A DNA stretch of 64,000 nucleotides from a virus: positions 49,195 to 113,194 of IMG/VR virus record IMGVR_UViG_3300045115_000211. One strand, given 5' to 3'. Positions 1 through 64,000 of this stretch are shown in pieces. A model generated the notes under the pieces. That model was not told the DNA's origin, searched no databases, and saw only the letters and a list, made by a program, of their open reading frames with translations. The position numbers and the translations under genes were made by a program. Numbering within the stretch: the first letter of the stretch is position 1; every line of letters begins with the position of its first letter.

Positions 1-1
1 C

Positions 2-310
2 CAGAACTGCGTCAGGCACGGCCTGACGACCCCCGTGTTCGAGTGCCCAGCCTTCGACCACCGCAAGGACAGGCCGACGTCGGGGCAGGTCGTCACGCTG
101 GAGGAGGCCAAGCAGGACGAAGGGCTGCGCAAGGAGCTGGCGGGAGCCATGGTCATGATCCGCTCGCGGGAGCATGGCGCCTTCTGGCGGGAGAACTGCT
201 GCGGATACACCGACCAGGCGTGGCAGGCAGGCGCCTACAGGTTCGAGGACGCCTACGAGAACACGTCCCATTGCGACAGGAGCAAGGGCATCGAGTTCGT
301 CGTGCTCTAG
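2..310 (+). CDS. 3' part of an unrecognised small Cys-containing protein
   Basis: The frame is open from base 2, so the gene probably starts before the window; a GTG at 35 is an internal alternative. The visible ~100 residues contain a CPAFD stretch, a paired-cysteine ENCCG and an acidic/aromatic C-terminus ending GIEFVVL. It stops (TAG) 10 bases before the next ATG, separated by an AGGAGG ribosome site. Function unknown. The C-terminal coding sequence resembles a stretch near base 640 read in another frame, hinting at a small local duplication. Confidence 0.55.
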   Translation, partial: QNCVRHGLTTPVFECPAFDHRKDRPTSGQVVTLEEAKQDEGLRKELAGAMVMIRSREHGAFWRENCCGYTDQAWQAGAYRFEDAYENTSHCDRSKGIEFVVL

Positions 311-320
311 GAGGACCGCC

Positions 321-560
321 ATGGGAAAGCTATACGTCGTGAGGGACGCCACCGGCAGGCAATGGCTGTGCCCGTCGAAGCCTGTGCTCGTCGGCTCTCC
401 GCCGAACAGGCGTTGGGAGATCAAGGTAAGCCCGATCGACACGGTGGGGGTGTGCAAGGAGAACGGCTGCATCATGCTGGGGCCGGTAGACGCCCTCGAC
501 AGGTCGTGCTTCGACGGCGAGGACGAGTGGAAGGCATACCCGGTCGGGATCGCCCTGTGA
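321..560 (+). CDS. Unrecognised 79-aa protein
   Basis: ATG lies 10 bases after the preceding TAG with AGGAGG just upstream, a clear ribosome site. The 79-residue product starts MGKLYVVRD and has four cysteines (WLCPSK, GVCKENGC and RSCF), possibly a small metal-binding fold. No family recognised. It is part of a co-directional run of small genes. Confidence 0.6.
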   Translation: MGKLYVVRDATGRQWLCPSKPVLVGSPPNRRWEIKVSPIDTVGVCKENGCIMLGPVDALDRSCFDGEDEWKAYPVGIAL

Positions 561-611
561 CAGCGGGACGAACATTGGAGCGCGGATGGACCGGGGCTTG
601 ACCGTCGGCTG

Positions 612-617
612 TAGAAT
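612..617 (+). promoter_or_regulatory. -10-like TAGAAT seven bases before a start codon
   Basis: TAGAAT in the context GCTGTAGAATG lies with six bases between it and the ATG at 624. The same GCTGTAGAATG context recurs at 47062 and 25069. There is no TTGACT at the normal -35 distance; the TTGACC at 598 is only 8 bases away. It could be a weak promoter giving a leaderless mRNA. Confidence 0.3.
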
Positions 618-623
618 GCCAGT

Positions 624-1013
624 ATGTCGAAGTTCATGAGACAAGAGCAGGGGGATCGAGTTCGTCATCCTGCGGGATGCGTTGTGGGCGGCGAAAGGAC
701 AAACGGGAAGACCTGCAAGAGGCAGGACGGGTGCTCCACTCACGCATGGACGAGCCTCAAAAGCGGTCCTTGCCAATCCAAGGACTCGTGCAAGGACTAC
801 AAGCCCGTGTCCGCCACCTCGCTTCTTCCTCGGCTTCACAGCCACCCGACGCTTGAGCGCAAGCTCGGCGTTCCAGAGGGGCATGCCATCATCGACTCCG
901 AGGCGTTCCTCTTGCTGCGCGAAATCCACGGCATGGGTCCCATCCGCCGCAAGCCCGACGTGCCGCGCGACAGGCGCGGCGTGAACGTCGGCGAATGGAT
1001 CGACGCGAACTGA
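624..1013 (+). CDS. Unrecognised 129-aa Cys-rich protein
   Basis: The frame starts at the ATG placed at the leaderless position after TAGAAT and has no Shine-Dalgarno. The product has a cysteine-rich N-terminal half (CKRQDGC, GPCQSKDSCKDY) and a C-terminal part with an IIDSEAFLLLREIHGMG helix. Function unknown. Codon use fits the neighbours, but the weak initiation region makes the exact start uncertain. Confidence 0.45.
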   Translation: MSKFMRQEQGDRVRHPAGCVVGGERTNGKTCKRQDGCSTHAWTSLKSGPCQSKDSCKDYKPVSATSLLPRLHSHPTLERKLGVPEGHAIIDSEAFLLLREIHGMGPIRRKPDVPRDRRGVNVGEWIDAN

Positions 1014-1024
1014 GGCGAGCATCC

Positions 1025-1195
1025 ATGGCCGACTGCGTCATGTGTGGAGCCCCAATCCCGGACCGGCAGCGCACCTGCAGCATGTGCTACGGCGATCCCG
1101 ACCACGGGAGCGACGGCTACTACAGGCGGTGGCTTGAGGAACAGGCAAGACAGGCCGAGGAACGCCGGCAAGAGCCGGAACCGCAGGAGCGGTAG
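1025..1195 (+). CDS. Small zinc-ribbon protein
   Basis: The 56-residue product has two CxxC knuckles (CVMC at 4-7 and CSMC near 18-21), a typical zinc ribbon, followed by a charged Glu/Arg helix. ATG 1025 was chosen over an upstream in-frame codon because it puts the first CxxC at the N-terminus. The stop TAG (1193-1195) is part of the TAGAAT element before the next gene. Probably a nucleic-acid or protein-binding miniprotein. Confidence 0.55.
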   Translation: MADCVMCGAPIPDRQRTCSMCYGDPDHGSDGYYRRWLEEQARQAEERRQEPEPQER

Positions 1196-1203
1196 AATGG
1201 GAT

Positions 1204-1803
1204 ATGCCGAAGTTCAGCGTCATCCTGGCGGATCCTCCCTGGCGCTTCGCCCCCATGGGCATAGACCCGTCGGTCGTCGCCGACAGGTACAAGGGCAGGT
1301 CTGCCGAGAGCCACTACGACACGATGGGCAGCCAGGAGTTGACGAGTCTCCCGGTGGCGAGCATAGCCGGCAATCCGTCCGTGCTGTTCCTGTGGACGAC
1401 CAGCCCCTTCCTGTCGCACGCCATCTGCACGATGTCCGCATGGGGGTTCCGGTACAAGACCGTCGCCTTCGCATGGATCAAGCAGAACAAGGCGGGGACT
1501 GACTGGGCTTCCGGGATGGGGTGGTACACGCTGTCCAACGTCGAGCTGTGCATCCTCGGGACCAAGGGGGCCACCCTCAAGCGGCAATGCCGGAACGTGA
1601 GGCAACTCGTCGTGGCACCGAGGCGCGAGCACAGCAGGAAGCCCGACGAGGTCAGGGCACGGATCGAGCGGATGTACGGCCCCGTGCCCAAGGTCGAGCT
1701 GTTCGCGCGGGAGCGGGCCGACGGGTGGACGTGTCTCGGCAACGAGGTGACTGGGAACGACATGGCCGAGGACATCATGGCCTTGGCGGAGGAGCGGCGA
1801 TGA
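1204..1803 (+). CDS. MT-A70 family adenine methyltransferase
   Basis: The 199-residue protein has the MT-A70 signature DPPW at residues 10-13 directly after the N-terminal strand, followed by the NPSVLFLWTTSPFL region typical of the SAM-dependent N6-adenine methyltransferase fold. The C-terminus carries the usual HSRKPDE motif before the last strand. It acts on DNA or RNA adenine; in phages such enzymes commonly protect the genome from restriction. It starts 5 bases after a TAGAAT element with no obvious ribosome site and overlaps the next gene by 4 bases (ATGA). Confidence 0.85.
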   Translation: MPKFSVILADPPWRFAPMGIDPSVVADRYKGRSAESHYDTMGSQELTSLPVASIAGNPSVLFLWTTSPFLSHAICTMSAWGFRYKTVAFAWIKQNKAGTDWASGMGWYTLSNVELCILGTKGATLKRQCRNVRQLVVAPRREHSRKPDEVRARIERMYGPVPKVELFARERADGWTCLGNEVTGNDMAEDIMALAEERR

Positions 1804-2066
1804 GCACGAACTACGTCCAGCATGGCAAGATCGGGTGCCCGGTGTGCGGTAAGCAACGCGACCACCTCAAGATATGGCGCAACATAGGCGGGGTTCCATA
1901 CTGCGCCTGCGAGGACTGCATCGACCTGTCCTTGGACGACCCATGCGAGACGAAGGAGAAGCTCGTCGAGGCGCTGCTCAGGATGGGGTTCAGGGCCGGC
2001 AGGGAGCACACTTCCGGGCAGGTCACAGGCTTCCTGTCCCGCCTCTCGGATCCTAAAGGCCGTTGA
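1800..2066 (+). CDS. 88-aa zinc-ribbon protein
   Basis: The start overlaps the methyltransferase stop (ATGA). CPVC near residue 12 and CACEDC near residue 37 form a likely zinc ribbon; the rest is helical. Its TGA stop lies inside the -35 hexamer TTGACT of the following promoter. Function unknown; coupled translation suggests a role beside the methyltransferase. Confidence 0.6.
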   Translation: MSTNYVQHGKIGCPVCGKQRDHLKIWRNIGGVPYCACEDCIDLSLDDPCETKEKLVEALLRMGFRAGREHTSGQVTGFLSRLSDPKGR

Positions 2067-2091
2067 CTCCACCCTGCGGATTTGGCATCAT
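2063..2091 (+). promoter_or_regulatory. Sigma70-like promoter TTGACT-17-CATCAT
   Basis: -35 TTGACT at 2063-2068 and -10 CATCAT at 2086-2091 with a 17-bp spacer. It drives the gene at 2119. The TGA of the -35 is the stop codon of the upstream gene. Confidence 0.7.
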
Positions 2092-2118
2092 CGCTGTGGT
2101 CACGGCGACAGGCAATCC

Positions 2119-2508
2119 ATGCGCATCCTCGTGGACAGGGAGAACGCGGTGGTGGACGAGCTCAGGGCCAAGATGGCCAAGCCCGACCGCAGGCCGGCGT
2201 ACCGCACCGCCACCAGGGACTTCGTCGTGGACGGGTGGGACGGCGAAATGCCGATCCTTCGGGGGATGGGGCAGGTGGCCGTCGCGAGGGGGCAGACCCT
2301 GAAGATCCCCAGGATGATGAGGCACGGGTACCTCGGCGTCACGGCGGACCTCGACGGGGACGGGACGGTGCAGGCCGTGATGCCGCATCGCGACGACAGG
2401 ATCGCCGACCTGCGCTGGACGCGGGAGCCGACGGGCTTCGACCCGCAGGACGACGCCGACAGGAGGTTCGACGAGATGGTCGGGGGACAGGAGGACATCT
2501 TCCAATGA
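2119..2508 (+). CDS. Unrecognised 129-aa protein
   Basis: First gene after the promoter at 2063. The 129-residue product is soluble and charged (MRILVDREN at the start, acidic C-terminus VGGQEDIFQ). No family recognised. It overlaps the next gene by 4 bases (ATGA), so the two are probably co-translated. Confidence 0.6.
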   Translation: MRILVDRENAVVDELRAKMAKPDRRPAYRTATRDFVVDGWDGEMPILRGMGQVAVARGQTLKIPRMMRHGYLGVTADLDGDGTVQAVMPHRDDRIADLRWTREPTGFDPQDDADRRFDEMVGGQEDIFQ

Positions 2509-2765
2509 GCGACTTCGAGAAGGACAGCGACTGTGTGGCGTACGCCCTCAACCTGTGGGCCAACTTCATCGAGACGGGAGACCTCACGTTGACGCACGAC
2601 GATGTCGTCGGCCATCTTAAGGCTCTTGAATCCAACGACCAGACGTTCTCATGCCGCCACGAGAGGCAGACTCTGTTCGGCAAGCTGAAGGTCCTGACTG
2701 GGGACCAGAAGGCGTTCGTGGCGAGGCTGCGGGAACTTGCCAAAAAGCACAGGACTGCGTCTTGA
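2505..2765 (+). CDS. Unrecognised 86-aa helical protein
   Basis: Overlaps the previous gene by ATGA. An acidic N-terminal half is followed by a basic C-terminus (RLRELAKKHRTAS), suggesting a small helical, possibly DNA-binding protein. The 3' 149 bases are overlapped on the opposite strand by the end of the LAGLIDADG endonuclease gene. Confidence 0.6.
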   Translation: MSDFEKDSDCVAYALNLWANFIETGDLTLTHDDVVGHLKALESNDQTFSCRHERQTLFGKLKVLTGDQKAFVARLRELAKKHRTAS

Positions 2766-3729
2766 TGTGACGAGACAACGCATCTGAAGAGCATTTGAAT
2801 TTCCTGTCCAGAAAAACGGTGGCATCGTGATAGAGGTATTGGTACATCCGAAAGAAGTTGCGCATCCCGTTGTGCTCGATCCTTACGACCCTTCCGCTTC
2901 GGGAGTTGTTTCTCGGTTTGGCTCTCCTCATTCCGCACTCGCGGCACACGACTTCATCAACATGGTTGATGAATTCAATCGTTCCTATCATTCCGAACGA
3001 GCAACTGCCAGAGTTTGTCTTACTGATAGACCACCAGCCATCCCCATCGAAGTACCCCCGGATGAAATGCCTAACAAGGTTTTCTCTGATGTGGGGGAAT
3101 GTCAGGCTTTCGGATTTCCTTGGCGTAACGCCACACGAAATAAGAGCCTTTGCAACAAGGCTGGAAAAGACTTTCAAATGAGTTCTGTGCCGAGTTTTCC
3201 CCGTTTGTTTGTCAATGTACTGGTCGAAGGAGATGGGATGGTCGGATTTCATAGCCGACCTAATCTTTTCCAAGTGCCCACAGTCCTTCCTGTTCAAACA
3301 CAGCCTGAACCCTCGTGTTTTGTTGTCGTTGTCGACGCACCCGTCGGCGGCAATGAACCCAAGCCAATAGGCCTTATCCTCGGAATCGATGCTATCAAAG
3401 AAGTGCTCATCGACGGCATGAGTTCTGCGATGTCTTGTCTCAAAGACGCCTTGTGTTTCGAGGATTTGCTTGACCTTGTTGTAATGGAGGTCAAAACTTC
3501 GTGCTATCTTGCTGGTTGGACATCCATCAGCAAACATCCTTATGACCGCTTGGAGGGTCTCGTGTGGAACGGGACACTGATCTTGGGCTATCAGGGCCGC
3601 TCTCCTCAAACAACTCTTGACCGTATTGCGGCCCAACCCCATCTCGACGGACAGCCTTCTTATCGCTTGTCCCGCATTGAATCTACGGATGATTTCTTCC
3701 GTCACTTGCTCGGACAGTTTGGCTGGCAT
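2617..3729 (-). CDS. LAGLIDADG homing endonuclease
   Basis: On the minus strand, 370 codons. Two helix-turn-helix-like segments at the N-terminus (residues ~5-35 and ~58-90, TVKSCLRRAAL and TSKIARSFDL) precede two LAGLIDADG motifs, YWLGFIAADGCV and FIRGYFDGDGWW, each ending in the catalytic Asp. Such enzymes make site-specific double-strand breaks that spread their own gene. Local GC is about 45% (27 of 60 in 3121-3180) against ~63% nearby, pointing to recent transfer. The last ~45 residues read antisense through the preceding gene and are probably a non-conserved extension. Confidence 0.85.
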   Translation of the reverse strand: MPAKLSEQVTEEIIRRFNAGQAIRRLSVEMGLGRNTVKSCLRRAALIAQDQCPVPHETLQAVIRMFADGCPTSKIARSFDLHYNKVKQILETQGVFETRHRRTHAVDEHFFDSIDSEDKAYWLGFIAADGCVDNDNKTRGFRLCLNRKDCGHLEKIRSAMKSDHPISFDQYIDKQTGKTRHRTHLKVFSSLVAKALISCGVTPRKSESLTFPHIRENLVRHFIRGYFDGDGWWSISKTNSGSCSFGMIGTIEFINHVDEVVCRECGMRRAKPRNNSRSGRVVRIEHNGMRNFFRMYQYLYHDATVFLDRKFKCSSDALSRHIKTQSCAFWQVPAASPRTPSGPQSGPSACRTESASRGGMRTSGRWIQEP

Positions 3730-3800
3730 ATTTCATCCTTCGATGCCGTCAATCAAAAACCCTTCTCGGGATGCTGGATGTTTCAACCATAGGAGATCAC

Positions 3801-4967
3801 ATGAGAATAGGCCTATATGCCGCAACTCTTGACCCCATCACGAAGGGCCACCGCTGGATCATCGACGAGGCCGCCGGAATGTTCGACAAGCTCGTGGTCG
3901 CGGTCGCCGACAACCACGAGAAGCGCGGCAAGGTCATGTTCAGCGCCGAGGAGCGCGTCGCCATGGTCAAGGACACCCTCCCCCTTGGCCTCGAACTCGG
4001 CAATGACGTCGAGGTCGTGACGTACGCCGGCGGGCATACCCCGCCGTTCACGGCGCGGTTCGCCAAGGCCATCGGGGCGACGCACCTCATCCGCGGCATC
4101 CGCAACGAGGCGGACTTCACGGCGGAGCAGGCAATCCGTCACGTCAACCAGGACATCTGCCCGGAGGTCAGGACCGTCTTCCTCGTGCCGCCGCGGCACC
4201 TCTCGGAGGTCAGCTCCAGCATGGTCAAGGGCCTTGTCGGGTTCGACGGGTGGCGGGACGTCGTGGAGCGGTACGTCGATTCGCCTGTCGTGAAGCGGTT
4301 CCAGGCCAGGCGGCTGGAGGCCAGCGAGGTCCTGATGCGCCTGGGAGCGTCATACTCGTGCGCCTTCGCCGCCAAACAGTTCCTCGACAAGGCGTACGGG
4401 GACATGTCCGAGTCCAGCCGGGTCTACCACAACGACCGCCACATCAGGGAGTGCCTTGGGCTGATGGACATGGTGGTTTCCGACAGCCACGTCAGCCCCC
4501 AGGACTTCGACGAGATCGCCGCCGCCCTATGGTTCCACGACTGCGTCTACGACGTCGGGTCGAAGAACAACGAGACCCGCAGCGCTGGGGAGTTCGGGAG
4601 GTTCGCCTCCGAGATCAACACGGACGTCGTGGCGACCGTCAAGAGGATGATCGAAGGCACGAGGGAGCATGCGTTCAGCGGCGAGCACAAGGCGAACGTC
4701 GTCAGCGACATCGATATGGCGATCCTCGCGGCGCCGGCGGCGAGGTTCGGAGAGTACGAGGACGCGATCCGGCGCGAGTACGGCCACATCCCCGACCCAA
4801 TGTTCTACCCAGCCCGAAGGAGGTTCCTTGAGAGCTGCCTAGCCGGGCCGGTCTACTATGCCGAGAAGTTCCGGCCGCTTCGCGCGCGGATGGCCGAAAA
4901 CGTCCGGCGGCTGCTGGCGACCGAGCCGTACGCCAAGAGGTGGGATCTGCAAGGCAATGAGGGATAA
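3801..4967 (+). CDS. coaD: CoaD-like phosphopantetheine adenylyltransferase fused to an HD-domain hydrolase
   Basis: Residues 1-~160 match the CoaD family: TKGH nucleotidyltransferase motif at 14-17, RGIR at 98-101 and SSSMVK at 138-143. CoaD adenylates 4'-phosphopantetheine to dephospho-CoA in the cytoplasm. Residues ~165-388 are a predicted metal-dependent HD-superfamily phosphohydrolase with YHNDRH at 199-204 and HD at 236-237. The ATG was chosen for the AGGAGATC ribosome site 4 bases upstream. The fusion is unusual and the HD substrate is unknown. CoaB- and CoaC-like genes occur 7-9 kb downstream. Overlaps the next gene by 11 bases. Confidence 0.8.
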   Translation: MRIGLYAATLDPITKGHRWIIDEAAGMFDKLVVAVADNHEKRGKVMFSAEERVAMVKDTLPLGLELGNDVEVVTYAGGHTPPFTARFAKAIGATHLIRGIRNEADFTAEQAIRHVNQDICPEVRTVFLVPPRHLSEVSSSMVKGLVGFDGWRDVVERYVDSPVVKRFQARRLEASEVLMRLGASYSCAFAAKQFLDKAYGDMSESSRVYHNDRHIRECLGLMDMVVSDSHVSPQDFDEIAAALWFHDCVYDVGSKNNETRSAGEFGRFASEINTDVVATVKRMIEGTREHAFSGEHKANVVSDIDMAILAAPAARFGEYEDAIRREYGHIPDPMFYPARRRFLESCLAGPVYYAEKFRPLRARMAENVRRLLATEPYAKRWDLQGNEG

Positions 4968-5175
4968 GTCCACCATAACAACGGCCGACGCCGAGAGGCT
5001 CCTGTCGAAGGGGTGGAGACTGACGGAACACAAGTGCGTCTTCCATGGCCATTCCTACTACGTGCATGACGAGTCCAGAAGGGGGCTTTGTGGCAGCGCG
5101 GCTTACATCAACAGGGACGTCTTCGATGCGCTCGTCAAGCGCGGACATCGTCCAGTCCGCCGCACGCATGCGTGA
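4957..5175 (+). CDS. Unrecognised 72-aa protein
   Basis: The ATG overlaps the end of the coaD-HD gene. The product is basic with His/Tyr-rich FHGHSYYVHDE and GSAAYINRDVFDALVKRG, resembling a compact alpha/beta miniprotein. No family recognised; it lies in the same operon as its neighbours. Confidence 0.5.
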   Translation: MRDKSTITTADAERLLSKGWRLTEHKCVFHGHSYYVHDESRRGLCGSAAYINRDVFDALVKRGHRPVRRTHA

Positions 5176-5512
5176 CCCGTCCTTCGCGTCTCTTTTCCTG
5201 TCCGAGCCGTCAGGATGGAGCGACCGCGACCGCAGGGCCGACGCAGCGACCGAGGAATACGAGTCGCGGTGCGAGTCCTTCGACAGGGCCGTGTGCCGGA
5301 GGAGGAACGAGAGGGGAATAGCCATCCCGACGCTTCCCGGCGAACTGTGGGAGATCAACAGGCACGCCAGGAAGGTCCAGAAGGACGTCTGCGACAGGCA
5401 CGGGGTGGAATGGAAGGCATTGAGGGAGGCCTTGTGGCGCCTCGACAGGAGCGGAACGATCGTCCGTCGCGCCGCCGCGCCGCCGAAGGAGAGACAGCGA
5501 TGTGCGACATGA
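5168..5512 (+). CDS. Unrecognised 114-aa charged protein
   Basis: Overlaps both neighbours by 8-13 bases. The product is Arg/Glu-rich with a helical central part (EYESRCESFDRAVCRRRNE) and no recognised domain. The start was chosen because the earlier in-frame codons lie deep in the preceding gene. Confidence 0.5.
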   Translation: MRDPSFASLFLSEPSGWSDRDRRADAATEEYESRCESFDRAVCRRRNERGIAIPTLPGELWEINRHARKVQKDVCDRHGVEWKALREALWRLDRSGTIVRRAAAPPKERQRCAT

Positions 5513-5829
5513 GGATCCAGGACAAGGCGGAGTACCGCCGCCTGCTCGACGAGATCGGAGCCGACTACTGCCCCGAGGGGAGGTACTGCATCTTCAAGGA
5601 GTTCCTCGTGGCGTCGCACCCCTCGCGTCGCCTGCTCGTCCAACTCAAGTGCTGCGACAAGGCAAAGTTCGCGTGGAGCAAGGACGGCGGCAAGGACATC
5701 GGATGGGAGGAGACGCTAAAACGCTGGGTAGATTCGGGATTGGCAAGGCGCTTTGCGGAGGTCTACGCGGACTCCCTTTCTCCAAGGGAAGTGTTCAGAA
5801 TGACATTCGAACAGCCGCAAGTCTCTTGA
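5500..5829 (+). CDS. Unrecognised 109-aa protein
   Basis: The start is preceded by GAAGGAGAGACAGCG, a good ribosome site. The product has several Cys (MCDM, DYCPEGRYC, LKCCDKAKF) and a helical C-terminus. Function unknown. Its last 67 bases are overlapped tail-to-tail by the minus-strand GIY-YIG gene. Confidence 0.55.
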   Translation: MCDMRIQDKAEYRRLLDEIGADYCPEGRYCIFKEFLVASHPSRRLLVQLKCCDKAKFAWSKDGGKDIGWEETLKRWVDSGLARRFAEVYADSLSPREVFRMTFEQPQVS

Positions 5830-6512
5830 TCGTCGGCACCTTCACGATGCTTGGCTCCATTCGTGTTCCCCATCAGAGCTTTTCTGATTTTGTCCCTAGT
5901 TTCTTGGGATACTGGGTGTCCCATTCTTGCAGCACTCATCTTGGCTCGTGTGACGTCAGATATGATCTTGCCAGTTTCAGATTGACTGATCTTCAGACGC
6001 ACCGATGCTGGGATATGCCGACCCCAGTTGGGGCTTTTCGACCCCCTGAAAGCCTTGGATATTTTCGCTTTAGTCGCTTCCGACTGTGGGTGTCCTGGTT
6101 TCCCCAGTTTCGCAACTCGCATCAGCATCTTTGTATGCTCTGAATGAGGTCCGCGTTTCTTCCCAAGTTTGGCAATGCTCATCCTCCTGCGACTTTCTTC
6201 GCTATGCCTTGGCGCATGACCGCCGCCCATCATATTGTATCCATGGGCCCTGTCGGTAGTCCTATATGCGGCAATCAGGCGAGATTCTGCCTCGTCCAAG
6301 TTTTCAGGAGCGCAGTGCTCCAAGACTTCGAAAACAAAAGCATCCTCTCCGTGCTTGTTCCATGCGGCCTGAAGGTGGCGATTTGGATGGAATCCACGAC
6401 GCAGTTGTCCCCTGTGCCCATTCCATCTGTTCCTGATGTCCATGGATTGACCGATGTTCCGCTTCCCGTTGACGGTGTTCGTGATGCTGTATATGCCGCT
6501 CATCTTGCTCAC
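5763..6512 (-). CDS. GIY-YIG homing endonuclease with NUMOD3 repeats; second Tyr replaced
   Basis: Minus strand, 249 residues from GTG (an ATG lies three codons in), with AAGGAGG upstream. The N-terminal domain shows GIYSITN and, ~9 residues later, RNIGQS, where the family normally has YIG; this Tyr-to-Asn change could impair catalysis. Arg (RNRWNGH) and the downstream Glu region are present. The C-terminal half has NUMOD3-type repeats (AKLGK, SEATKAKISKAFRG) that bind DNA. It overlaps the stop of the upstream ribbon-helix-helix gene by GTGA. A free-standing mobile gene. Confidence 0.8.
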   Translation of the reverse strand: MSKMSGIYSITNTVNGKRNIGQSMDIRNRWNGHRGQLRRGFHPNRHLQAAWNKHGEDAFVFEVLEHCAPENLDEAESRLIAAYRTTDRAHGYNMMGGGHAPRHSEESRRRMSIAKLGKKRGPHSEHTKMLMRVAKLGKPGHPQSEATKAKISKAFRGSKSPNWGRHIPASVRLKISQSETGKIISDVTRAKMSAARMGHPVSQETRDKIRKALMGNTNGAKHREGADDQETCGCSNVILNTSLGERESA

Positions 6513-6667
6513 TTCGCGCCTCCTTCGACCCTTTCGAATGCTTCTTTGATAAGGTTCCTGACGAGTTGGGAAAGGTTCACGGAATGCTTTTTCTTGAGGA
6601 CGTCGAGCATGCGTCTCTCTTCGACCCCTATTTCGACATAGAATCCAATGCGCTTGTCTGTATTCAT
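6509..6667 (-). CDS. Ribbon-helix-helix protein, 52 aa, co-transcribed with the GIY-YIG gene
   Basis: Minus-strand ORF of 52 residues: a strand-forming KRIGFYVEIGVEE, then helices ending NLSQLVRNLIKEAFERV, the classic ribbon-helix-helix pattern of Arc/CopG-type DNA-binding proteins. Its TGA overlaps the GTG of the endonuclease gene, so the two form an operon. Likely role (inference): autorepression of the mobile endonuclease. No strong ribosome site seen. Confidence 0.6.
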   Translation of the reverse strand: MNTDKRIGFYVEIGVEERRMLDVLKKKHSVNLSQLVRNLIKEAFERVEGGAK

Positions 6668-6717
6668 GCCCTATGGTTCTCTATAACGACTGGGAAATCC
6701 TTCGTCCATTTTGACCG

Positions 6718-6746
6718 TTGACTTCCCTGTCGGGGCATGCTACGAT
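6718..6746 (+). promoter_or_regulatory. Promoter TTGACT-17-TACGAT
   Basis: -35 TTGACT 6718-6723 and -10 TACGAT 6741-6746 with 17-bp spacing. It drives the leader ORF at 6773 and the genes beginning at 6814. Confidence 0.7.
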
Positions 6747-6772
6747 GCAGGGCGAAAGGAAGGTCAGGACCG

Positions 6773-6817
6773 ATGGGCGAGGCGATTGAGATGGTGGAAG
6801 AGGAGGTGTTCCCATGA
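6773..6817 (+). CDS. 14-codon leader ORF
   Basis: A short frame MGEAIEMVEEEVFP starts 26 bases after the -10, preceded by GAAAGGAAGG, and its stop overlaps the next ATG (ATGA). Its last third contains GAGGAGG, which serves as the ribosome site of the 6814 gene. Translational coupling is likely; a function for the peptide is not. Confidence 0.35.
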   Translation: MGEAIEMVEEEVFP

Positions 6818-7707
6818 TCAGCAGGAGCAGGTCGAGCGGTGATTGGGCGTTGAACGTGTTCGAGGGGTTCCGCATCGATACGATGCTGCCGAAGCACACG
6901 AGGGTCCGCGAGCTGGCGAAGCAGGCCCAACAGGGCGGGATCATCCAGAACGCGGTCGGCGACGGCGCATCGTCCGACCCGTTCGTGTCCATGAAGGTCC
7001 AGAGGTGGGGCACCTTCAACGGCTGGGCCGATGGCGACTCCAAGGATCTGCCAGGATGGCGCCGCAAGGCCGTCAGGTTCTTCGAGCGCGCCCTCGGCGT
7101 CGCCCCGGCCCGCAGGGACGACCCTCCGAGCGGCAGGATCGACCCCCTCAGGGTTCTCATGGAGGCGAAGGTGTCCCTCGCGGAAGTCCGCAACTGCATG
7201 GACAGGATGGCGGCCTACGACGAGGCGATACGGCAGGCGGCGCAGGGAGGCCAGACCGCGCGGGTCGAGAAGCTGATGCTGGCCCGCAAGACAGTCCAGC
7301 AGGAGAGCGTCCTTCTCGCCGGCGGCTTCGGCAGGTTCCTGTCCGAGGCCCAGGCGATAGAGTTCGCGTCGAAGTGCCAGAAGGGGTTGCGGCTCGACTG
7401 GGCGGCCAACTTCGTCCGCCCCTTCCCTCCGGACGCCCTCGCCCGCAAGAAGGCGGCCGACGAGCTGATGGTGTTCGACAACTACGCCTTGCTGCACTAC
7501 GACCCCAAGGCGAAGGCGTTCTCGCTGACGGCCGCGCAGGAGGCGGCCAAGCGCGACCCCATCCTGTTCGGGCTGATCGAGGGGGTCAGGAAGCTGTACT
7601 TCGTGGCGGACTGGAAGGACGACGAGTGCGACCTGACGATGGACGAGGTCGCGAGGGTGCTGGGGCACGGCCCAGGGGAAATCGGGATCGATCCGACGAG
7701 GGAATAG
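6814..7707 (+). CDS. Unrecognised 297-aa protein
   Basis: Starts at ATGA overlapping the leader ORF, with GAGGAGG 8 bases upstream. The 297-residue protein is soluble and mixed alpha-helical, with a Trp/Phe-rich motif WGTFNGWADGDSKDLPGWRR (~residues 67-86) and a C-terminal IEGVRKLYFVADWKDDECD. I do not recognise the family. It heads an operon with an HNH protein and a sigma factor. Confidence 0.65.
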   Translation: MISRSRSSGDWALNVFEGFRIDTMLPKHTRVRELAKQAQQGGIIQNAVGDGASSDPFVSMKVQRWGTFNGWADGDSKDLPGWRRKAVRFFERALGVAPARRDDPPSGRIDPLRVLMEAKVSLAEVRNCMDRMAAYDEAIRQAAQGGQTARVEKLMLARKTVQQESVLLAGGFGRFLSEAQAIEFASKCQKGLRLDWAANFVRPFPPDALARKKAADELMVFDNYALLHYDPKAKAFSLTAAQEAAKRDPILFGLIEGVRKLYFVADWKDDECDLTMDEVARVLGHGPGEIGIDPTRE

Positions 7708-7720
7708 GAAGGCGACCGCG

Positions 7721-8302
7721 ATGGGCGACGAGCACGAGTGGATGGGCAGGGTGGCCGGCGAGGCGAGGTTCGCCGCCAACCACAACGGCAGGGAGTGGTT
7801 CGAGACCAAGTTCGTCCCTTCCCTGCCCGAGGAGCACAGGGCGTTCGCCCTGGGGAAGCTGGCGGAGTACGAGCGGAGGCGCGCCAACGCGGGAGCGGCG
7901 GCAGGCGAGAAGCACGCCAGAAGCTGCCCCTACCGCCGCGCCGGGCTCGTGCCGATCCGGACCGTCCTGGCCAACGTGGGCGGACGCGTGGTCGTCGAGG
8001 GGAACGTGGTCAGTTGCGACTCGTGGCGCATCCACCTGTACGCCGCGAAGGGCGTCAGGTGCGCCCATTGCGGGATGGAGGGCACCACGTTCGCCGCCGA
8101 GAGGGCCAAGTCGCAGTCCACGCCCAAGTACCACCTCAACCTCTACCACGTCGCCGAGGGCGGCGAGGAGACCATGATCACGGTCGACCACATCGTGCCC
8201 AAGTCGAGGGGCGGCGGGAACCACGTCTCCAACCTCCAGCCCCTCTGCATCAAGTGCAACGGGCGCAAGGGCGACAGGATGCCGTCCGACGAGGCGGCAT
8301 AG
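7721..8302 (+). CDS. HNH endonuclease-domain protein
   Basis: 193 residues. The C-terminal ~60 residues hold a canonical HNH motif: DHIVPKSRGGGNH followed by NLQPLCIKCNGRKGDR, plus an upstream CAHCG knuckle (~residue 109) for structural zinc. HNH enzymes cut or nick DNA. GC and codon use match the neighbours, so it looks resident rather than freshly mobile. It sits 13 bases after the previous gene and 22 before the sigma gene. Confidence 0.75.
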   Translation: MGDEHEWMGRVAGEARFAANHNGREWFETKFVPSLPEEHRAFALGKLAEYERRRANAGAAAGEKHARSCPYRRAGLVPIRTVLANVGGRVVVEGNVVSCDSWRIHLYAAKGVRCAHCGMEGTTFAAERAKSQSTPKYHLNLYHVAEGGEETMITVDHIVPKSRGGGNHVSNLQPLCIKCNGRKGDRMPSDEAA

Positions 8303-8324
8303 GGAAAGGAAGCCTGGTGAAGCC

Positions 8325-8840
8325 GTGGACGACATGGGACTCGCTAGGGCCTTCGCGGAGTCCGATCCTGGGCTCAGGGTCTTCGTCCGGTCATGCCTGC
8401 GCGACGACTCCGACGCGGACGACGTCGTGCAGGAAGTCTGGCTCACGGTCGTCCGCAAGCTGCCGTCGTACGACAGCTCAAGGTCGTTCAGGGCATGGGT
8501 CTTCGGCATCGCGAGGATGCAGGTGCTCAAGTGGCGCCAGTCCAAGGCCAGGCGCCGGGAGTTCGCCGTGCCGGACGAGACCATCGCCCAGATGTCGCAG
8601 GCCGTCGAGGACGGGCCTGTCGGGCCCAGCGCGTGCGAGGACGCCATACGCAGGTGCCTCGAAAGGATGGGCGGAAGGCCGAGGGAGATGCTGCGCCTCA
8701 AGTACGCCGTCGGGCTGAAGTCGGCCGAGATCGCCAGGAGGCTGGGGATGACGTCGGGGGCGGTGGACATGGGGCTGACGAGGGCCCGCAGGGCCCTGCG
8801 CGCGGCGGTCACGGGCATGTTGAGGAGGGAGGGGGAATGA
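8325..8840 (+). CDS. ECF-type RNA polymerase sigma factor
   Basis: 171 residues. Region 2 is clear: DADDVVQEVWL (~30-40) and FRAWVFGIARMQVLKWRQ (~55-72); region 4 HTH follows: REMLRLKYAVGL, SAEIARRLGMTSGAVDMGLTRARRAL (~128-160). There is no region 1 or 3, as expected for ECF sigmas. The wording of regions 2 and 4 resembles the ECF family common in Planctomycetes and Verrucomicrobia. It would redirect host RNA polymerase. Start GTG 8325 (ATG 8334 possible); overlaps the next gene by ATGA. Confidence 0.85.
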   Translation: MDDMGLARAFAESDPGLRVFVRSCLRDDSDADDVVQEVWLTVVRKLPSYDSSRSFRAWVFGIARMQVLKWRQSKARRREFAVPDETIAQMSQAVEDGPVGPSACEDAIRRCLERMGGRPREMLRLKYAVGLKSAEIARRLGMTSGAVDMGLTRARRALRAAVTGMLRREGE

Positions 8841-9316
8841 GCATCGCTGTTTTCGGGGACATCGTCGAGGGCAACGGCAGGACGATCCGGCAGAACAACA
8901 TGGCAAGGGCGCACGCCATCCCGCTGGGGGCGTTCGTGGAGATCGACTGCCCGGACGTCCCGGAGTGGCACGGGTGCCGCCTGTTCGTCGTCAGGCACGA
9001 CAGGGACTGCGACGGGACCCCCCTCTATTCCCTCGGGAAGAAGGGCGAGGACAACCCCTATGCCCTCCGGCTCAACCAGTGCAACGGGTGGAGCGAGGAA
9101 AGCCTGAAGGTCGTCAGGAACCCGCAGGAGGAGACATGCAAAGGAAGTGCGTCTGCAACGGCGGCGGCCATATGTGGTACGCCGACTCGTTCGACAAGGA
9201 CAACGGCAAGCCTTGCTCGTGGTGCAATCCCGCAGGGCTTGCCAAAAAGCACGGCGGCAGGCTTGGCGAGATCAGCGTCTGCGGCGTGTGGTCGGGGGCC
9301 AAGAGCCACAGGCTGA
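8837..9316 (+). CDS. Unrecognised protein, probable lost stop near 9130
   Basis: Starts at ATGA overlapping the sigma gene with GGAGGGGG upstream. About the first 98 residues (MSIAVFGDIVEGN ... VVRNPQEE) look like real protein; after that the frame runs for ~60 residues through the well-supported gene at 9136 and becomes a low-quality Ala/Thr/Arg-rich sequence. A base indel or lost stop at the usual overlap point is the simplest explanation. Function unknown. Confidence 0.5.
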   Translation: MSIAVFGDIVEGNGRTIRQNNMARAHAIPLGAFVEIDCPDVPEWHGCRLFVVRHDRDCDGTPLYSLGKKGEDNPYALRLNQCNGWSEESLKVVRNPQEETCKGSASATAAAICGTPTRSTRTTASLARGAIPQGLPKSTAAGLARSASAACGRGPRATG

Positions 9317-9456
9317 CCGCCAGGTACGCCTGCGGATGCTCCTCCGCGATCCACGGGAACGGGCACCTGTCCCGCAAGCCGACGAGGATGCCGACCCTGT
9401 GCGCCAGGCACAAGAAGCCCATGACGTCGTTCCGCGAGTCGATGGTGATGGAGTGA
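9136..9456 (+). CDS. Cys-rich 106-aa zinc-binding protein
   Basis: The ATG follows CAGGAGGAGAC, a strong ribosome site. CVCNGGGH, CSWC, CGVW, CGCSS and CARHKK supply several Cys/His ligands, suggesting one or two zinc sites. It overlaps the next gene by one base of the stop (TGATG). Function unknown. Confidence 0.6.
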   Translation: MQRKCVCNGGGHMWYADSFDKDNGKPCSWCNPAGLAKKHGGRLGEISVCGVWSGAKSHRLTARYACGCSSAIHGNGHLSRKPTRMPTLCARHKKPMTSFRESMVME

Positions 9457-9677
9457 TGCGACCGGAAGGTGGAATCAGGAAGGGGACGCGTGTCCGGGTG
9501 CTGCTGGACGGCGAGGACGAGCCTTGCCTCGGCGAGCTGCTTGAGTCCCACGTCCAGGGATCCGAGGACATGACCCACTCCACGTCCATCCTGCTCGACG
9601 ACGGGAGGGTCGTCCAGTCCGACGGGTGCTGCTGGCTGCCTTGCAACCAGCTCGCCCCTTTGCCGTTGACTCCGTGA
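9456..9677 (+). CDS. Unrecognised 73-aa protein
   Basis: Starts at TGATG coupled to the previous gene. A beta-rich small protein with an SH3-like look (GTRVRVLLDGEDEPCLGELLE then TSILLDDGRVVQ). The 3' end contains the -35 of the promoter at 9666. Confidence 0.5.
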   Translation: MRPEGGIRKGTRVRVLLDGEDEPCLGELLESHVQGSEDMTHSTSILLDDGRVVQSDGCCWLPCNQLAPLPLTP

Positions 9678-9694
9678 CGGTATTCCGCTATGAT
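9666..9694 (+). promoter_or_regulatory. Promoter TTGACT-17-TATGAT
   Basis: -35 TTGACT 9666-9671 and -10 TATGAT 9689-9694; 17-bp spacer. It drives the 9724 operon that leads to the CoaB-like gene. Confidence 0.75.
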
Positions 9695-9723
9695 GTCGTT
9701 GCCCTGAAGGAGGGGAACCGAAC

Positions 9724-10359
9724 ATGAAGACGGCAGAATACGCGATCGACCGCAAGGAGTTCGAGAGGTTCTGGGAGCGCGTCCAGAAGGAGGCCAAGCG
9801 CCTCTTCCCGGACGACAGCGGCGGCTCGCGCGTCGAGGTCAGGATGCGCGACTGCACCCGGGAGACAAGCACCGACGGGCTGCCCGTGCCCCACGCTCAC
9901 AACATCGAGACGGACGTCGAGTGGCGCGCCGCCATCGGCTACCTGTCCTGCAACGCCAAGTCCGCCGCCGAGCGCCTCGACACGTACCTGCGCCTGCACG
10001 ACATGGAGAGGCGAGCGGCCGAAGGCAAGGCGGCCCTCGCCAGCGAGTTCGAGGCCCTCGCCCAGTCCCTCGGGGTCACGATCCGCTTCGGAATTCGGCC
10101 TGTCCTGCCGAAAGGAACGACGTGGGATCACGCCCCGTTCGGCTCCTCGCGCACGGTGGCTGGGCACCCGTCCTCCTTCAGTTGCGACAACCTCTGGGAG
10201 TACCGCGATGGCGACCGCAAGAAGATGGTGGCCTGGGCGAAGGACGGGATTTCCGCCGTCCTCAAGACGGGCGGGGCGACTCCCAAGTTCTTCCTGATCG
10301 AGCCTCACGAGTCGTCGGGGTCGCTGTGGGCGTCCGTCGCCAAGGAGACGCAGGCATGA
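9724..10359 (+). CDS. Unrecognised 211-aa protein
   Basis: ATG with AAGGAGG about 11 bases upstream. An alpha/beta protein starting with a helical EFERFWERVQKEAKRLFP; no domain recognised. First gene of the operon with the CoaB-, Pth2- and CoaC-like genes. Confidence 0.6.
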   Translation: MKTAEYAIDRKEFERFWERVQKEAKRLFPDDSGGSRVEVRMRDCTRETSTDGLPVPHAHNIETDVEWRAAIGYLSCNAKSAAERLDTYLRLHDMERRAAEGKAALASEFEALAQSLGVTIRFGIRPVLPKGTTWDHAPFGSSRTVAGHPSSFSCDNLWEYRDGDRKKMVAWAKDGISAVLKTGGATPKFFLIEPHESSGSLWASVAKETQA

Positions 10360-10523
10360 AGGTCCACATCGTCAGGATGTACGGGAACGTCGAGGCCATC
10401 TGCGACAACGAGGCCGACGTCGGGCGCATCAGGAGGGAACTCCTGGAAGGCGAGGAGCTCAAGGAAGACATCGTCGAGGTCGAGACTGTCGAGACGAACC
10501 AGGTCATCGGAGACCACGGATGA
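10356..10523 (+). CDS. Unrecognised 55-aa acidic protein
   Basis: ATGA overlap with the gene before and after. MKVHIVRMYG start, then a very acidic helix (LLEGEELKEDIVEVETVE). Too small to assign. Confidence 0.5.
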   Translation: MKVHIVRMYGNVEAICDNEADVGRIRRELLEGEELKEDIVEVETVETNQVIGDHG

Positions 10524-11311
10524 AGGTACTGCTGACGAGCGGAGGGACGCGTACGGCGATCGATGCGGTGCGCCATGTGGGCAACATGTCCTCTGGCACC
10601 TTCGGGAACCACCTCTGCAGGGCGTTCCTTGAGGCTGGCCACGACGTGACGTTCCTGTACGCCAAGGGCAGCAAGTGCCCGCACGAGCTGCGTCTGTCGC
10701 TTGGGCAGGCATTGCTGGAACCCCAAAGCGACGACTGGACGTCCTGTGTCCAGCACGGTCTTGGCGATCTCGTGGCGGAACAGTTCGGCTTCCTGGCGTC
10801 GTGCCGGGACAGGTATCGCCCCACTTGGTACGACAACTTTGACGGCTACGCCGCCGAATTGTTCCGGCTCATCGGGAGCGTCCGCCCCGACATCGTCGTC
10901 CTGGCCGCCGCCGTGAGCGACTACGCCCCCGTCAAGGCGGAGGGCAAGATCAGCTCCGAGCTGGACGAGATGACGATACGGCTGGAGAAGACCCCGAAGC
11001 TCATCCGCAAGGTCAAGGATGTCCTGCCGGAATGCTTCCTCGTCGGGTTCAAGCTCCTCGTCGACAGCACGCAGGAGCAACTCGAAGCCGCGATGGCGGA
11101 CCAGATGGCGAAGGCGAGGACGGACATGGTGGTCGGCAACGACCTGCGGGACATCAAGGCCGCGAGGCACGTCCTGACGATCCTCGGGATCGACCAGCTC
11201 TTCTACCGGTTCGATCCTATGCCGGGCGCCGAGCTGGCGAGGGAACTGGCGGAGGAGATCACGACGCAGGCGAGGACGCTCCGCGGCGAGCACCGCCGCA
11301 TCGGGGCGTAG
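10520..11311 (+). CDS. coaB: CoaB-like phosphopantothenoylcysteine synthetase
   Basis: 263 residues matching the CoaB half of bacterial CoaBC: TSGGTRTAIDAVRHVGNMSS near the N-terminus (nucleotide site), VSDYAPVKAEGKI (~residues 133-145) carrying the conserved Asp and Lys, and LIRKVKDVLPECFLVGFKL. CoaB couples 4'-phosphopantothenate with cysteine using CTP in the cytoplasm. Here it is a separate gene; a CoaC-like protein lies 0.9 kb downstream. It overlaps the preceding gene by ATGA. Catalytic competence is likely but untested. Confidence 0.85.
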   Translation: MKVLLTSGGTRTAIDAVRHVGNMSSGTFGNHLCRAFLEAGHDVTFLYAKGSKCPHELRLSLGQALLEPQSDDWTSCVQHGLGDLVAEQFGFLASCRDRYRPTWYDNFDGYAAELFRLIGSVRPDIVVLAAAVSDYAPVKAEGKISSELDEMTIRLEKTPKLIRKVKDVLPECFLVGFKLLVDSTQEQLEAAMADQMAKARTDMVVGNDLRDIKAARHVLTILGIDQLFYRFDPMPGAELARELAEEITTQARTLRGEHRRIGA

Positions 11312-11321
11312 GAGGACGACG

Positions 11322-11525
11322 ATGGCATTCACGTGCAAGGATTGTGCGCCAGAGAGCGCCGGATGGCTGTTCGACTTGGCGATGGGTGTCAGCCGTGGAC
11401 CGTGCGAGGACTGCGGCAGGGTCTCCGACTGCATCGACTGGCACGGGGACTCGCGTTCCACCGGCGACAAGCCGAAGGGAGAACCCCTTGACGCGCACAG
11501 GTACGACAGCCGCGAGGACGAATGA
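11322..11525 (+). CDS. Small zinc-binding protein, 67 aa
   Basis: ATG after GGAGGACGACG. CKDC near the N-terminus and CEDC ~24 residues later give a probable zinc ribbon. Operonic with coaB; overlaps the next gene by ATGA. Confidence 0.55.
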   Translation: MAFTCKDCAPESAGWLFDLAMGVSRGPCEDCGRVSDCIDWHGDSRSTGDKPKGEPLDAHRYDSREDE

Positions 11526-11767
11526 GCCCGAAGCTCGACAGGAAGGACTGGCCCAAGCCGCCTCCGTTCGTGAGGCCGGACAGCCTGTGGCTGGTCGTCT
11601 ACGAGTGCCGGTACGACGTGATCAGGGTGTCGCCCCAGGGGGACGGGTTCTTCGCGCCGGGCCAGGACGTCCTGTGGGGGTTCAGCAGCGTGACGGAGTG
11701 GGTCAGGGAGATCGTGCCGCCGGGCGAGGAGGCTGCGAGGGCGGCGTGCCCGAGGTGCGGATGCTAG
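11522..11767 (+). CDS. 81-aa protein with C-terminal zinc knuckle
   Basis: Starts by ATGA overlap. A Pro-rich N-terminus, a beta-rich core (LWLVVYECRYDVIRVSPQG) and a terminal CPRCGC. Function unknown. The 64 bases after it hold only a 24-codon frame (11771-11845) that I do not regard as supported. Confidence 0.5.
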   Translation: MSPKLDRKDWPKPPPFVRPDSLWLVVYECRYDVIRVSPQGDGFFAPGQDVLWGFSSVTEWVREIVPPGEEAARAACPRCGC

Positions 11768-11831
11768 GCGATGGACCCCTTCGGGATGGGCGTCGTGGTA
11801 CACGACATCGGGAAATGCGGAGGGATCAGGG

Positions 11832-12236
11832 ATGTCAAGCACTAGGATGGCGATAGTCGTACGGCGTGACCTGAACATGCCGCCGGGGCTGCTGGCGGCG
11901 CAGGTCCTGCACGTGGGGATGCTGTTCGTGCAGGACTCATGGAAGGTGTGCCGCCACGAACTCGGCGAAGACCGGTATTCCCTTGAGTTCGAGCCTGGCG
12001 AATGCGAGTGGATACAGCAGCCATACGTCGCCGTGCTAGGCGTGGACACGCCCGAGGAGCTCGCGGCCGTCCAGAAGATGGGCGAGGACGAGAAGTTGCC
12101 CGTGAGGGTTTGGAAGGACGTCATACCGTCCAAGGTCCTCGAAGGGCGCGTTCTGGAGTGCGTGGTCGGCATATCCATCGGGCCCGCCGACTCCGACCGG
12201 ATCAGGAAGGCGACGGGGACGCTGCCGCTGTTCTGA
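11832..12236 (+). CDS. Pth2-family peptidyl-tRNA hydrolase-like protein
   Basis: 134 residues with the Pth2 layout: IVVRRDLNMPPGLLAAQVLH at ~8-27 (family pattern RxDLxMxxGkxAAQxxHA) and a C-terminal VVGISIGPADSDRIRKATG (family GPA...ID.VTG). Pth2 enzymes, typical of archaea and eukaryotes, release peptides from peptidyl-tRNA. A phage copy could rescue stalled translation or act as a dehydrogenase-like adaptor. AGGGATCAGGG upstream is a weak ribosome site. Confidence 0.75.
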   Translation: MSSTRMAIVVRRDLNMPPGLLAAQVLHVGMLFVQDSWKVCRHELGEDRYSLEFEPGECEWIQQPYVAVLGVDTPEELAAVQKMGEDEKLPVRVWKDVIPSKVLEGRVLECVVGISIGPADSDRIRKATGTLPLF

Positions 12237-12246
12237 GGAGGACGAC

Positions 12247-13404
12247 ATGAAGGTGCTGGTGGGCATGACCGGGAGCGTGGCGACGACCATAGCCCCCAAG
12301 ATCGTCAAGGCGATCGAGGATGGCGTCCCACTTCTGGACTCCGTCGAGGTCGTGATGACCGACAAGGCCCAGATGTTCTTCGGGGCGGATGCCCTGCGGC
12401 GTCAGGCTGGGGTCAGGGTCTACACGGAGCGGGACGAGTGGATATGGAGCAGGAGAGAGCACCCGAACTTCAACAGCCCATACCCCATCCCACCCGAGGA
12501 CAAGTGGCAGAAGGGAGACCCCATCCTGCACGTCGAGCTCGCCAAGCGGTCGTCCTGCCTCGTCATCGCCCCGGCGTCGGCCAACACCCTAGGCAAGATG
12601 GCGCACGGCATCTGCGACAACCTCCTGACGTCCGTGTTCCTCGCGTGGCGGAGGAGCCGCCCCGTCGTCGTCGCCCCGTCGATGAACTCCCACATGTGGT
12701 CGTCCCCCGTTGTGCAGGCCAGCCTCAAGGACCTGCGGGCGACGAACCCCAACATCGTCGTCGTGCCTCCCGTCGAGAAGGAACTCGCGTGCGGGGACGT
12801 GGGGGTCGGGGCGCTCGCCGACGCGGGCGACATAGCCAAGGCGGTGGCTTGCGCCCTGCGCTGGGACTTCCCCCTTCCGGAGACGACCTGCCCTGGCATC
12901 CCCGTCGGGAACCACCTCGGCTCGTTCGGGATCGTCCGCCGGCATGGCAAGCGCCATTGCGGGGTCGACCTGTACTGCCGGAACGGGACGATGGTCACGG
13001 CGGTCGAGCCCGGGGTCGTCGTCGCCATCGATGGCTTCACCGGGGCGTCCGTCGGCTCGCCATGGTGGAACGAGACCAAGGCGGTCAAGGTGGAGGGGGC
13101 GAGCGGGGTCGTCTGCTACGGTGAAATCAGGCCGTACTTGAGCCTCAAGGTCGGCGACATGCTCGGCAGGGGAGACCCCTTGGGGCAGGTGGAGCAGGTC
13201 CTGCCGGACGGACAGTTGCGCGGCGACATCCCCGGCCACTCGCTATCGATGCTCCACATCCAGCTCTACGAGCATGGCCGCGTCCACAAGGACGAGTCGT
13301 GGCTGGAGGGGCAGCCCCAGCCCGGCGGCGTCCTCGACCCCACGCCCTTCCTGCTGGACTGCTGGAAGGGCCTGACGCTGGACATGCCGGAGGCAAAGGC
13401 GTGA
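12247..13404 (+). CDS. coaC: CoaC-like phosphopantothenoylcysteine decarboxylase fused to an M23 peptidase-like domain
   Basis: Residues 1-~205 are a flavoprotein of the HFCD/CoaC family: active His95 in HVELAK, PASANT at 109-114, PSMNSHMW at 144-151 and Cys182 in ACGDVGVG, so all the residues known to be needed are present. CoaC decarboxylates 4'-phosphopantothenoylcysteine. Residues ~218-375 resemble M23 (LytM) metallopeptidases: RHCGVD (His237, Asp241) and MLHIQLY (His337), the last resembling the MLHFELY variant of HxH. This fusion is unfamiliar to me. GAGGAGGACGAC precedes the ATG. Confidence 0.8.
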   Translation: MKVLVGMTGSVATTIAPKIVKAIEDGVPLLDSVEVVMTDKAQMFFGADALRRQAGVRVYTERDEWIWSRREHPNFNSPYPIPPEDKWQKGDPILHVELAKRSSCLVIAPASANTLGKMAHGICDNLLTSVFLAWRRSRPVVVAPSMNSHMWSSPVVQASLKDLRATNPNIVVVPPVEKELACGDVGVGALADAGDIAKAVACALRWDFPLPETTCPGIPVGNHLGSFGIVRRHGKRHCGVDLYCRNGTMVTAVEPGVVVAIDGFTGASVGSPWWNETKAVKVEGASGVVCYGEIRPYLSLKVGDMLGRGDPLGQVEQVLPDGQLRGDIPGHSLSMLHIQLYEHGRVHKDESWLEGQPQPGGVLDPTPFLLDCWKGLTLDMPEAKA

Positions 13405-13544
13405 ACATCCTGATCATCGCAAGGCACAGGATGCGGTACTGGTGGCGCAGGTCAGTTAAGGCCTTGGGGTTCTGCCCAGATTGCTGGAGCATCCTGAACT
13501 ACACGACGAGGGGCAGGCCGATATGCCCGAGGTGCGGGAGGTAG
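13401..13544 (+). CDS. 47-aa zinc-ribbon protein
   Basis: GTG start overlapping the coaC stop (GTGA). A basic amphipathic N-terminus (RHRMRYWWRRS) is followed by CPDC and CPRC, a minimal zinc ribbon, possibly a nucleic-acid binder. Confidence 0.5.
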   Translation: MNILIIARHRMRYWWRRSVKALGFCPDCWSILNYTTRGRPICPRCGR

Positions 13545-13762
13545 ACCTCCACGTGAAGTGGCACGGCAAACGGTTGCGTGGCGTGACGCGGTGGGAAGTC
13601 CGGCATTCCGAGGGCGCTGACCACGGTCTGCGCCCGCAGAGGTTCGGTTCGCGACGCGAAGCAGTGCTCCGCGCCCGCGAGTGGAACAAGGACTTTCCGG
13701 GACACGTCGTGTGCCCGGTGTTGCCACACGCCCAGCCTCGCCCTGTTCGTCACATCAAATGA
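13523..13762 (+). CDS. Unrecognised 79-aa basic protein
   Basis: Overlaps the previous gene by 22 bases; ATG after GGCAGGCCGAT. It has a WHGKRLRGVTRWEVR core and a basic C-terminus. Role unknown. Confidence 0.4.
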   Translation: MPEVREVDLHVKWHGKRLRGVTRWEVRHSEGADHGLRPQRFGSRREAVLRAREWNKDFPGHVVCPVLPHAQPRPVRHIK

Positions 13763-13812
13763 GACAGACGCAGCGGTCAGGACATGCCGCGCCGAAGCGA
13801 AAGGAAACGGGG

Positions 13813-14058
13813 ATGAGAAAGCACACGGTCAAGGTGACGGTGTCTGGGTCGAGGGGGACAGGGCTCACGACGATCGCCGAAGTTATCCGCCAGGCCCTTG
13901 AGCAGGCCGACTTCGAGTGCGAGGTCTCGTCGGGATTGCAGAGGGAGTTCGACGACCTTCCCGGCGGCTCCTTCGACCTTCGCTGCGGCGCCGTCAGGGA
14001 AAAGACCATGGTCGTCATCGGGGAACTCGCCTGCCGCCCTGGCAAGGCGGGGAAGTAG
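13813..14058 (+). CDS. 81-aa protein with degenerate P-loop
   Basis: ATG after GGAAACGGGG. KVTVSGSRGTGLTTIAEVIRQALEQADFECEV has the strand-loop-helix spacing of a Walker A NTPase (normally GxxGxGKT), but the Lys is replaced by Leu (GTGLTT), so nucleotide hydrolysis is unlikely. Only the first Rossmann-like unit is present. Function unknown. Confidence 0.55.
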   Translation: MRKHTVKVTVSGSRGTGLTTIAEVIRQALEQADFECEVSSGLQREFDDLPGGSFDLRCGAVREKTMVVIGELACRPGKAGK

Positions 14059-14060
14059 GC

Positions 14061-14432
14061 ATGGGCTGCATCGAATATCCCGACATGCCGGCCGACGTCG
14101 TGCCAGACAAGTGCAGGTCGTGCGACGGGCATTGCTGCAAGATATACGCCGACCACGATCACGGAGGCGGCAGGCCGTGGACGGTGTGGTTCGAGGAGTG
14201 GTGCGAGAACTGGCTCGCCGAGTTCGCCGCGACGGAGGCCGACAAGCGCTTCGTCCCGTTGTTCGATCCGCTTGAGGTCCACATGGGAGGCAACGAGCAT
14301 ATGCTCGCCGACCTGCGGGCGAGGGGCATCGATCCTGACTCGTGCCAGTACCGGGGACAGTCGGGATGCTTGCTTCCGAGGGAGTTCCGACCGAAGGTGT
14401 GCAGGCTGTATGTCTGCAAGGAGGCTCAATGA
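14061..14432 (+). CDS. Cysteine-cluster protein resembling the YkgJ/CxxCxxCC family
   Basis: 123 residues. CRSCDGHCCKIYA at ~17-29 and the C-terminal pair GCLLPREFRPKVCRLYVC are the arrangement of the putative zinc/iron-chelating cysteine-cluster family (CxxCxxxCC ... RPxxCRxyPC). Function of that family is unclear. It overlaps the PLD gene by ATGA. Confidence 0.65.
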   Translation: MGCIEYPDMPADVVPDKCRSCDGHCCKIYADHDHGGGRPWTVWFEEWCENWLAEFAATEADKRFVPLFDPLEVHMGGNEHMLADLRARGIDPDSCQYRGQSGCLLPREFRPKVCRLYVCKEAQ

Positions 14433-15073
14433 AAGAAGTTGTTGAGGCGCGGGCGACCATGAAGGTCCGCAACTTCATGCAAGGGGCGGCGATAGGGGTT
14501 CTTCTTCTTTCGATCGTCGTTGGCGTGCTGTGCGCCATCGGGAACGACCGCCGCAAGGCGACCGCCAGGGGCGTCAGGGTCGGATCGTCGAGCCTGTCCG
14601 TCAAGTTCTCCCCCAAGGGCGGCTGCGCCGACGCCATCGTGGCGGAGATCGGCAAGGCGAAGGAGTCCGTCCTCGTGCTCGCCTACTCGTTCACGTCGCG
14701 GCCCATCTTCGCCGCCCTGCTGGAGGCCAAGAGGAGAGGGATCGACGTCAAGGTCGTCGTGGACGGCGGCCAACTGGAGGTGAGGTCGCTGGTCTGGGAG
14801 TCCTACTCCAACGGCATACCGACGCTCGTGGACTGCAGGCACGCGATAGCCCACAACAAGGTGATCGTCATCGACGACAGGGTGGTCATCACGGGGTCGT
14901 TCAACTTCTCGGCGGCGGCCGAGAACAGCAACGCCGAGAACCTCCTCGTCATCAGGTCGAAGGACGTCGCGGCGCTGTACGGGTCGAACTGGGCCGAGCA
15001 CGCTGGGCACTCCGTGGCGCCGATGGGAGTATCCGACAGGCCGAAGAGGCGCACCATCGAGGAGCAGGAATAA
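14429..15073 (+). CDS. Phospholipase D-superfamily nuclease/phosphodiesterase with membrane anchor
   Basis: 214 residues. A hydrophobic segment at ~18-38 (AIGVLLLSIVVGVLCAIG) is a signal-anchor. One HKD motif, HNKVIVIDD at 142-150 followed by GSFNFS, is typical of single-motif Nuc-type PLD enzymes that act as dimers on DNA or phospholipid. Anchoring puts the domain at or outside the cell membrane. Could degrade DNA at the envelope or affect phospholipids (inference). Confidence 0.8.
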   Translation: MKEVVEARATMKVRNFMQGAAIGVLLLSIVVGVLCAIGNDRRKATARGVRVGSSSLSVKFSPKGGCADAIVAEIGKAKESVLVLAYSFTSRPIFAALLEAKRRGIDVKVVVDGGQLEVRSLVWESYSNGIPTLVDCRHAIAHNKVIVIDDRVVITGSFNFSAAAENSNAENLLVIRSKDVAALYGSNWAEHAGHSVAPMGVSDRPKRRTIEEQE

Positions 15074-15127
15074 TGTTTTCAGGAGCAACTTGCAGGGATT
15101 ACAGTCCTTGTTGCCGAATACAAGGAC

Positions 15128-16033
15128 ATGAAGACAAGACTGCAACTGCTCGATGCCCCACATGAAGTCCACGAATCAATACTGGTTGACGAGACAATCG
15201 CCAAGTTTGGCTATGATCCGCGGCTACTCAAGGCGGCCAGCCAGAAGTTGGTAGTCAAGAGGTTTGGTTGCTGCGGACTCGTGGCTGACAGGGGGTATAG
15301 AGCCGCATCGCAACAGCATTCTTGCCAGAGATGCGCGAACAAGCGTCGCTCGATTGAAACGGCATCCATAAGGTCGGAGCGAATCAAGACATGGCTCAAA
15401 ACACATACCCACTCCCGCCTCGGCATCAAACATACGGCGGAATCAAAAGCCAAGATGAGCGCCTCTCAAAGAGGACGAGTCATACCTCCAGAGACGCGCA
15501 TCAAATGGATGGGGAAGAAACTATCTCCAGAATCGCGAGCCAAGTTGAGCCAAGCATTGATGGGCAAGCCCTGTCCCCAAAAGGCCTTGGATTACTGGAA
15601 GGACCCCGCTCATCTAGGTGTCAATCATCATCGGTATGGCGTTCGTCCGCCACATGCCCACAAGGTTTGGTACACATGCCAAAATGGAATGCGGATTTGC
15701 TTCCGAAGCACCTGGGAGGCTCGCGTAGCCCGTCACTTCGATGAACAAGGAACAACATGGGAATATGAAACCAAGATGTTCCCAGTCTCGTACGAATGGA
15801 ACGGCTCAAGAAAGGAATCAACTTACCGATCTGATTTCTGGTTGCCAAGCCTTGGTTGCTATGTCGAAGTCAAGGGATTGTGGAGAGAAGAGTATGCGAC
15901 CAAGTTCAGGGCTTTCCGTGAACAATACCCAGAAGTTGTTGTCGAGGTTTGGGACAGGGCCGTCTTGCGGTCAAAAGGGATCAGAACTGGGTATGTAGCC
16001 TATGGAGAATTCAATGAGGACGACGTACGGTGA
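15128..16033 (+). CDS. Homing endonuclease: NUMOD3 repeats plus PD-(D/E)XK nuclease domain
   Basis: 301 residues. The N-terminal region has a C-x2-C pair (CQRCANK). NUMOD3-like repeats follow (AESKAKMSASQRGR, SPESRAKLSQALMG), then a TnsA/VSR-like nuclease core: FRSTWEARVARHFDEQG, TYRSDFWLPS (catalytic Asp) and YVEVKG (E-x-K). Lower GC than flanking genes suggests a mobile gene inserted between the PLD gene and the 16014 gene, whose first 20 bases it overlaps. No strong ribosome site upstream. Confidence 0.75.
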   Translation: MKTRLQLLDAPHEVHESILVDETIAKFGYDPRLLKAASQKLVVKRFGCCGLVADRGYRAASQQHSCQRCANKRRSIETASIRSERIKTWLKTHTHSRLGIKHTAESKAKMSASQRGRVIPPETRIKWMGKKLSPESRAKLSQALMGKPCPQKALDYWKDPAHLGVNHHRYGVRPPHAHKVWYTCQNGMRICFRSTWEARVARHFDEQGTTWEYETKMFPVSYEWNGSRKESTYRSDFWLPSLGCYVEVKGLWREEYATKFRAFREQYPEVVVEVWDRAVLRSKGIRTGYVAYGEFNEDDVR

Positions 16034-16523
16034 GTGTATTTCGGAATTGAAACCAAACGAGGTCATGGTGTTTGGGGCAAATTTATCGGGCTTCCATGGC
16101 GCCGGCTCCGCAGGCTTCGCCTCCTTCGGCGTTCCCGGCAACCGCTGGCGCGAGTTCGACTACGCCAACAAGCCCAAGGGCTGGAAGGGCAAGTGGAACG
16201 TCAAGGGGCAGGGCGAGGGCCTCCAGGAAGGCACCGAGGGCAAGTCCTACGCCCTCCCCACGGTCTGGAAGGCGGGACAGAAGCGCTCGCTGTCGCGCGA
16301 GGAGATCGTCGGGAACATCCGCAGGATGTACGCCTGCGCCAAGGCCCATCCGCAGTGGCGCTTCCTGGTCGCCGGCTCCACCAGCGGCAGGCTGCTGTGC
16401 GGCTACTCGCACGAGGAACTGTGTGCGATGTACCGCGTCGCCGGCCCGATCCCGGACAATGTCGTCTTTTCTGTATCATACACGGATATGATCGAAAAGG
16501 AGAATCGAGATGAAGTTGGTTAG
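16014..16523 (+). CDS. Conserved phage-type protein with FGANLSGFHGAG motif
   Basis: 169 residues. GGAGAATTCA before ATG 16014 favours this start over the upstream ATG 16002. The motif VMVFGANLSGFHGAGSAGFA, followed by LPTVWKAG and FLVAGSTSGRL, is a widespread phage/plasmid family that I believe is related to macro-like folds; the biochemical role is uncertain. The last codons overlap the next gene by 14 bases. Confidence 0.6.
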   Translation: MRTTYGECISELKPNEVMVFGANLSGFHGAGSAGFASFGVPGNRWREFDYANKPKGWKGKWNVKGQGEGLQEGTEGKSYALPTVWKAGQKRSLSREEIVGNIRRMYACAKAHPQWRFLVAGSTSGRLLCGYSHEELCAMYRVAGPIPDNVVFSVSYTDMIEKENRDEVG

Positions 16524-16923
16524 GAAGGGCGGTTTTGGAGGAGTCAACCTGTTTGGATACCCAGATCCCGACACGACAAGGGAAAGCCTGGGTCGGGCAA
16601 TCGAGTTGGCCGTGATCCGCGATCACAACCTGAAGGCCCCAAGCCACATCATAGCCAGGGGAGAGCCGCTGGTGGATGTCGTCTACCCCGTCGCGAGGAA
16701 GATGGTCGAGGTGATGAGGTCACCCCGTACCAGTATGTCGGACAGGGGTCGGAAACCTCCGACTTCCGCGCAAGGCGCCGCGATTCCGGGGCGGAGGCCC
16801 TCGCCGAGTTCAAGGGGTATTCCGGGAAGGTCGCGAAGGTGTGTCCGAACGTGTGCGGCCAGGGGAACAAGGGGTTCCTGGATCACGTCGTCGCTCCGGT
16901 CGCGATCCGACCCGACAGGCTGA
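16510..16923 (+). CDS. 5' part of a frame-broken gene
   Basis: ATG after AAAAGGAGAATCGAG. The first ~65 residues (MKLVRKGGFGGVNLFGYPDP ... VARKMVEV) look authentic; beyond ~16712 the frame becomes Ser/Arg/Pro-rich noise, while another frame encodes a sensible continuation to 17291. A one-base change (-1 shift) near 16705-16726 would join them into a ~260-residue protein. Function unknown. Confidence 0.45.
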   Translation: MKLVRKGGFGGVNLFGYPDPDTTRESLGRAIELAVIRDHNLKAPSHIIARGEPLVDVVYPVARKMVEVMRSPRTSMSDRGRKPPTSAQGAAIPGRRPSPSSRGIPGRSRRCVRTCAARGTRGSWITSSLRSRSDPTG

Positions 16924-17291
16924 CCAAGTCGTTCTTGAGCAGGTTCCTGCTGGAAAACACCCGGCACATCGTCCGCACCATGTGGATGATGACATTCAAG
17001 GACGACTACCTCGGCATCGCCGTCAGGGTGCGTGGAGGATTCGAGTATGTCGTGTTCGACGGGGACGTCGCCAGGATGCGTACCGAATCGTTCTCCGACT
17101 GCGGCCTCGGTCTCTCCCACCCGACGAGCGACTGGGAAGGCAAGACCTGCACCAACATACTGCTGAACGGCGTGCCCTTGGCCCATTGCCAGTTGGTCAG
17201 GGAAGGAGTGAACTTCAGGTTCTACTTGCCAGCTCTCATCCGCATTGCCAAGGATGCTGTCGTCGAGAGCGGAAATTGCCCTGCGGGATGA
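16839..17291 (+). CDS. 3' part of the frame-broken gene begun at 16510
   Basis: The frame is sensible from about 16713 (DEVTPYQYVGQGSETSDF) with no start codon until ATG 16839, and the ATG has no ribosome site. The product has CPNVCGQG and a mixed alpha/beta C-terminal domain (DDYLGIAVRVRGGFEYVVF). It is best read as the continuation of the 16510 gene. Confidence 0.45.
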   Translation: MCPNVCGQGNKGFLDHVVAPVAIRPDRLTKSFLSRFLLENTRHIVRTMWMMTFKDDYLGIAVRVRGGFEYVVFDGDVARMRTESFSDCGLGLSHPTSDWEGKTCTNILLNGVPLAHCQLVREGVNFRFYLPALIRIAKDAVVESGNCPAG

Positions 17292-17295
17292 CGGG

Positions 17296-17324
17296 TTGAC
17301 TCCGCCAAGAGCCTGTGGCATAAT
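17296..17324 (+). promoter_or_regulatory. Promoter TTGACT-17-CATAAT
   Basis: -35 TTGACT 17296-17301, -10 CATAAT 17319-17324. The first ATG is only 9 bases after the -10, so the mRNA has almost no leader. Confidence 0.75.
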
Positions 17325-17332
17325 CACCCGCC

Positions 17333-17845
17333 ATGGAAGCAAACCCCATGGCAGTCGATTCGAGCGTCGGGACGCCAGAACCACAAATGGGCGTGGCGTC
17401 CGCCGTCCCGACCGGAGAGCCGATGTTCTGCGAGGTGTCCGTGGTCGACTGCTCCGACATCAGGAGCCAATGGCAGGCACGCTTCTCGGGAAGGTGCCCG
17501 CTCGGGATGGATCGCCTCCCGCAGCAGCACGAGAGCGACAAGGCGTTCTTCGAGAAGAACTGGAGGGGACCGAAGGACTGGCACGGCCTGCCCTACACCT
17601 ACGCGACCTTCATGCTCCTGCATTGCCCCAGCCAGGCCCCCAACCTTGTCGTCAGGAAGAGGTCCGGGAAGCCGTTCAAGTCGGGCGGGAAGATCGCCCA
17701 CGTCAAGCGGCTCATCAGGATCCAGCAGCCGTCGGCGATGCGACCGGGCGGGGTCAGGGAGATCGTCACGAGGCCGGCATACGAGTTCTACGAGGAGCAG
17801 GACGGGTACTTCGTCAACGCCCTGATGTGCGAGGCGGTCGAATGA
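17333..17845 (+). CDS. Unrecognised 170-aa protein
   Basis: Starts at or next to the predicted transcription start; a second in-frame ATG is at 17348 and neither has a Shine-Dalgarno. The product has a variable N-terminus, then WQARFSGRCPLGMDRL and a C-terminal domain with KIAHVKRLIRIQQP. No family recognised. Confidence 0.55.
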   Translation: MEANPMAVDSSVGTPEPQMGVASAVPTGEPMFCEVSVVDCSDIRSQWQARFSGRCPLGMDRLPQQHESDKAFFEKNWRGPKDWHGLPYTYATFMLLHCPSQAPNLVVRKRSGKPFKSGGKIAHVKRLIRIQQPSAMRPGGVREIVTRPAYEFYEEQDGYFVNALMCEAVE

Positions 17846-17985
17846 ACAGGAAGGCGCTCAAGGAGGACTTCAGGACGGCCGTCAGGGTCCTGGGATGGCC
17901 ATGGGCCATCCTGATGCTCCTCGCGTTCGGCCTGCTCGTCGCCATGTGGCTCGTCGGGCCTCCACATTGGAGCCCAAGACCATGA
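17842..17985 (+). CDS. Single-pass membrane miniprotein, 47 aa
   Basis: ATGA overlap with both neighbours. A charged N-terminus precedes one hydrophobic segment (PWAILMLLAFGLLVAMWLVG) and a short tail. Inner-membrane location is likely; function unknown. Confidence 0.55.
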   Translation: MNRKALKEDFRTAVRVLGWPWAILMLLAFGLLVAMWLVGPPHWSPRP

Positions 17986-18809
17986 GACTGATAGCCTCGA
18001 ACAGGGACTACTACGACCATTACGCCCGCGACCGCCGGCTGTCCGACCAGGCGTACAAGTGGGAGCGCAAGCCGCGGGTCGTCCCCATCGACTTCGCCAT
18101 CCCCGAGGTCGTCCACAACGGGCTATGGGGGGTCGGCGTCCCGAGGCTCCGGCACGTCAACTTCGACTCCTATGGGTTCGTCGTGTGGTTCTGCGGGCGC
18201 CCCGTGCCCGTCGTCAAGGTCGTCCGCTTCCCCTTCCAAGGCGGCAGGATCGTGGAATACTTCTACGGCTTCGACGAGTTGCCCGATGAAGTGAGGGGGG
18301 ACAGGCCGCTCCGCGGCAAGCTGCACGCCAGGTACAGGAACCCCTACCAGCGGTACCAGGACCTGTTCGCCCTCAAGGATGGCTGGGGGAAGGTCGCGTT
18401 CGAGTCGGTGTCGTACTCGGGGAGGGTGCTGCCCAAGGTTCCGGTCGCCGAGATGCACAGGCGCGTTGGCTCGCCCGTCTTCTGCCATCCCACGATGATC
18501 GATGAGCACCTGCAGGAGTTCCACGATGCCGGCGTCGAGATCAAGGTCATGGCGAGGGGCTGGCGCGTCCCGGAGAAGCCCTGCGTCCTCGTCAACCCGG
18601 TGCTGTCACACATCGAGTTCAACAGGGCCGTCAACGCCTTCGAGGCGTTCCAGGAGCTGGAGCGGTACGTGGCGAACGAGATGGCGCCGGTCGACGGGAG
18701 AATGGACAAGCCCATCCCCGACGCCATCAAGGCGCAGTCGAAGGGCTTCGACAAGATGTCGTTCAGGAGAGAGCCTGGGGGGAAGAGGGGACGAGGACAA
18801 CGCATTTGA
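17982..18809 (+). CDS. Conserved phage-type protein beginning with an RDYYD motif
   Basis: 275 residues, starting MRLIASNRDYYDHYARDRRL. The SNRDYYD opening followed by a beta-rich segment with the pattern FCGRPVPVVKV and FYGFDELP is a pattern I associate with a common uncharacterised phage family. Cys/His residues (FCHPTMIDEH) may bind metal. Starts by ATGA overlap. Confidence 0.6.
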   Translation: MRLIASNRDYYDHYARDRRLSDQAYKWERKPRVVPIDFAIPEVVHNGLWGVGVPRLRHVNFDSYGFVVWFCGRPVPVVKVVRFPFQGGRIVEYFYGFDELPDEVRGDRPLRGKLHARYRNPYQRYQDLFALKDGWGKVAFESVSYSGRVLPKVPVAEMHRRVGSPVFCHPTMIDEHLQEFHDAGVEIKVMARGWRVPEKPCVLVNPVLSHIEFNRAVNAFEAFQELERYVANEMAPVDGRMDKPIPDAIKAQSKGFDKMSFRREPGGKRGRGQRI

Positions 18810-18827
18810 TGCGGGCAAGGAGTCCGA

Positions 18828-19107
18828 ATGCCAATTCCAAGCAAAGGGCAGGACGGCCATCACCGAGTTCTGGAGGCTCGGGCCGAAGGCCGCCGACCTC
18901 ATCTTCGACAAGCACTTCTCGACCATCGAGCTCGCCACGGTCGCCCTCGAAGACGACGGCATGATCCCGATGGCCGTGACCGGGCTGGAGAAGGTGGCGC
19001 GCGGCATCGCGTCCCTCGACGGGGCCATCAAGGGGGTCGGGGTGGAGTCCATCCGGGCGCACAAGCACGCCATCATGAGGGCGTACTTCCCGAAGGAGGG
19101 CAAGTGA
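18828..19107 (+). CDS. Frame-broken gene, ~92 aa
   Basis: An ideal ribosome site (AAGGAGTCCGA) precedes ATG 18828 (MPIPSKGQ), but the frame that makes sense from ~18850 on (TAITEFWRLGPKAADLIFDK ... YFPKEGK) is shifted by +1 and has no start of its own. An indel in AAAGGGCAGG is likely. The 3' end joins the next gene by GTGA. Function unknown. Confidence 0.45.
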
Positions 19108-19466
19108 ACCGCATCAGGAGCCATGTGTTCCGCGGGCGCCGCTATGCCGTCAGGATAGAGCCGATCGACAGTGGCGTCAAGAAGGCATGCCCGAAGGCCA
19201 TCGCCACGTGCGAAGGTCCTCCGTCGTCGAAAAACAAGGCCATCACCATCGATCCGAAGGTCACGGGCATCACGCTGCTGAAGGTCGCCATCGATGAGGG
19301 GCTGCACGCCTGCTTGGGGGACCTCGACAACACTGCAGTGGACGAGATGTCGGAAAGCATCTCTAGGTTCCTGTGGCGCCTAGGGTTCCGCGAGACGATG
19401 ATGGTGGGCGGGAAGCCAAGCCTGTTCCCGCAGGACGCCCTTGACTCCGGCGTCAGGATGGGGTAG
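19104..19466 (+). CDS. Minigluzincin-like protein with altered HExxH
   Basis: 120 residues from GTG, AAGGAGGG upstream. ITLLKVAIDEGLHACLGDLD then ISRFLWRLGFR matches a common phage family whose core is normally HEALHA...DLDEE...aRFLWRLGy; here the first His is Asp (DEGLH, residues 64-68), so a zinc-peptidase activity is doubtful. Its TAG stop is the first half of the -10 TAGCAT of the promoter at 19441. Confidence 0.55.
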   Translation: MNRIRSHVFRGRRYAVRIEPIDSGVKKACPKAIATCEGPPSSKNKAITIDPKVTGITLLKVAIDEGLHACLGDLDNTAVDEMSESISRFLWRLGFRETMMVGGKPSLFPQDALDSGVRMG

Positions 19467-19469
19467 CAT
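19441..19469 (+). promoter_or_regulatory. Promoter TTGACT-17-TAGCAT, leaderless
   Basis: -35 TTGACT 19441-19446, -10 TAGCAT 19464-19469. ATG 19476 begins seven bases after the -10, the expected transcription start, and has no ribosome site. Confidence 0.75.
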
Positions 19470-19475
19470 TCCGCC

Positions 19476-20312
19476 ATGAGCAACAAGCCGATCGATATGA
19501 TGGACACGGACGACCTGGTCAGGGCGTGGGTCCAAGAATCCGACGTCAAGACCCCCCTCGACGAGACGGCATACAAAACCCTCGTGACCATGTGCCGTTC
19601 CATGATGACCGACCTTCGCGACGTCAGGCGGAAGGGAAACGACGGCAAGTTCGACGCCAAGGGGATGGTCATGCCCGCCTTGGTCTCGTGGTGCAACCGC
19701 TTCTCCATTCCGTATCCCAAGGACGCCGTGCCCAGGCTCGTGAGCGGGCTGTGCGCCTTGGCAGGCTGGGACAGGCCCAGCCACGCCGACCCCGTCCTAG
19801 GAGAGTACGGCACGCCCTATTCCGTCGAGGAGGCGCGCCTGATGGCGGAGGAGGGCGGGCTCGACGAGCACCACAAGGAGATCATCCTGTGGTTGTGCGA
19901 CAGGGTGGAGCGACTCCAGGCGGAGCTGGCGGCCGCGACGCCCAAGCCCCTCGACAAGCAAGAGGTCCTGCAGGCGAAGCATGGTGCCCGGCTGGAGCAC
20001 CTCTTCATATCGTCCTTCGTGGCGACCTTCCCGGAGATGGCGAAGCGGGATCCGAGGATCAAGGCCATCGTCGACGCCGACAAGCTGACGATGACCCTCG
20101 TCGTGAACGGCGTGCCGCTGGACGCAGGCAAGGCCTGCCTGGAGTGGGAGAAGCAGAGCGAGCGGATCGTGGCCGAGGCGGCCGGCAAGCTGCTGCTGGA
20201 GAAGCTGGGCGAGAAGCGCAACGCCATCCTGGAACTGATGGACGAGATCAGGGACTCCATCATGGACAAGATGCGGACCGCAGGAATCCGCCTCCCCGAG
20301 GACGAGGGATAG
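19476..20312 (+). CDS. Unrecognised 278-aa helical protein
   Basis: Leaderless start. The product is mostly alpha-helical: an N-terminal region with MMDTDDLVRAWVQESD, a coiled-coil-like segment near 140-155 (IILWLCDRVERLQAELAA) and a C-terminal helix (KRNAILELMDEIRDSIMDKM). No family recognised. Confidence 0.6.
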   Translation: MSNKPIDMMDTDDLVRAWVQESDVKTPLDETAYKTLVTMCRSMMTDLRDVRRKGNDGKFDAKGMVMPALVSWCNRFSIPYPKDAVPRLVSGLCALAGWDRPSHADPVLGEYGTPYSVEEARLMAEEGGLDEHHKEIILWLCDRVERLQAELAAATPKPLDKQEVLQAKHGARLEHLFISSFVATFPEMAKRDPRIKAIVDADKLTMTLVVNGVPLDAGKACLEWEKQSERIVAEAAGKLLLEKLGEKRNAILELMDEIRDSIMDKMRTAGIRLPEDEG

Positions 20313-20349
20313 CCATGGGAACCGGGGTGTGACAACAAGGGAGGACACG

Positions 20350-21537
20350 ATGGCAAGCAAGAAGGCGTGCGAACCGGGAATACACAGGAAGCCTGCGAAG
20401 ATCGACTTGAAGGCGTTGGCGGCAAAGCTTGGGGTCGAAAGGATTCCGGTCCCCAAGGCGTTGCCCAGCCTCAAGCGCATGTCAGAAACGGCAGGCCTCA
20501 CGAAGGACAACCCCATCCGGGGGCTGACGCTTGCCGAGTTCCTCGGGATGGTGGTGGAATGCTCCAGCACGATGTGCGTCCTGTGGGTGGAGATAACCCC
20601 GCCCCTCGCCCAGTTCATCCTCGAAAACTTCAACCTCGTCAACCGCAGGTTCAGGCGCCGCCGGTTCCACGACCTGCTCGCCATGATGCTCGCCGGGGAG
20701 TTCTACGAGACTACCGTCACGGTCAGGTTCGACTCCAACGGGGTCTTCTTCGACGGCCAGCACAGGCTGAAGATGATCGCGCACAGCGGCAAGTCGATGG
20801 TGCTCCCCATCGGGTTCGGGGAGCACCCCCTGCTCGCGCAGTTGAACACTGACACCGGGGCTCCCAGGCTGGTGAGGGACCATGGGTACGTGGCCACCGG
20901 GCGCGACATGTCGCCAGCCTCGACCTTCATCTCCCGCCATATGTTCCAGAGCTCGCCCGCCTTCGCCAACGGACGGGGGCTTTCCGGGAGGCCGATGTCC
21001 ACGAGCGAGACGACGAAGGCATACGAGGACTACTGCGTCGTCATCGAGCGCGCCGCCGACAAGGTGCTGCGCCGCGACAAGCGCCACGGGGTGTGGTTCC
21101 CCAAGGCGGTCGCCGCCGCGGTCGCGAGGGCCTACCTGTCCCATCCGTGGGACGTCATCGACAGGTTCTGCGAGATCATCTGCCTCGACGGATCGGACAT
21201 GTCGGCGATGCCGAAGGAGAGTTGGGAGATCGCCGCGATCATGTTCCGCGACGAGGTCAGGAAGCCGTGCTACATCGAGGCAAGGCATGACGAGGATTAC
21301 GTGCTGGTCTACGCCCTCGCCGAGCAGGCAATCCACAACTTCATCCACAAGATCACCCCTTCGCGCCTCGCGCATGCCACCAAGGAACTGTTCCCGCTCA
21401 AGCAGTCAACCAAGCTCACGATAAGCCTGGAGGACGACGACAGGGCGATGGTTGAGCAGCGCAAGTCCGTCGCCTATGACGTGCCCGAAGGCAGGATCGT
21501 GACGGAAAGGGCGACCAAGGAGAGGGTCGCCGGATGA
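20350..21537 (+). CDS. ParB-like (DGQHRL) phage protein, paralogue of the 55881 product
   Basis: 395 residues; AAGGGAGGACACG before ATG. Residues ~80-160 carry the ParB/sulfiredoxin-like pattern: RRRFHDLLAMMLAGEFYE, then FFDGQHRLKMIAHSGKSMVLP. The C-terminal ~230 residues are helical. The same architecture occurs in the gene at 55881. ParB-like domains bind DNA or nucleotides; the role of this phage family is not established. Confidence 0.65.
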   Translation: MASKKACEPGIHRKPAKIDLKALAAKLGVERIPVPKALPSLKRMSETAGLTKDNPIRGLTLAEFLGMVVECSSTMCVLWVEITPPLAQFILENFNLVNRRFRRRRFHDLLAMMLAGEFYETTVTVRFDSNGVFFDGQHRLKMIAHSGKSMVLPIGFGEHPLLAQLNTDTGAPRLVRDHGYVATGRDMSPASTFISRHMFQSSPAFANGRGLSGRPMSTSETTKAYEDYCVVIERAADKVLRRDKRHGVWFPKAVAAAVARAYLSHPWDVIDRFCEIICLDGSDMSAMPKESWEIAAIMFRDEVRKPCYIEARHDEDYVLVYALAEQAIHNFIHKITPSRLAHATKELFPLKQSTKLTISLEDDDRAMVEQRKSVAYDVPEGRIVTERATKERVAG

Positions 21538-21776
21538 ACAGGGATTGCCACGGGGATCTGGTCGAGGTCGAGGGACGGACGTACTACCGCTGCATGCTCG
21601 ATGGCAAGTTCATGGAGGCCTCGGCATCCATCGACGGCACGGGATGCCCGAACTGCGGGAGGATGGTCGTGTGCCAGCCTGGCGTGAGCAAGACGAACGT
21701 CAGGACCGTCAAGGAAGTCCAGTTCGACGACCGCCTGGGGTGGGTCAGGTTCGAGGTCACGGAGGCCAAGCGATGA
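21534..21776 (+). CDS. 80-aa zinc-ribbon protein
   Basis: ATGA overlap with neighbours. CPNCGR near residue 38 with flanking Cys (YYRCML, VVCQPG) suggests a zinc ribbon. Function unknown. Confidence 0.55.
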   Translation: MNRDCHGDLVEVEGRTYYRCMLDGKFMEASASIDGTGCPNCGRMVVCQPGVSKTNVRTVKEVQFDDRLGWVRFEVTEAKR

Positions 21777-22564
21777 TCCAAGGAACCGCGCCGAAGACGA
21801 TCAGGTGCCCCTGCGGCAACCTGATGATGTACCACGACCGGGAAGACGACGTGGCCAAGTTCGGGCTGACGGTCGATGAGATCGCCTCCGCGACGGGCGC
21901 CATGCCCATCGTCGACCGGGAGAAGGGCACCGTGTCGTGGCTGTGCCGCGACTGCGTCAACCGGGCGAGGAGGAAGCCGCGCTGGTACAGCGTCAAGGAG
22001 CGTCTGCCAACACTCAAGGATGGTCAGAACGATCGCCAAGTCCTCGTGTGGCTCAAGCGGCCATCCAAAGACATCATGACGGAGGTCCTGTACTACCGGG
22101 CAAAGGGGTTCGCTCCGGTCGAGGAGTTCGGAAACGGCACGGTGTCCCATTGGGCCGAGATGCCCGGCCCATACGACCCGCCCGACGACGAGCTGTACGG
22201 CGTCAGCCCCGAGGACCATTCCAAGGCCCTCTTCGCAGCGTCGCGCGTCATGCTCAGCCCGCACGAGTGGACATGGAAGCAGGACGAGCAGGAGGCGATG
22301 GCGAGGCTGTGCCACTGGGCAGCCTGCCTGTTGCCCCTCCCCAGGCGTCCGCTCCGCTGCTCCCTCTGCAAGGGGACGAGGATCAGGACGACCGAGGACG
22401 TCGGCTACGACATCGACACGTCGGGCGAGGAGACCCAGCACGAGGACAGGTGCCTCGACTGCGGCGCCACGAGGCTCTGGGGCAGGCGCGCCCATAACTT
22501 CACCACGCCCACGGTCTGGTGGGGCGAATGGGAAGGCAAAGGAGACGGCCATGCCGACGAATAG
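21773..22564 (+). CDS. DUF551-containing protein with zinc-binding C-terminus
   Basis: 263 residues. The N-terminus has CPCGN and CRDCVNRARR. Residues ~64-125 match DUF551: WYSVKERLPTLKDGQND, VLVWLKRP, VLYYRAKGFAPVEEFG, VSHWAEMPGPYDPP. The C-terminal part has CSLCKG and CLDCGATRLW, a second zinc ribbon. DUF551 is widespread in phages with no known activity. Starts by ATGA overlap. Confidence 0.7.
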   Translation: MIQGTAPKTIRCPCGNLMMYHDREDDVAKFGLTVDEIASATGAMPIVDREKGTVSWLCRDCVNRARRKPRWYSVKERLPTLKDGQNDRQVLVWLKRPSKDIMTEVLYYRAKGFAPVEEFGNGTVSHWAEMPGPYDPPDDELYGVSPEDHSKALFAASRVMLSPHEWTWKQDEQEAMARLCHWAACLLPLPRRPLRCSLCKGTRIRTTEDVGYDIDTSGEETQHEDRCLDCGATRLWGRRAHNFTTPTVWWGEWEGKGDGHADE

Positions 22565-22802
22565 CAGTCCGCTTCCTTGCCCCCGCTGCGGGGGCGAGAT
22601 GAGGGTCGGCCACAAGCACGGGAACATGAGGTCCTTCCCTTGCGTCAGCCTCAAGTGCTCGAACTATCCGAAGTCCTGCTCCTGGAGGCTGTCGGTCGAT
22701 TACAACGAGATGGTCGGCTACGCGGCCGAGGAAGTGGCGGAGGAACTGGTCGCCCACTACAACGAGGGAGTCCGCAACGCCATCGCTTCCGGGAAGAGGT
22801 AG
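22551..22802 (+). CDS. Lar-like zinc-ribbon protein, 83 aa
   Basis: Overlaps the previous gene by 14 bases. LPCPRCGGEM at 8-17 and CVSLKCSNYPKSCSW resemble the CPFCGG...C..CG pattern of Lar-type restriction-alleviation proteins and topoisomerase zinc ribbons. The assignment to anti-restriction is only a possibility. Confidence 0.5.
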   Translation: MPTNSSPLPCPRCGGEMRVGHKHGNMRSFPCVSLKCSNYPKSCSWRLSVDYNEMVGYAAEEVAEELVAHYNEGVRNAIASGKR

Positions 22803-22824
22803 GCATGGGCGTCAGGCTCAAGCA

Positions 22825-23218
22825 ATGACGTTGGCCAGAAAGACGCCGTGGGCCAAGGGCAGGAGGCTGGCTTGGGTCAGCCACGGCGACCAGGCTCACC
22901 GTTGCTGGCACGTGCCGTACGCCGTGCCGCCTAGGACGGCGGTCTGCGGCTACCACATACATCGACAACGTGGAGACGGTCCCCGAGATGGTCACGCAGG
23001 ATGTGGCGTCGGGGCTTGCGAAGTGGGTCAGGTGGATTGGCGACAGGCATGCGGCTCCAAGGGTCATGGTCGGGAAGGCCCACAGCAGGGGCATACTGGA
23101 CGGCCAAGGATTTCGCGACGCCTCCATCACCCTGCGCGAGCTGATGGGGGACATGCCGGAGGGCTCACGAGACTATGCCGACGTCTGCTCCAGCGGAGCA
23201 TGGGAGCACGCCCCATGA
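22825..23218 (+). CDS. Frame-broken gene, ~130 aa
   Basis: The first ~43 residues (MTLARKTPWAKGRRLAWVSH ... AVCGY) read in one frame; from ~22955 a +1 frame gives TYIDNVETVPEMVTQDVASG and runs to the stop at 23216-23218. The downstream frame has only a GTG at 22970 without a ribosome site. A one-base insertion near 22950 best explains this. Function unknown. Confidence 0.45.
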
Positions 23219-23501
23219 CGTCCCGGAAGATCGCTCCTGCGACAACCACAGGAAGGCCCACACGCCGCGAGAGGCGGCGTCCATCGTGGACGTCGCCAGG
23301 AGGACGGGTGGCGAGGCGTTCTTCGACGCCCTGTCCTGCCTCGCCGCGGACGGCCTGACCAAGTCCCAGTTCGATCTCATCCGCAGGGCCGCCGCGTCCG
23401 CCGTCGTCAGGAACTCGGCTTGCCCCTTCTGCAAGGGCGAATCCACTGTGCTCGCCGCAAGGGCGAGCGAGGCGTCATGCCGCTGGTGCCTGAGGGCCTG
23501 A
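23215..23501 (+). CDS. Frame-broken gene, ~95 aa, zinc-knuckle C-terminus
   Basis: ATG 23215 overlaps the previous stop (ATGA), the normal start layout here, but after ~18 residues (MTSRKIAPATTTGRP) the sensible frame is -1: REAASIVDVARRTGGEAFFD to ACPFCKGESTVLAARASE and CRWCLRA. An indel near 23255-23270 is likely. CPFC and CRWC would form a zinc ribbon. Confidence 0.45.
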
Positions 23502-23510
23502 TCTTCGCCG

Positions 23511-23539
23511 TTGACTCCGCCGCCGTCCTGTGCCATCAT
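23511..23539 (+). promoter_or_regulatory. Promoter TTGACT-17-CATCAT
   Basis: -35 TTGACT 23511-23516, -10 CATCAT 23534-23539. It drives the gene at 23579 through a ~33-base leader. Confidence 0.7.
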
Positions 23540-23578
23540 CTTGGCATCGAGACAACCCATCGCGAGAGGAGAAACCAT

Positions 23579-24757
23579 ATGCCGTTCGTCAAGGGATCCG
23601 AGCACCGCTTCGCCATGAGGGGAGCCGACAGGACGCCCACGTTCCCCGACCGCTGGTACAACACGAAGGACGGCATCGCGAGGTCGGCGAAGACGCTCGC
23701 CGGCCTGAACGCCCTATTCAGCGCCAGGCGCGACGCGGGATATTGCCGCAACGAGCGCCTCGCCGAGTTCGTGGTCCTCGGCATGTGGTACCTCGACACC
23801 TGCGGCAACGCCATGAAGGCGATGTCCGACGCCCGGGACTTCAACGTGACGCCCAGGAAGGCGTTCACAGACGCCGGCATGGCCATCCCCGACGCCATCG
23901 GGATGGACGAGATGCACGCCGCCCTCAAGCCCCACTATGCCGAGGACAAGTACCCGCACATGTCGTTCGCGGCGGGGAGCGACCTTCCACAGGCCTATTT
24001 CCTGTGCGCTGGGTGCGGCCGCCCGTGGACCATCGCCGACTGCGACGACGCCGTGTGCGAGCGGGAGGAGGAGGTGGCGAAGGCCGAAGGCTGCGCCGGG
24101 ATGACGCTCGGGGACTTCCGCAGGTCGTTCGATGGGCGCAACGACGCCTTGTTCGTGTTCCAGCCCGAACTCGCCGTCCGCAACGACCGCTTCATCGACC
24201 TGTCGCCGAAGTACCCCGGCACGGACAAGGATTGGGAGAAGGGCGTCCCCAAGAACGAGCACGGATGGAAGTCGGAGGGGGAACTCTCTGCCTCGATGGA
24301 CGCGGGGGAAATCCACGCCCCGGCGTCATCCCAGCCGAACGTCGACACCTACGTCCTGCAGCCCGGCGACGAGGTCTTGGTCAACGTGTTCCGCTACAGC
24401 CACAGGGCATGCCTCCAGGCCAAGGTCGACCGGGCCGCCATGGCGGCGTTCGCCAAGGCGTTCGAGGACGCCGGCCTGCGGACGGGGATCGGGCTGGCGG
24501 AGGTCGAGAACGAGTACGGCTCCCGCTCGTACCGCGGGCCGTGGTACGTCGCCATGACCGAGATCGGCGAGGTCCGCGTCGGATGGCGCAAGCGGGTCAT
24601 CGAGGTCGTCTTCCCCGACTGGGTCCCCGTCGGCACCCTGTTCGCCAAGGAGGACGTCACCAAGTCGGCACACCTGATCCACGCCTGGGGCTACGACAAG
24701 CTGGCCGAGTACCTCAAGGCGGCGAAGAAAGCGGCGAAGGAAGCGAGGAAGACATGA
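23579..24757 (+). CDS. Unrecognised 392-aa protein
   Basis: GAGAGGAGAAACCAT precedes ATG. Residues ~130-160 contain LCAGCGRPWTIADCDDAVCE, a possible zinc site; the C-terminal domain is alpha/beta (YVLQPGDEVLVNVFRYSHRACL, PWYVAMTEIGEVRVGWRKRV) and ends in a Lys/Ala helix. No family recognised. It precedes the gene into which the CRISPR region abuts. Confidence 0.6.
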   Translation: MPFVKGSEHRFAMRGADRTPTFPDRWYNTKDGIARSAKTLAGLNALFSARRDAGYCRNERLAEFVVLGMWYLDTCGNAMKAMSDARDFNVTPRKAFTDAGMAIPDAIGMDEMHAALKPHYAEDKYPHMSFAAGSDLPQAYFLCAGCGRPWTIADCDDAVCEREEEVAKAEGCAGMTLGDFRRSFDGRNDALFVFQPELAVRNDRFIDLSPKYPGTDKDWEKGVPKNEHGWKSEGELSASMDAGEIHAPASSQPNVDTYVLQPGDEVLVNVFRYSHRACLQAKVDRAAMAAFAKAFEDAGLRTGIGLAEVENEYGSRSYRGPWYVAMTEIGEVRVGWRKRVIEVVFPDWVPVGTLFAKEDVTKSAHLIHAWGYDKLAEYLKAAKKAAKEARKT

Positions 24758-25143
24758 GGAAGCAGGAGAAGTTCGTCCCATCCCTCAACGACCGCGGCTA
24801 CAGGTTCCGCTGCCATGCCAAGGGCGCGCCTGGGGCGTCCGTCGTGTTCGACGTCAGGACCCACCCCCAGTGCTTCGGAACGGGCGACATCCCCGCCCGC
24901 TCGACCTGCCTCATCGATGGCAAGGGGCGGGAGGTCTTCGAGCACGACGTGCTTGAGCTCAGGTCGACAGTCACCGACATGCACAAGCGCAACGCGACGG
25001 GCGAGTACGGCCCGATGCTGTTCCTCGTGGCGTGGCGCCACGGCGACCCCGTCCTGATCGACCAGGACGCTGTAGAATGGCTTATGGCAGGTAGGGTCGC
25101 TCGCCACGGGCGAGCGTGGATTGAAACGATGGAAGGGGATTGA
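24754..25143 (+). CDS. Unrecognised 129-aa protein whose 3' end is a CRISPR repeat
   Basis: ATGA overlap with the previous gene. The first ~112 residues look like a beta-rich protein (MRKQEKFVPSLNDRGYRF ... MLFLVAWRHGD). The last 17 residues (GRVARHGRAWIETMEGD) are encoded by the solitary CRISPR repeat at 25096-25127 and what follows, so the original C-terminus was probably replaced when the CRISPR module arrived. Confidence 0.55.
   Translation: MRKQEKFVPSLNDRGYRFRCHAKGAPGASVVFDVRTHPQCFGTGDIPARSTCLIDGKGREVFEHDVLELRSTVTDMHKRNATGEYGPMLFLVAWRHGDPVLIDQDAVEWLMAGRVARHGRAWIETMEGD
25096..25127 (+). repeat. Solitary type I-C CRISPR repeat
   Basis: A full 32-base repeat, identical at every position to the first full repeat of the array at 31272-31303, including the ACG loop variant (others have ACA). 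It lies upstream of the cas promoter, in the same orientation as the array, 18 bases after a TAGAAT element (25073-25078) and 29 bases before a hairpin. It could encode a small crRNA-like RNA or be the scar of module insertion. Confidence 0.85.
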
Positions 25144-25156
25144 CAAGGCGCGACTT

Positions 25157-25180
25157 CGCCCCGCAAACGGGGCGTATATT
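25157..25180 (+). terminator. Hairpin (terminator-like) after the solitary repeat
   Basis: CGCCCCG (25157-25163), loop CAAA, CGGGGCG (25168-25174), then TATATT. A 7-bp GC stem with a short AT tail; it may end transcripts from the upstream gene or from the solitary-repeat RNA before the cas promoter. Confidence 0.5.
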
Positions 25181-25268
25181 GGACGGGTCATGGACTGTGG
25201 CTACCATGGGATTTCTCAATGCCACTTCTTGGGTCGTTGCGAAAAAAAAAAGATTCTATGGAAAGGGG

Positions 25269-25298
25269 TTGACTCCCGACCCATAGTTGTGAGATACT
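25269..25298 (+). promoter_or_regulatory. cas operon promoter TTGACT-18-GATACT with upstream A-tract
   Basis: -35 TTGACT 25269-25274, -10 GATACT 25293-25298, spacer 18 bases (others have 17). A run of ten A at 25242-25251 sits just upstream where an UP element would lie. Leader ~58 bases to cas7. Confidence 0.7.
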
Positions 25299-25362
25299 GT
25301 TGCCAGTTGGACCAAGGTGGTTCAACGTGTCGTAGAAACGAAGGAAGAACAGGAGAGTGAGT

Positions 25363-26265
25363 ATGTCGCAGAAGTCGCAGAAGGTCGAGTTCGAGGTTAA
25401 TGGAGTTCGCTATGTGGTGTTCGTCGATGCGCGGAGGTCCAACCCTAACGGGCAGGGACAGGGCGAGAACCAGCCCAGGCACTTCGACGACGGCACCGTG
25501 TGGGCCAGCGCAGAAAGCATCAAGCGCGGCATCAGGGACACGTGGATCGCAGAACTGGATGGCGTCCCCGGCTGCGACGTGTTCGTCTACCCCAGGCGCC
25601 CCATCGTGGAGGCCATCGCTGCGGCCCGTCCCGGACGCCAGCGGTTCGACGACGCCGGCGAGATGGCTGCGGCGGTACGCCAGAAGTACATCGACGCACG
25701 GGCGTTCGGTGTCGTCCTGGCAGACGGCAAGGCCGAGAGCGGCGACGATGACGATGGCGGCTCCAAGAAGAAGTCAAAGCAGCTTTCGATCGGGCTCAGG
25801 GGGCCAGTCGTCGTCACCGACGCCGACTCCGTCGAGCCCACGCCGATCGAGGAAATGGACATCTCTCGCTGCTGTCCCCACAAGGACGACAACGACAAGG
25901 ACCACAACCAGGGGAAGAAGTGGTTCGTCCGCTACGGCCGCCTGCGCTTCTGCGTCTATGTCGAGCCGCACATGGCTCGCCAGAGCGGGTTCAGCAAGGA
26001 AGACCTCGGGCGCCTGGAGGATGCCCTGAAGGACGTCTACAAGCACAGGCGCACCGCCAGCCGCCCCGACATGAGGACCGTGGCCGTCTACCGGCTGACC
26101 CCTCGCGAAGGCATGAAGCCCTCGTCGAGGGCGATGGACGAGATCACCGACCGCATCCAGTCCAAGCGGGTCGTCCCCGGAGACGTCCCGACCGAGGGGT
26201 GCTACTCCCTGCCCAACGCCGAGGAGTTCTGCACCGAGCAGGTTCTCGTCGAAAGGATCGACTGA
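25363..26265 (+). CDS. cas7: Cas7 (Csd2) backbone subunit, type I-C
   Basis: 300 residues from ATG 25363 (AGGAG 7 bases upstream; GTG 25357 is the alternative). The N-terminus DARRSNPNGQGQGENQPRHF is the Csd2/Cas7 signature (family NGNPNGDP..GN.PR), followed by a Lys/Arg-rich SIKRGIRDTW. The central part has a basic acidic-basic insertion (DDDDGGSKKKSK) and CCPHKDDN. Cas7 polymerises along the crRNA spacer. First gene of the operon here, whereas in known I-C loci it follows cas8c. Confidence 0.9.
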   Translation: MSQKSQKVEFEVNGVRYVVFVDARRSNPNGQGQGENQPRHFDDGTVWASAESIKRGIRDTWIAELDGVPGCDVFVYPRRPIVEAIAAARPGRQRFDDAGEMAAAVRQKYIDARAFGVVLADGKAESGDDDDGGSKKKSKQLSIGLRGPVVVTDADSVEPTPIEEMDISRCCPHKDDNDKDHNQGKKWFVRYGRLRFCVYVEPHMARQSGFSKEDLGRLEDALKDVYKHRRTASRPDMRTVAVYRLTPREGMKPSSRAMDEITDRIQSKRVVPGDVPTEGCYSLPNAEEFCTEQVLVERID

Positions 26266-26272
26266 CCGACAC

Positions 26273-26309
26273 GATTGCCGCCTGTGGCTGCTTGCCACAG
26301 GCGGCAATC
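26273..26309 (+). other. Perfect 16-bp hairpin between cas7 and cas5
   Basis: 5' arm 26273-26288, loop TGCTT, 3' arm 26294-26309, fully complementary. There is no T-run after it, so it is not a classic terminator; an mRNA-stabilising or partial attenuation element that raises Cas7 over Cas5/Cas8/Cas3 is plausible, matching the several-to-one Cas7 stoichiometry in Cascade. Confidence 0.65.
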
Positions 26310-26326
26310 AACCAAGGGAGGCAACC

Positions 26327-27007
26327 ATGGCTACCAGCAGCAACGTCAGGGTCCTGGTCGGGATTCGCGGGCGCAGGGCCTGCTTCTCCAACCCGTCCGC
26401 CGGCAAGATCAACAAGTTCTCGTACCCGTTCATCACGGTGTCGGCGGCGCGAGGAGTGGTGGCGTCCGTGTTCCATCGCCCGCAGATGGACTGGGTGCCG
26501 ACCCGCATTGCGGTCATGAGGGCCGGACGGTCCGCCAACGTCGCCAGCAACGAAATCGACTTCGATCTGTCGTCGACCGATCCCGTCTTCGCCGACGAGG
26601 CAAGGATGCAGGTCAGCGCGCGGATTCTCGTTGACGTCGACTACATCATCGAGGCCGAGCCGGTCGTGCTCTGCCCCGGAACCACCGATGACCCGAACAC
26701 GCCGGAGAAGTATGCCGCACAGTTCAACCGCATCTTGGTGGACGGCAAGGGGCTGTACTACTCCACGCCGTGCCTTGGCCCGCGCCAGTACGTCGGGCGG
26801 CTCTATCCCGTCGAGCGGTTCCCGGAGCGGGGGTGCGCGATCCCCGACCTGGAGGTCCGATCCATGTTGGTCGGCATCTCCAAGGGCGCCGACAGGCGCG
26901 ACGGCGGACGGGACTATCCCGTTTTCGCCGACATCCGCCTCGTAGATGGGATCTTCTCCGCCCCGAGGTTCGTGTCGTCCATGTTCAACCCTGGAGAATC
27001 GGCATGA
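26327..27007 (+). CDS. cas5: Cas5 (Cas5d-type) crRNA-processing subunit, type I-C
   Basis: 226 residues; AAGGGAGGCAACC before ATG. VGIRGRRACFSNPSAGKINKFSYPFITVSAARGVVASVFHRPQ follows the Cas5d pattern (acFtrPe.kvEr.SYd..TpSAArGilea.fwkP). In type I-C, which lacks Cas6, Cas5 cuts the pre-crRNA at the repeat hairpin. The overlap with cas8 (ATGA) indicates coupled translation. Confidence 0.88.
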   Translation: MATSSNVRVLVGIRGRRACFSNPSAGKINKFSYPFITVSAARGVVASVFHRPQMDWVPTRIAVMRAGRSANVASNEIDFDLSSTDPVFADEARMQVSARILVDVDYIIEAEPVVLCPGTTDDPNTPEKYAAQFNRILVDGKGLYYSTPCLGPRQYVGRLYPVERFPERGCAIPDLEVRSMLVGISKGADRRDGGRDYPVFADIRLVDGIFSAPRFVSSMFNPGESA

Positions 27008-28836
27008 TTTCGATGAGCCCGGTCCAGGAGGTCATCGCCCTGTATGACGCGCTTTCGGCGGCTGGCCAGATGCCGCCCCTTTGTTGGGGGCAGGCGACGA
27101 TCGGAATGACGGTGAAGATCGACGATCATGGGGGCGTCAGGACCGCCATGCCGCTCGGCAATGACTGCTCGATGGTCGTCCCCATCCCGTTCGTGTCCAG
27201 GTCCTCTGGCCTGGCGCCGACATTCGGGACGGACAACGCCAAGTACCTCGTGGGCGAGGCATGGGAGGCGTGGCGCGAACACCACCTCGCCTTCTCCGAC
27301 AAGGCCGCGTTCCCTCCCGCATTCGTCCACTTCCTCAAGAACGGGAAGACCCCGTTCGTCCCCACCAAGGAACCCAAGATCATCAGGCTCTCGGGTTCGG
27401 ACTTGTCGGGGACGTTCGTCATCGAGTTGCCTGACGGCACCTACCTGCACGAACACGCCAGCGTCAAGTCGTTCTGGCAGCCGGACAACATCATCGATTG
27501 GGAGAACCACGGCAGGCTGTCCCAGGGTCGAGACCCGATCCGCACCGTCGAGGGGTATTCATCGGTCGACGGCAAGTGGGGCAAGCTCGTCGAGTTCCAC
27601 GCCGCGATCGGGATGGTCGTACCCGAGGCCCAAGGCTCCGCCAAGCTGGGGGCGGTAAACACCAGTGGCGGGGGGTACTCTTCGTACGGAATGGACGGCG
27701 GCTTCACTTCCCCCATGACCATCGACCAGACGTTCAAGTTGGCATCGACGATCAGGTTCCTTGGCAACAGGGACAAGGCCGCAGGAGACCGAACGTCGTG
27801 CAGGCCGATCGTCGCGCGGGGAAGGAAGATCAGCATCATGTCCGACAGGATGAAGGCCGTGAAGGCCCTCGTCCTGGGCTGGGGCGAGCCGACGGCGGTG
27901 TCGTGGATGAACGAGGAGTTCGCCAAGGACGACGACTCCATGAGGAAGGCCATCGACGTCATCGATGGGATCATGTGCGGCAAGGCCGAGGTTCCTGGCG
28001 TGACGCAGGACGACCGGGTGTGCTTCATGGCGATGTCCGCCCCGACCAAGGGTCGGATAGCCATTGACGAGTTCTGGTCTGGGGACGCGCCGACCGTCGC
28101 CGTCAAGATGGCCAAGTGGCACGCCGCATCGATGACCACGGATCCCGACATGACCCGGCAGGTGCAGACGAGGTACCAGTTCGTGAAAAGCCTCGGGATT
28201 GGCCACGACAAGGCGCTGAACGAGAGCGAGGCGCACGTCGTCAGGGGACTGTTCCAGTCCGCCATCGAAGGCGAGCAGATGCCGGTCGACATCGCATACC
28301 ATGTCAGGAGGGCATGCCAGAGGGTTCTGGCCACAGGGGACGCATTTGTCCACGGGCGTTCGAGCCTGTACAGCCCACTGCGCACGCTCCGGGGCTGCAT
28401 GGCTAGGGCGGGAGTGGGGTTCAATGAGGGAGGATACGAGATGATCGATAAGACCGCGGCATACCAGTTGGGCGTCCTGCTGATAGCGTTCGACGACGCC
28501 GTGCGGAGCGACGAGTGGAGGCGGACGAGGAAGTGGAGCCGCAGCAGCGTTAACGGCCTGCACTCGAACACGAAGAGCATCCTTCCGACGTGCCTGGCGA
28601 AGCCGTCGGCGGCGGTGGCCACAATGCGGCATAAGCATATGCAATACTACGCGCGGTATTGGCCGCAGGACGCCGTCAACATCAACGACGAGTGCTTCTC
28701 CGCTCTGCCCGCAACCCCTCTTTCGCAGCAGCAGCGGGACGAGTTCTTCGCCGGCACCGCACACGGCCTCGAACTGCGCTCCAGGAAGATCGCCGCCATC
28801 AAGGCGGCAAAGACCCAGAGGGAAGCGCGTGAATAG
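27004..28836 (+). CDS. cas8c: Cas8c (Csd1) large subunit, type I-C
   Basis: 610 residues. The N-terminus has the Csd1 feature FVSRSSGLAPTFGTDNAKYLVGE (family RSsgi.PnflcDNa.YvlG). The middle has VSWMNEEF and the C-terminus the helical bundle AAYQLGVLLIAFDDAV and FSALPATPLSQQQRDEFFAGTAHG. Cas8c recognises the PAM and recruits Cas3. It contains an internal in-frame start for a Cas11c-like subunit (28441). Overlaps cas3 by 8 bases. Confidence 0.88.
   Translation: MISMSPVQEVIALYDALSAAGQMPPLCWGQATIGMTVKIDDHGGVRTAMPLGNDCSMVVPIPFVSRSSGLAPTFGTDNAKYLVGEAWEAWREHHLAFSDKAAFPPAFVHFLKNGKTPFVPTKEPKIIRLSGSDLSGTFVIELPDGTYLHEHASVKSFWQPDNIIDWENHGRLSQGRDPIRTVEGYSSVDGKWGKLVEFHAAIGMVVPEAQGSAKLGAVNTSGGGYSSYGMDGGFTSPMTIDQTFKLASTIRFLGNRDKAAGDRTSCRPIVARGRKISIMSDRMKAVKALVLGWGEPTAVSWMNEEFAKDDDSMRKAIDVIDGIMCGKAEVPGVTQDDRVCFMAMSAPTKGRIAIDEFWSGDAPTVAVKMAKWHAASMTTDPDMTRQVQTRYQFVKSLGIGHDKALNESEAHVVRGLFQSAIEGEQMPVDIAYHVRRACQRVLATGDAFVHGRSSLYSPLRTLRGCMARAGVGFNEGGYEMIDKTAAYQLGVLLIAFDDAVRSDEWRRTRKWSRSSVNGLHSNTKSILPTCLAKPSAAVATMRHKHMQYYARYWPQDAVNINDECFSALPATPLSQQQRDEFFAGTAHGLELRSRKIAAIKAAKTQREARE
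28441..28836 (+). CDS. cas11c: Probable internally translated Cas11c small subunit
   Basis: ATG 28441 is in frame within cas8c and preceded by GAGGGAGGATACGAG, a strong internal ribosome site. The 131-residue product is the C-terminal helical region of Cas8c. In characterised type I-C systems the small subunit Cas11c is made exactly this way (established for other I-C loci); its presence here is inferred from the position and the ribosome site. Confidence 0.6.
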   Translation: MIDKTAAYQLGVLLIAFDDAVRSDEWRRTRKWSRSSVNGLHSNTKSILPTCLAKPSAAVATMRHKHMQYYARYWPQDAVNINDECFSALPATPLSQQQRDEFFAGTAHGLELRSRKIAAIKAAKTQREARE

Positions 28837-31234
28837 GCGCGACAAGACCCGATACGTCGGGATGGTCGAGGGCCTCGGCCTCAACCCCTATTCCCGCCCC
28901 GCGCATCTGGAAAACGGCTTGCTGGCCCCGCGGGAGCGGTGGGAGGTGATGCCGGAACACCTGGGCGCCGTCGCGGCCTTGGCCAAAGCGTTCGGAGACA
29001 AGATCGGTCTCGGAGACATATGCGAGGTGGCGGGAGGCGGGCACGACACGGGAAAGTTTGACCTCCAGATGCTTGGCAGGTTCCTTGGCCGCGTCGAGTC
29101 GTTCGACCATCCCGCCCTCGGCGCCGCCCTGTTGGACGCCGCCACGGAAGGCATACTGACGCAGCCGATCCTAGGGCACCACCGCTACATCCCCGACGAG
29201 ACGGAGGAGGACGCCTCGGAATGCGTGTCTGCAAGGCTGGAGAAGGCAGCCACCCATCGGCATTCCATCGAACTGATACCCTTTCTGGATCGCGCCGCCG
29301 AGGCAGCCAGGACGGCGAAGTCCGTCCTGAAGGCGGCGTTGCGGTCGGAATTCCCGAACGCCGCCGACCAGGAGCGCTTCTTCCCGATGTTCTTCTTCGC
29401 GATGCAGAAGTTCATCAACTCGGCCCTCGTCGATGCGGACTGCCTGTCAGCCGAGAGGTTCCACAAGGGTCACGGACGCCGGAACAGGTTCCCCCCGATG
29501 TCCGTCCTCCTGGATCGACTCGTGAGGTTCCAGGCCCGGGTTGCCGCCGCAGGAGCGGCGACGGCGGAGCCTTGGCTTGTTGAAATGCGCAACGACGTGT
29601 GGGCGTCCGCGATCTCCGCCGCCCGGCTGGAAGCCTCGTTGTACTTCCTGACCGCCCCGACGGGAAGCGCCAAGACGCTGGCCTACGTCGTGCTTGCGAT
29701 GATGAAGGCCGTCAGCTTGGGCCTCGACAGGGTGATCATCGTGCTGCCCTATTGCGCGGTCACGTCCCAGGTCAGCGACGTCCTTCGGGCCGCCATCGGC
29801 AGGGGCAATGTGATAGAGCACCACACGGGCTACGACCCCAAGGAACGAGTCAAGTCTTTCCGCTCGTACCGCCAGATACTGGCGAACACCCCAAGGAACA
29901 CATCGGCGTTGCACAAGGAGTCCTCCAGCCTGCAGGAGGAGATGAGGCAGACTTTCGAGAACTGGGACGCCCCCGTGATCGTCACCACGCGCGAGCAGTT
30001 CGACGAGTCCTTCTTCTGCCGGCTCCCAGGGCGCAGCCGCAAGGTCCACAACATGGCCAGGAGCGCCATCGTGTTCGACGAGATCCAGGCCGGCAACAGG
30101 GACCTGACCATACCGTTCGTCGGGATGCTGCACGTCCTGCGGTCGCTGTACCGCTCGGTCGTCATCTGCTCCACGGCCACCCAGCCGTCCTATCACAAGT
30201 CTGACGACAGGCAGTGGGGACTGGAAGGAGGGGTCGATGTCGTCGCCAGGCATCGCGAGTATTTCGCCATCGCTTCTCGACGCACCAGCATGACCAGGAT
30301 AGGCAGGAAGTCATCCCGAGAAGTGGCCGAGATGGTCGCCGAGCACCGCCAGGTCATGTGCGTCCTGAACACGCGCCTCAACGCCGTTCTCGTCTCGACA
30401 CAACTGGAGAGGATGGGGGTTCCACACATCCTGCTGTACTCCTTGCGCTGCAAGCGCGAGCGCAACCGGGTGGTTCGCCTGGTGGCGAGGTGCCTGGCAG
30501 CAGGCATCCCCATCAGGCTGGTCACCACCCAGGCGGTCGAGGCGGGGACTGACTTCGACTTCCCGGTCGGGTATTCCGAGGACGCCCCGTTGGACTCCCT
30601 CGACCAGCGCCGCGGTCGAGTCAACCGGCACGGAAGGCGTGGGACGAGCCAGTTCTACGTGTTCACCCTGTGTGACGGCAACAGCAACCCCTCGTACGTA
30701 GCGGGCTTGGCCTCCACCGAGACCGTCCTCTCATCGACGGGGGACTTCAACGTCGTCGACGTCGGGACGATGGACGCCTACTACGCCAGGATGTTGAGGA
30801 GCGAGAAGCCGCTCGACAAGCACAGGATCGTCCCCGACAGGCACATGTCGATGTCCGGGCGCGGCGGTCTTTTCAGGTCGAAGTCGAAGTATCCTCCGAC
30901 CGCCGGGGCCAATGTCTACAGGACGAGGTTCGCCTCGTACGACGAGTTCAAGTACATCGGCGGAAAGTGCAGCGTCGTGATCCCTACCAACGCCGAGTGC
31001 AGGCGGGCGATAGCCGACATGGATGCCGCCATGGCATCGGGAAAGAAGCCCGCTCGAAAGACGTTGGCCACCTTGAGCGGATACGTCGTCAGCATCTATG
31101 AGAACGAACTGGATGATCTCGCCCGTAAGACCATCTTGGAGAACCACAATGGGTTCTTCGTCCTGCGCGATGTGGCTGGCTTCTATAATGCCAAGAGGGG
31201 TCTGCTGATCGCTGGGATGGATGGAGTGGATTGA
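28829..31234 (+). CDS. cas3: Cas3 HD nuclease-helicase, type I-C
   Basis: 801 residues from GTG, overlapping cas8c. HD domain: His44, HD at 72-73 followed by TGK, DH at 93-94, HH at 117-118. Helicase: APTGSAKT at ~276-283 (Walker A; usual second Gly is Ala), DEIQ at 417-420 as in other I-C Cas3, STATQP at 448-453, VTTQAVEAGTDFDF, QRRGRVNR at 593-600. It unwinds and degrades targets found by Cascade. The stop codon lies inside the degenerate first CRISPR repeat. cas1, cas2 and cas4 are absent around it. Confidence 0.92.
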   Translation: MNRRDKTRYVGMVEGLGLNPYSRPAHLENGLLAPRERWEVMPEHLGAVAALAKAFGDKIGLGDICEVAGGGHDTGKFDLQMLGRFLGRVESFDHPALGAALLDAATEGILTQPILGHHRYIPDETEEDASECVSARLEKAATHRHSIELIPFLDRAAEAARTAKSVLKAALRSEFPNAADQERFFPMFFFAMQKFINSALVDADCLSAERFHKGHGRRNRFPPMSVLLDRLVRFQARVAAAGAATAEPWLVEMRNDVWASAISAARLEASLYFLTAPTGSAKTLAYVVLAMMKAVSLGLDRVIIVLPYCAVTSQVSDVLRAAIGRGNVIEHHTGYDPKERVKSFRSYRQILANTPRNTSALHKESSSLQEEMRQTFENWDAPVIVTTREQFDESFFCRLPGRSRKVHNMARSAIVFDEIQAGNRDLTIPFVGMLHVLRSLYRSVVICSTATQPSYHKSDDRQWGLEGGVDVVARHREYFAIASRRTSMTRIGRKSSREVAEMVAEHRQVMCVLNTRLNAVLVSTQLERMGVPHILLYSLRCKRERNRVVRLVARCLAAGIPIRLVTTQAVEAGTDFDFPVGYSEDAPLDSLDQRRGRVNRHGRRGTSQFYVFTLCDGNSNPSYVAGLASTETVLSSTGDFNVVDVGTMDAYYARMLRSEKPLDKHRIVPDRHMSMSGRGGLFRSKSKYPPTAGANVYRTRFASYDEFKYIGGKCSVVIPTNAECRRAIADMDAAMASGKKPARKTLATLSGYVVSIYENELDDLARKTILENHNGFFVLRDVAGFYNAKRGLLIAGMDGVD

Positions 31235-32678
31235 AATTGGACGAGCCGTCTGCCGGATGAGGACAGAGCAAGTCGCTCGCCACGGGCGAGCGTGGATTGA
31301 AACGACTCCACCCGTCGGGATCAATGGCGGACAGAGGTCGCTCGCCACAAGCGAGCGTGGATTGAAACCCCGACTCGTTCCTGCTGCCCGAGTTCGACGA
31401 GTCGCTCGTCACAGGCGAGCGTGGATTGAAACTGTTCGGGCTTTTGCGACCAAGCCTGATAGCGCTTGTCGCTCGCCACAGGCGAGCGTGGATTGAAACA
31501 GGTTGTTGCCGAGCGCCGCGAGCCGCAACACGAGTCGCTCGCCACAAGCGAGCGTGGATTGAAACGACTCTCGCCGCCGGCATCAATGAAGGTCATGGTC
31601 GCTCGCCACAGGCGAGCGTGGATTGAAATGCGCGCTCGCCGTACGCCTGCCCAAGCTCAGGGGCGTCGCTCGCCACATGCGAGCGTGGATTGAAATGGGT
31701 CTTCGGGCAGGCACAGACCCTGTAGGTATGTCGCTCGCCACAGGCGAGCGTGGATTGAAATAGCGCCTGCTTGGCGGCGATGTAGGCGTCCAGTTGTCGC
31801 TCGCCACAGGCGAGCGTGGATTGAAATGAGAGCGAACGCCGCGGACATCGCGGCACGACGGGTCGCTCGCCACAGGCGAGCGTGGATTGAAATATCTGGG
31901 TTCGGTCCCTGTCGCCGATGACGCGACGTCGCTCGCCACAGGCGAGCGTGGATTGAAACCTCCCGTACCCGCCGGGCATGCTCAGGTGCTACGGTCGCTC
32001 GCCACAGGCGAGCGTGGATTGAAACGACCGTGAGGGCCTGCCCCAATGTATGTGGCGGTCGCTCGCCACAGGCGAGCGTGGATTGAAACGCGTACGTGCA
32101 ACTCGTACGAAAGCTGGCCAACGGTCGCTCGCCACAGGCGAGCGTGGATTGAAACCTTCACTTGCCCCCGTCTCGCCGCTCGGCGTGTCGCTCGCCACAG
32201 GCGAGCGTGGATTGAAACGCCCTGCATGCCGTCAGGGCCGAGGCGGTGAAGATCGCTCGCCACAGGCGGGCGTGGATTGAAACGTGACGAACGGGGAGAC
32301 AACGGTCGACCCTCTGCGTCGCTCGCCACAGGCGAGCGTGGATTGAAACGCCTCCAAAGCGCCGCGCCACGGCCGCCATGGAGTCGCTCGCCACAGGCGG
32401 GCGTGGATTGAAATATGATGTTCGAACTGGACTGCCCGATCCCGTCTGGTCGCTCGCTACAAGCGAGCGTGGATTGAAACATGTCGAGTCCCTCCTGATA
32501 CGCGCCCACCATGGAGTCGCTCGCCACTGGCGAGCGTGGCATTGAAACAAGGTCCGCAGGATATCGATGTGGCCCGACGAGGTCGCTCGCCACAGGCGAG
32601 CGTGGTATTGAAACCGCAAGCCCCGCTGATCGACATCACCTGCCCGGTCGCTCGCCACAGGCGAGCGTGGATTGAAAC
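31208..32678 (+). CRISPR. Type I-C CRISPR array: 22 repeats plus a degenerate first repeat
   Basis: Repeats of 32 bases (consensus starts GTCGCTCGCCACAGGCGAGC, ends GTGGATTGAAAC or T) with an 8-bp stem CGCTCGCC/GGCGAGCG. Starts: 31272, 31337, 31401, 31468, 31534, 31598, 31665, 31730, 31796, 31862, 31928, 31994, 32058, 32124, 32187, 32252, 32318, 32383, 32449, 32516, 32582, 32647. The 20th and 21st are 33 bases (one base inserted before ATTGAAAC). Spacers are 31-35 bases, all different. A degenerate repeat (31208-31237) overlaps the cas3 stop and gives one more 34-base spacer. Orientation matches the cas operon; no separate leader. Confidence 0.97.
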
Positions 32679-32762
32679 GAGGATTGAACACAAACAAACC
32701 CTCTTTGCCGTTGACTCCGCACCGCCCCGTGACAACCTCGTCTGGTCGCCATACAAAAGCGG

Positions 32763-32791
32763 TTGACTCCGCATGCCAACGATGCCATAAT
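32763..32791 (+). promoter_or_regulatory. Promoter TTGACT-17-CATAAT after the array
   Basis: -35 TTGACT 32763-32768, -10 CATAAT 32786-32791. A second TTGACT at 32711 has no matching -10 (AACCTC) and may be a relic. Drives the gene at 32819. Confidence 0.75.
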
Positions 32792-32818
32792 GCCCGCGAC
32801 AGAAGAGAGGAGAGACAC

Positions 32819-33532
32819 ATGGGCGACGAAACCAAGGCGTTGACGGGCGAGGCGGAGGTGCCGAGGAACACGGGGCCCGACGAGCACGAGTCCTACGGGC
32901 TGGCGCGCTTCTCCAGGGTCCAGGGCAGCCCCGGCAGGCTCTTCGGGTCCGCCATCGACCACCACCACTTCATCGAGCTGACCATCAGCCGCGGCGCCCG
33001 CCGCAGGGATTTCCAGCGCGACTGGTACTCCCCCAAGGACGAGATCGTCAGCGTTATCATGTCGCCCACCCAGTTCGCCGAGCTGCTCACCAACCTGAAC
33101 GTGGGCGAGGGCGTGCCCTGCACCATCCAGCACGTCAACCGGAAGACGATGGCCAAGTGCCCCGAGAAGACCTTCGCCGAGCAGACCCACGACGACCTGA
33201 AGGGCGAGTTCAAGAGGCTCGCCCAGCGGATCGCCGCCCTGTCCAGGACGGCCGACACGATGCTGTCCGGCCCTGGCGCCCTCAAGGCGTCCGACAAGGC
33301 CAGGGTCAAGGCGGAGATCGCCGCCATCCTCCAGGAGGTCGGCAGCAACATCCCCTTCATCCACGAGTGCTTCCAGGAGGCCTGCGACAAGACCGTCGCC
33401 GACGCCAAGGCGTCCGTCGACGCCGCCGTCCTCCACGCCCAGGTCACCCTCGGCAAGGAGGCATGCGCAAGGCTCGGCCTAGGGGGCGAGTCCGCCAGGG
33501 CCGCCATCGAGGCTCCCAAGCCGAACGTATGA
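32819..33532 (+). CDS. Conserved phage-type protein, 237 aa
   Basis: GAGAGGAGAGACAC before ATG. FSRVQGSPGRLFGSAIDHHH, DFQRDWYSPKDEIVSVIMSPTQFAEL and NLNVGEGVPCTIQHVNRKTM resemble an uncharacterised family seen in many large phages. The C-terminal half is helical/coiled-coil-like. First gene after the CRISPR array; function unknown. Confidence 0.6.
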   Translation: MGDETKALTGEAEVPRNTGPDEHESYGLARFSRVQGSPGRLFGSAIDHHHFIELTISRGARRRDFQRDWYSPKDEIVSVIMSPTQFAELLTNLNVGEGVPCTIQHVNRKTMAKCPEKTFAEQTHDDLKGEFKRLAQRIAALSRTADTMLSGPGALKASDKARVKAEIAAILQEVGSNIPFIHECFQEACDKTVADAKASVDAAVLHAQVTLGKEACARLGLGGESARAAIEAPKPNV

Positions 33533-33560
33533 CGGGGACCAGAGGAAAGCGGGAGGAGCC

Positions 33561-34058
33561 ATGGACATCAAGGTGCGAAGGATCGATCCGACCGAGAGCG
33601 GGAAGTTCGACGACCCCACGACCCCCTATGGGGCTCTCGCCTCGGAGGGGCTGCTCCTGTACGCGTTCGTCGAGCGCGTCCCGCCGGACAGGTGCATGGA
33701 CGGCATCGGGGCCCTCGTCCTGCCAAGGCCAATGGCCGTCAGGATCGGCGACGACCTGATCCTCGACCAGCATGGCCCCATGCGGGTCACCAATGTCCGT
33801 GGCCCCTACGGGCCCGGGCACATGCCCGAAGTCCACCTCAAGTGCCGATGCGACAGGCACAGGGCCCCGCCAGCCGCCGACAAGAACGATGCGCTCGTCG
33901 CCCCCATCAACGAGCTGATCGCCGCCGCCGAGCACCACCTGGTCGTCTTGATGGGGGTCACGGAAGGCGTCCTTTCCTCGGACGCAACCGACGAGTCTTC
34001 CGGAAGGCTTTCCAGGGCGATCGCCAACGCCCGCAAGGCGAGGGAGTCCGCCGCATAA
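33561..34058 (+). CDS. Unrecognised 165-aa protein with a helical tail shared with the 35891 gene
   Basis: GGAGGAGCC before ATG. The N-terminal ~100 residues are beta-rich (RIGDDLILDQHGPMRVTNVR). The tail, APINELIAAAEHHLVVLMGV ... RAIANARKARES, is similar to the tail of the 35891 product (NDLIGAAEGHMQALL ... IAIAGARKARE), pointing to a shared helical module. Function unknown. Confidence 0.55.
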   Translation: MDIKVRRIDPTESGKFDDPTTPYGALASEGLLLYAFVERVPPDRCMDGIGALVLPRPMAVRIGDDLILDQHGPMRVTNVRGPYGPGHMPEVHLKCRCDRHRAPPAADKNDALVAPINELIAAAEHHLVVLMGVTEGVLSSDATDESSGRLSRAIANARKARESAA

Positions 34059-34072
34059 GCCCGTCGACCCGC

Positions 34073-34387
34073 ATGGACGACGCCGACACCTGGGACATCG
34101 TCGGCGGCAGGAGGAGGAAGACCGTGACGAAGTGCCGCCATGCCAATGCCGTCAGCCGCCGCACGCCCATCGGCCGCATCTGGTCGTGCCCCTGCGGGGC
34201 CTACCGCTGGAACGCCAGCAAACGCTGGTTCTCCGGCGGCCCGTGCCATCGACAGGTCAGCCACCAGTCGAGCCTCCACAAGGAACCCCACCACCACACG
34301 CCCGAGCCCCGCGCGATCCTCAACCCCGCAGGATGGCTCGTCAAGTCCAGGCTGCACCTCAACGGGCAGGGATGGCTCGTGCCCTGA
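34073..34387 (+). CDS. Unrecognised 104-aa protein with zinc-like Cys/His
   Basis: CRHANAVSRRTPIGRIWSCPCGAYR and GGPCHRQVSHQSSLHKEPHHH give a Cys/His-rich, basic protein; the CPCG segment and upstream Cys may bind zinc. ATG with no strong ribosome site. Function unknown. Confidence 0.5.
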   Translation: MDDADTWDIVGGRRRKTVTKCRHANAVSRRTPIGRIWSCPCGAYRWNASKRWFSGGPCHRQVSHQSSLHKEPHHHTPEPRAILNPAGWLVKSRLHLNGQGWLVP

Positions 34388-34393
34388 ATGCCG

Positions 34394-34422
34394 TTGACTC
34401 CCGCGGCCAGACGGCCCATAAT
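34394..34422 (+). promoter_or_regulatory. Promoter TTGACT-17-CATAAT, leaderless
   Basis: -35 TTGACT 34394-34399, -10 CATAAT 34417-34422; ATG 34429 begins seven bases after the -10. Confidence 0.75.
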
Positions 34423-34428
34423 GGGGGC

Positions 34429-34773
34429 ATGAACAGGCAGGAGAAGACCCACAGGCTCGCGCGCAGCCGCACCGCCATCATCGACGACGCGTGCGCCGGC
34501 AGGCCCATGCGCCTGTCCATCGCCGGCAGGAACCTCAAGACGCGTCCCGGACAATGCTGGGTGACGACCGTCTTCAAGCACGCCGACCGCGCCACCTTCG
34601 AGTCCAAGGCCGGACCCCTGCTCGACAAGGTCGCCCGCCCCATGGACGGACACGGCTTCCACATCGACAACCAGACCGAGGCCCCCGTCGCCATCGCAGG
34701 GTTCCCCGTCGTCCCCCCGAGGTCGAGCGTGAGCGTGGGGCTCAAGGACGGCAAGTGGGAGGCGAACCCGTGA
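34429..34773 (+). CDS. Unrecognised 114-aa protein
   Basis: Leaderless start. Basic N-terminus (MNRQEKTHRLARSRTA), then a beta-rich core ending IAGFPVVPPRSSVSVGLKDG. It overlaps the ART-like gene by GTGA, so the two are coupled; it could be a partner or immunity protein, but nothing in the sequence shows that. Confidence 0.55.
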   Translation: MNRQEKTHRLARSRTAIIDDACAGRPMRLSIAGRNLKTRPGQCWVTTVFKHADRATFESKAGPLLDKVARPMDGHGFHIDNQTEAPVAIAGFPVVPPRSSVSVGLKDGKWEANP

Positions 34774-35123
34774 CCGTCTACCACGGGACAGGCGCGTGCT
34801 CCGTCCAGGCCATCCTCGACGGCAAGGCCTTCCTGTCCCCCCGCCACTACCTCAGGCGCAGGTCGTTCAGCACGACCACGTCCTTCGACGTCGCATCCAT
34901 CTTCGCCGTCCGCAAGACCCCCGCCGTGGACTTCCGCAGGGGGGAGATCACGGGGGCCGTCATCGAGTTCGAGCTGTCGGGGGCGGAAGGCAAGGACTTC
35001 GCCCCAGCCCGCGACCCGTCCTGCATGCAGGAGGAGCAGGAGATCGCGGTCTTCAACATCAAGGCACTCAAGCCCGTGGCGACATATCGCCACGTCCGGG
35101 GGCGCTGGACAAGGACGTTGTAA
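34770..35123 (+). CDS. Putative ADP-ribosyltransferase-fold protein
   Basis: 117 residues from GTG. VYHGTGACSVQAILDGKAFLS at the N-terminus, SFSTTTSFDVASIFAVR in the middle and EEQEIAVFNIKALKPVA near the end match the order of ART motifs (YHGT, STS-like Ser/Thr, and E-x-E or QxE catalytic Glu). Phage ARTs modify host polymerase, ribosome or defence proteins with NAD. Short length and divergent motifs leave room for doubt. Confidence 0.5.
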   Translation: MTVYHGTGACSVQAILDGKAFLSPRHYLRRRSFSTTTSFDVASIFAVRKTPAVDFRRGEITGAVIEFELSGAEGKDFAPARDPSCMQEEQEIAVFNIKALKPVATYRHVRGRWTRTL

Positions 35124-35133
35124 GGAGGACCAC

Positions 35134-35880
35134 GTGGGACGCGCAGCATGGGGCCGAGGATCGGGACCATCTGGTCCTGACGCGAACATCAGGAAGCACG
35201 CCGCCATCCGCATCGGCGAGCGCACGTCGCTCACCGCCGGGGAGGTCAGGAGGATGCTCTCCGAGGGCCGGTACTACCCCATCGGGGCCGACGGCCAGAA
35301 GGAGCACGTCCACAAGGCCATCTACAGCCCCAAGGACGACAGGCTGTTCGTCGTCGTCCAGGACTCCGACAACCACGACGTCATCACCCTCCTGCCCCTC
35401 GAATACCACAACGCGTGGAGGATCGACCACGAGGCCATCGAGGTCCTCGCCCGCGAGGCCCTCGGCGCCCCGCCCCTGATGCCCCAGGGGATCCCGGAGC
35501 CGCCAGCCAGGCTCCCCGTCTACGTCAACCTCATCGGCGCGGCGGGAGTGGGGGAGGACGGCAGGAAGACCGCCCCGCCCACGACGTGCGTCATGGCTGG
35601 CCACGTCTACGGGCACAGCCTCCGCATCATCGGCATCGACCCCGGCGAGCCTCCCGACCACGCGACCCTGTCGGCGTCCCTTGCCTCCGCGACCGCGGAG
35701 GCGCTGGCGGCCCTCGACGACGCCATAGACGAGGTGATCGGAAGCGACGAGGAACTGGCGGCGTCCGTCGCGGCGGCGACGGCCGTGCGGGTCGCCATGG
35801 ACTGCGGCGCCAGGCATGTGTCCCACCGCAGGTACGCCGGCGCCCATTCCGACGCCAGGAGGAAGGCGACCGCCGCATGA
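35134..35880 (+). CDS. Unrecognised 248-aa two-domain protein
   Basis: GTG start with AAGGAGGACCAC. Residues ~22-95 (HAAIRIGERTSLTAGEVRRM ... LFVVVQDSDNHDVITLLPLE) have the strand-helix layout of DUF4258/RelE-like small RNase folds, a tentative similarity only. The C-terminal ~100 residues are an Ala-rich helical region. Function unknown. Confidence 0.5.
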   Translation: MGRAAWGRGSGPSGPDANIRKHAAIRIGERTSLTAGEVRRMLSEGRYYPIGADGQKEHVHKAIYSPKDDRLFVVVQDSDNHDVITLLPLEYHNAWRIDHEAIEVLAREALGAPPLMPQGIPEPPARLPVYVNLIGAAGVGEDGRKTAPPTTCVMAGHVYGHSLRIIGIDPGEPPDHATLSASLASATAEALAALDDAIDEVIGSDEELAASVAAATAVRVAMDCGARHVSHRRYAGAHSDARRKATAA

Positions 35881-35890
35881 GGAGCAGGCC

Positions 35891-36373
35891 ATGATGATCG
35901 CCAAGGCAAGAAGGGCAAGGACGGAACACCCCTGCGCCGGCTGCAGGGGGACGATCCCCTCCGGGCTGCGCCACGTCGAGGTCAAGCACCACGACGACTC
36001 CGTGCCGTTCCGCCCCACGAGGCCGTTCAAGACCGAGAGGTTCCACTCCTCATGCGTCCCCGAGGACGCCAAACCCGCGCGGGGCAGGCCGGCTGGCGCG
36101 GAGAAGCAGCGGCTCGTGGCCACCTTCAGGGAGGCGGGCGTCGACTTCGGGTCGGGATCGAAGTGCAAGGCGTCCCTCAAGGACCTCCGCACGCTCGCCC
36201 GACGGGAGGAGACCCTCGTGTCCGCCCTCAACGACCTCATCGGGGCCGCCGAGGGCCACATGCAAGCCCTGCTCCACAGCACGGTCGGAAGCGAGATCCA
36301 GGCGGCAAGGGAAAGACTGACGATCGCCATCGCCGGGGCAAGGAAGGCAAGGGAGAAGAACAATGAGGCTTGA
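35891..36373 (+). CDS. 160-aa protein: zinc motif plus helical tail
   Basis: GGAGCAGGCC before ATG. CAGCRG and a later HSSC near residue 50 suggest a PARP-type or treble-clef-like small zinc domain (HPCAGCRGTIPSGLRHVEVK). The helical C-terminus resembles that of the 33561 product. Overlaps the next gene by 11 bases. Confidence 0.55.
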   Translation: MMIAKARRARTEHPCAGCRGTIPSGLRHVEVKHHDDSVPFRPTRPFKTERFHSSCVPEDAKPARGRPAGAEKQRLVATFREAGVDFGSGSKCKASLKDLRTLARREETLVSALNDLIGAAEGHMQALLHSTVGSEIQAARERLTIAIAGARKAREKNNEA

Positions 36374-37043
36374 GTGGCACGACACGCCGGAGGCGATGAG
36401 GGGAATGAGACTCGACTCGCCCGAGTTCGAGGCGGCCGTCGAGGCGTGGATCTCCGACAACGCCAGGGACGGACTCGCCTGCGTCTTCCTCAACCTCCAC
36501 GGCAGGAGCCTCTTCCGCCGCGTCGCCGACAGGGAAGAGAAGCCCCCATCCTGCCCCTACTGCGGCAGGACGTCCGAGCGCACCACCGGCGACCTCATCT
36601 ACCGCGGCAGGCCCGACCTCTCCGACAAGACCTTCTTCCGCTGCGCCCCCTGCGACGCCTACGTCGGCTGCGACGCCCGCGGCAGGCCGCTCGGCACGCT
36701 CGCCGACCGCGACCTCCGCAGGGCCAGGGCCGACGCCCACCAGACCTTCGACCCCCTCTGGAGAAGCGAGGGCATGTCCCGCTCCGACGCCTACGCCTGG
36801 CTCGCCAGCGAGCTCGGCGTCGCCAAGGACGAGTGCCACATCGGGATGTTCGACGAGGACAGGTGCCAAAGGACGGTCATCGCATGCCTCGCGCGGAAGA
36901 GGAAGGGGACGGATCGCAAGGCCCCAAGGCGAGCGACGGGATGGACGAGAGGGACGAGAGCGGCCTGCCCTTCTGACGGCGTTGACTCCTCCGTCGGAAT
37001 CCGGCATAGTCCTCTCATGACATCCAAGGGGAGGGACGAATGA
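36363..37043 (+). CDS. DUF3268 zinc-finger protein; C-terminus possibly frame-shifted
   Basis: 226 residues. CPYCGRTSERTTGDLIYRG, FRCAPCDAYVGCDARGRPLG, RARADAHQTFDPLW and SRSDAYAWLASELG are the DUF3268 pattern. After ~36890 the frame turns basic and runs through the promoter at 36982, while the -1 frame gives an acidic tail ending SGLPF at 36976, a more natural end. The family is phage-associated, with no known activity. Confidence 0.7.
   Translation: MRLEWHDTPEAMRGMRLDSPEFEAAVEAWISDNARDGLACVFLNLHGRSLFRRVADREEKPPSCPYCGRTSERTTGDLIYRGRPDLSDKTFFRCAPCDAYVGCDARGRPLGTLADRDLRRARADAHQTFDPLWRSEGMSRSDAYAWLASELGVAKDECHIGMFDEDRCQRTVIACLARKRKGTDRKAPRRATGWTRGTRAACPSDGVDSSVGIRHSPLMTSKGRDE
36982..37010 (+). 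promoter_or_regulatory. Promoter TTGACT-17-CATAGT
   Basis: -35 TTGACT 36982-36987, -10 CATAGT 37005-37010. An ATG at 37017 stands at the leaderless position and opens a short frame (MTSKGRDE) that stops inside the next gene's ATGA; its AAGGGGAGGG is that gene's ribosome site. Confidence 0.7.
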
Positions 37044-38032
37044 CGTCGGCGAACGTGACACACTACGCAGTCAGGGACAGGGACGGCAAGGTCGTCTTCG
37101 AGGGCAGCCAGCACGCCTGCTGCAAGGACACGATCAGGGGAAGGCTCGCCGCCCTGCCCGACAAGGACAGCCTCACCCTGCACGCCACCTGGCTCGACGA
37201 GAACGAGGTCGACCAGGAAGCCATCCCCATCCCGCTCGAAGACTACCTCGCCGGGAAGCGCCTCGTGTTCCCATCGACGATGGGATGGGAGCTCCACGAG
37301 GAGAACCTGCTGCTCAAGCAGGCCCTCGCCAAGGCCCACTCCGCCATCTCCGTCCTGCGACGCGACAGGGCATGCGACCGGCCACAGCCCTCCGAGCCGG
37401 AATGCGGATGCCTGTCGGAGTCCTGCCTGCACTGCAGGTCGCTCGACGTCCTGCGCGAGATCGAGGTGGCGATCGGGGGAGCCGAGCCCCGCGACACGGC
37501 CCGCCTCATGGCCGAGACCATCGACGCCGACCTCGCCAGGCCCGGCGACCCGCCACCGGGGACCCTCGAAGACCTCCTCAAGCGCCGCCTGAACGAGCCG
37601 TCCCCGACCGGAGGAGGCACGGTCTTCGACGTCGCCGCAGCCGTCGTCGAGAAGACCATCCTCGACGCCAAATGCCACGCGGGCGACGTCCCGTCCGTCG
37701 CCAGGAAGATCGCCAAGGACGTCCTTGAGGCCGCCAACCTCGGCAAGCTGGACGGGATCGGAGAGCCGGACTTCATGCCCGGCAAGGATGCGGAACGCCT
37801 GCTCGCGGGGGACCTCCTGCGCCTCACCGACGGGACATGGGCCGAGGTCGTCGGAGGCCCCTCCGCCCTATGCTCGCAACGCGAAGGAACGCTCATCGTC
37901 CTCCAGGTCGCCACGGACGGCGGCGAGACAAGGATCGTAACCAACCGCGAGATCGAGCGCCTGCTCCATGACCAAGAGGCGGAGTTCTGGATCAAGAGCA
38001 AGGAAGCCAAGCGCAGGACGGAGGACGCATGA
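37040..38032 (+). CDS. Unrecognised 330-aa protein
   Basis: Starts 30 bases after the promoter at an ATGA. An N-terminal beta domain (VRDRDGKVVFEGSQHACC), a coiled segment near 85-110, CGCLSESCLHC (~residues 117-127, possible zinc site), and a helical C-terminus. No family recognised. Confidence 0.6.
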   Translation: MTSANVTHYAVRDRDGKVVFEGSQHACCKDTIRGRLAALPDKDSLTLHATWLDENEVDQEAIPIPLEDYLAGKRLVFPSTMGWELHEENLLLKQALAKAHSAISVLRRDRACDRPQPSEPECGCLSESCLHCRSLDVLREIEVAIGGAEPRDTARLMAETIDADLARPGDPPPGTLEDLLKRRLNEPSPTGGGTVFDVAAAVVEKTILDAKCHAGDVPSVARKIAKDVLEAANLGKLDGIGEPDFMPGKDAERLLAGDLLRLTDGTWAEVVGGPSALCSQREGTLIVLQVATDGGETRIVTNREIERLLHDQEAEFWIKSKEAKRRTEDA

Positions 38033-38364
38033 TCAGGTCGACAGGACTGGAATGGAAGCGCTTCTACGGCGACCCCTCCGTCTGGAAGGACGGCGCCTAC
38101 CACGACGACTCCAAGATCCTCGTCGACGGCGTGGACGCCGAAGAGAACCAGATCGACCTGTCGCTCATCGACGACGCCGCCAAGGTCGAGCTGCACTCCG
38201 GGGCGTTCTTCCCGGACGGCTCCGGCGACCCCGAGGAGCTCAACGACGTGTTCAGGAAGTGGCGCAAGGCCCAGACCATGTCCTCCTTCGTCGTCGAGGT
38301 GCCCAACGACCGCGTCGAGGAGGCCAAGGCCGCCATCCGGGGTCTCGGAGGGAGGACGACGTGA
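38029..38364 (+). CDS. Unrecognised 111-aa acidic protein
   Basis: ATGA overlap. Acidic, with a Trp/Tyr-rich N-terminus (LEWKRFYGDPSVWKDGAYHD). No recognised domain. Confidence 0.55.
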   Translation: MIRSTGLEWKRFYGDPSVWKDGAYHDDSKILVDGVDAEENQIDLSLIDDAAKVELHSGAFFPDGSGDPEELNDVFRKWRKAQTMSSFVVEVPNDRVEEAKAAIRGLGGRTT

Positions 38365-38627
38365 CCAGGCCCCTGCCATGCCCCTGCTGCGAAGCCGCCC
38401 CCAAGGTCGGGCCATCCGGCAACGCCGAGGAGGGCGTGTCCTGCCCCTGCGGCCTCAACGTCAGGGAAAGGTGGGACTTCTCCCTGTCGAGGAGCCTGCC
38501 GAAGGACACGGCCATCGAAGCGAGGTACGACGCCATGCGCAACGACGCCCGGAGGAGGGCGATCGCCAAGTGGAACCGACGCCCGACAGGGGGGAAGGAC
38601 GCCGCCAGGCGGGGAAGGAAGACATGA
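38361..38627 (+). CDS. Lar-like zinc-ribbon protein, 88 aa
   Basis: GTG start by GTGA overlap. LPCPCCEAAPKVGP and VSCPCGLNV form a zinc ribbon like Lar-type restriction-alleviation proteins (PCPFCGG...V.C..CG), ending with a basic AIAKWNRRP motif that is also typical of Lar proteins. Anti-restriction function is plausible, unproven. Confidence 0.6.
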   Translation: MTRPLPCPCCEAAPKVGPSGNAEEGVSCPCGLNVRERWDFSLSRSLPKDTAIEARYDAMRNDARRRAIAKWNRRPTGGKDAARRGRKT

Positions 38628-38899
38628 GCACCAGCCTCAAGGACCTGATCGAGGCCCTGCACGCCGCGGACTGCACCTTCGAGGAGGAGGACGCCAGCGA
38701 AGGCTCCAGCCTCGCGGCCCTCGGGTTCGACACCCATAGCCTCGCCCAGGCCCAGGCCCTCCAAGACTGCGAGGCCGTCTGCCGCCCCTCCGGCGAGGCC
38801 GAGCGCGACCAGCTCGAAGCCCTCCGCTGCTGCCGCACCCTCGGCGACCTGCTCGCATGGTGCAACGGAGACGACCGCAAGGGAAGGGGAGAGCCATGA
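38624..38899 (+). CDS. Unrecognised 91-aa protein
   Basis: ATGA overlap. Acidic helical protein with several Cys (ALHAADCTFEEEDA, LRCCRTL, AWCNGD). Function unknown. Confidence 0.5.
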   Translation: MSTSLKDLIEALHAADCTFEEEDASEGSSLAALGFDTHSLAQAQALQDCEAVCRPSGEAERDQLEALRCCRTLGDLLAWCNGDDRKGRGEP

Positions 38900-40074
38900 G
38901 CCCCGTCGCCCGTCAGACTCGAAGAACGCCCGCCACGGAAGACGGGAAGCGCCCCAACCACCACCTCGTCCTCAAGGAGATCGAGGACATATTCGGCGAG
39001 CCCTGCGTCCTGCGCGAGCACAGGGACATCCACATCTCCAACGGCAAGCCCACGGAGAGGGACCTCATCGTCTCCACCCACCCCCTCCTCGGACAACCCT
39101 ACGTCCACTGCTCACTGTCGAGGTGCAACGTCGTGGCGCCGGGCCAGGGCGTCACCGTCATGGCCTGCCGCAGCCGCCCGAACCTCAAGTACGCCTTCGC
39201 CTACGGCCCGGTCTCAGACGTCCAGATCATGATGGCGTTCCCCAGGCGCCACCAGCTCGACATCCTGCTCTGCCTCTCCAGGAGGGCTAGGAAGGAGAAC
39301 CCCGACATCGCCATCCCGGTCATCGAAGCCTCGACCATGAGGATCTTCGAGGCCGCCACCCTTGGCTTCCTCTCCAGGCGCAGGAAACTGATGGACATGG
39401 GCATCCGCATGTCCAGGGGCGTCGTCCTCTCGGGACCCCCGGGCAACGGCAAGACCATGCTGTGCGCGTGGCTGCAGGAGAAGGCCAAGTCCATGGGACT
39501 GTCCGTGTCCCGCATCGAGGGAGGCGCCCTGCACACCATCTACGGCAGGGGACAGCTCACCGACCACCTCGCCTCCCACGACATCACCATCCTCGACGAC
39601 TTCGACGTCGATGTCCTCCGGCGCAAGGGCGCGTCGGCCCCCCTCGCCTGCGCCCTGCTCACCGCCATGGACTTCGACAAGGCAAGGAAGCCCTGCCTGC
39701 GCGTCGTCACGACCAACGAGGAGCCCAGCGACATCGACCCCGCCTTCCTCCGGCCGGGCAGGCTGGAAACCATCATCCGCATCGACCCCCCGACCGACGA
39801 CATGCGCTCCGCCCTCGCCATGTCGTGGCACCCCGCCCTCTCCACCCGCCTGCTCGACGCCCCCGGCAACGGCTCAACCATCGATGACCTCGTCAGGGCC
39901 ACGAGGGGCATGTCCTTCGCCGAGATGGACCTCGTCAAGGCGGAGCTCGCCACCGTCCTCATCGAGAGGGACGAGTGGAGCCTCCCCGACGCCCTCGCGT
40001 CCTTCAGGTCCAAACGCGCCGGCGTCGCCGAGATGTCGTCAGGAGGCAAGGGGCTGAAGGGGTTCAAGGAATGA
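38896..40074 (+). CDS. AAA+ ATPase
   Basis: 392 residues; GGGGAGAGCC before ATG. Walker A GPPGNGKT near residues 180-187, Walker B ITILDDFDVD with Asp-Asp, sensor 1 VVTTNEEPSDIDPAFLRPGR with the arginine finger, as in FtsH/Cdc48-like classical AAA proteins; an N-terminal ~130-residue domain precedes. There is no protease domain or membrane segment. Could remodel replication or host proteins. Confidence 0.8.
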   Translation: MSPVARQTRRTPATEDGKRPNHHLVLKEIEDIFGEPCVLREHRDIHISNGKPTERDLIVSTHPLLGQPYVHCSLSRCNVVAPGQGVTVMACRSRPNLKYAFAYGPVSDVQIMMAFPRRHQLDILLCLSRRARKENPDIAIPVIEASTMRIFEAATLGFLSRRRKLMDMGIRMSRGVVLSGPPGNGKTMLCAWLQEKAKSMGLSVSRIEGGALHTIYGRGQLTDHLASHDITILDDFDVDVLRRKGASAPLACALLTAMDFDKARKPCLRVVTTNEEPSDIDPAFLRPGRLETIIRIDPPTDDMRSALAMSWHPALSTRLLDAPGNGSTIDDLVRATRGMSFAEMDLVKAELATVLIERDEWSLPDALASFRSKRAGVAEMSSGGKGLKGFKE

Positions 40075-40080
40075 CAGCCG

Positions 40081-40109
40081 TTGACTCCCGAAGACGCCAA
40101 CGCTAGAAT
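40081..40109 (+). promoter_or_regulatory. Promoter TTGACT-17-TAGAAT, leaderless
   Basis: -35 TTGACT 40081-40086, -10 TAGAAT 40104-40109; ATG 40116 begins seven bases after the -10. Confidence 0.78.
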
Positions 40110-40115
40110 GCCCCC

Positions 40116-40424
40116 ATGAGACCCAAGTCGGCACTCAGGAACAGGGCGGAATGGCTCGCCACCCGCGAGGCGTGGGACGAGGAAAGGGGCATCCAGCTCG
40201 CCGCCCTCCAGGTCGAGCTCGCCCGCCGCATCGAGGAGAAGTCCCAGAAGACCCTCAACCGCCTCGAAGGCCTCGGCGACCACGCCGCCATCACGGCGAT
40301 CGCCCACGCCATGCCCGACTCCGTCATGAAGTTCTATGCCCTCCAGTCCGCCTCGAAGGCCAAGGAAAAGACCAAGGGAAAGGCCGCCCGCGGAGGGGAC
40401 GCTGCCGGCGGGGACAAGCCATGA
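40116..40424 (+). CDS. Unrecognised 102-aa helical protein
   Basis: Leaderless start. A highly charged helical N-terminus (NRAEWLATREAWDEERGIQL) and a Lys/Ala tail; likely DNA-associated. It resembles small terminase-like or scaffold helices only loosely, so left unassigned. Confidence 0.55.
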   Translation: MRPKSALRNRAEWLATREAWDEERGIQLAALQVELARRIEEKSQKTLNRLEGLGDHAAITAIAHAMPDSVMKFYALQSASKAKEKTKGKAARGGDAAGGDKP

Positions 40425-40820
40425 GCACGGACAGGAAGCCAACCCTCGTGACGGGAAAGGCGGCCGTCCTCCGCGTCCACCCCGACGAAGGACTCGTCCT
40501 CGTCTTCGCCCCGGCGGGGGACCCCCTGCATACCTTCCTGCCGACCGCGGCCGTCCACTACGGCCCCAAGGGCCGCCGCCGAAGCCTACGTCAGACGCAG
40601 GGATGACTACAGGGACGCCAAGGAAGAAGCCCACATCGGATGGAAGCACGCCTGGCAAGGCACCATGCGCGACGCCGAAGGACTCCTCAACGTCGTCACC
40701 GCCGTCTCCGACGCCAAGGACGCCGACGGGGAGACCAGGATCCAACTGTCCCGCGAGGACGCCGAGTTCGTCGGCAGGCACACGGATGCCCTGGACGCGC
40801 AACCCAAGGAGGCACAGTGA
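40421..40820 (+). CDS. Frame-broken gene, ~132 aa
   Basis: ATGA start. The first ~50 residues (MSTDRKPTLVTGKAAVLRVH ... HYGPKG) are followed by a premature stop at 40606, while the +1 frame continues sensibly (EAYVRRRDDYRDAKEEAHIG ... RHTDALDAQPKEAQ) to 40820, exactly at the GTGA of the next gene. An extra G in AAGGGCC (40568-40574) would explain it. Function unknown. Confidence 0.5.
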
Positions 40821-41404
40821 GCATCGGGACCTGGAAGAAGGAGTTCTACCCCACCACCGCCGCCGAGGCCTGCGACGAGTCCAAGGCCGCAGGCAGCGAC
40901 CTCCCTGCCATCCTCCACTCGATCCGGAAGTGGGAAGGCCTGCGCCCCAAGAACCTAGCCAGGCATTGCCTCAGCAAGGACGGAGGCAACAACCGCCTGC
41001 TCAGCCTAGGCCAGCAATCCTTCGTCGTCAACGACGACACCTGCGCCCTCTGCCATGCCCATACCCCCGGCCAGCATGGCCAGCCCCCTCGCGTCGCCAG
41101 GCCCCAATGCCACGAGCCCCCGAGGTGCCCCGTCGTCCTGCTGGCGAACGACTGCGACGACTACTCCAGCCCCTATCTCCACTGGTGCGACACGGGCAGC
41201 CCAATGAGAATGCTCAAGGTCCTCAAGGAAGCCGCCAGGATGGCCGCCAGGGCGTCCAAGGCGGCCAAGGCAGCCAGGAAGGCATCGAAGCCCAGGGACG
41301 GCCGCCGCGACGCCCAGAAGGGCAAGGAAGCCCACGGGGGCGCACGGGAAGAGCGGGAAGCACGGGAAGCACGGGAAGCGCGGAACGAAGGAGGAACGCC
41401 ATGA
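40817..41404 (+). CDS. 195-aa protein with Cys motifs and Ala/Lys-rich tail
   Basis: GTG start by GTGA overlap. The region ~75-115 has CALCHAHTPG, CHEPPRCP and NDCDDYSSPYLHWCD. The C-terminal ~60 residues are low-complexity Ala/Lys/Arg/Glu repeats. It ends in EGGTP, encoded by the ribosome site of the next gene. Function unknown. Confidence 0.55.
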   Translation: MSIGTWKKEFYPTTAAEACDESKAAGSDLPAILHSIRKWEGLRPKNLARHCLSKDGGNNRLLSLGQQSFVVNDDTCALCHAHTPGQHGQPPRVARPQCHEPPRCPVVLLANDCDDYSSPYLHWCDTGSPMRMLKVLKEAARMAARASKAAKAARKASKPRDGRRDAQKGKEAHGGAREEREAREAREARNEGGTP

Positions 41405-42064
41405 GACACGACTGCCCCAACCCCATGTCGTTGTGCGGCGACAGGACGCTCCGACAGTCCAAGGCCCTCGCCAACGACAGGAAGACCGTCATCGCCTCGG
41501 CGACCGGCCAAGCCGCGCACATCGCAAGGATACTCTCCGCCGTCGCCGCCAACGCAAGGACAGCCAAGGCCACCGTGTCAAGGCCCGACGCCAACGGGGA
41601 CATGTCCATCGCCACCACGACGGATGAGCTGGGGATCACCGGCAGCGATTGGGTCGCAATGGCGGGCAAGTCCGCCGGCAGCAGGATCGTGTCGGAGCTC
41701 GTCGGCACCGCCCTGCTGCTCGCCAACCTCCAGGAGGCGGCCGCCAAGGCAGGCGAGACGGACTTCCACGGATACAGGCATGTCTCGTTCGGCCTGAAGA
41801 TCGTGCCGTCCAACAGGGGAGTGACCACCCTGTTCCACGGCTCGCTGATCGATGACCTGGCGGAATGCTTCTCCGCCGACAACTCCCAGGCGTACTGGCC
41901 ACCGGGGTCGGATCCATGCTGTCCTTGGAAGCCCGCGTCCTGCGCTCCCAGGCAAGGACGCGCCAAGCGAGGGAAGCCCCGGTGGAGTCCCGTCCGGAGG
42001 AGTCCCGTCCGGAGGGGCAGGGATGCCCAAGTTTGACGTCAAGGACGAAGGAGGAACGCCATGA
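41401..42064 (+). CDS. Unrecognised protein, probable frame break near 41900
   Basis: AAGGAGGAACGCC before ATG. ~160 residues look authentic (MRHDCPNPMSLCGDRTLRQS ... FHGSLIDDLAECFS). In the starting frame the stop is at 42036 after an Arg-rich tail; the +1 frame instead gives GVPSGGVPSGGAGMPKFDV ending EGGTP at 42064, overlapping the next ATG as do its neighbours. Function unknown. Confidence 0.5.
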
Positions 42065-42258
42065 GCGACGGACAGATCGGCCTGCACACCCTGCTGCTCG
42101 GCAAGCAGGCGACGCTTTGCACGGGGGAAAAGACCACGATAGTCGCCGTGTGGACGGACGGCGGGATTCTGTGCTTGGCCTTGGCGAACGAGCAAGGCAG
42201 GCTACAGGTAGCCCTCTTCGGCAAGCACTCGTCGAGCGACCTGAAGGTCATCCTGTAG
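42061..42258 (+). CDS. Unrecognised 65-aa protein
   Basis: AAGGAGGAACGCC before ATGA start. A small beta-rich protein (ATLCTGEKTTIVAVWTDGG). Last C-rich gene before the skew switch. Confidence 0.5.
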   Translation: MSDGQIGLHTLLLGKQATLCTGEKTTIVAVWTDGGILCLALANEQGRLQVALFGKHSSSDLKVIL

Positions 42259-42412
42259 GCGGCACAGTGGCCTATATGCCTCATCGCGGGGGCGACATGT
42301 TCTCCGGGTGCCCACCCACTCGCTCGCAGGCGGGCTTGTGCACCCACTCCAGAAAGGCTCGTTGGGCTTCCGCGTCCGGACACCCACCCACTTCGGCTAC
42401 CATATGGGTGCC
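42259..42412. other. Non-coding gap at the GC-skew switch; candidate origin
   Basis: 154 bases without a gene. It contains short direct repeats GTGCCCACCCACT (42309), GTGCACCCACTCC (42340) and CACCCACCCACTT (42381). To its left the + strand is C-rich (41041-41100: 14 G, 31 C), to its right G-rich (43081-43140: 28 G, 15 C), though all genes point the same way. That is the behaviour expected at a replication origin. Confidence 0.45.
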
Positions 42413-43453
42413 ATGAAGTCAACGAAGCACCGGCATGTCGCCGGGCGGGCGGCCGAAAGGCTGGACGCCGCCCTGCGGGTGGACGCCGACGCCGCCAGGC
42501 GCGAGCACGCCCTCGTGGCGATGGCGACGCTGCTCGTCTCCGGGGGCTGCCGCGCCTGCTCGTCCCCGCGGGAGGTGAACCGGCTGATGCCCGACGGGGA
42601 GTGGTTCCGCACGCGGCACGAGCTGAGGCGCGTCACGGGCGGGCGGAAGGCGGCGCTGCGGAGGCTCGCCGCCGGCGGGATCGTGCCTGCCGGCCGTTTC
42701 GGGGCATGGTCGCCCGACTTCTGGGCTGGCTTGCGGCTTTCCGGCGCGATCCATCCCGACAGCCATCCGAGGGAGTGGGTCGTGAGGTTCCCGCGCAGGC
42801 ACGAGGCGTTGCTGGAGGACATGCTGGGCGAGGCGCCGTTCATGCGCCGCTGGTCGGACTCCAAGCGTGGGGTGACGCTCTGGTCGCTGTGGGCGGCGGA
42901 GATGGGGGCCGACGATCCGGCGGGCGCCGGCGTGCTGGCGGGGCTGATGGCTGGGGCGCGCAGGCTGGACGACGGACAGGGGATGGGGTGGGCCGTGGTG
43001 ACGGACTCCTTGGGCGCCAGGCGGCTTCTGGGGGATCTGATGGTGCCTTTCGTTGTGGAGCGGCGGAGGCGGGGGCTGGCGTTGAGCCCGTTCTGGGGGG
43101 CGCTGGTGGCGCACATGATGCCTGCGGCGAGCGCGGAGAGGTACAGGCTGTGGCTTCGGCCGGCGTGCTGTCCCTTGCTGCCGTGGGCGTTCCTGGCGCA
43201 CGCCTGGGGGAAGGGGTTCGCCGGGATGAGGCGGCACGTGCCGTGGGCGTCGGCGCGTCCGTGGGCGATCAGGGGCAGGTTCCCCACGGAGGGCAGGCGG
43301 CTCCGGAGGGCTGGCCTGGACAGGCTGGGGTTCCTGGGCGTGTCGCCCGTGTTGAGGGCCGCCTGGCTGGAGGGGGCGCGTCGGAAGGGGCTTGACTTCG
43401 AAGGGGGGATGTGTCATGATGGTCTCGTGAAAGGGGAGGAAGGGACGCCATGA
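42413..43453 (+). CDS. Unrecognised 346-aa basic protein
   Basis: First gene right of the skew switch. Very rich in Arg/Trp/Leu (LRRVTGGRKAALRRL, PFWGALVAHMMP), with CRACSSP near residue 46. No family recognised; its position next to the candidate origin invites a replication role, which is only inference. There is no clear ribosome site at ATG 42413. The 3' end carries the promoter at 43392. Confidence 0.55.
   Translation: MKSTKHRHVAGRAAERLDAALRVDADAARREHALVAMATLLVSGGCRACSSPREVNRLMPDGEWFRTRHELRRVTGGRKAALRRLAAGGIVPAGRFGAWSPDFWAGLRLSGAIHPDSHPREWVVRFPRRHEALLEDMLGEAPFMRRWSDSKRGVTLWSLWAAEMGADDPAGAGVLAGLMAGARRLDDGQGMGWAVVTDSLGARRLLGDLMVPFVVERRRRGLALSPFWGALVAHMMPAASAERYRLWLRPACCPLLPWAFLAHAWGKGFAGMRRHVPWASARPWAIRGRFPTEGRRLRRAGLDRLGFLGVSPVLRAAWLEGARRKGLDFEGGMCHDGLVKGEEGTP
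43392..43420 (+). promoter_or_regulatory. Promoter TTGACT-17-CATGAT
   Basis: -35 TTGACT 43392-43397, -10 CATGAT 43415-43420, inside the 3' end of the previous gene; drives the HTH gene at 43450. Confidence 0.7.
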
Positions 43454-43905
43454 CGAGGGACTGGACGAGGGTGGACTGGGGGCTGCAGGACGTGGAGATC
43501 GCCTGCGGGATGGGCGTGACGCGCCAGGCGGTGCACCAGCGGCGTCCCGAGGGGTCCGTGGCGGCGAGGAAGAGGCGGCGCGTCGTGCCGACGGCGATGG
43601 CGCGGATCGAGGCGATGGACACGTCGGGGATGGAGCTCCCGAGGGTGGCCTTGCTGGCGGGGTGCACGGAGCGGCACGCGATGAAGGTGCTTTCGGGGAT
43701 GGGGAAGGCGTACAGGCGCCGTCCGAGGGGGAACGCGAGGTACGACTGGGGGAGGTTCCCAGAGGGGTGGCGGCGGATGACGGACAAGCAGATAGCGGCC
43801 GAGGTGGGCGTGGGGGACCCGGCCGTGGTGACGCAGTGGCGCAACAGGCATGGCTACCGCCGGCGCGGGGTGGCCGTGGAGGCGGGGAAGGAGCGTGCGG
43901 GTTGA
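43450..43905 (+). CDS. Helix-turn-helix DNA-binding protein
   Basis: 151 residues; AAGGGGAGGAAGGGACGCC before ATG. At least two HTH-like units: LQDVEIACGMGVTRQAVHQR (~12-31) and MTDKQIAAEVGVGDPAVVTQ (~109-128), with a middle unit (PRVALLAGCTERHAMKVL). Likely a regulator or genome-organising protein. Overlaps the next start. Confidence 0.65.
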   Translation: MTRDWTRVDWGLQDVEIACGMGVTRQAVHQRRPEGSVAARKRRRVVPTAMARIEAMDTSGMELPRVALLAGCTERHAMKVLSGMGKAYRRRPRGNARYDWGRFPEGWRRMTDKQIAAEVGVGDPAVVTQWRNRHGYRRRGVAVEAGKERAG

Positions 43906-44741
43906 GCGTGCTGTTCATGCTGGGATGGCTGTGGTGGGGGCTGCTGGGGCTGGCGAGCGTGCTGGTCGCCGTCGCCGGGGTGTGCACCGTCATCCGGGAG
44001 TCGTCCGAGACGGAGATGGACTTCAAGAACGGGATCGCGTGGCGGAGGCAGGAGACCAGGCATCGCGACCGTTGGCTGCGGCAGCACTTCGGGGAGGAGG
44101 GGCGTCGGCGCTGGCTCCTGAACCTTGAGGCGTGGGAGGCGTTCAAGGCCGTGATGGTCTTCGACGAGAAGGGGAAGGCCGTCAGGCGGCTTGAGGCGTT
44201 CAAGGCGGCGTACCCCGGGTGGTACGACGGGGCGAGGCGGAACGCGGCCGGGGGGAGCGACGGGTTCGTGCCGTTCGCCTATTCCCCGGCGCCTTGGGGG
44301 ACGCGTCCCATGGTGCTGCGCCGCAAGCCGCAGTGGGGCGACGACGAGGACAGGGAGTATCCCTCCAGGCATTCGGCGAAGGGCAACAGGGTCAGGGGGA
44401 GGGAGCCCACCGGCGGCATGGGCGTGCATGGGGAGCCGATGGGGATCGACTGGCTGGCGGCGGGCTTCTGGGATCCCGTCGTGGTCGATGGGGCCGTGGT
44501 CGACCCGATCGACGAGCTGCGTCGCGACTACAGGTCGTACTGGCTCCATGAGGGCTTCCTCTTCGGGAACAACCTCGCCGACAGGGACTTCGAGGCGAGG
44601 CTGGTCGATGAGGCGAGGGAGGCATGCCTGCGGACGAGCGGGGGCACCGCCCCGGGGACGCTCAACGAGGGCCCTGCCGAGCGGCGTCCCCTCTACCTGC
44701 ACAACCCGAGGCTGGCGCGCGTGCCGCCCAGGAAGCCGTGA
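43902..44741 (+). CDS. Membrane-anchored protein, 279 aa
   Basis: The start is probably TTG 43902 (AAGGAG 8 bases upstream; GTG 43908 and ATG 43917 possible). An N-terminal transmembrane segment (LFMLGWLWWGLLGLASVLVA) is followed by a soluble helical domain (WLRQHFGEEGRRRWLLNLEA) and a C-terminal region with MGIDWLAAGFWDPVVV. Function unknown. Confidence 0.55.
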   Translation: MSVLFMLGWLWWGLLGLASVLVAVAGVCTVIRESSETEMDFKNGIAWRRQETRHRDRWLRQHFGEEGRRRWLLNLEAWEAFKAVMVFDEKGKAVRRLEAFKAAYPGWYDGARRNAAGGSDGFVPFAYSPAPWGTRPMVLRRKPQWGDDEDREYPSRHSAKGNRVRGREPTGGMGVHGEPMGIDWLAAGFWDPVVVDGAVVDPIDELRRDYRSYWLHEGFLFGNNLADRDFEARLVDEAREACLRTSGGTAPGTLNEGPAERRPLYLHNPRLARVPPRKP

Positions 44742-44777
44742 CGGTCGCGTGGCGTGCCCACTGGATGCGCCTGGGGG

Positions 44778-44806
44778 TTGACTCGCGGGCGTCCCCGTGG
44801 CATGAT
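44778..44806 (+). promoter_or_regulatory. Promoter TTGACT-17-CATGAT
   Basis: -35 TTGACT 44778-44783, -10 CATGAT 44801-44806. ATG 44813 stands at the leaderless position and opens an 8-residue frame (MKGGIRHG) overlapping the start of the gene at 44832; AAGGGAGGG inside it is that gene's ribosome site. Confidence 0.72.
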
Positions 44807-44831
44807 GCGGGCATGAAGGGAGGGATCCGCC

Positions 44832-45383
44832 ATGGCTGAGATGGGAAGGTTCCAAGGGAGTCTGGACGGCGAGGTGATGCCCCGGCTGGTCGTCGGGGCG
44901 ACGGGGCGCAGGTTCCGGGGCCGCGAGGTGGTGTCGTTCAGGCATCCGCCGGGGCTGTTCGGGACGCGGGCGACGGGGAGGGAGCGGGTGCGCGAGGGGA
45001 CGGTGGCGAACGGGCTGCTGAACCAGTGCGCGATCACGGACCCCCCGACGCCGTACTGGGCGGTGATGGACGCGATGTGCTCGCTCAAGTCGGGCTTCAC
45101 GAAGCGGCAGGCGATCGACGCCGCGGTGGGGCACGTGGGCGAGGGCAAGCGGCGGGCGTGCGAGATCGCGTGGGACGTGCTGCGCAACCACCACAGGCAC
45201 GAGCGCAAGCGCGACGCGGGGATGGGGTTCATGGTCGACACGCTGGAGGGCGGCAGGATGGCGGTGCGCGCGAGGGCGCCCGGCGAGACGCTGGCGTACT
45301 TCGCGGCGGAGCGCGGCCGCAGGGAGGCGGCGGAGGCGGTGCTGGCGGGGGACGGGCAGGGCGGGGCGCAGGACGGAGGGTGA
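44832..45383 (+). CDS. Unrecognised 183-aa protein, winged-helix-like centre
   Basis: AAGGGAGGGATCCGCC before ATG. The central region (YWAVMDAMCSLKSGFTKRQA ... WDVLRNHHRHERKRDAGMGF) reads like a winged helix followed by a beta wing (VDTLEGGRMAVRARAP). Possibly DNA-binding. No family assigned. Confidence 0.55.
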   Translation: MAEMGRFQGSLDGEVMPRLVVGATGRRFRGREVVSFRHPPGLFGTRATGRERVREGTVANGLLNQCAITDPPTPYWAVMDAMCSLKSGFTKRQAIDAAVGHVGEGKRRACEIAWDVLRNHHRHERKRDAGMGFMVDTLEGGRMAVRARAPGETLAYFAAERGRREAAEAVLAGDGQGGAQDGG

Positions 45384-45385
45384 CG

Positions 45386-46089
45386 ATGGTCAGCGAAGGA
45401 GGCTTGCCGGGCGGCATCCTGAGGGTCAGTCTCGCCCCGCGGGCGAGGACGGCGGCCCTTCCAAGGCCACGCTCGTCTTCGGGATCGGCGACGCCAGGGA
45501 CGTGAGCGCGTCGGCGGTGGAGGCGGCGAGGCCCGTGCCCGGGAGCCGTCGCGTGGAGGCGATCATGGGCGGGCGCGGGGGGAAGGCAGTGGGACGGGAG
45601 GAGTCCCGAAAGGCGGAGGTTCTGGGGCTCGCCGGCAGGCTCGCCGACCTCGTGGCGGCGGGCGACGCCGTGACGGGCGAGATGAGGGCCCTCGCCATGG
45701 CGATCCGCTCGGCCCTCGGCGCAGGGCCGCTGGGGGAGTCGGCGCAGGGCAGGGCGAAGGCGGGAGACCTGGTGCCGGGCGGCATCTACGTGGCGAAGGG
45801 CAGGCCGCAGGGCGAGTTCGACTGGGAGTACGTCGGCAAGGTGGATGGCGATCCGGCGAGGTTCCGGATGAGGCGCGAGGGGATGGGCCCGACGGTCGAG
45901 CTGCTGGGCGACCACGGCCTTGCGCCCTACGACGCGCAGGGGAAGTTCTGGCATCCGACGAACTGGACGGAGGGGACGGGAGTGGGTGCGGGCACGGCGA
46001 GGGCCGTGGCGGAGGCGGCTGGCCGCGACGCCCCGGACGTGTCGTTCCCGACGGAGGACGGGGATGGGTTTCCTGGAGTTGGCGCTTGA
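45386..46089 (+). CDS. Frame-broken gene, ~234 aa
   Basis: ATG 45386 reads MVSEGGLPGGILRVSLAP, then the sensible frame is -1: GEDGGPSKATLVFGIGDARD and on to 46089. Loss of one C in GCCCCG (~45435) explains it. The C-terminal half contains DLVPGGIYVAKGRPQGEFDWEYVGK, a beta-rich domain. The 45502 start used by the 3' frame alone has no ribosome site. Function unknown. Confidence 0.5.
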
Positions 46090-46762
46090 GGACTCGCCGT
46101 ATTCCGAGTGGCTCGTCGATGACGAGGACCGCGGGAGGAGGCTCGTGCACGCCTCGATGGGGCGTCTGGACGAGTCGTGGGCCTCGGCGCGCAGGACGAC
46201 GCTGTCGGTGATGTGCGTCGTCGTGGCGTGCGCGGGCCGCGCCGACCGTCCCCTGGCGAGGCGGCTGGTGCTCTCGATGGCGGGGATGATGTCCAGGATG
46301 TGCGACTTCTGGTCGTCGAACGCCGGGTCGGTGACGGCGGGGCTGCCGGAGACGTCGGAGCTCAAGGCGGAGTCGGACGCGACCGACGTCCTTGGCCAGG
46401 AGCTGGGCGGGAAGGCCGACGGGCTGCTCGCGGGGGTGATGGTCACGATGCTGGTGGAGCTGCCGGCGTCGTGGCGGGCGCACTTCGGGCTGGCGGCGGA
46501 CGCCGTCAGGTCGCTGGGCGGGCTGCTGTCGCCCGACGACGCGTCGTGGGCGGCGAGGCAGGCGGCGGAGGAGCAGCGCGCGATGATGGCTGGCCTCGTG
46601 GCCGAGCTGGAGGACGCGACGTCGCCGGGGTCGGCGGCCTTGCGGGCGGCGGAGTCCTGGGCCGGCAGGGCGAGGGCGACGCACGCCGCGCACGCGGGGC
46701 TGGGGCAGCGCGCCGCGATGGCGGCTGTGGTGAGGGCGGCTGGGTTCCCGAGCGCGGGGTGA
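46064..46762 (+). CDS. Unrecognised 232-aa helical protein
   Basis: ACGGAGGACGGGG before ATG, overlapping the previous gene by 26 bases. Almost entirely alpha-helical and Ala-rich, with ATDVLGQELGGKADGLLAGV in the middle. No family recognised. Confidence 0.55.
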   Translation: MGFLELALEDSPYSEWLVDDEDRGRRLVHASMGRLDESWASARRTTLSVMCVVVACAGRADRPLARRLVLSMAGMMSRMCDFWSSNAGSVTAGLPETSELKAESDATDVLGQELGGKADGLLAGVMVTMLVELPASWRAHFGLAADAVRSLGGLLSPDDASWAARQAAEEQRAMMAGLVAELEDATSPGSAALRAAESWAGRARATHAAHAGLGQRAAMAAVVRAAGFPSAG

Positions 46763-46771
46763 GGGTGAGGC

Positions 46772-47068
46772 ATGCCTTTCGGGGTGGACGTCAAGGTGAG
46801 GGGGACGTGCGTGACGAGGAACGGGGAGTTCCCCGTGGCGCGCATGGCGTGCACACTGGATGGCGGGCAGGCGGACCTGCGCTTCGTGTCCGAGCGGCTG
46901 CGCAGGTCGCTGCGCTCCGGGGCGAGGCTGCGCGCGGAGGACATGGACAGGTTCTGCGAGGAGTGGCTGCGGATGCGGGGGCGTCCACTGGATGCGGACG
47001 CCGCCAGGCGCAGGGCGCGGCTGCGCGACCTGATCGCCAGGATGTCCCGCGAGGCCGACGCGCTGTAG
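46772..47068 (+). CDS. Unrecognised 98-aa basic protein
   Basis: GGTGAGG before ATG. A beta strand pair then Arg-rich helices (RLRRSLRSGARLRAEDM, AARRRARLRDLIARM). Its TAG stop is the first half of the TAGAAT element before the next gene. Confidence 0.5.
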   Translation: MPFGVDVKVRGTCVTRNGEFPVARMACTLDGGQADLRFVSERLRRSLRSGARLRAEDMDRFCEEWLRMRGRPLDADAARRRARLRDLIARMSREADAL

Positions 47069-47077
47069 AATGCGCGC

Positions 47078-47926
47078 ATGAGCATGTCCGCCGTAGTCGG
47101 GGCCATACCCATTCCGCTCGTCGACCACAGGGCCGTGGAGTCGTCCGTGGGCTTCGCGATGCCGTCCGATCCCGGGGTGGCGGTGTTCGAGCTGATCGCG
47201 TCGGAGATGTCGGCCATCGGCGGCGTGGGGATCGTCGAGATGGACGGCGACGGGGTGTTCTGCGCGTGGAACCCGCCCCCGATGGGGCCCGAGGTTGACG
47301 GGCGCCGCGTGGTCTACCTTTCCCACATGGTGCAGGCCGGGCTGATGGCCATGCCGCTCCAGCAGATCGCGAACACGGCGTACGCTGGCAACGGGCTTCC
47401 GCTGGCGCGCGCGATCATCTCGATGGCGCCCCTGAACCCGTACGTGGCGGAGCGCGACTCCGGGATGCTCGCGGACGCGATGCCCTTCAGCCCGCAGGCG
47501 TGGCTCGCGCACGGGCTGGTGCTGATGGAGGTCGGGAAGCCGAGGCTGGCGGCGGCCGCCCTGTCGGTGGCGTCGGACCTTGACCCCTCGGAGCACCTCG
47601 CCCTCAAGTGCCTCGCCATATGCCACACGGGCTCGGCGCCGCACAAGGCCGTGGCCGCGGCGGAGGGCATGCTGGAGGCGATGGCCGCGGAGGGCACGCC
47701 GCCCGACCAGCACGCGCGGGCGGCGTACGGGTTCGCCCTGCTGTCGGCGGGGATGAGGGTCGAGGCGAAGGCGCAGTTCATGGCCGCCGGGCTGCCGATG
47801 CCGGCGATGACCCCCAGGCAGTGGCGGGACTGGGGCAGCAGGCTGCAGATCGAGGAGCTCATCCCGGCGATGCGCGACCCGGCGAGGTCCAGGCCGAAAG
47901 CCGTTGACTCCGGCAGCCGGGCGTGA
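47078..47926 (+). CDS. 282-aa protein with a TPR-like helical C-terminus
   Basis: ATG lies seven bases after a TAGAAT element (47066-47071), a leaderless layout. After an N-terminal Rossmann-like segment (GVGIVEMDGDGVFCAWNPPP) the C-terminal ~170 residues are paired helices (SPQAWLAHGLVLMEVGKPRL, LALKCLAICHTGSAPHKAVA) reminiscent of TPR repeats. Function unknown. Confidence 0.55.
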   Translation: MSMSAVVGAIPIPLVDHRAVESSVGFAMPSDPGVAVFELIASEMSAIGGVGIVEMDGDGVFCAWNPPPMGPEVDGRRVVYLSHMVQAGLMAMPLQQIANTAYAGNGLPLARAIISMAPLNPYVAERDSGMLADAMPFSPQAWLAHGLVLMEVGKPRLAAAALSVASDLDPSEHLALKCLAICHTGSAPHKAVAAAEGMLEAMAAEGTPPDQHARAAYGFALLSAGMRVEAKAQFMAAGLPMPAMTPRQWRDWGSRLQIEELIPAMRDPARSRPKAVDSGSRA

Positions 47927-47932
47927 GAGCAT
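47904..47932 (+). promoter_or_regulatory. Promoter TTGACT-17-GAGCAT, leaderless GTG
   Basis: -35 TTGACT 47904-47909, -10 GAGCAT 47927-47932; GTG 47939 begins seven bases after the -10. It overlaps the end of the previous gene. Confidence 0.65.
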
Positions 47933-47938
47933 CGCGGC

Positions 47939-48241
47939 GTGAGGCACGAGTGCAAGGGCTGCGGCGGGACGTTCGACTCCGGCGCCGGGCAGATGGTCAG
48001 GCGCAAGGGGGAGTGGATCTGCGCCGGCTGCTACTCGCCCCGGGTGGACGGGCTTGCGCCGAGGGCGGAGAGGGCGGGCGCGAGGATCGGCCCGTCCGTG
48101 AGGGGCAGGCTGGGCAAGCCGGAGCCGGTCGTGGACGGGTCGAGGCCAGCGGCGCAGGCGAAGCCGGCTGCGCAGGCGAAGCCGGATGCCGCTCCGGTCG
48201 GCGAGGTGGACTTCTGGCAGGGCGACGACTTCTGGGGATGA
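47939..48241 (+). CDS. 100-aa zinc-finger protein with acidic-aromatic tail
   Basis: Leaderless GTG start. CKGCGG near residue 5 and CAGC near residue 29 form a zinc ribbon, then a Pro/Ala/Lys linker (AAQAKPAAQAKPDAAP) and a tail DFWQGDDFWG reminiscent of SSB-type protein-docking tails. Overlaps the next gene by ATGA. Confidence 0.55.
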   Translation: MRHECKGCGGTFDSGAGQMVRRKGEWICAGCYSPRVDGLAPRAERAGARIGPSVRGRLGKPEPVVDGSRPAAQAKPAAQAKPDAAPVGEVDFWQGDDFWG

Positions 48242-48498
48242 CGATGGGCAAGGCGTTGGGAATCGCGATTCTTCTGGCGGGGCTGGCGCTGCTGGCCACG
48301 TGCGCCATCGACCTCGCTTCCAGGATGTCGGACGACCGCGCCGCCCACGAGGGGCTGGCGGCCGCGGCCAGGGAAGAGGGCTATGCCGAGTGCCTGTCCG
48401 ACGTGCTCGGGGTGGTGTCGGACGGCGGCGGCATCGACGAGGTGCTCGCCTTCGCGAGGTCGAGGGCCGACGGCATCTCGAAGGGGGAGCCGCGGTGA
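48238..48498 (+). CDS. Single-pass membrane protein, 86 aa
   Basis: ATGA start (a second ATG two codons later). The hydrophobic segment ALGIAILLAGLALLATCAI (~5-23) is followed by an acidic helical domain. Overlaps galE by GTGA. Confidence 0.55.
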   Translation: MTMGKALGIAILLAGLALLATCAIDLASRMSDDRAAHEGLAAAAREEGYAECLSDVLGVVSDGGGIDEVLAFARSRADGISKGEPR

Positions 48499-49448
48499 GG
48501 ATCCTGGTCACCGGCGGCGCCGGCTACGTGGGCAGCGTCGTGACGAGGCTCCTGCTCGACCGCGGCCACGAGGTGGCGGTGCTGGACAACCTTGAGGCCG
48601 GGCACAGGAAGGCCATCGACCCGAGGGCGGCGTTCCTGGAGGGCGACCTGCGTCGCACGGACGACGCCTCCGACGTCGTGGAGATCGTCACGGGGCTCAG
48701 GCCGGAGGCGGTGGTCCACATGGCGGCGTACGCCCTGGTCGGCGAGTCCGTCCTGAACCCGTGGATGTACCTGAACAACAACGTCGGCGGCGGCGTGAAC
48801 CTGCTGCACGCGATGTGGGTGTCGGGGTGCCGCCGGATCGTGTTCTCTTCGAGCTGCGCCACGTACGGGAACCCGGACTTCCTGCCCATCACGGAGGCGC
48901 ATCGCCAGGCCCCTGTCAGCCCCTACGGGGAGTCGAAGCTGATGTTCGAGCGCATGCTCAGGGTGATGTCGGGGGAGATCCGCTCCACCTCGCTGCGGTA
49001 CTTCAACGCCTGCGGGGCGTGGGAGGGGCTGGGGGAGGACCACGATCCGGAGACCCACCTGGTCCCGAACGCGTGCAAGGCGGTCCTGGGGCAAGGCGAG
49101 CCCCTGGTGGTGCACGGGGACGGGTCGCAGGTGAGGGACTACGTCCACGTGAGGGACATCGCCCAGGCGCACGTGCTCGCCCTTGAGCAGGACGTGGCGG
49201 GCGAGATGAACCTCGGCACCGGGATCGGGCACAGCGTGTCGGAGGTCGTCGCCGCGGTGTCGGCCGCGGCCGGCCGAGAGGTCCCCCTCCGCTTCGGGCC
49301 GCCCCGTCCGGGCGATCCGTCGAGGCTGGTCGCCGACCCTCGGCTCGCCGTCGAGAGGCTCTCGTGGCGCCCGTCCATCCCCCTGGAGGAGAGCGTGAGG
49401 TCGGCCCTCGAATGGCACGGGTCCCGCCCCAGGGGATATGGGGGTTGA
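48495..49448 (+). CDS. galE: UDP-glucose 4-epimerase (GalE-like)
   Basis: 317 residues from GTG. NAD-binding GGAGYVGS at 7-14, SSSCATYG near 118-125, catalytic YGESK at 144-148, and RDYVHVRD with C-terminal sugar-binding region, an extended SDR epimerase of normal length. It interconverts UDP-glucose and UDP-galactose in the cytoplasm. In phage it may alter surface glycans or supply sugars for DNA or capsid modification. The TGA stop lies in the next promoter's -35. Confidence 0.88.
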   Translation: MRILVTGGAGYVGSVVTRLLLDRGHEVAVLDNLEAGHRKAIDPRAAFLEGDLRRTDDASDVVEIVTGLRPEAVVHMAAYALVGESVLNPWMYLNNNVGGGVNLLHAMWVSGCRRIVFSSSCATYGNPDFLPITEAHRQAPVSPYGESKLMFERMLRVMSGEIRSTSLRYFNACGAWEGLGEDHDPETHLVPNACKAVLGQGEPLVVHGDGSQVRDYVHVRDIAQAHVLALEQDVAGEMNLGTGIGHSVSEVVAAVSAAAGREVPLRFGPPRPGDPSRLVADPRLAVERLSWRPSIPLEESVRSALEWHGSRPRGYGG

Positions 49449-49473
49449 CTCCCCACCCACCTTCCGGCATGAT
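49445..49473 (+). promoter_or_regulatory. Promoter TTGACT-17-CATGAT
   Basis: -35 TTGACT 49445-49450, -10 CATGAT 49468-49473. The TGA in the -35 ends galE. Leader ~48 bases to 49528. Confidence 0.72.
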
Positions 49474-49527
49474 GTGTGGCGAGTCAAGGACGGGAAGGCC
49501 GTCCGCAACACAAGGAAGGAGCGACGG

Positions 49528-49992
49528 ATGAATGGCAAGCGCGAGGTGAGTCGGGATTCGGTGCTGGCGGCGATCGCCGCGGGCGCCAAGAGCGTGACGG
49601 CCATCGGGCTGGCGCACGGGTACGGGAAGCCGGTGTCGGGCGCCGTGACGGCGCGGATCCGCGGGCTGGTCCCCGACGTGGCGGACCGCATCGCCGGCAA
49701 GGTGGCCGAGCCGAAGCCCGCCGTGCAGGTGGAGCAGCGCAAGGAGTACCGCGGCGAGGTCTACGGGAAGGTCTTCGCCGAGGCGGTGCGGGTCGGCGCC
49801 GAGCAGGGCGAGCAGCCCCGCAAGGCGGTGGTGGCGGTCGTGTCGCGGAAGACCGGGCTGGCCGAGACGCAGGTTTCGTTCGCCCTCCAGGTCTTCACGA
49901 CCCCGAAGCACCAGTCGAACATGGGCCGCAGCCGCAACGCGGCCACGCGGCGCGGGCACGTCCTGCTCGTGGCGTCCGAGGCAGAGGGCTGA
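49528..49992 (+). CDS. DNA-binding-like protein sharing its C-terminal domain with the 53763 product
   Basis: 154 residues; AAGGAGCGACGG before ATG. The N-terminal half looks like an HTH (SVTAIGLAHGYGKPVSGAVT). The C-terminal domain (KAVVAVVSRKTGLAETQVSF ... TTPKHQSNMGRSRNA) is similar to the end of the GHKL protein (VTGKSVESLAMSLQVLMNP, NHKSNGGKSRA), a shared module. After the stop, 49993-50136 holds no supported gene. Confidence 0.55.
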   Translation: MNGKREVSRDSVLAAIAAGAKSVTAIGLAHGYGKPVSGAVTARIRGLVPDVADRIAGKVAEPKPAVQVEQRKEYRGEVYGKVFAEAVRVGAEQGEQPRKAVVAVVSRKTGLAETQVSFALQVFTTPKHQSNMGRSRNAATRRGHVLLVASEAEG

Positions 49993-50136
49993 CTTTGACC
50001 CAATCCCGATCCTGGCCCCAACGTGGCCCGTCCCTCCGGGGACATCAGCGGTCGCAGGGTGCTGGGAGAAGGGGGCGGGTTTTCTTCCGGCGCAAGCCGG
50101 GGTGGTGGAGGTCGGACGGGAAACCGTCGACCCTGG

Positions 50137-50170
50137 GAGGGCGGGAGGGCAACCTCCCGCCCTCTCTTTT
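50137..50170 (+). terminator. Rho-independent terminator
   Basis: Perfect 12-bp stem (50137-50148 and 50153-50164), GCAA loop, followed by TCTTTT. It ends the 49528 transcript just before the promoter at 50175. Confidence 0.88.
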
Positions 50171-50174
50171 GGCC

Positions 50175-50203
50175 TTGACTCCGTGGCGGCGGAGTGGCAC
50201 AAT
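50175..50203 (+). promoter_or_regulatory. Promoter TTGACT-17-CACAAT
   Basis: -35 TTGACT 50175-50180, -10 CACAAT 50198-50203, directly after the terminator; drives 50232. Confidence 0.72.
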
Positions 50204-50231
50204 GTCGTCCGAGCCAAGCCGGAGGCTTCTC

Positions 50232-50738
50232 ATGCTGGACGTGGTAGAAAGGCTTCCCGAGGGGGTGGAGATCTCGCGCCACCTGTGCGACAAGGCCCGC
50301 AAGCGCCGTCGCGGGAAGAGGAGGCATGCCTTCTTCCGGGTGTCCGTCTATGGGCGCCCGTTCTTCGTCCCCATCACCAGCGAGGCGTGGGACCTGCTTG
50401 GGCTGTCCGACTCCGACTTCGCGGAGGGCGACGACGAGGACCAGTCGGGCAAGGCGATCAGGACTGTGGAGTGCCGCAAGCCGGGCGTCGAGGACCTGCT
50501 CCGCCAGATCATCGACGCGATCTCCCTGCAGGTGAGGGACAACGTGCTGGACGGGATCGAGCGGTCGGTGATGGACGAGGTGACGTCGCGCCTGGAGCAG
50601 GCCCTGCGCGCCCCGATCCGCGCGTCGATCGAGGGCGCGGCCGACGAGCGTCTCAAGAGGGCCCTCCCGGAGGCTCATCCTCCGAGGCCATTGCCGCCAA
50701 TGACGGGGGTCAAGGAGGACGGCGATGGGCAAGGCTGA
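50232..50738 (+). CDS. Unrecognised 168-aa protein
   Basis: GGAGGCTTCTC before ATG. A basic stretch (CDKARKRRRGKRRHAFFRV), a beta segment and a C-terminal long helix (DNVLDGIERSVMDEVTSRLE). Overlaps the next gene by 14 bases. No family recognised. Confidence 0.55.
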   Translation: MLDVVERLPEGVEISRHLCDKARKRRRGKRRHAFFRVSVYGRPFFVPITSEAWDLLGLSDSDFAEGDDEDQSGKAIRTVECRKPGVEDLLRQIIDAISLQVRDNVLDGIERSVMDEVTSRLEQALRAPIRASIEGAADERLKRALPEAHPPRPLPPMTGVKEDGDGQG

Positions 50739-50868
50739 GGACAGGCTGATGGACGAGGCGCGGGAGATGCTCGACGACGCCCGCAGGATGCTCGACGACT
50801 CCTCCAGGAGCCTCGAAGGGTTCCGGGCCGAGCTGGTCGACGCGTCAGCGGCGCGCCAGCGCGACTGA
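50725..50868 (+). CDS. 47-aa coiled-coil miniprotein
   Basis: CAAGGAGGACGGCG before ATG. Repeats of AREMLDDARRMLDDSSRSLE with hydrophobics at heptad spacing suggest a short coiled coil. Its stop precedes a GGGAGG ribosome site of the next gene. Function unknown. Confidence 0.5.
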   Translation: MGKAEDRLMDEAREMLDDARRMLDDSSRSLEGFRAELVDASAARQRD

Positions 50869-50881
50869 CGGGGAGGATGAG

Positions 50882-51064
50882 ATGAAGGCGAAGGCAAGGG
50901 TCGGGAGGCCGAGGACGAGGGATCCGCGGGGGCGGGTCCACAACTTCCGGCTGACGGAGGACGAGGCGAGGACTTTCCGCGCGAACGTCCTCGTGAGGGG
51001 CTCCACGATCAGCAGGGTGATCCGCGAGCGGATCGCGGACCTGCTGGTCGCGCGAGCGGGATGA
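50882..51064 (+). CDS. Ribbon-helix-helix DNA-binding protein, 60 aa
   Basis: GGGGAGGATGAG before ATG. A basic N-terminal arm (KARVGRPRTRDPRGR), a strand (VHNFRLTEDE) and two helices with the turn RGSTISRVIRERIADLL match the RHH fold. Likely transcription repressor of a nearby operon. Confidence 0.6.
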   Translation: MKAKARVGRPRTRDPRGRVHNFRLTEDEARTFRANVLVRGSTISRVIRERIADLLVARAG

Positions 51065-51109
51065 CGGAACACGCCGCCCCGAACGCGGGGAGCAACGAAG
51101 GAGGCCAGG

Positions 51110-51498
51110 ATGAGATACGGGACATGGGGACGCGAATGGACGGACAGCACGATCATACCGCGGGAGGCCCTGGAGGAGGGCAAGCTCCTGCCGTGGATGC
51201 GTCAGGACGACCGACTAGGGAGATGCGGCGCGACTTCGAGGAGGCCATCGCCGGCTTCAGGAAGGCCGCGGCGGAGCGCGCCCGCGCCGAGCGCGCGTCC
51301 GGGAAGGCGCCGGAGCGCAAGCCCGACGATCCCGTCGCCCCCGTCGGGGAGTGGAGGAAGGGGGAGCCCCTCAAGCTCCTCAGGGTCAGCGTCACGGGGC
51401 GCTCGAACTTCGGCGTGCTGATGGCGGCCGCGTTCAGGCTGCTCTTCACGGGCAGGACCACGTTCACCTTCAGGAAGCCGGTGAGGGAGACGACGTGA
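51110..51498 (+). CDS. Frame-broken gene, ~128 aa
   Basis: A strong ribosome site (AAGGAGGCCAGG) precedes ATG 51110 (MRYGTWGREWTDSTIIPREA ... LLPWMRQD). From ~51205 the sensible frame is -1 (SGRPTREMRRDFEEAIAGFR ... TFTFRKPVRETT) to 51498; the original frame runs as noise to 51421. Alternatively two overlapping genes (51110 and 51222). Function unknown. Confidence 0.45.
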
Positions 51499-52300
51499 GC
51501 ATTTTGCGCAAGAGACCGATTCGAGGTGGCGACCGATGAAGGGCTTCGTACACCTTGGCGCCCTCCCTGACGTTGAAGTGAACGGATTGGTATGTCTTGG
51601 CGTCGCGGAGAAATCCCGTGGCTTCGGATGTCCTCCAGCACCAGTCCCTGAAGGAACGGATGACGCTGGCGTTGCCGGTGAGGCCGATCCTCCTGACGGT
51701 CGCACTGTTTGCGTCACGCATGACATAGCCATCCCCGTCCACAAGCCCGCGGTAATAGAACTCTTCGAGTTCAGTGCCGGAAAGCCAGTTCGGAACGACT
51801 CCGACCCATGTCTTCCTCGGCACGACTCCCCATTCCTCCAGGTCCGCCACCATCCTGCGGCTGCAGATTCGCACCGTGACGAACTCCAGCAGCCTGCCTT
51901 CGGGGAACGTCTTGTTTGGCTTGGTCATCCTTTTCAACACCCCGATCGGACCAGAATATCCGGCAAACGACTTGAGCCCTTTGGCGACATCCACGTCCTT
52001 GGAAAGGATCATCAGGGACATGAGATGCCATCTCGGGTCGATGCTTCCGTCGGCCATAAGGAACCCAGCGTAGTACGCCGCTTCCGGGGTTCGTTGGGAG
52101 AAAGCGTCTTGGCGGCATTCATACCTTCGACGTTCGGCTGGTTGCCTCCTTGGGATGCCATGGGCGGAGAGGATTGTCCTGATCTTCTCCCTCGACACTC
52201 CGAGCCTCATTCCGACTTGCGGAAGCGTCATCCCTTCTTTGTACAATCCGATGGCGACATTGTGGTCTGGCTCGCGCCCGCATTGCTGTGATTCATTCAT
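51470..52300 (-). CDS. LAGLIDADG homing endonuclease
   Basis: Minus strand, 276 residues from ATG 52300. An N-terminal HTH-like segment (MTLPQVGMRLGVSREKIRTI) and two LAGLIDADG helices, AYYAGFLMADGSI and FYYRGLVDGDGYV, each with the catalytic Asp. It ends 29 bases inside the 3' end of the upstream + gene. Site-specific endonuclease that mobilises its own gene. Confidence 0.82.
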   Translation of the reverse strand: MNESQQCGREPDHNVAIGLYKEGMTLPQVGMRLGVSREKIRTILSAHGIPRRQPAERRRYECRQDAFSQRTPEAAYYAGFLMADGSIDPRWHLMSLMILSKDVDVAKGLKSFAGYSGPIGVLKRMTKPNKTFPEGRLLEFVTVRICSRRMVADLEEWGVVPRKTWVGVVPNWLSGTELEEFYYRGLVDGDGYVMRDANSATVRRIGLTGNASVIRSFRDWCWRTSEATGFLRDAKTYQSVHFNVREGAKVYEALHRSPPRIGLLRKMLTSSPSPAS

Positions 52301-52355
52301 AACTGGTTTTTCAACAATGAAGACAAGAAACCCCTTCTTTTGAGGAGACTGTATA

Positions 52356-52625
52356 ATGAGTGTGAACGCATGCGTGGGTGGCGAGCAGCACAATTTCAAG
52401 CCGATGCTGGTCGAGACGGCGCCGCCGTCCATCGATGAACTGCAGGCGGTGGGGGTCAACGACGGCGGGGATCCGGGGGACGAGATGTCGTTCGACGCCG
52501 ACGACCGCGTGAAGCTGATCCTGGCGATGAGCCGCAGGCGGTACAATGTGGTCTGCGAGGCGTGCGGCGCGATCGCCTGCGCGTTCTCGGGCAAGGTGGA
52601 AGGCGACGATGGGACTGCCGGCTAA
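52356..52625 (+). CDS. 89-aa zinc-ribbon protein
   Basis: GAGGAGACTGTATA before ATG. The C-terminus has VVCEACGAIACAF, half of a zinc ribbon, with an acidic centre. Overlaps the next gene by 17 bases. Confidence 0.55.
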   Translation: MSVNACVGGEQHNFKPMLVETAPPSIDELQAVGVNDGGDPGDEMSFDADDRVKLILAMSRRRYNVVCEACGAIACAFSGKVEGDDGTAG

Positions 52626-53082
52626 CGTCACGGTCATCCAGGTCAGCCCGGAGATGGTGCAGGTCTCTGGGTGGGCCACGGAGCCGTTCGTGATGACCGA
52701 GGCGTCCGCCAGGCGGAACCTCGAACGGGTCCGCTCCAGGCGCGCGTCGTACGCGACGCCCCAGGACTACGAGCGGCACCTGTCGGTGCCCTTGGAGGCG
52801 ATGAGGCTGATGGGCTGGGAGGTGCCGCCCGACCAGTCGGTCGTGCCGCCCAAGCCCGAGGCGGCCGTGGCTCCTGCGGCGCCTGCGACGCCGGCGTCGC
52901 CTGACGTCCATCCGCCTGCTCTGCCTGCTCCGCCCGCCGTGGCCGTCGAGCCCACTCCAGCCCCCCAGATGGAGTTCAGGTTCGACGAACCCGCCAAGCC
53001 GTCCCCTGCGGAAGGCAGTGGGGACGGAGGCAAGTCCTGGGTCGACGAGATGGTATCGTCCGAGAAGCCGAGTCAAGTCTGA
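52609..53082 (+). CDS. 157-aa protein with Pro/Ala-rich linker and acidic tail
   Basis: AAGGCGACG before ATG. A folded N-terminal ~80 residues (MGLPANVTVIQVSPEMVQVS), then a Pro/Ala linker (~85-125), then an amphipathic acidic tail (MEFRFDEPAKP, WVDEMVSSEK). Such tails often bind partners. Function unknown. The last 10 bases are overlapped by the minus-strand HNH gene. Confidence 0.5.
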   Translation: MGLPANVTVIQVSPEMVQVSGWATEPFVMTEASARRNLERVRSRRASYATPQDYERHLSVPLEAMRLMGWEVPPDQSVVPPKPEAAVAPAAPATPASPDVHPPALPAPPAVAVEPTPAPQMEFRFDEPAKPSPAEGSGDGGKSWVDEMVSSEKPSQV

Positions 53083-53639
53083 TGTCCAACCACGGAGTGG
53101 GCGTGGACACAAGCCACCCAATCGAGGAACTCTTCACGTGTTCTGTCCAATTTTGCGTAGTTGCACCATTTGCAACACGGAACACAATTGGATGGCACAT
53201 ACCCGACCATCGGGTTTAGACGGTCTATCCCGTTGTGGACGTAAACGCCATGGTACCTGTCATGGCTCGTTCCTGATCGTTGAGATGGCTGTTGGCCACA
53301 GTAATAGCACGGCGACGACGTGAGGACGGCGAATGACTCGCGATCGATGCCGAATTCTAGCCGTCGTCTCTTGGCTTGAGACTTGTAGGAGTTGAAGAGT
53401 TTGTGGAAAGATGCCGCTCTTTCGCCCAACGAGAACTTCCGACCGATCTTCGCAGCCTCCTCTCTTTGCAGGCATCCGCAACTGCGTGACCGACCCCATC
53501 TGACGTCCTTTTCCGTGCCACATTCGCATCGGCATCTGCACCACCTGTGGCCGCTCCCGTCAAGTCCGAGGATTGAGATTGCCGTCCAGCGACCAAAAAG
53601 AGACCCGACTTCTGGATGATTCGTTCGTCCCCTTCTCAT
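53073..53639 (-). CDS. HNH homing endonuclease
   Basis: Minus strand, 188 residues; CAGGAGGTCGC before ATG. The N-terminal zinc-finger-like WCRCRCECGTEKDVRWGRSR and GCLQ region is typical of phage HNH proteins with AP2-like DNA binding; the C-terminal nuclease has CYYCGQ, HNGIDRLNPMVGYVPSNCVP and CKWCNYAKLDRTREEF. A free-standing mobile gene between 53082 and the GHKL gene. Confidence 0.8.
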   Translation of the reverse strand: MRRGRTNHPEVGSLFGRWTAISILGLDGSGHRWCRCRCECGTEKDVRWGRSRSCGCLQREEAAKIGRKFSLGERAASFHKLFNSYKSQAKRRRLEFGIDRESFAVLTSSPCYYCGQQPSQRSGTSHDRYHGVYVHNGIDRLNPMVGYVPSNCVPCCKWCNYAKLDRTREEFLDWVACVHAHSVVGHQT

Positions 53640-53698
53640 GCGACCTCCTGTGGTTCGGGAACCATTATGTTATTCCCGTGACTTTCTCCATTCCCTGC

Positions 53699-53727
53699 TT
53701 GACTTCCTTGCGAGGTTGTGGCATCAT
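53699..53727 (+). promoter_or_regulatory. Promoter TTGACT-17-CATCAT
   Basis: -35 TTGACT 53699-53704, -10 CATCAT 53722-53727; drives the GHKL gene at 53763. Confidence 0.72.
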
Positions 53728-53762
53728 CAGTGTCGTTCGTTAGCCAAGAAAGGACCATTGAC

Positions 53763-55802
53763 ATGCGAGAGACACGCCAGTTCAAGATGCACCCCCATCT
53801 CCTGCTTGACGTCATGCGCAGGCAGGCGGGATCGATCTCAAAGGCCTGCTTGGAAGGCATCATGAATTCCGTCGATGCTGGGGCCACGCGGTGCGACCTG
53901 ACCCTGACATCAACAACCCTCACGATCAGCGACGATGGGCGTGGCCTGCGCAACAGGGACGAGATTGTCCGTTGGTGGGAGGTCTTTGGCCAGCCGCACG
54001 AGGCTGACGAAGGCAAGACGTATGGTGCGTTCCGGATGGGACGGGGGCAGATCTTCTCGTTCGGGCACAACACATGGCGGAGTTCCAAGTTCCTGATGCT
54101 GGTCGACATCAAGACCAAGGGCCTGGATTACCAGCTCTCGTGCGACGAGAAGGAAGTGAATGGTTGCCATATCAATGTCGCCCTGTATGACCCCCTGTTG
54201 CCGAGCGACCTGCATGGCACGATCAGGGAAATCGAGAAGATGGCGAAGTACGTCCCGCTTACACTGTCCCTGAACGGCAAGGTCGTGTCGGTCGATCCGT
54301 CCAAGGAAAAGTGGGACCACGTGACGGACGAGGCGTACGTCAGGCTCCGCGACGGGTCGACCCTCGCCGTCTACAACCTCGGCGTGTGGGTCAAGGACTT
54401 CGGCAACTGGCAGTTCGGCTGCGGGGGCGTGGTCGTGTCCCGCCAGCAGCTCCGCCTCAACTTCGCCCGCAACGAGATCATGGAAAAGGACTGCGCCGTG
54501 TGGCGCAAGGTGCGCAGGCTGGTCGACCAGAAGGCGACGGAGCGCAACAAGCGCAAGCCGACGCTGGACGACGGCGAGCGGCAGAGGCTCGCCGAGCAGG
54601 TCGCCAACGGCGAGATCGAGTCTAGCGAGGCCGCCGACCTCAAGATCTTCACGGACGTCAGCGGGCGGCACCTGTCCGCCAGCCAGCTCGCCCGCAGCAG
54701 GAACGGCGGGAACCTGACGGTCGCCCCGAAGGGGGACAGGCTCGGCGACAAGCTCCACCAGAGCGGGGCGTACTTCGTGATGGCGGAGGAGACCATCGAG
54801 CGGTTCGGCTGCGACGGGCTGAAGGGGCTGGTCAGGATCGTGCAGTCCAACTGCGGGATCAGGTACTACAAGCCAGAGATCGTGCCGTTCAGGGAAGCCA
54901 CGAAGGGGATGGACTCGAAGCACGTGATCCTCGACCCCAAGCAGTGGAACGCCAGGGAGAAGGCGTGGGTCGCCCTGATACAGGGCAACCAGCGGTCGCT
55001 GGCGTGGGGCTTCGTCCACGGCACGGACGCCGACTGGAACGAGGCGATGGGGGCGAGGCGCAAGGTGCTGGTCGGGGAGTCCGAGTCCGCCGACGGCTGG
55101 ACGGACGGCTCGACCTACGTGGCGTACTCGCGCAGGTTCCTCCAGTACCTCCAGTTCTCGATGAGGGGGGCGATGCAGGTCGCGGAGCTCGCCCTGCACG
55201 AGCAGTGCCACGACGACGAGGACGTGGGGACGCACGTCCACGGCCCCGACTTCTACCAGCGGTTCCACGACTGCGTGGCGGGCGCGAGGGAGATGGCGTA
55301 CGCCATCTTCATGGAGATGCCGAAGGTCGTGGAGCAGCACGGCAGGAGCCTCAACTCGTGGATCCTCAAGCAGAAGGACGCCGAGGCGAAGCTGGCGGCG
55401 GCGAAGGCGAGGCATCCGAAGGTCGCGGGGGACGAGCAGCAGCCCATACCCATCGATCCGAAGCCCGCTGTCACGAAGCCCGAGCCGAAGCCCGAGCAGA
55501 GGCCGGAGGGAGTGGCGGCGAGCGCCGTCAAGGTCACGGCAGTCCAGGCGCAGGGCGGCAACCCCTACAAGGCGTCGTCCTCGTACGGCGTCCTGTTCGC
55601 CCTCGGCAGCCAGAAGGATTGGAAGCGGGACGAGTTGCTGGAGGCGGCTTCCCGCGTGACGGGAAAGAGCGTCGAGTCGCTGGCGATGTCCCTGCAGGTC
55701 CTGATGAACCCGAACCACAAGTCCAACGGCGGCAAGAGCCGCGCCGTGCGCGACGGCGAGTTGGTGAGGCTGGTCAGGGCGTCGTTGACAGAGGCGGCGT
55801 GA
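53763..55802 (+). CDS. GHKL-type ATPase with an embedded HExxH metallopeptidase-like motif
   Basis: 679 residues. The N-terminal GHKL/Hsp90-like ATPase has EGIMNSVDAGA (N box, ~31-41), SDDGRGL (G1, ~56-62) and FRMGRGQIFSFG (G2, ~90-101). Near 473-500, ELALHEQCHDD with a later HVHGPDF gives HExxH plus a third His, as in SprT-like zincins. The last ~80 residues are shared with the 49528 product. Such GHKL proteins include phage rIIA-like and MORC-like families; this combination is unfamiliar. AAGAAAGGACC before ATG. Confidence 0.75.
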   Translation: MRETRQFKMHPHLLLDVMRRQAGSISKACLEGIMNSVDAGATRCDLTLTSTTLTISDDGRGLRNRDEIVRWWEVFGQPHEADEGKTYGAFRMGRGQIFSFGHNTWRSSKFLMLVDIKTKGLDYQLSCDEKEVNGCHINVALYDPLLPSDLHGTIREIEKMAKYVPLTLSLNGKVVSVDPSKEKWDHVTDEAYVRLRDGSTLAVYNLGVWVKDFGNWQFGCGGVVVSRQQLRLNFARNEIMEKDCAVWRKVRRLVDQKATERNKRKPTLDDGERQRLAEQVANGEIESSEAADLKIFTDVSGRHLSASQLARSRNGGNLTVAPKGDRLGDKLHQSGAYFVMAEETIERFGCDGLKGLVRIVQSNCGIRYYKPEIVPFREATKGMDSKHVILDPKQWNAREKAWVALIQGNQRSLAWGFVHGTDADWNEAMGARRKVLVGESESADGWTDGSTYVAYSRRFLQYLQFSMRGAMQVAELALHEQCHDDEDVGTHVHGPDFYQRFHDCVAGAREMAYAIFMEMPKVVEQHGRSLNSWILKQKDAEAKLAAAKARHPKVAGDEQQPIPIDPKPAVTKPEPKPEQRPEGVAASAVKVTAVQAQGGNPYKASSSYGVLFALGSQKDWKRDELLEAASRVTGKSVESLAMSLQVLMNPNHKSNGGKSRAVRDGELVRLVRASLTEAA

Positions 55803-55808
55803 TGGTGG

Positions 55809-55837
55809 TTGACAAGGTGGCGCGAACGTGGTAGGAT
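55809..55837 (+). promoter_or_regulatory. Promoter TTGACA-17-TAGGAT
   Basis: -35 TTGACA 55809-55814, -10 TAGGAT 55832-55837, starting 7 bases after the GHKL stop; drives 55881. Confidence 0.75.
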
Positions 55838-55880
55838 GTGTGTCGATCGGCAACGTAGGCATAAGGAAAGGAGCGACTGG

Positions 55881-56846
55881 ATGAGCAAGGTCAAGTCTTG
55901 GATCGAGAGTTGGAGGAACGGGCAGGGCGTCAAGGTGTGCGTCGGCGTGCTGGACGTCGGGCTGGCGCGATGGCTGCTGGAGAACGAGGCGTACACGCGC
56001 GGCCACAAGCCGCACTTCATCCGCCGCTATGCGAAGCACCTCAGCCAGGGGGAATGGCACCTCACCGGGGAGACGATCGTCCTGAACCGCCGCGTCGAGA
56101 TGGTGGAGGGGCACAACCGCTGCATGGCGGTCGTGGCGACGGGAATCCCGATGGAGGTCGTGTTCGTCGTCGGCGTGACGGACGAGGCCGTCGCCTACAT
56201 CAACTCCGGGTGCCCCCGCAGCGCCGCCGTCCGGCGCGGGGCCGCCGAAGGCAAGGCCGCCAACTCGGTGCAGTCGCAGCTCATCACCAGGATGATGCAG
56301 ACCGACAGGATGATCCTCCAGGACCTGCCGTCCTACCACCAGCACGAGCGCGTGTCGGACATCTCCATCTCGGCGCTCAACGACTTCCACGAGAGGTACG
56401 CGGATGGCATCGAATTCGCCATCGAGCACCTCACGAGGAAGAAGGACAGGCTCAGCAACGCGTCGATCATGGCGGCGGTCGCGAAGGCGTACTACCACAC
56501 GCGCAACTTCGCCGGTGGAAGGGAACGGCTCGTGGAGTTCTGCGAGATCCTCAGGACGTCGAAGCCTCGCACGGAGGCCGACTATGCGGCCGTGGATCTG
56601 CGCCGGAGCCTCATCGAGAAGACGAAGAACGCCGACAACCACCGTGGCGCCGTCGTGTACCTCAAGGCGGCGTACTGCCTGGACGCGTTCATGCGTGGGG
56701 TCGGCGTCAAGAAGGTCATCCCGACAAGGGTGGACCCGTTCCCTCTGCCCCAGGCCGCGGAGGAGTTCGACGTCTTCGACAGCGAGGGCGTGGAAGAGCA
56801 GGTGAACAGGGCCATCGCCGAGGTCGCGGTCACGCCCCCGGCATGA
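55881..56846 (+). CDS. ParB-like phage protein, paralogue of the 20350 product
   Basis: 321 residues; AAGGAAAGGAGCGACTGG before ATG. FIRRYAKHLSQGEWHLTGET then MVEGHNRCMAVVATGIPMEV corresponds to the RRFHDLLAM..GEFYETT ... DGQHRLKMIAHSGKSM stretch of the 20350 protein, both with a helical C-terminal domain. DGQHR is replaced by EGHNR here. The role of the family is unknown. Confidence 0.65.
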   Translation: MSKVKSWIESWRNGQGVKVCVGVLDVGLARWLLENEAYTRGHKPHFIRRYAKHLSQGEWHLTGETIVLNRRVEMVEGHNRCMAVVATGIPMEVVFVVGVTDEAVAYINSGCPRSAAVRRGAAEGKAANSVQSQLITRMMQTDRMILQDLPSYHQHERVSDISISALNDFHERYADGIEFAIEHLTRKKDRLSNASIMAAVAKAYYHTRNFAGGRERLVEFCEILRTSKPRTEADYAAVDLRRSLIEKTKNADNHRGAVVYLKAAYCLDAFMRGVGVKKVIPTRVDPFPLPQAAEEFDVFDSEGVEEQVNRAIAEVAVTPPA

Positions 56847-57415
56847 CCCCGATCACGAGACACAACGGGAGGCTCGTGGTGAGGCATTCCTCGCGCGAGC
56901 CTACCCCTTTCCTGAAGGGCCTGGCGGACGACGTCGGCCGGCTGCGCGCGGCGGCCCGCAGGATCCACTCCCGCCCCCCGAGGGCGATCGACGTCGGCGC
57001 CGGCAACATGCGCAACGTGGAGTGGCTGCGGGCCAACGACTGGGACGTGCTGCCGTTCGACCTCAAGCCCGAGCCTGGCTGCTGGCCACTCGACCTCGAA
57101 TCCCACGGCCTGCCTGTGTTCGTCGGTGCGGCGGAGCTCGTGCTCTGCCAGTACCTCCTGATGTTCCTGTCCGACGCTGCCATCAGGCGGCTGATCCCCC
57201 AGTTGTTCGCGGCGTGCGGCCCCACGGGGATGGTCGTCGTCGAGACCCAGGCGGTCAAGACGGGAAGGCTTGACGGAGACGGACTCGCCAGAGTGATGGA
57301 CTCCATCGATGGGACGGCGGTTAGGCTCGGCTTCGTGCGCCTCGCGACGTCGTTCTCCGCGGGGAGAAGCCCGTCCTTCAAGGCGGCGTGGGCGACCAGG
57401 CTGAAAGGAGCGTGA
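56843..57415 (+). CDS. Class I SAM-dependent methyltransferase-like protein
   Basis: 190 residues by ATGA overlap. AIDVGAGNMRNVEWLRAND is a motif I Rossmann glycine loop (DVGAG), then VLPFDLKPEPG (motif II-like acidic), AELVLCQYLLMFL and GMVVVETQAVK. The substrate is not evident; it could modify RNA, protein or a small molecule. Confidence 0.65.
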   Translation: MTPITRHNGRLVVRHSSREPTPFLKGLADDVGRLRAAARRIHSRPPRAIDVGAGNMRNVEWLRANDWDVLPFDLKPEPGCWPLDLESHGLPVFVGAAELVLCQYLLMFLSDAAIRRLIPQLFAACGPTGMVVVETQAVKTGRLDGDGLARVMDSIDGTAVRLGFVRLATSFSAGRSPSFKAAWATRLKGA

Positions 57416-57416
57416 C

Positions 57417-57854
57417 ATGGCTACCCAGGGATTGGTCTCGGTCGTGTGGGCCGGCAGGGTCGTGGCGAAGGTCGTCTCCGGCAGCGACGGCATGAAGGCG
57501 AAGGACGTCGCCCGGTCGATCGTCGCACAGCTCCGGGGCGGCGTCCCGGACGTGGGCTTCCTGGACGCCATCGCCGACGCCCATGGGTTCGGCCATCAGG
57601 GGATCAACCGCATCGCCGTGGCCAAGGAGTCCAACGTCCCCTCGGACGACAGGCTCCTGGGCATCGGATGGCTCGTCGATGAAGGCGAGGACGAGCTCGT
57701 CGACAGGATCCGCAGGACGTTCCACATGCGGCGCTTCAACCCCAGGTGGGACAAGGGATCGGCGGACCACGTCTGGATCGCCAACATGGACACGGGCAAC
57801 GCCTACCGCTCGCGATCCGGGATGCCCCTGCCCACTGGATGCGCGGGCGCTTGA
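57417..57854 (+). CDS. Unrecognised 145-aa protein
   Basis: GAAAGGAGCGTGAC before ATG. An alpha/beta protein (LVSVVWAGRVVAKVVSGSDG) with GFLDAIADAHGFGHQGINRI. Its TGA stop is inside the -35 TTGACT of the next promoter. Confidence 0.55.
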   Translation: MATQGLVSVVWAGRVVAKVVSGSDGMKAKDVARSIVAQLRGGVPDVGFLDAIADAHGFGHQGINRIAVAKESNVPSDDRLLGIGWLVDEGEDELVDRIRRTFHMRRFNPRWDKGSADHVWIANMDTGNAYRSRSGMPLPTGCAGA

Positions 57855-57879
57855 CTTGCGCGCGCCATCGTGGTAGCAT
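57851..57879 (+). promoter_or_regulatory. Promoter TTGACT-17-TAGCAT, leaderless
   Basis: -35 TTGACT 57851-57856, -10 TAGCAT 57874-57879; ATG 57886 starts seven bases after the -10. Confidence 0.75.
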
Positions 57880-57885
57880 ATGGCC

Positions 57886-58194
57886 ATGAGTTCGAGGAAG
57901 CCAGGATACGACCCCGTGCGGGCGGCCAAGTTCGACCGCGAGATCGACGAGCTGTGCAGGTCGGCCCGCTCGCTCGAACGCGACACCATCAGGATGTGCA
58001 GGGCCCTTCCCGGCTGGCGGGAGGGGAGGATCGAGGACATGCGCAAGAGGCGCGAGGCGGGGACCGGCCTGAACAGGTCGTCGGAGAAGGGAGCGGGCGG
58101 GATGAGGATCAGGACCGTGGCGATCGATCCGGACGTGGAGCAGGTGATGCGGGCGGCCAGGCTGGACGGCGACAACCTCGCCATGCAGGGGTAG
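57886..58194 (+). CDS. N-terminal part of an amber-interrupted methyltransferase gene
   Basis: 102 residues from the leaderless ATG to TAG 58192-58194. The same frame continues 9 codons later as the methyltransferase at 58222. The last segment, IDPDVEQVMRAARLDGDNLA then MQG, followed beyond the stop by LSPALYKKTMKVLELIGFRW, matches the phage methyltransferase layout in which this strand reads GQLdRxxYxxvxKVLExxGgkW; TAG stands where a Gln (CAG) is expected. Confidence 0.6.
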   Translation: MSSRKPGYDPVRAAKFDREIDELCRSARSLERDTIRMCRALPGWREGRIEDMRKRREAGTGLNRSSEKGAGGMRIRTVAIDPDVEQVMRAARLDGDNLAMQG

Positions 58195-58221
58195 CTCAGC
58201 CCGGCGCTCTACAAGAAGACC

Positions 58222-58878
58222 ATGAAGGTGCTGGAGCTCATCGGCTTCAGGTGGGACCGCAGGGCGAAGTGCCACGTGGGCCAGCCCGGGTCCGCCGACG
58301 CCCTGCGCGAGGCCCTCGCGGGCGGGAAGGTCGTGGACGAGAAGCAGACCTACCAGTTCTTCGAGACGCCCGACCTTCTGGCGTCGCGGATGGCCGCGCT
58401 CGCCCAGATCGAGCCGACGCACTCGGTGCTGGAGCCGAGCGCCGGCAAGGGCGCCATCCTTCGGGCGATCGTCGCCTGCGGGTCGGCCCCCGCAGTGATC
58501 GACGTCTGCGAGCTGAACCCCAAGATGGCGGATGAGCTCAAGGCCTGCAACTCGGCGCTCGTGGTCGGCGACGACTTCCTCAAGCTGGAGGGCCGCAGGT
58601 ACGACCGCATCGTGATGAACCCCCCGTTCACGCAAGATCAGGCCGTGCGCCATGTCAGACGCGCCTACGACCTTCTCAATCCGGGAGGAAGACTGGTAGC
58701 CATCATGGACAAGGGGTGGATGTTCGGCTCAAGCAAGGTGCGGCGCCAGTTCAAGGAGTGGCATGACGCCTTGCTGGATGCTGGGATGGCGTCCATTCCC
58801 GAGGACTTGCCTCCTGGCACGTTCCGTGAAAGCGGAACGGACGTCGGCGCAGTCTTGGTGGTCATCTCGAAGGAATGA
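58222..58878 (+). CDS. N6-adenine DNA methyltransferase (NPPF)
   Basis: 218 residues from the first ATG after the amber codon. TYQFFETPDLLASRMAALAQ, VLEPSAGKGAILRAI (motif I) and RIVMNPPFTQDQ (catalytic motif IV NPPF) identify a gamma-like N6-adenine methyltransferase; C-terminal strands are complete. No ribosome site precedes ATG 58222, consistent with it being internal to a longer original gene starting at 57886. Probable role: protection from restriction. Confidence 0.8.
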   Translation: MKVLELIGFRWDRRAKCHVGQPGSADALREALAGGKVVDEKQTYQFFETPDLLASRMAALAQIEPTHSVLEPSAGKGAILRAIVACGSAPAVIDVCELNPKMADELKACNSALVVGDDFLKLEGRRYDRIVMNPPFTQDQAVRHVRRAYDLLNPGGRLVAIMDKGWMFGSSKVRRQFKEWHDALLDAGMASIPEDLPPGTFRESGTDVGAVLVVISKE

Positions 58879-58929
58879 AGGTTTCCAGCCATGCCATAAC
58901 GAAATATCCCTTGTCAAGGAGGGATCGTT

Positions 58930-59733
58930 ATGGCGAAGGCTGGCATATACGTCATTCTCAATCGCTCGTCAAACAAGAGTTATGTCGGGCAATCGGTTGA
59001 CCTCGGTCAACGGATGCGCAGGCACAAGCATCATTTGAGGGCTGGACGGCACGTCAATCGCCATCTCCAGGCGGCTTGGGACAAGGACGGCGAGGGGGCA
59101 TTTGAGTTCGTGATCGTGGCGGAGGTTTCTAGGCCAGACAGGGAGGGACTCGTCAGCGAGTTGAACCGCCTTGAGAAGGACACGATTCTGCGGAGAGGGT
59201 CGTTCGGGCCTGGCGGGTACAACATGGACTCGGGGGGGCTGAACAGGGTCGTCTCTGCGGAAACGAAAGCCCGACTCAAGGAGTCTCGCCGTGGCCAGAA
59301 GCCGTATGTCAGGACGGATGCCATGCGACGAGCGCTTCGGCAGGCGAACTTGGGCAAGCGACTGTCTCCCGAAACGCGCTTGAAGTTGAGCATGGCTGCC
59401 ATGGGCAAGCCTGCTTGGAACAAGGGGAAGAGATACAAGACTCGTCCGTGCACGGAAAGTCGCAGGCGACTCATCAGTTTGGCACAGATGGGCAGCAAGA
59501 ACCACAACTTCGGCAAGACTACTCCAGAGTCCGTCAAGGACAAGATCAGGGCGGCAAACTGCGGGTCGAAATGCCACTTGGCCAAGTTGACGGAGGACAA
59601 GGTGGCAGTCATCAAGCGCAGGCTGCAAGATGGAGAGTCTGGCTCGGCATTGGCCAAGGAGTATGGAGTTGCTCCAACGCAGATCAGTTGCATACGCCTC
59701 GGCAAGACATGGAGGCATGTCGAGGTCGCCTGA
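58930..59733 (+). CDS. GIY-YIG homing endonuclease with NUMOD3 repeats
   Basis: 267 residues; AAGGAGGGATCGTT before ATG. GIYVILNRSSNKSYVGQS with both tyrosines, then Arg (LGQRMRRHKHH) and Glu (GAFEFVIVAEVS). NUMOD3-like segments (SAETKARLKESRRG, SPETRLKLSMAAMG) and a C-terminal HTH (SGSALAKEYGVAPTQISCIR) bind DNA. Inserted between the methyltransferase and clpX on the + strand; unlike the copy at 5763 it keeps the second Tyr. Confidence 0.85.
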   Translation: MAKAGIYVILNRSSNKSYVGQSVDLGQRMRRHKHHLRAGRHVNRHLQAAWDKDGEGAFEFVIVAEVSRPDREGLVSELNRLEKDTILRRGSFGPGGYNMDSGGLNRVVSAETKARLKESRRGQKPYVRTDAMRRALRQANLGKRLSPETRLKLSMAAMGKPAWNKGKRYKTRPCTESRRRLISLAQMGSKNHNFGKTTPESVKDKIRAANCGSKCHLAKLTEDKVAVIKRRLQDGESGSALAKEYGVAPTQISCIRLGKTWRHVEVA

Positions 59734-59797
59734 CGGTGGAGTGGAGTGGGCGACACGGTGGGGCGTCCCGTCGGGGGCGCCCTTCCCGTCTCCTGGG

Positions 59798-59826
59798 TTG
59801 ACTCCCGGGCCGGCGGGTGGCATAAT
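59798..59826 (+). promoter_or_regulatory. clpX promoter TTGACT-17-CATAAT
   Basis: -35 TTGACT 59798-59803, -10 CATAAT 59821-59826. Confidence 0.78.
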
Positions 59827-59850
59827 TGGGCGAGAAAGAGGAGGGACCGC

Positions 59851-61071
59851 ATGGCCGCCAAGGACAAGGTAGAGAGCTTCTGCTTCCTGTGCAACACGTC
59901 CGCCGACAAGGTGAAGGGCCGCCTCATCGAGGGAACCAAGGGGATGGTGTGCAGGTCGTGCGTCGAGAAGTGCGTGCGCATCTACGCCGAGCGCGACGGC
60001 AGGGCCAAGACGGCCGCCGCCCCGGCGCCCCAGAAGGCCCCGGCGCCGCGGGAGATCAAGGCGTTCCTCGACCAGTACGTCGTGGGGCAGGACCGCGCCA
60101 AGCGGGCGCTGTCGGTCGCCGTCCACAACCACTACTCGCGGGTCTTCGCCCAGGGCGACCACATGCCGGAGGTCGAGCTGGACAAGAGCAACGTGCTGCT
60201 GGTCGGCCCCACCGGCACCGGCAAGACCCTGCTCGCCCAGACCCTCGCCCGCATGCTTAAGGTCCCCTTCGCCATCTCCGACGCGACCACGCTGACCGAG
60301 GCCGGCTACGTCGGCGACGACGTGGAGAACGTGCTGCTCAGGCTCTACATGGCGGCCAACGGCGACATGGCGCGCGCCCAGATCGGCATCTGCTATATCG
60401 ACGAGATCGACAAGATCGCCAAGAAGGGCTCCGGGACGTCCATCACCCGCGACGTCAGTGGGGAGGGGGTGCAGCAGGCGCTCCTGAAGATCGTCGAGGG
60501 CACGGTCAGCAACGTGCCCCTGCACGGAGGCCGCAAGCACCCCGGAGGGGAGAACGTCCAGATGGACACGAGCAAGATCCTCTTCATCGTGGGTGGGGCT
60601 TTCGTCGGCCTTGACAAGATCGTCGAGCGCAGGGCGAAGGGCAAGGGGGTCCTCGGCTTCGGGGCCGACTCCGCCAGGACGAGGTCCGCCGAGAGGATCG
60701 AGCCGGAGGATCTGATCGAGTACGGGATGATCCCGGAGTTCGTCGGCCGCCTGCCCGTGGTGGTCGGGCTGAAGGAGCTGGGGGAGAAGGACCTGCTGGA
60801 CATCCTGGAGCGCCCCAAGAACGCCGTGCTCAAGCAGTTCGTCAAGCAGATGGCGATCGACGGAGTCAGGCTGTCCTTCGAGGACGAGGCCAAGGCCGAG
60901 ATCGCCAGGATCGCGAAGGCGCGCGGAACGGGCGCCCGCGGCCTGCGCGCGGTGGTCGAGGAGGTCATGCTGGACCTCTCCTTCGACGCGAAGGACGGGA
61001 CCGAGGTCGTGGTGACCAAGGCGATGGTGCAGGCGTCGTCGAACGGGGGCAGCGGCAACGAGGCCGCTTGA
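59851..61071 (+). CDS. clpX: ClpX-type AAA+ unfoldase
   Basis: 406 residues; AAAGAGGAGGGACCGC before ATG. Zinc-binding domain Cys11, 14, 34, 37; Walker A GPTGTGKT at 119-126; pore loop GYVG at 142-145; Walker B YIDEID ~172-177; RKH at 208-210; LGF at 248-250 in place of the IGF loop that docks on ClpP. Length and motif order match bacterial ClpX. It unfolds proteins for degradation by ClpP; no clpP is present here, so host ClpP is the likely partner. The stop codon lies in the next promoter's -35. Confidence 0.93.
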
Positions 61072-61096
61072 CTTCCCAAGCGCGATCCGGTATGAT
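61068..61096 (+). promoter_or_regulatory. Promoter TTGACT-17-TATGAT
   Basis: -35 TTGACT 61068-61073, -10 TATGAT 61091-61096; the TGA of the -35 ends clpX. Drives 61136. Confidence 0.78.
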
Positions 61097-61135
61097 CCAT
61101 CCATCCTCAAGTCGAGGACCAGCGAAAGGAGACCA

Positions 61136-61336
61136 ATGAAGGCGAAGTGCGGTTCGTGCGGCAGGAACGTGGGCGTCAGGGAAGGGACGCTCGCGAAGCA
61201 CCGCGAGGGGCGCTCGAAGCCGGGACGGGCCAAGCCCGTGTGCCTCGGCGCCGGCAAGAAGGCCGGCTGGAAGCCTCCGAAGGAGACCGGGGCGCAGGCC
61301 GCCTTCTCGGACGCGGCGAAGGGGGTGGCCCCGTGA
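61136..61336 (+). CDS. Small basic zinc-binding protein, 66 aa
   Basis: GAAAGGAGACCA before ATG. CGSCGRNVGVREGTLAKHREGR looks like a CxxC...H...C zinc finger (third Cys at KPVCLGAG), followed by a Lys-rich tail. Likely nucleic-acid-binding. GTGA overlap with the next gene. Confidence 0.55.
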   Translation: MKAKCGSCGRNVGVREGTLAKHREGRSKPGRAKPVCLGAGKKAGWKPPKETGAQAAFSDAAKGVAP

Positions 61337-61833
61337 GGAGCAAGAGCTTCGAGATCAGCGCCAAGACGGAAGGGAGCATCACGGGCCGCAACGGCCACTT
61401 CCCCATCGCGGGGGTGTCCGTGTGGTCCGGGCCGACCGACGTCAAGATCGACGGCGTCGGCAGGCGCGGCTCCGCCATCCGCGGCGGGCTGCGGATCAGC
61501 CACGACGCGATGGACAGGATCGCCGTGGAGTGGCTGCGCCGGCGTGGGCTGCACAAGGGCCTCGGCCGCGTGACCATCCAGAAGGACTCCATGACGCACA
61601 GCGGCGAGTCCGAGGCCGAGATGCTCGCCCGCGAGCGCCGGGCGTTCGTCGAGTCCGTCAGGGACGACCTGCGGGCCGTCTGCTCCCTCGCCGCCACGGG
61701 GCTGGAGGTCGCCAGGGCCGAGGACCACTACGCCGAGAAACACGGGCTTCCGGCGCGCGAGGGGGACTGCGAGAGCGTCGGTGGCGAGCAGGCTCTCGCC
61801 CGCGTGAGGGGGGAGTTCGGCATCGAGGACTGA
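61333..61833 (+). CDS. Unrecognised 166-aa protein
   Basis: GTG start by GTGA overlap. An N-terminal beta region (FEISAKTEGSITGRNGHFPI) followed by helices (SHDAMDRIAVEWLRRRGLHK, EAEMLARERRAFVESVRDDL). Last gene before the terminator at 61855. Function unknown. Confidence 0.55.
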   Translation: MRSKSFEISAKTEGSITGRNGHFPIAGVSVWSGPTDVKIDGVGRRGSAIRGGLRISHDAMDRIAVEWLRRRGLHKGLGRVTIQKDSMTHSGESEAEMLARERRAFVESVRDDLRAVCSLAATGLEVARAEDHYAEKHGLPAREGDCESVGGEQALARVRGEFGIED

Positions 61834-61854
61834 CAAGGAAGGGAGGATCGTTGG

Positions 61855-61890
61855 GAGGCCGCCCGGTTGTCCGGGCGGCCTCTTGCTCTT
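61855..61890 (+). terminator. Rho-independent terminator
   Basis: Perfect 12-bp stem (61855-61866 and 61871-61882), TTGT loop, followed by TTGCTCTT. Ends the clpX-61333 transcripts. Confidence 0.85.
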
Positions 61891-62169
61891 CAGGACCAAG
61901 CCTGCACTGTCGATCGTCGACCGGAGACTGCAGTTTCATGTCGATGATCGACCAGAGGAGTCTGGGGGAGTCGACGCATGGGTTTCCTCCGCCACGCTAC
62001 CCACTCCGTCCCAGTCGGCATGCGACAAACCCCCAACAAACGTGGCGATCCTGGGCGGCGAGAAGGAGTGGTTCCGGCGCGCCCGTCGGGGAGGGAGTCA
62101 TGGGGGAGTCATGGAGTCGACGTGGAGTCGACATGATCGTTAATTCTCCGGACGGCCAATCGGCCATGC
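61891..62169. other. Non-coding region with repeated GTCGA palindromes
   Basis: About 280 bases between a terminator and a promoter, with no convincing gene. It holds two inverted repeats, GTCGATCGTCGAC (61909) and GTCGATGATCGAC (61940), and three copies of GAGTCGAC (61968, 62114, 62125). These may be operator or recombination sites, for example for a repressor or a site-specific recombinase. Confidence 0.4.
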
Positions 62170-62198
62170 TTGACTTCCGTCGCGAGGCATGGTATGCT
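62170..62198 (+). promoter_or_regulatory. Promoter TTGACT-17-TATGCT
   Basis: -35 TTGACT 62170-62175, -10 TATGCT 62193-62198; drives 62222. Confidence 0.72.
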
Positions 62199-62221
62199 GT
62201 CCTCCAACGATGGGGGAAGCC

Positions 62222-62812
62222 ATGCGATGGATCGTGGACAGGGACGTGGCGATGCAGGCCGGGGCGGGCGTGACGTGGCTCAAGGAGTTCCTCGGCGGCT
62301 TCGACCTGTCCCGCGTGGACTGGGTCCGCGTGGACCGGGGCAGGATGGGCGCAGGCGGGGCTTACGGGCGATGCTGGTATCCCGAAGGCAGGCGCAAGGG
62401 CTTCCGCCTGTCCTTGCAGGTCCCTGGCCCCTTCCCGCATCAGATGCTCGTGCGCCGCCGGCCGATCTACGTCGTCGACGGCGTCCGGTCCCGCGAGCTG
62501 CTGCCGGGCGAGTACGAGGGCGAGCACGTCCTCGACAACAAGGGGGGCGTCCAGAAGGCATGGATCCGGGTCAGGGCACGTGTGCCCCTTGGGTCGATAG
62601 ACGAAGCCGTCGTCTGGGTCGGGGCCCACGAGGCGTTCCACTTCCTGCGCCGCTCGCGGCAGATCCCCGGCAGGAACGGGGAGATCGAGGCCGACGCCTA
62701 TGCCGACGGGAAGCTGGCGGAGTGGAAGGCGAACCCCGCAGCCAGGCTGCACGGCATCTGGTCGGGCCTGCCGAGGCACGCCTTGAAGGCCATCGAGGAG
62801 GAGCGGGCATGA
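62222..62812 (+). CDS. Zincin-like metallopeptidase-fold protein
   Basis: 196 residues; GGGGGAAGCC before ATG. VGAHEAFHFLRRSRQIPGRN with HEAFH at 136-140, then EIEADAYADGKL (Glu/Asp ~154-158), matches the HExxH...ExxAD arrangement of IrrE/ImmA- or SprT-like zincins. The N-terminal half is beta-rich. Could cleave a repressor or replication protein; the substrate is unknown. Confidence 0.65.
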   Translation: MRWIVDRDVAMQAGAGVTWLKEFLGGFDLSRVDWVRVDRGRMGAGGAYGRCWYPEGRRKGFRLSLQVPGPFPHQMLVRRRPIYVVDGVRSRELLPGEYEGEHVLDNKGGVQKAWIRVRARVPLGSIDEAVVWVGAHEAFHFLRRSRQIPGRNGEIEADAYADGKLAEWKANPAARLHGIWSGLPRHALKAIEEERA

Positions 62813-63006
62813 GCGTCGAGGAGCTTGAGGCGGACGACGCGGCGGCAGCCAGGCTGCAGGCCGTCGCCGAAGCCGACCCGTCCTTCGAGGCGTTCCGCAG
62901 GCGCTGGCTCGCCCGGGAGCGCGAGGTCGCCGCCAGGGGCGACGCCCTGTGGCCAGCCCAGCACCCCTTCGAGCACGACCCGAGGAATCCCGGGATACAT
63001 CCTTGA
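62809..63006 (+). CDS. Unrecognised 65-aa protein
   Basis: ATGA start. Acidic then basic helix (EADPSFEAFRRRWLARE). Its TGA stop is inside the -35 of the next promoter. Confidence 0.5.
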   Translation: MSVEELEADDAAAARLQAVAEADPSFEAFRRRWLAREREVAARGDALWPAQHPFEHDPRNPGIHP

Positions 63007-63031
63007 CTTCCGTGCGCCGTAGTGGTAGTAT
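63003..63031 (+). promoter_or_regulatory. Promoter TTGACT-17-TAGTAT
   Basis: -35 TTGACT 63003-63008, -10 TAGTAT 63026-63031; drives 63061. Confidence 0.75.
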
Positions 63032-63060
63032 GGTCGCGTTTTCAAGAGGAGGAAGGCCAT

Positions 63061-63378
63061 ATGGGAATCTTCGGATGGTCGTATCCGCCAGGGTGCAGCT
63101 CGGTCCCGGGTGACGAGCCGACCTGGTGCGAGGTCTGCGGCGGGCAGGACATCGACCCGCGGCACGCCCGCCCCGAGCGCGGCCGCTTCGCCTGCGTGTG
63201 CCCCGAATGCCCCGAGTGCGGCGAGGTCGGCAACCCTGGCTGCTACAGGCCGGTCGCCGAGGGCGGCCACGGGCTCGTGAAGTCCGAGGCCCAGTCCAGG
63301 CAGGGCGAGGCGGTGCTGGAGATCCAGCGCAAGGCCGACGAGGACATGGCGAGGGCATACGGCAAGGAAGACGCTTGA
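63061..63378 (+). CDS. Zinc-binding protein, 105 aa
   Basis: GAGGAGGAAGGCCAT before ATG. CEVCGG near residue 23, then CVCPECPECGEVGNPGCY, at least one zinc ribbon, with a helical charged tail. Stop TGA inside the next -35. Function unknown. Confidence 0.6.
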   Translation: MGIFGWSYPPGCSSVPGDEPTWCEVCGGQDIDPRHARPERGRFACVCPECPECGEVGNPGCYRPVAEGGHGLVKSEAQSRQGEAVLEIQRKADEDMARAYGKEDA

Positions 63379-63403
63379 CATCCTCCGCGGGAAATGGTAG
63401 GAT
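63375..63403 (+). promoter_or_regulatory. Promoter TTGACA-17-TAGGAT
   Basis: -35 TTGACA 63375-63380, -10 TAGGAT 63398-63403; drives 63465 with a ~55-base leader. Confidence 0.75.
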
Positions 63404-63464
63404 GCCCGCGTTGAAAGTCGAGGAAGGAAACTGAGGGCGTCGGACATCGTGGAGGTCAACTGAC

Positions 63465-63914
63465 ATGAGCAAGAGGTTGACGACGGCGGCGAGGAAGGTC
63501 CTGTGCGAGTGCGGGTTCGACCGCAAGAAGCACAGGACGGCGGACCCGAAGGCCAACAGCGACCGCGTATCCGTGTCGGCGGCCCTGCTGGTCGCCCTGC
63601 ACGACGCGGCGGCGGACGTCCCGAAGGCGACCGAGGGGCTGCCGTGGACCGTGGAGGAGCTCAAGCGGCGCAAGGACAAGGAAGGGTTCGTCAGGGCGGT
63701 CCTGCCGCTGGACATCGCCGAGCTCGGGGTGGGCGTGGACTGTCTGAACGACGTGTCCTCGCGTGCGATCACGGGCGACGAGTCAGCGCTGGAGGACATC
63801 TCCTACCGCCCCGTGGGGGTGGACGGCGACAGCGTGCTGGTCGAGGTCACGGGGAACGTGGACGGGTGGCTCCAGCGGCACGAGGACGAGCCGGCCGAGG
63901 AGGAGGTCCCGTGA
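63465..63914 (+). CDS. Unrecognised 149-aa protein
   Basis: GTGGAGGTCAACTGAC before ATG. Basic N-terminus with CECGFDRKKH, a helical middle and an acidic tail (QRHEDEPAEEEVP). GTGA overlap with the next gene. Confidence 0.55.
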   Translation: MSKRLTTAARKVLCECGFDRKKHRTADPKANSDRVSVSAALLVALHDAAADVPKATEGLPWTVEELKRRKDKEGFVRAVLPLDIAELGVGVDCLNDVSSRAITGDESALEDISYRPVGVDGDSVLVEVTGNVDGWLQRHEDEPAEEEVP

Positions 63915-64000
63915 GCGACGGGATCCAGAGGCGCGTGGTGTGCGCCGCCGTCCGATCGCCGGAGGGGCTGGTGGTGTGCGGGCCAAGGCACCTCGATCCA
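63911..64000 (+). CDS. 5' part of a conserved phage-type protein (truncated by the window)
   Basis: GTG start by GTGA overlap. The visible 30 residues, VVCAAVRSPEGLVVCGPRHL then DP, match the opening of a common small phage family (VvcaAvr..dG.ivcGpRHfD). Function unknown; the 3' end is outside. Confidence 0.55.
   Translation, partial: MSDGIQRRVVCAAVRSPEGLVVCGPRHLDP

Follow-up and report, generated by a model that had tools for sequence, protein, structure and literature searches.

Results

The window analysed here is a stretch of 64,000 nucleotides (positions 49,195 to 113,194) of the 113,194-bp IMG/VR record IMGVR_UViG_3300045115_000211, a linear metagenomic fragment of a phage, and all coordinates are those of the window. 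Four intact open reading frames at 25363–31234 match type I-C models in the order cas7-cas5-cas8c-cas3 and are followed by a 22-repeat I-C array (Table 1), in agreement with the first-pass annotation of this DNA. The viral surroundings described there are borne out as well: 165 of the 180 genes called in the record lie on one strand, and its phage-like genes encode RNR, an NAD+ ligase, a ClpX-like ATPase, a sigma factor, RtcB and an endolysin, in addition to three DNA methyltransferases. Relatives of the downstream neighbour occur in phages of Caulobacter, Mesorhizobium, Sphingobium and others, while the upstream gene product has no Pfam or PHROG match. The adaptation genes cas4-cas1-cas2 are usual in type I-C and absent from phage variants. 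Their reported absence from the flanking genes holds across the whole 113,194-bp record, in which no match to the Cas1, Cas4 or Cas2 families was found; as the record is a linear fragment, this absence covers the record only. The GC content is 0.61–0.67 across 22–33 kb and has no step at the module edges. The codon-usage scores of the cas genes lie below that of the median phage gene (15th–42nd percentile), and their GC3 is 0.85–0.87 versus 0.89–0.96 for sampled phage genes.

Table 1. Features of the type I-C module and its immediate neighbours (window coordinates).
Feature	Position	Strand	Remarks
Upstream phage gene	24754..25143	+	129 aa; 3' end overlaps solitary repeat R0
Solitary complete CRISPR repeat R0	25096..25127	+	GTCGCTCGCCACGGGCGAGCGTGGATTGAAAC; repeat of the phage's own array
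Guide-like sequence	25128..25156	+	GATGGAAGGGGATTGACAAGGCGCGACTT; directly 3' of R0
G+C-rich hairpin	25157..25174	+	7 bp, CGCCCCG-CAAA-CGGGGCG; closes R0 element
Predicted target	25254..25273	+	TTC PAM (25254-25256) and 17-nt seed region (25257-25273)
cas promoter, sigma-70-like	25269..25298	+	TTGACT-18-GATACT; within protospacer footprint, -35 covered
cas7	25363..26265	+	Csd2-like, divergent; Csd2 model, E 2e-28
cas5c	26327..27007	+	E 1.6e-15; pre-crRNA endonuclease family
cas8c	27004..28836	+	Csd1-like, divergent; E 4e-13
Candidate Cas11c small subunit	28441..28836	+	131 aa; internal cas8 ATG, TGAGGGAGG Shine-Dalgarno upstream
cas3	28829..31234	+	HD nuclease and SF2 helicase; PADLOC Cas3c, 1e-119
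Truncated repeat	31226..31237	+	GTGGATTGAAAT, 12 nt; spans cas3 stop codon; repeat 1 follows after 34 nt
CRISPR array	31272..32678	+	22 repeats, 21 spacers of ~31-36 nt, all in + orientation
Promoter of next phage gene	32763..32791	+	TTGACT-17-CATAAT; sigma-70-like
Downstream phage gene	32819..33532	+	phrog_6452

Comparison with NCBIfam and PADLOC models gave the I-C families Cas7c, Cas5c and Cas8c as the best or near-best matches, with scores below the NCBIfam curated cut-offs for the I-C Cas7, Cas5c and Cas8c models, which indicates a divergent system. The solved structures nearest to Cas5 and Cas7 are I-C Cascade chains, and identity to the nearest relatives found is only 25–31%. No cas6 was seen. 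The internal cas8 reading frame at 28441 is a candidate for a hidden Cas11c subunit, for which internal translation from cas8 provides a precedent (PMC7684278). Cas3 retains its HD residues, DEIQ and motif VI, and its Walker A motif (29654–29677) reads APTGSAKT, a Gly-to-Ala change with the codon GCC that is found in this Cas3 only; all of the approximately 91 other Cas3 proteins with a readable motif have GK[ST].

The array begins 37 bp past the cas operon, where a separate leader would not fit. Its 32-nt repeat has a stem and a ATTGAAAC end, as in type I-C. The truncated repeat at the cas3 stop codon matches the repeat end, and its distance from repeat 1 is one spacer's length. A CACGGG loop variant occurs in R0 and in the first array repeat but in no other array repeat. 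Neither the truncated repeat nor the internal cas8 ATG had been remarked on in the first-pass annotation.

R0 lies 6.1 kb before the array and 0.26 kb upstream of the cas operon. Position 25096, at which the first-pass annotation began the module, is the first base of R0, and the repeat itself went unremarked there. The guide-like sequence behind R0 shares 14 of 17 positions (it differs at 1, 8 and 12) with a site over the −35 element of the cas7 promoter; directly in front of this site stands TTC, the PAM of type I-C (PMC7913775). This promoter is one of only two sigma-70-like promoters in 24600–33000; the other lies at the opposite end of the module. Among 4,229 TTC/TTT-flanked sites across the record, the 14/17 match ranks first and the runner-up reaches 10/17; when 225,746 other stretches of the record were tried as guides against the cas leader, one equalled the R0 guide. 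TTGAC, also the −35 box sequence, accounts for five of the 14 matching bases, and some of the match could therefore reflect promoter-like sequence. With TTGAC excluded, the share of stretches that equal the guide is 0.1% for the first 11 nt and 0.4% for the first 12 nt, and the TTGAC copy after R0 has no suitably spaced −10 element. The hairpin that closes the element has no T-run after it and is placed like the terminator hairpins of I-C CreR-like elements at other loci. R0 together with its PAM-flanked promoter match is the most informative feature of the module and its new part, overlooked in the earlier annotation.

A scan of 66 I-C loci for handle–guide–promoter pairs (threshold at least 14/17) returned nine pairs at TTC, the window included, versus two at all other 63 trinucleotides together, and shuffled handles gave 0–1 pairs per run. 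In the eight other loci most mismatches fall at positions 6 and 12, where type I Cascade flips the base out, whereas mismatches 1 and 8 of the R0 guide fall in the seed, outside the tolerated positions. Seven to eight of these eight elements combine handle, guide and strong hairpin as in the window; their repeats are degenerate, whereas R0 is full and undegenerated. This survey points to frequent CreR-type units with a terminator hairpin in bacterial type I-C. It also includes a 527-kb phage contig (L038) with an independent adaptation-less I-C system, in which repeat-like units stand just before cas5 and the last unit is followed by 12 nt that match an upstream-promoter site behind TTT at 12/12. 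When the array spacers of the 66 loci were compared with their own loci, the many 11/12 matches were at chance level, and the only 12/12 match preceded by a PAM-like triplet at a cas promoter was that of L038.

Blastn of the array spacers against 50,697 phage and 72,556 plasmid records revealed no protospacer with a TTC PAM; the array gave mostly repeat–repeat matches to other I-C arrays and short weak matches. Matches of spacer 5 in Rhodococcus and FuzzBuster lack a TTC PAM and were taken as chance. Spacers 1 and 5 are alike (about 23/33), which suggests homologous targets; a degenerate pattern of the two led to three related viral primase/ATPase genes, rejected with only 20–24/33 and no TTC. 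None of the spacers targets its own record (best 25/32). Competing phages and host loci, named as likely targets in the first-pass annotation, are putative ones.

Exact peptide seeds from Cas7, two neighbouring genes and ClpX recovered no relatives in IMG/VR, the repeat is absent from the IMG/VR and GTDB searches, and no close relative of the module was found in IMG/VR, INPHARED, PLSDB or GTDB contigs. In the Cas3 tree the window falls inside the bacterial I-C set on a long branch (SH-aLRT 96), and Cas7 has no resolved placement (branch length 10). Other adaptation-less phage systems were rejected as the source of the module, as the trees do not group them with the window. Judged by these sequence comparisons, the module is a separate, fast-evolving lineage. 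The matches MT836695, MT836291 and MT837094 carry a phage label but resemble bacterial I-C loci, with a Cas4-like gene in two, and served only as alignment partners.

Discussion

The arrangement of R0 and its promoter match makes it likely that the window holds a phage-borne, adaptation-less I-C effector that shares a transcript with its array and represses itself through a CreR-type guide of its own. We infer transcription, processing, binding and repression as follows. The module would either have shed its adaptation genes or have arrived without them, and the single promoter before cas7 would drive cas7-cas5-cas8c(-cas11c)-cas3 and, via the short gap, the array; the transcript would be processed by Cas5c, as its family predicts. 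R0 would be transcribed either with the upstream gene or from its own promoter, cut by Cas5c and ended by the downstream hairpin. The resulting crRNA-like guide would bring Cascade to the TTC-flanked site over the −35 box. As pairing is partial and confined to the seed side, Cascade is expected to occupy the site and obstruct RNA polymerase but not to call in Cas3 for cleavage, and free Cascade would thus lower its own synthesis. The repression would be relieved when Cascade is titrated by array crRNAs, by a target or by a host anti-CRISPR.

Published phage CRISPR systems include adaptation-less ones, among them an I-C variant (PMC7162821; PMC11656645), and adaptation-less I-C systems recur in phage contigs. 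The huge-phage I-C variants (Al-Shayeb et al. 2020, PMC7162821) likewise combine a phage genome, I-C-like Cas5/7/8 and an array in the absence of cas1/cas2, but in the huge-phage I-C pair another helicase replaces Cas3, whereas the window has a true HD-Cas3. The phage ICP1 also carries a CRISPR-Cas system with its own array, of type I-F (PMC11656645), but has an adaptation module. The viral contig IMGVR_UViG_3300048672_001038 (L028) shares the order cas7-cas5-cas8-cas3 and has no cas1 in its record; its array lies between cas8 and cas3, its repeat (GTGAATCTACCGGC...) differs from that of the window, and no solitary repeat was found in it. The first-pass reading of a phage-borne I-C effector that lacks adaptation genes stands, whereas an unfamiliar gene order for phages, as suggested there, is not borne out in that form. 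Autorepression by CreR is established for types I-B, I-E and V-A (PMC13131331; PMC12737573), the only types listed in the reviews cited here, I-C not among them. As in those systems, the window has a crRNA-like unit beside cas genes with a partial, PAM-flanked match to the cas promoter; it differs in lying on a phage, in type I-C, with an undegenerated repeat and seed mismatches, and repression is here a prediction.

R0 might instead be an inert relic, left behind by insertion of the cas operon into an older array or by recombination inside that array, with a full repeat remaining on the left and the truncated one on the right. Repeat sequence does bracket the operon on both sides, and both the rare loop common to R0 and the first array repeat and the spacing of the truncated repeat agree with such an event. 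We nevertheless regard inertness as unlikely, for it leaves unexplained the PAM-flanked promoter match and the hairpin in the place of a second repeat. The same origin is compatible with CreR-type autorepression as its history, in that a relic may have been recruited as a regulator.

The replaced Walker A glycine offers a similarly doubtful alternative, in which the system binds its targets rather than shredding them and acts as a programmable silencer. The motif is unique among the Cas3 proteins compared, but the HD residues, DEIQ and motif VI are present, a Gly-to-Ala change may be tolerated, and the codon GCC could be a single-base sequencing error for GGC. Slightly less probable still is the combined proposal that, with the Cascade level held by a CreR feedback loop and Cas3 altered at Walker A, the array mainly binds and silences genes instead of destroying DNA.

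An improbable alternative makes R0 an RNA anti-CRISPR of the solitary-repeat kind (Racr), which would poison a host type I-C system and resemble the cas promoter by chance. Solitary repeat units are common in phages (for the standalone-repeat survey see Shmakov et al. 2023, as cited in PMC10651486), and one type I-C Racr in a phage genome works experimentally (PMC10651486). Racr units are, however, described as not associated with cas genes (PMC10651486), whereas R0 lies 0.26 kb from the phage's own I-C operon, carries the repeat of the phage's own array and has a guide that matches the promoter of that operon next to the correct PAM. The Cas proteins of the phage itself would also be hit by a Racr with this repeat. 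A chimeric assembly, or misbinning of a bacterial I-C locus, for which the metagenomic linear fragment and the lower codon-usage and GC3 values of the cas genes might speak, is very improbable given the even GC content, the strand and promoter style shared with the next phage gene, the extension of the upstream phage gene into R0 and the lack of a close bacterial homologue (best 28–33%).

How phages set the dose of their own CRISPR systems is not addressed in the phage-CRISPR literature cited here. If CreR-type autorepression operates as proposed, this virus would carry both a CRISPR weapon and an RNA thermostat for it, and the 66-locus scan supplies specific I-C loci as CreR candidates. The thermostat would double as a sensor, with expression rising in response to a host anti-CRISPR or to competing crRNAs.

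Solitary repeat ahead of the cas promoter

One complete CRISPR repeat (R0) stands alone ahead of the cas operon, where it forms part of the 3′ end of the gene before it; the loop CACGGG is restricted to R0 and repeat 1 of the array. The bases 3′ of R0, GATGGAAGGGGATTGAC, match TATGGAAAGGGGTTGAC at 14 of 17 positions immediately behind a TTC (25254–25256), and the predicted target covers the −35 box TTGACT (25269) of TTGACT-18-GATACT, the sole promoter-like site ahead of cas7. Of the record's 4,229 sites flanked by TTC or TTT, this one has the best match (runner-up 10/17). When 225,746 other windows of the record were taken as guides and compared with the 235-bp cas leader, only one reached 14/17 at a TTC. 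With the TTGAC part excluded, the observed 9/11 and 9/12 are reached by 0.1% and 0.4% of windows, respectively. A 7-bp hairpin, CGCCCCG-CAAA-CGGGGCG, follows the guide. Caveats for this element are mismatches at positions 1, 8, and 12, the lack of a T-run, and a repeat that is not degenerate.

A single rule was applied in a scan of 66 I-C loci with an array. The 600 bp before a cas gene had to contain the locus's own 8-nt repeat end, with no more than one mismatch allowed, and the 17 nt after this copy had to agree at 14 or more positions with a site in that stretch that is preceded by a given trinucleotide. TTC yielded nine such pairs, the window among them, CTT and TTT one each, and every other trinucleotide none; shuffled repeat ends gave 0 or 1. 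Outside the window, positions 6 and 12 account for most mismatches, with six at each; these are the bases that are flipped out in type I Cascade. TTC is the I-C PAM (PMC7913775), and the scan thus recovers both this PAM and Cascade periodicity without mismatch positions having been supplied beforehand. The elements, which occur in Delftia, Kushneria, Planctomycetales, Clostridia, and others, comprise a repeat end, a guide, and a G+C-rich hairpin, with a T-run in several. At eight bacterial or contig loci (see table) the units consist of a degenerate repeat end, a guide of 17 or more nucleotides, and a terminator-like hairpin; each guide matches a site next to a TTC within its own leader, the mismatches being at positions 6 and 12.

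Coordinates of the module and of CreR-like units (Cas-regulating RNAs) at compared I-C loci
Feature	Locus	Position	Evidence
R0	window	25096–25127	full repeat
Hairpin after guide	window	25157–25174	
Matched site	window	25257–25273	
Cas7c match	window	25363–26265	ORF, profile match
Cas5c match	window	26327–27007	ORF, profile match
Cas8c match	window	27004–28836	ORF, profile match
Cas3 match	window	28829–31234	ORF, profile match
Array	window	31272–32678	22 repeats of GTCGCTCGCCACAGGCGAGCGTGGATTGAAAC
CreR-like unit before cas5	L074	11438	
CreR-like unit before cas5	L098	11163	
CreR-like unit before cas5	L099	11201	
CreR-like unit before cas5	L110	11275	
CreR-like unit before cas5	L121	11269	
CreR-like unit before cas5	L054	11997	
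CreR-like unit before cas5	L065	2323	
CreR-like unit before cas5	L022	6319	

Module and array

The I-C Cas7, Cas5c, and Cas8c scores fall under the NCBIfam cut-offs, and identity to the nearest relatives found is 25–31%. Cas3 has its HD-nuclease and helicase motifs, Walker A excepted: this reads APTGSAKT (29654–29677), and among the other Cas3 sequences from 23 viral and 80 bacterial loci, glycine precedes lysine in every one whose motif could be read. An internal ATG in cas8 at 28441, behind TGAGGGAGG, would yield a 131-residue C-terminal piece with the position and size expected of a candidate Cas11c, which in I-C systems is known to arise from an internal start (PMC7684278).

Repeat 1 begins 37 bp after the cas3 stop. 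The stop codon itself sits within GTGGATTGAAAT (31226–31237), the end of a truncated repeat 34 nt before repeat 1, so that repeat sequence brackets the cas operon on both sides. A promoter scan found no promoter-like site between 25298 and 32763, and the array is therefore most simply co-transcribed with the cas genes. Directly 3′ of the last repeat, the 3′ end of the repeat recurs once more in imperfect form as GAGGATTGAACAC (32679–32690). Spacers 1 (31303–31336) and 5 (31565–31597) resemble each other at about 23/33, which would fit the sampling of two homologous targets; no spacer targets were found in phage or plasmid records.

The source record is linear, 113,194 bp long, and has 165 of its 180 genes on the + strand by a simple codon-based gene call; the window is its last 64 kb. 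The first-pass annotation reported no cas1, cas2, or cas4 beside the module, and this extends to the whole record, where the Cas1, Cas4, and Cas2 families gave no match and control families did. Its description of the flanking genes as viral-looking is borne out by PHROG/Pfam matches to a ribonucleotide reductase large subunit, NAD+-dependent ligase, ClpX-like ATPase, RNA polymerase sigma factor, RtcB, three DNA methyltransferases, an HNH nuclease, and an endolysin, and by the gene directly 3′ of the array, phrog_6452, which has relatives in Caulobacter, Mesorhizobium, Sphingobium, Erythrobacter, and Microbacterium phages. A scan of 50 proteins found no terminase, portal, or capsid gene; the phage assignment therefore draws on the above genes of replication and metabolism, together with the classification that IMG/VR itself gives. 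The window contains no tRNA. The three methyltransferase genes (record 17372–18349, 29941–30978, and 39956–41038) are mutually related. A motif, TTGACTCC, recurs ahead of genes at 32699, 32763, and 34382, with the form CCCTnnnTGCCGTTGACTCC at 32699 and 34382, and probably represents a phage promoter family.

Other phage I-C systems

Adaptation-less phage CRISPR systems, including I-C variants, have been published (PMC7162821). A Cas7 profile search of IMG/VR returned 23 loci, with Cas1 absent from 17 of the records; several combine I-C-like effectors and arrays in varied gene orders. The cas order, at first considered unfamiliar in phages, recurs in IMGVR_UViG_3300048672_001038 (L028) as cas7-cas5-cas8-array-cas3, the internal array being L028's own. 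There, the cas7 promoter region is duplicated ahead of the preceding gene (8200 and 8908). In a 527-kb record without Cas1 (L038), four repeat-like units lie directly before cas5 (6207–6468), and the last is followed by ACTTTCAATGGA, a 12/12 match to a stretch that follows TTT at the promoter-like site farther upstream. L038 provides a second example, unrelated to the first, of a putative guide directed at the cas promoter of the phage that carries it. The Cas3 tree places the window on a long branch within the bacterial I-C set, apart from most other adaptation-less phage systems; the Cas7 tree did not resolve its placement. On the simplest reading, the phage I-C modules would be independent captures.

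Proposed mechanism

A mechanism is proposed where the module would provide the phage with a fixed set of 21 targets: Cas5c-processed crRNAs would load Cascade, and full matches would recruit Cas3. R0 would add one guide, pairing with the cas promoter over its first part only. Partial matches by CreR of types I-B, I-E, and V-A block transcription without cutting (PMC12737573, PMC13131331), and we infer that R0 is likewise expressed, processed, and repressive. The loop would keep Cascade scarce until it is taken up by array crRNAs, targets, or anti-CRISPRs. In line with the first-pass annotation, new spacers would presumably be acquired through host Cas1-Cas2 or by recombination.

Shmakov et al. 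2023 reportedly found repeats standing alone close to cas genes throughout type I, and are said to describe phage mini-arrays with a possible action on the cas genes of the host. CreR (PMC12737573, PMC13131331) and the solitary-repeat RNA anti-CRISPR Racr (PMC10651486) have also been published. The literature examined describes no CreR-type element that serves a phage's own CRISPR system; what is new here is a candidate for such an element.
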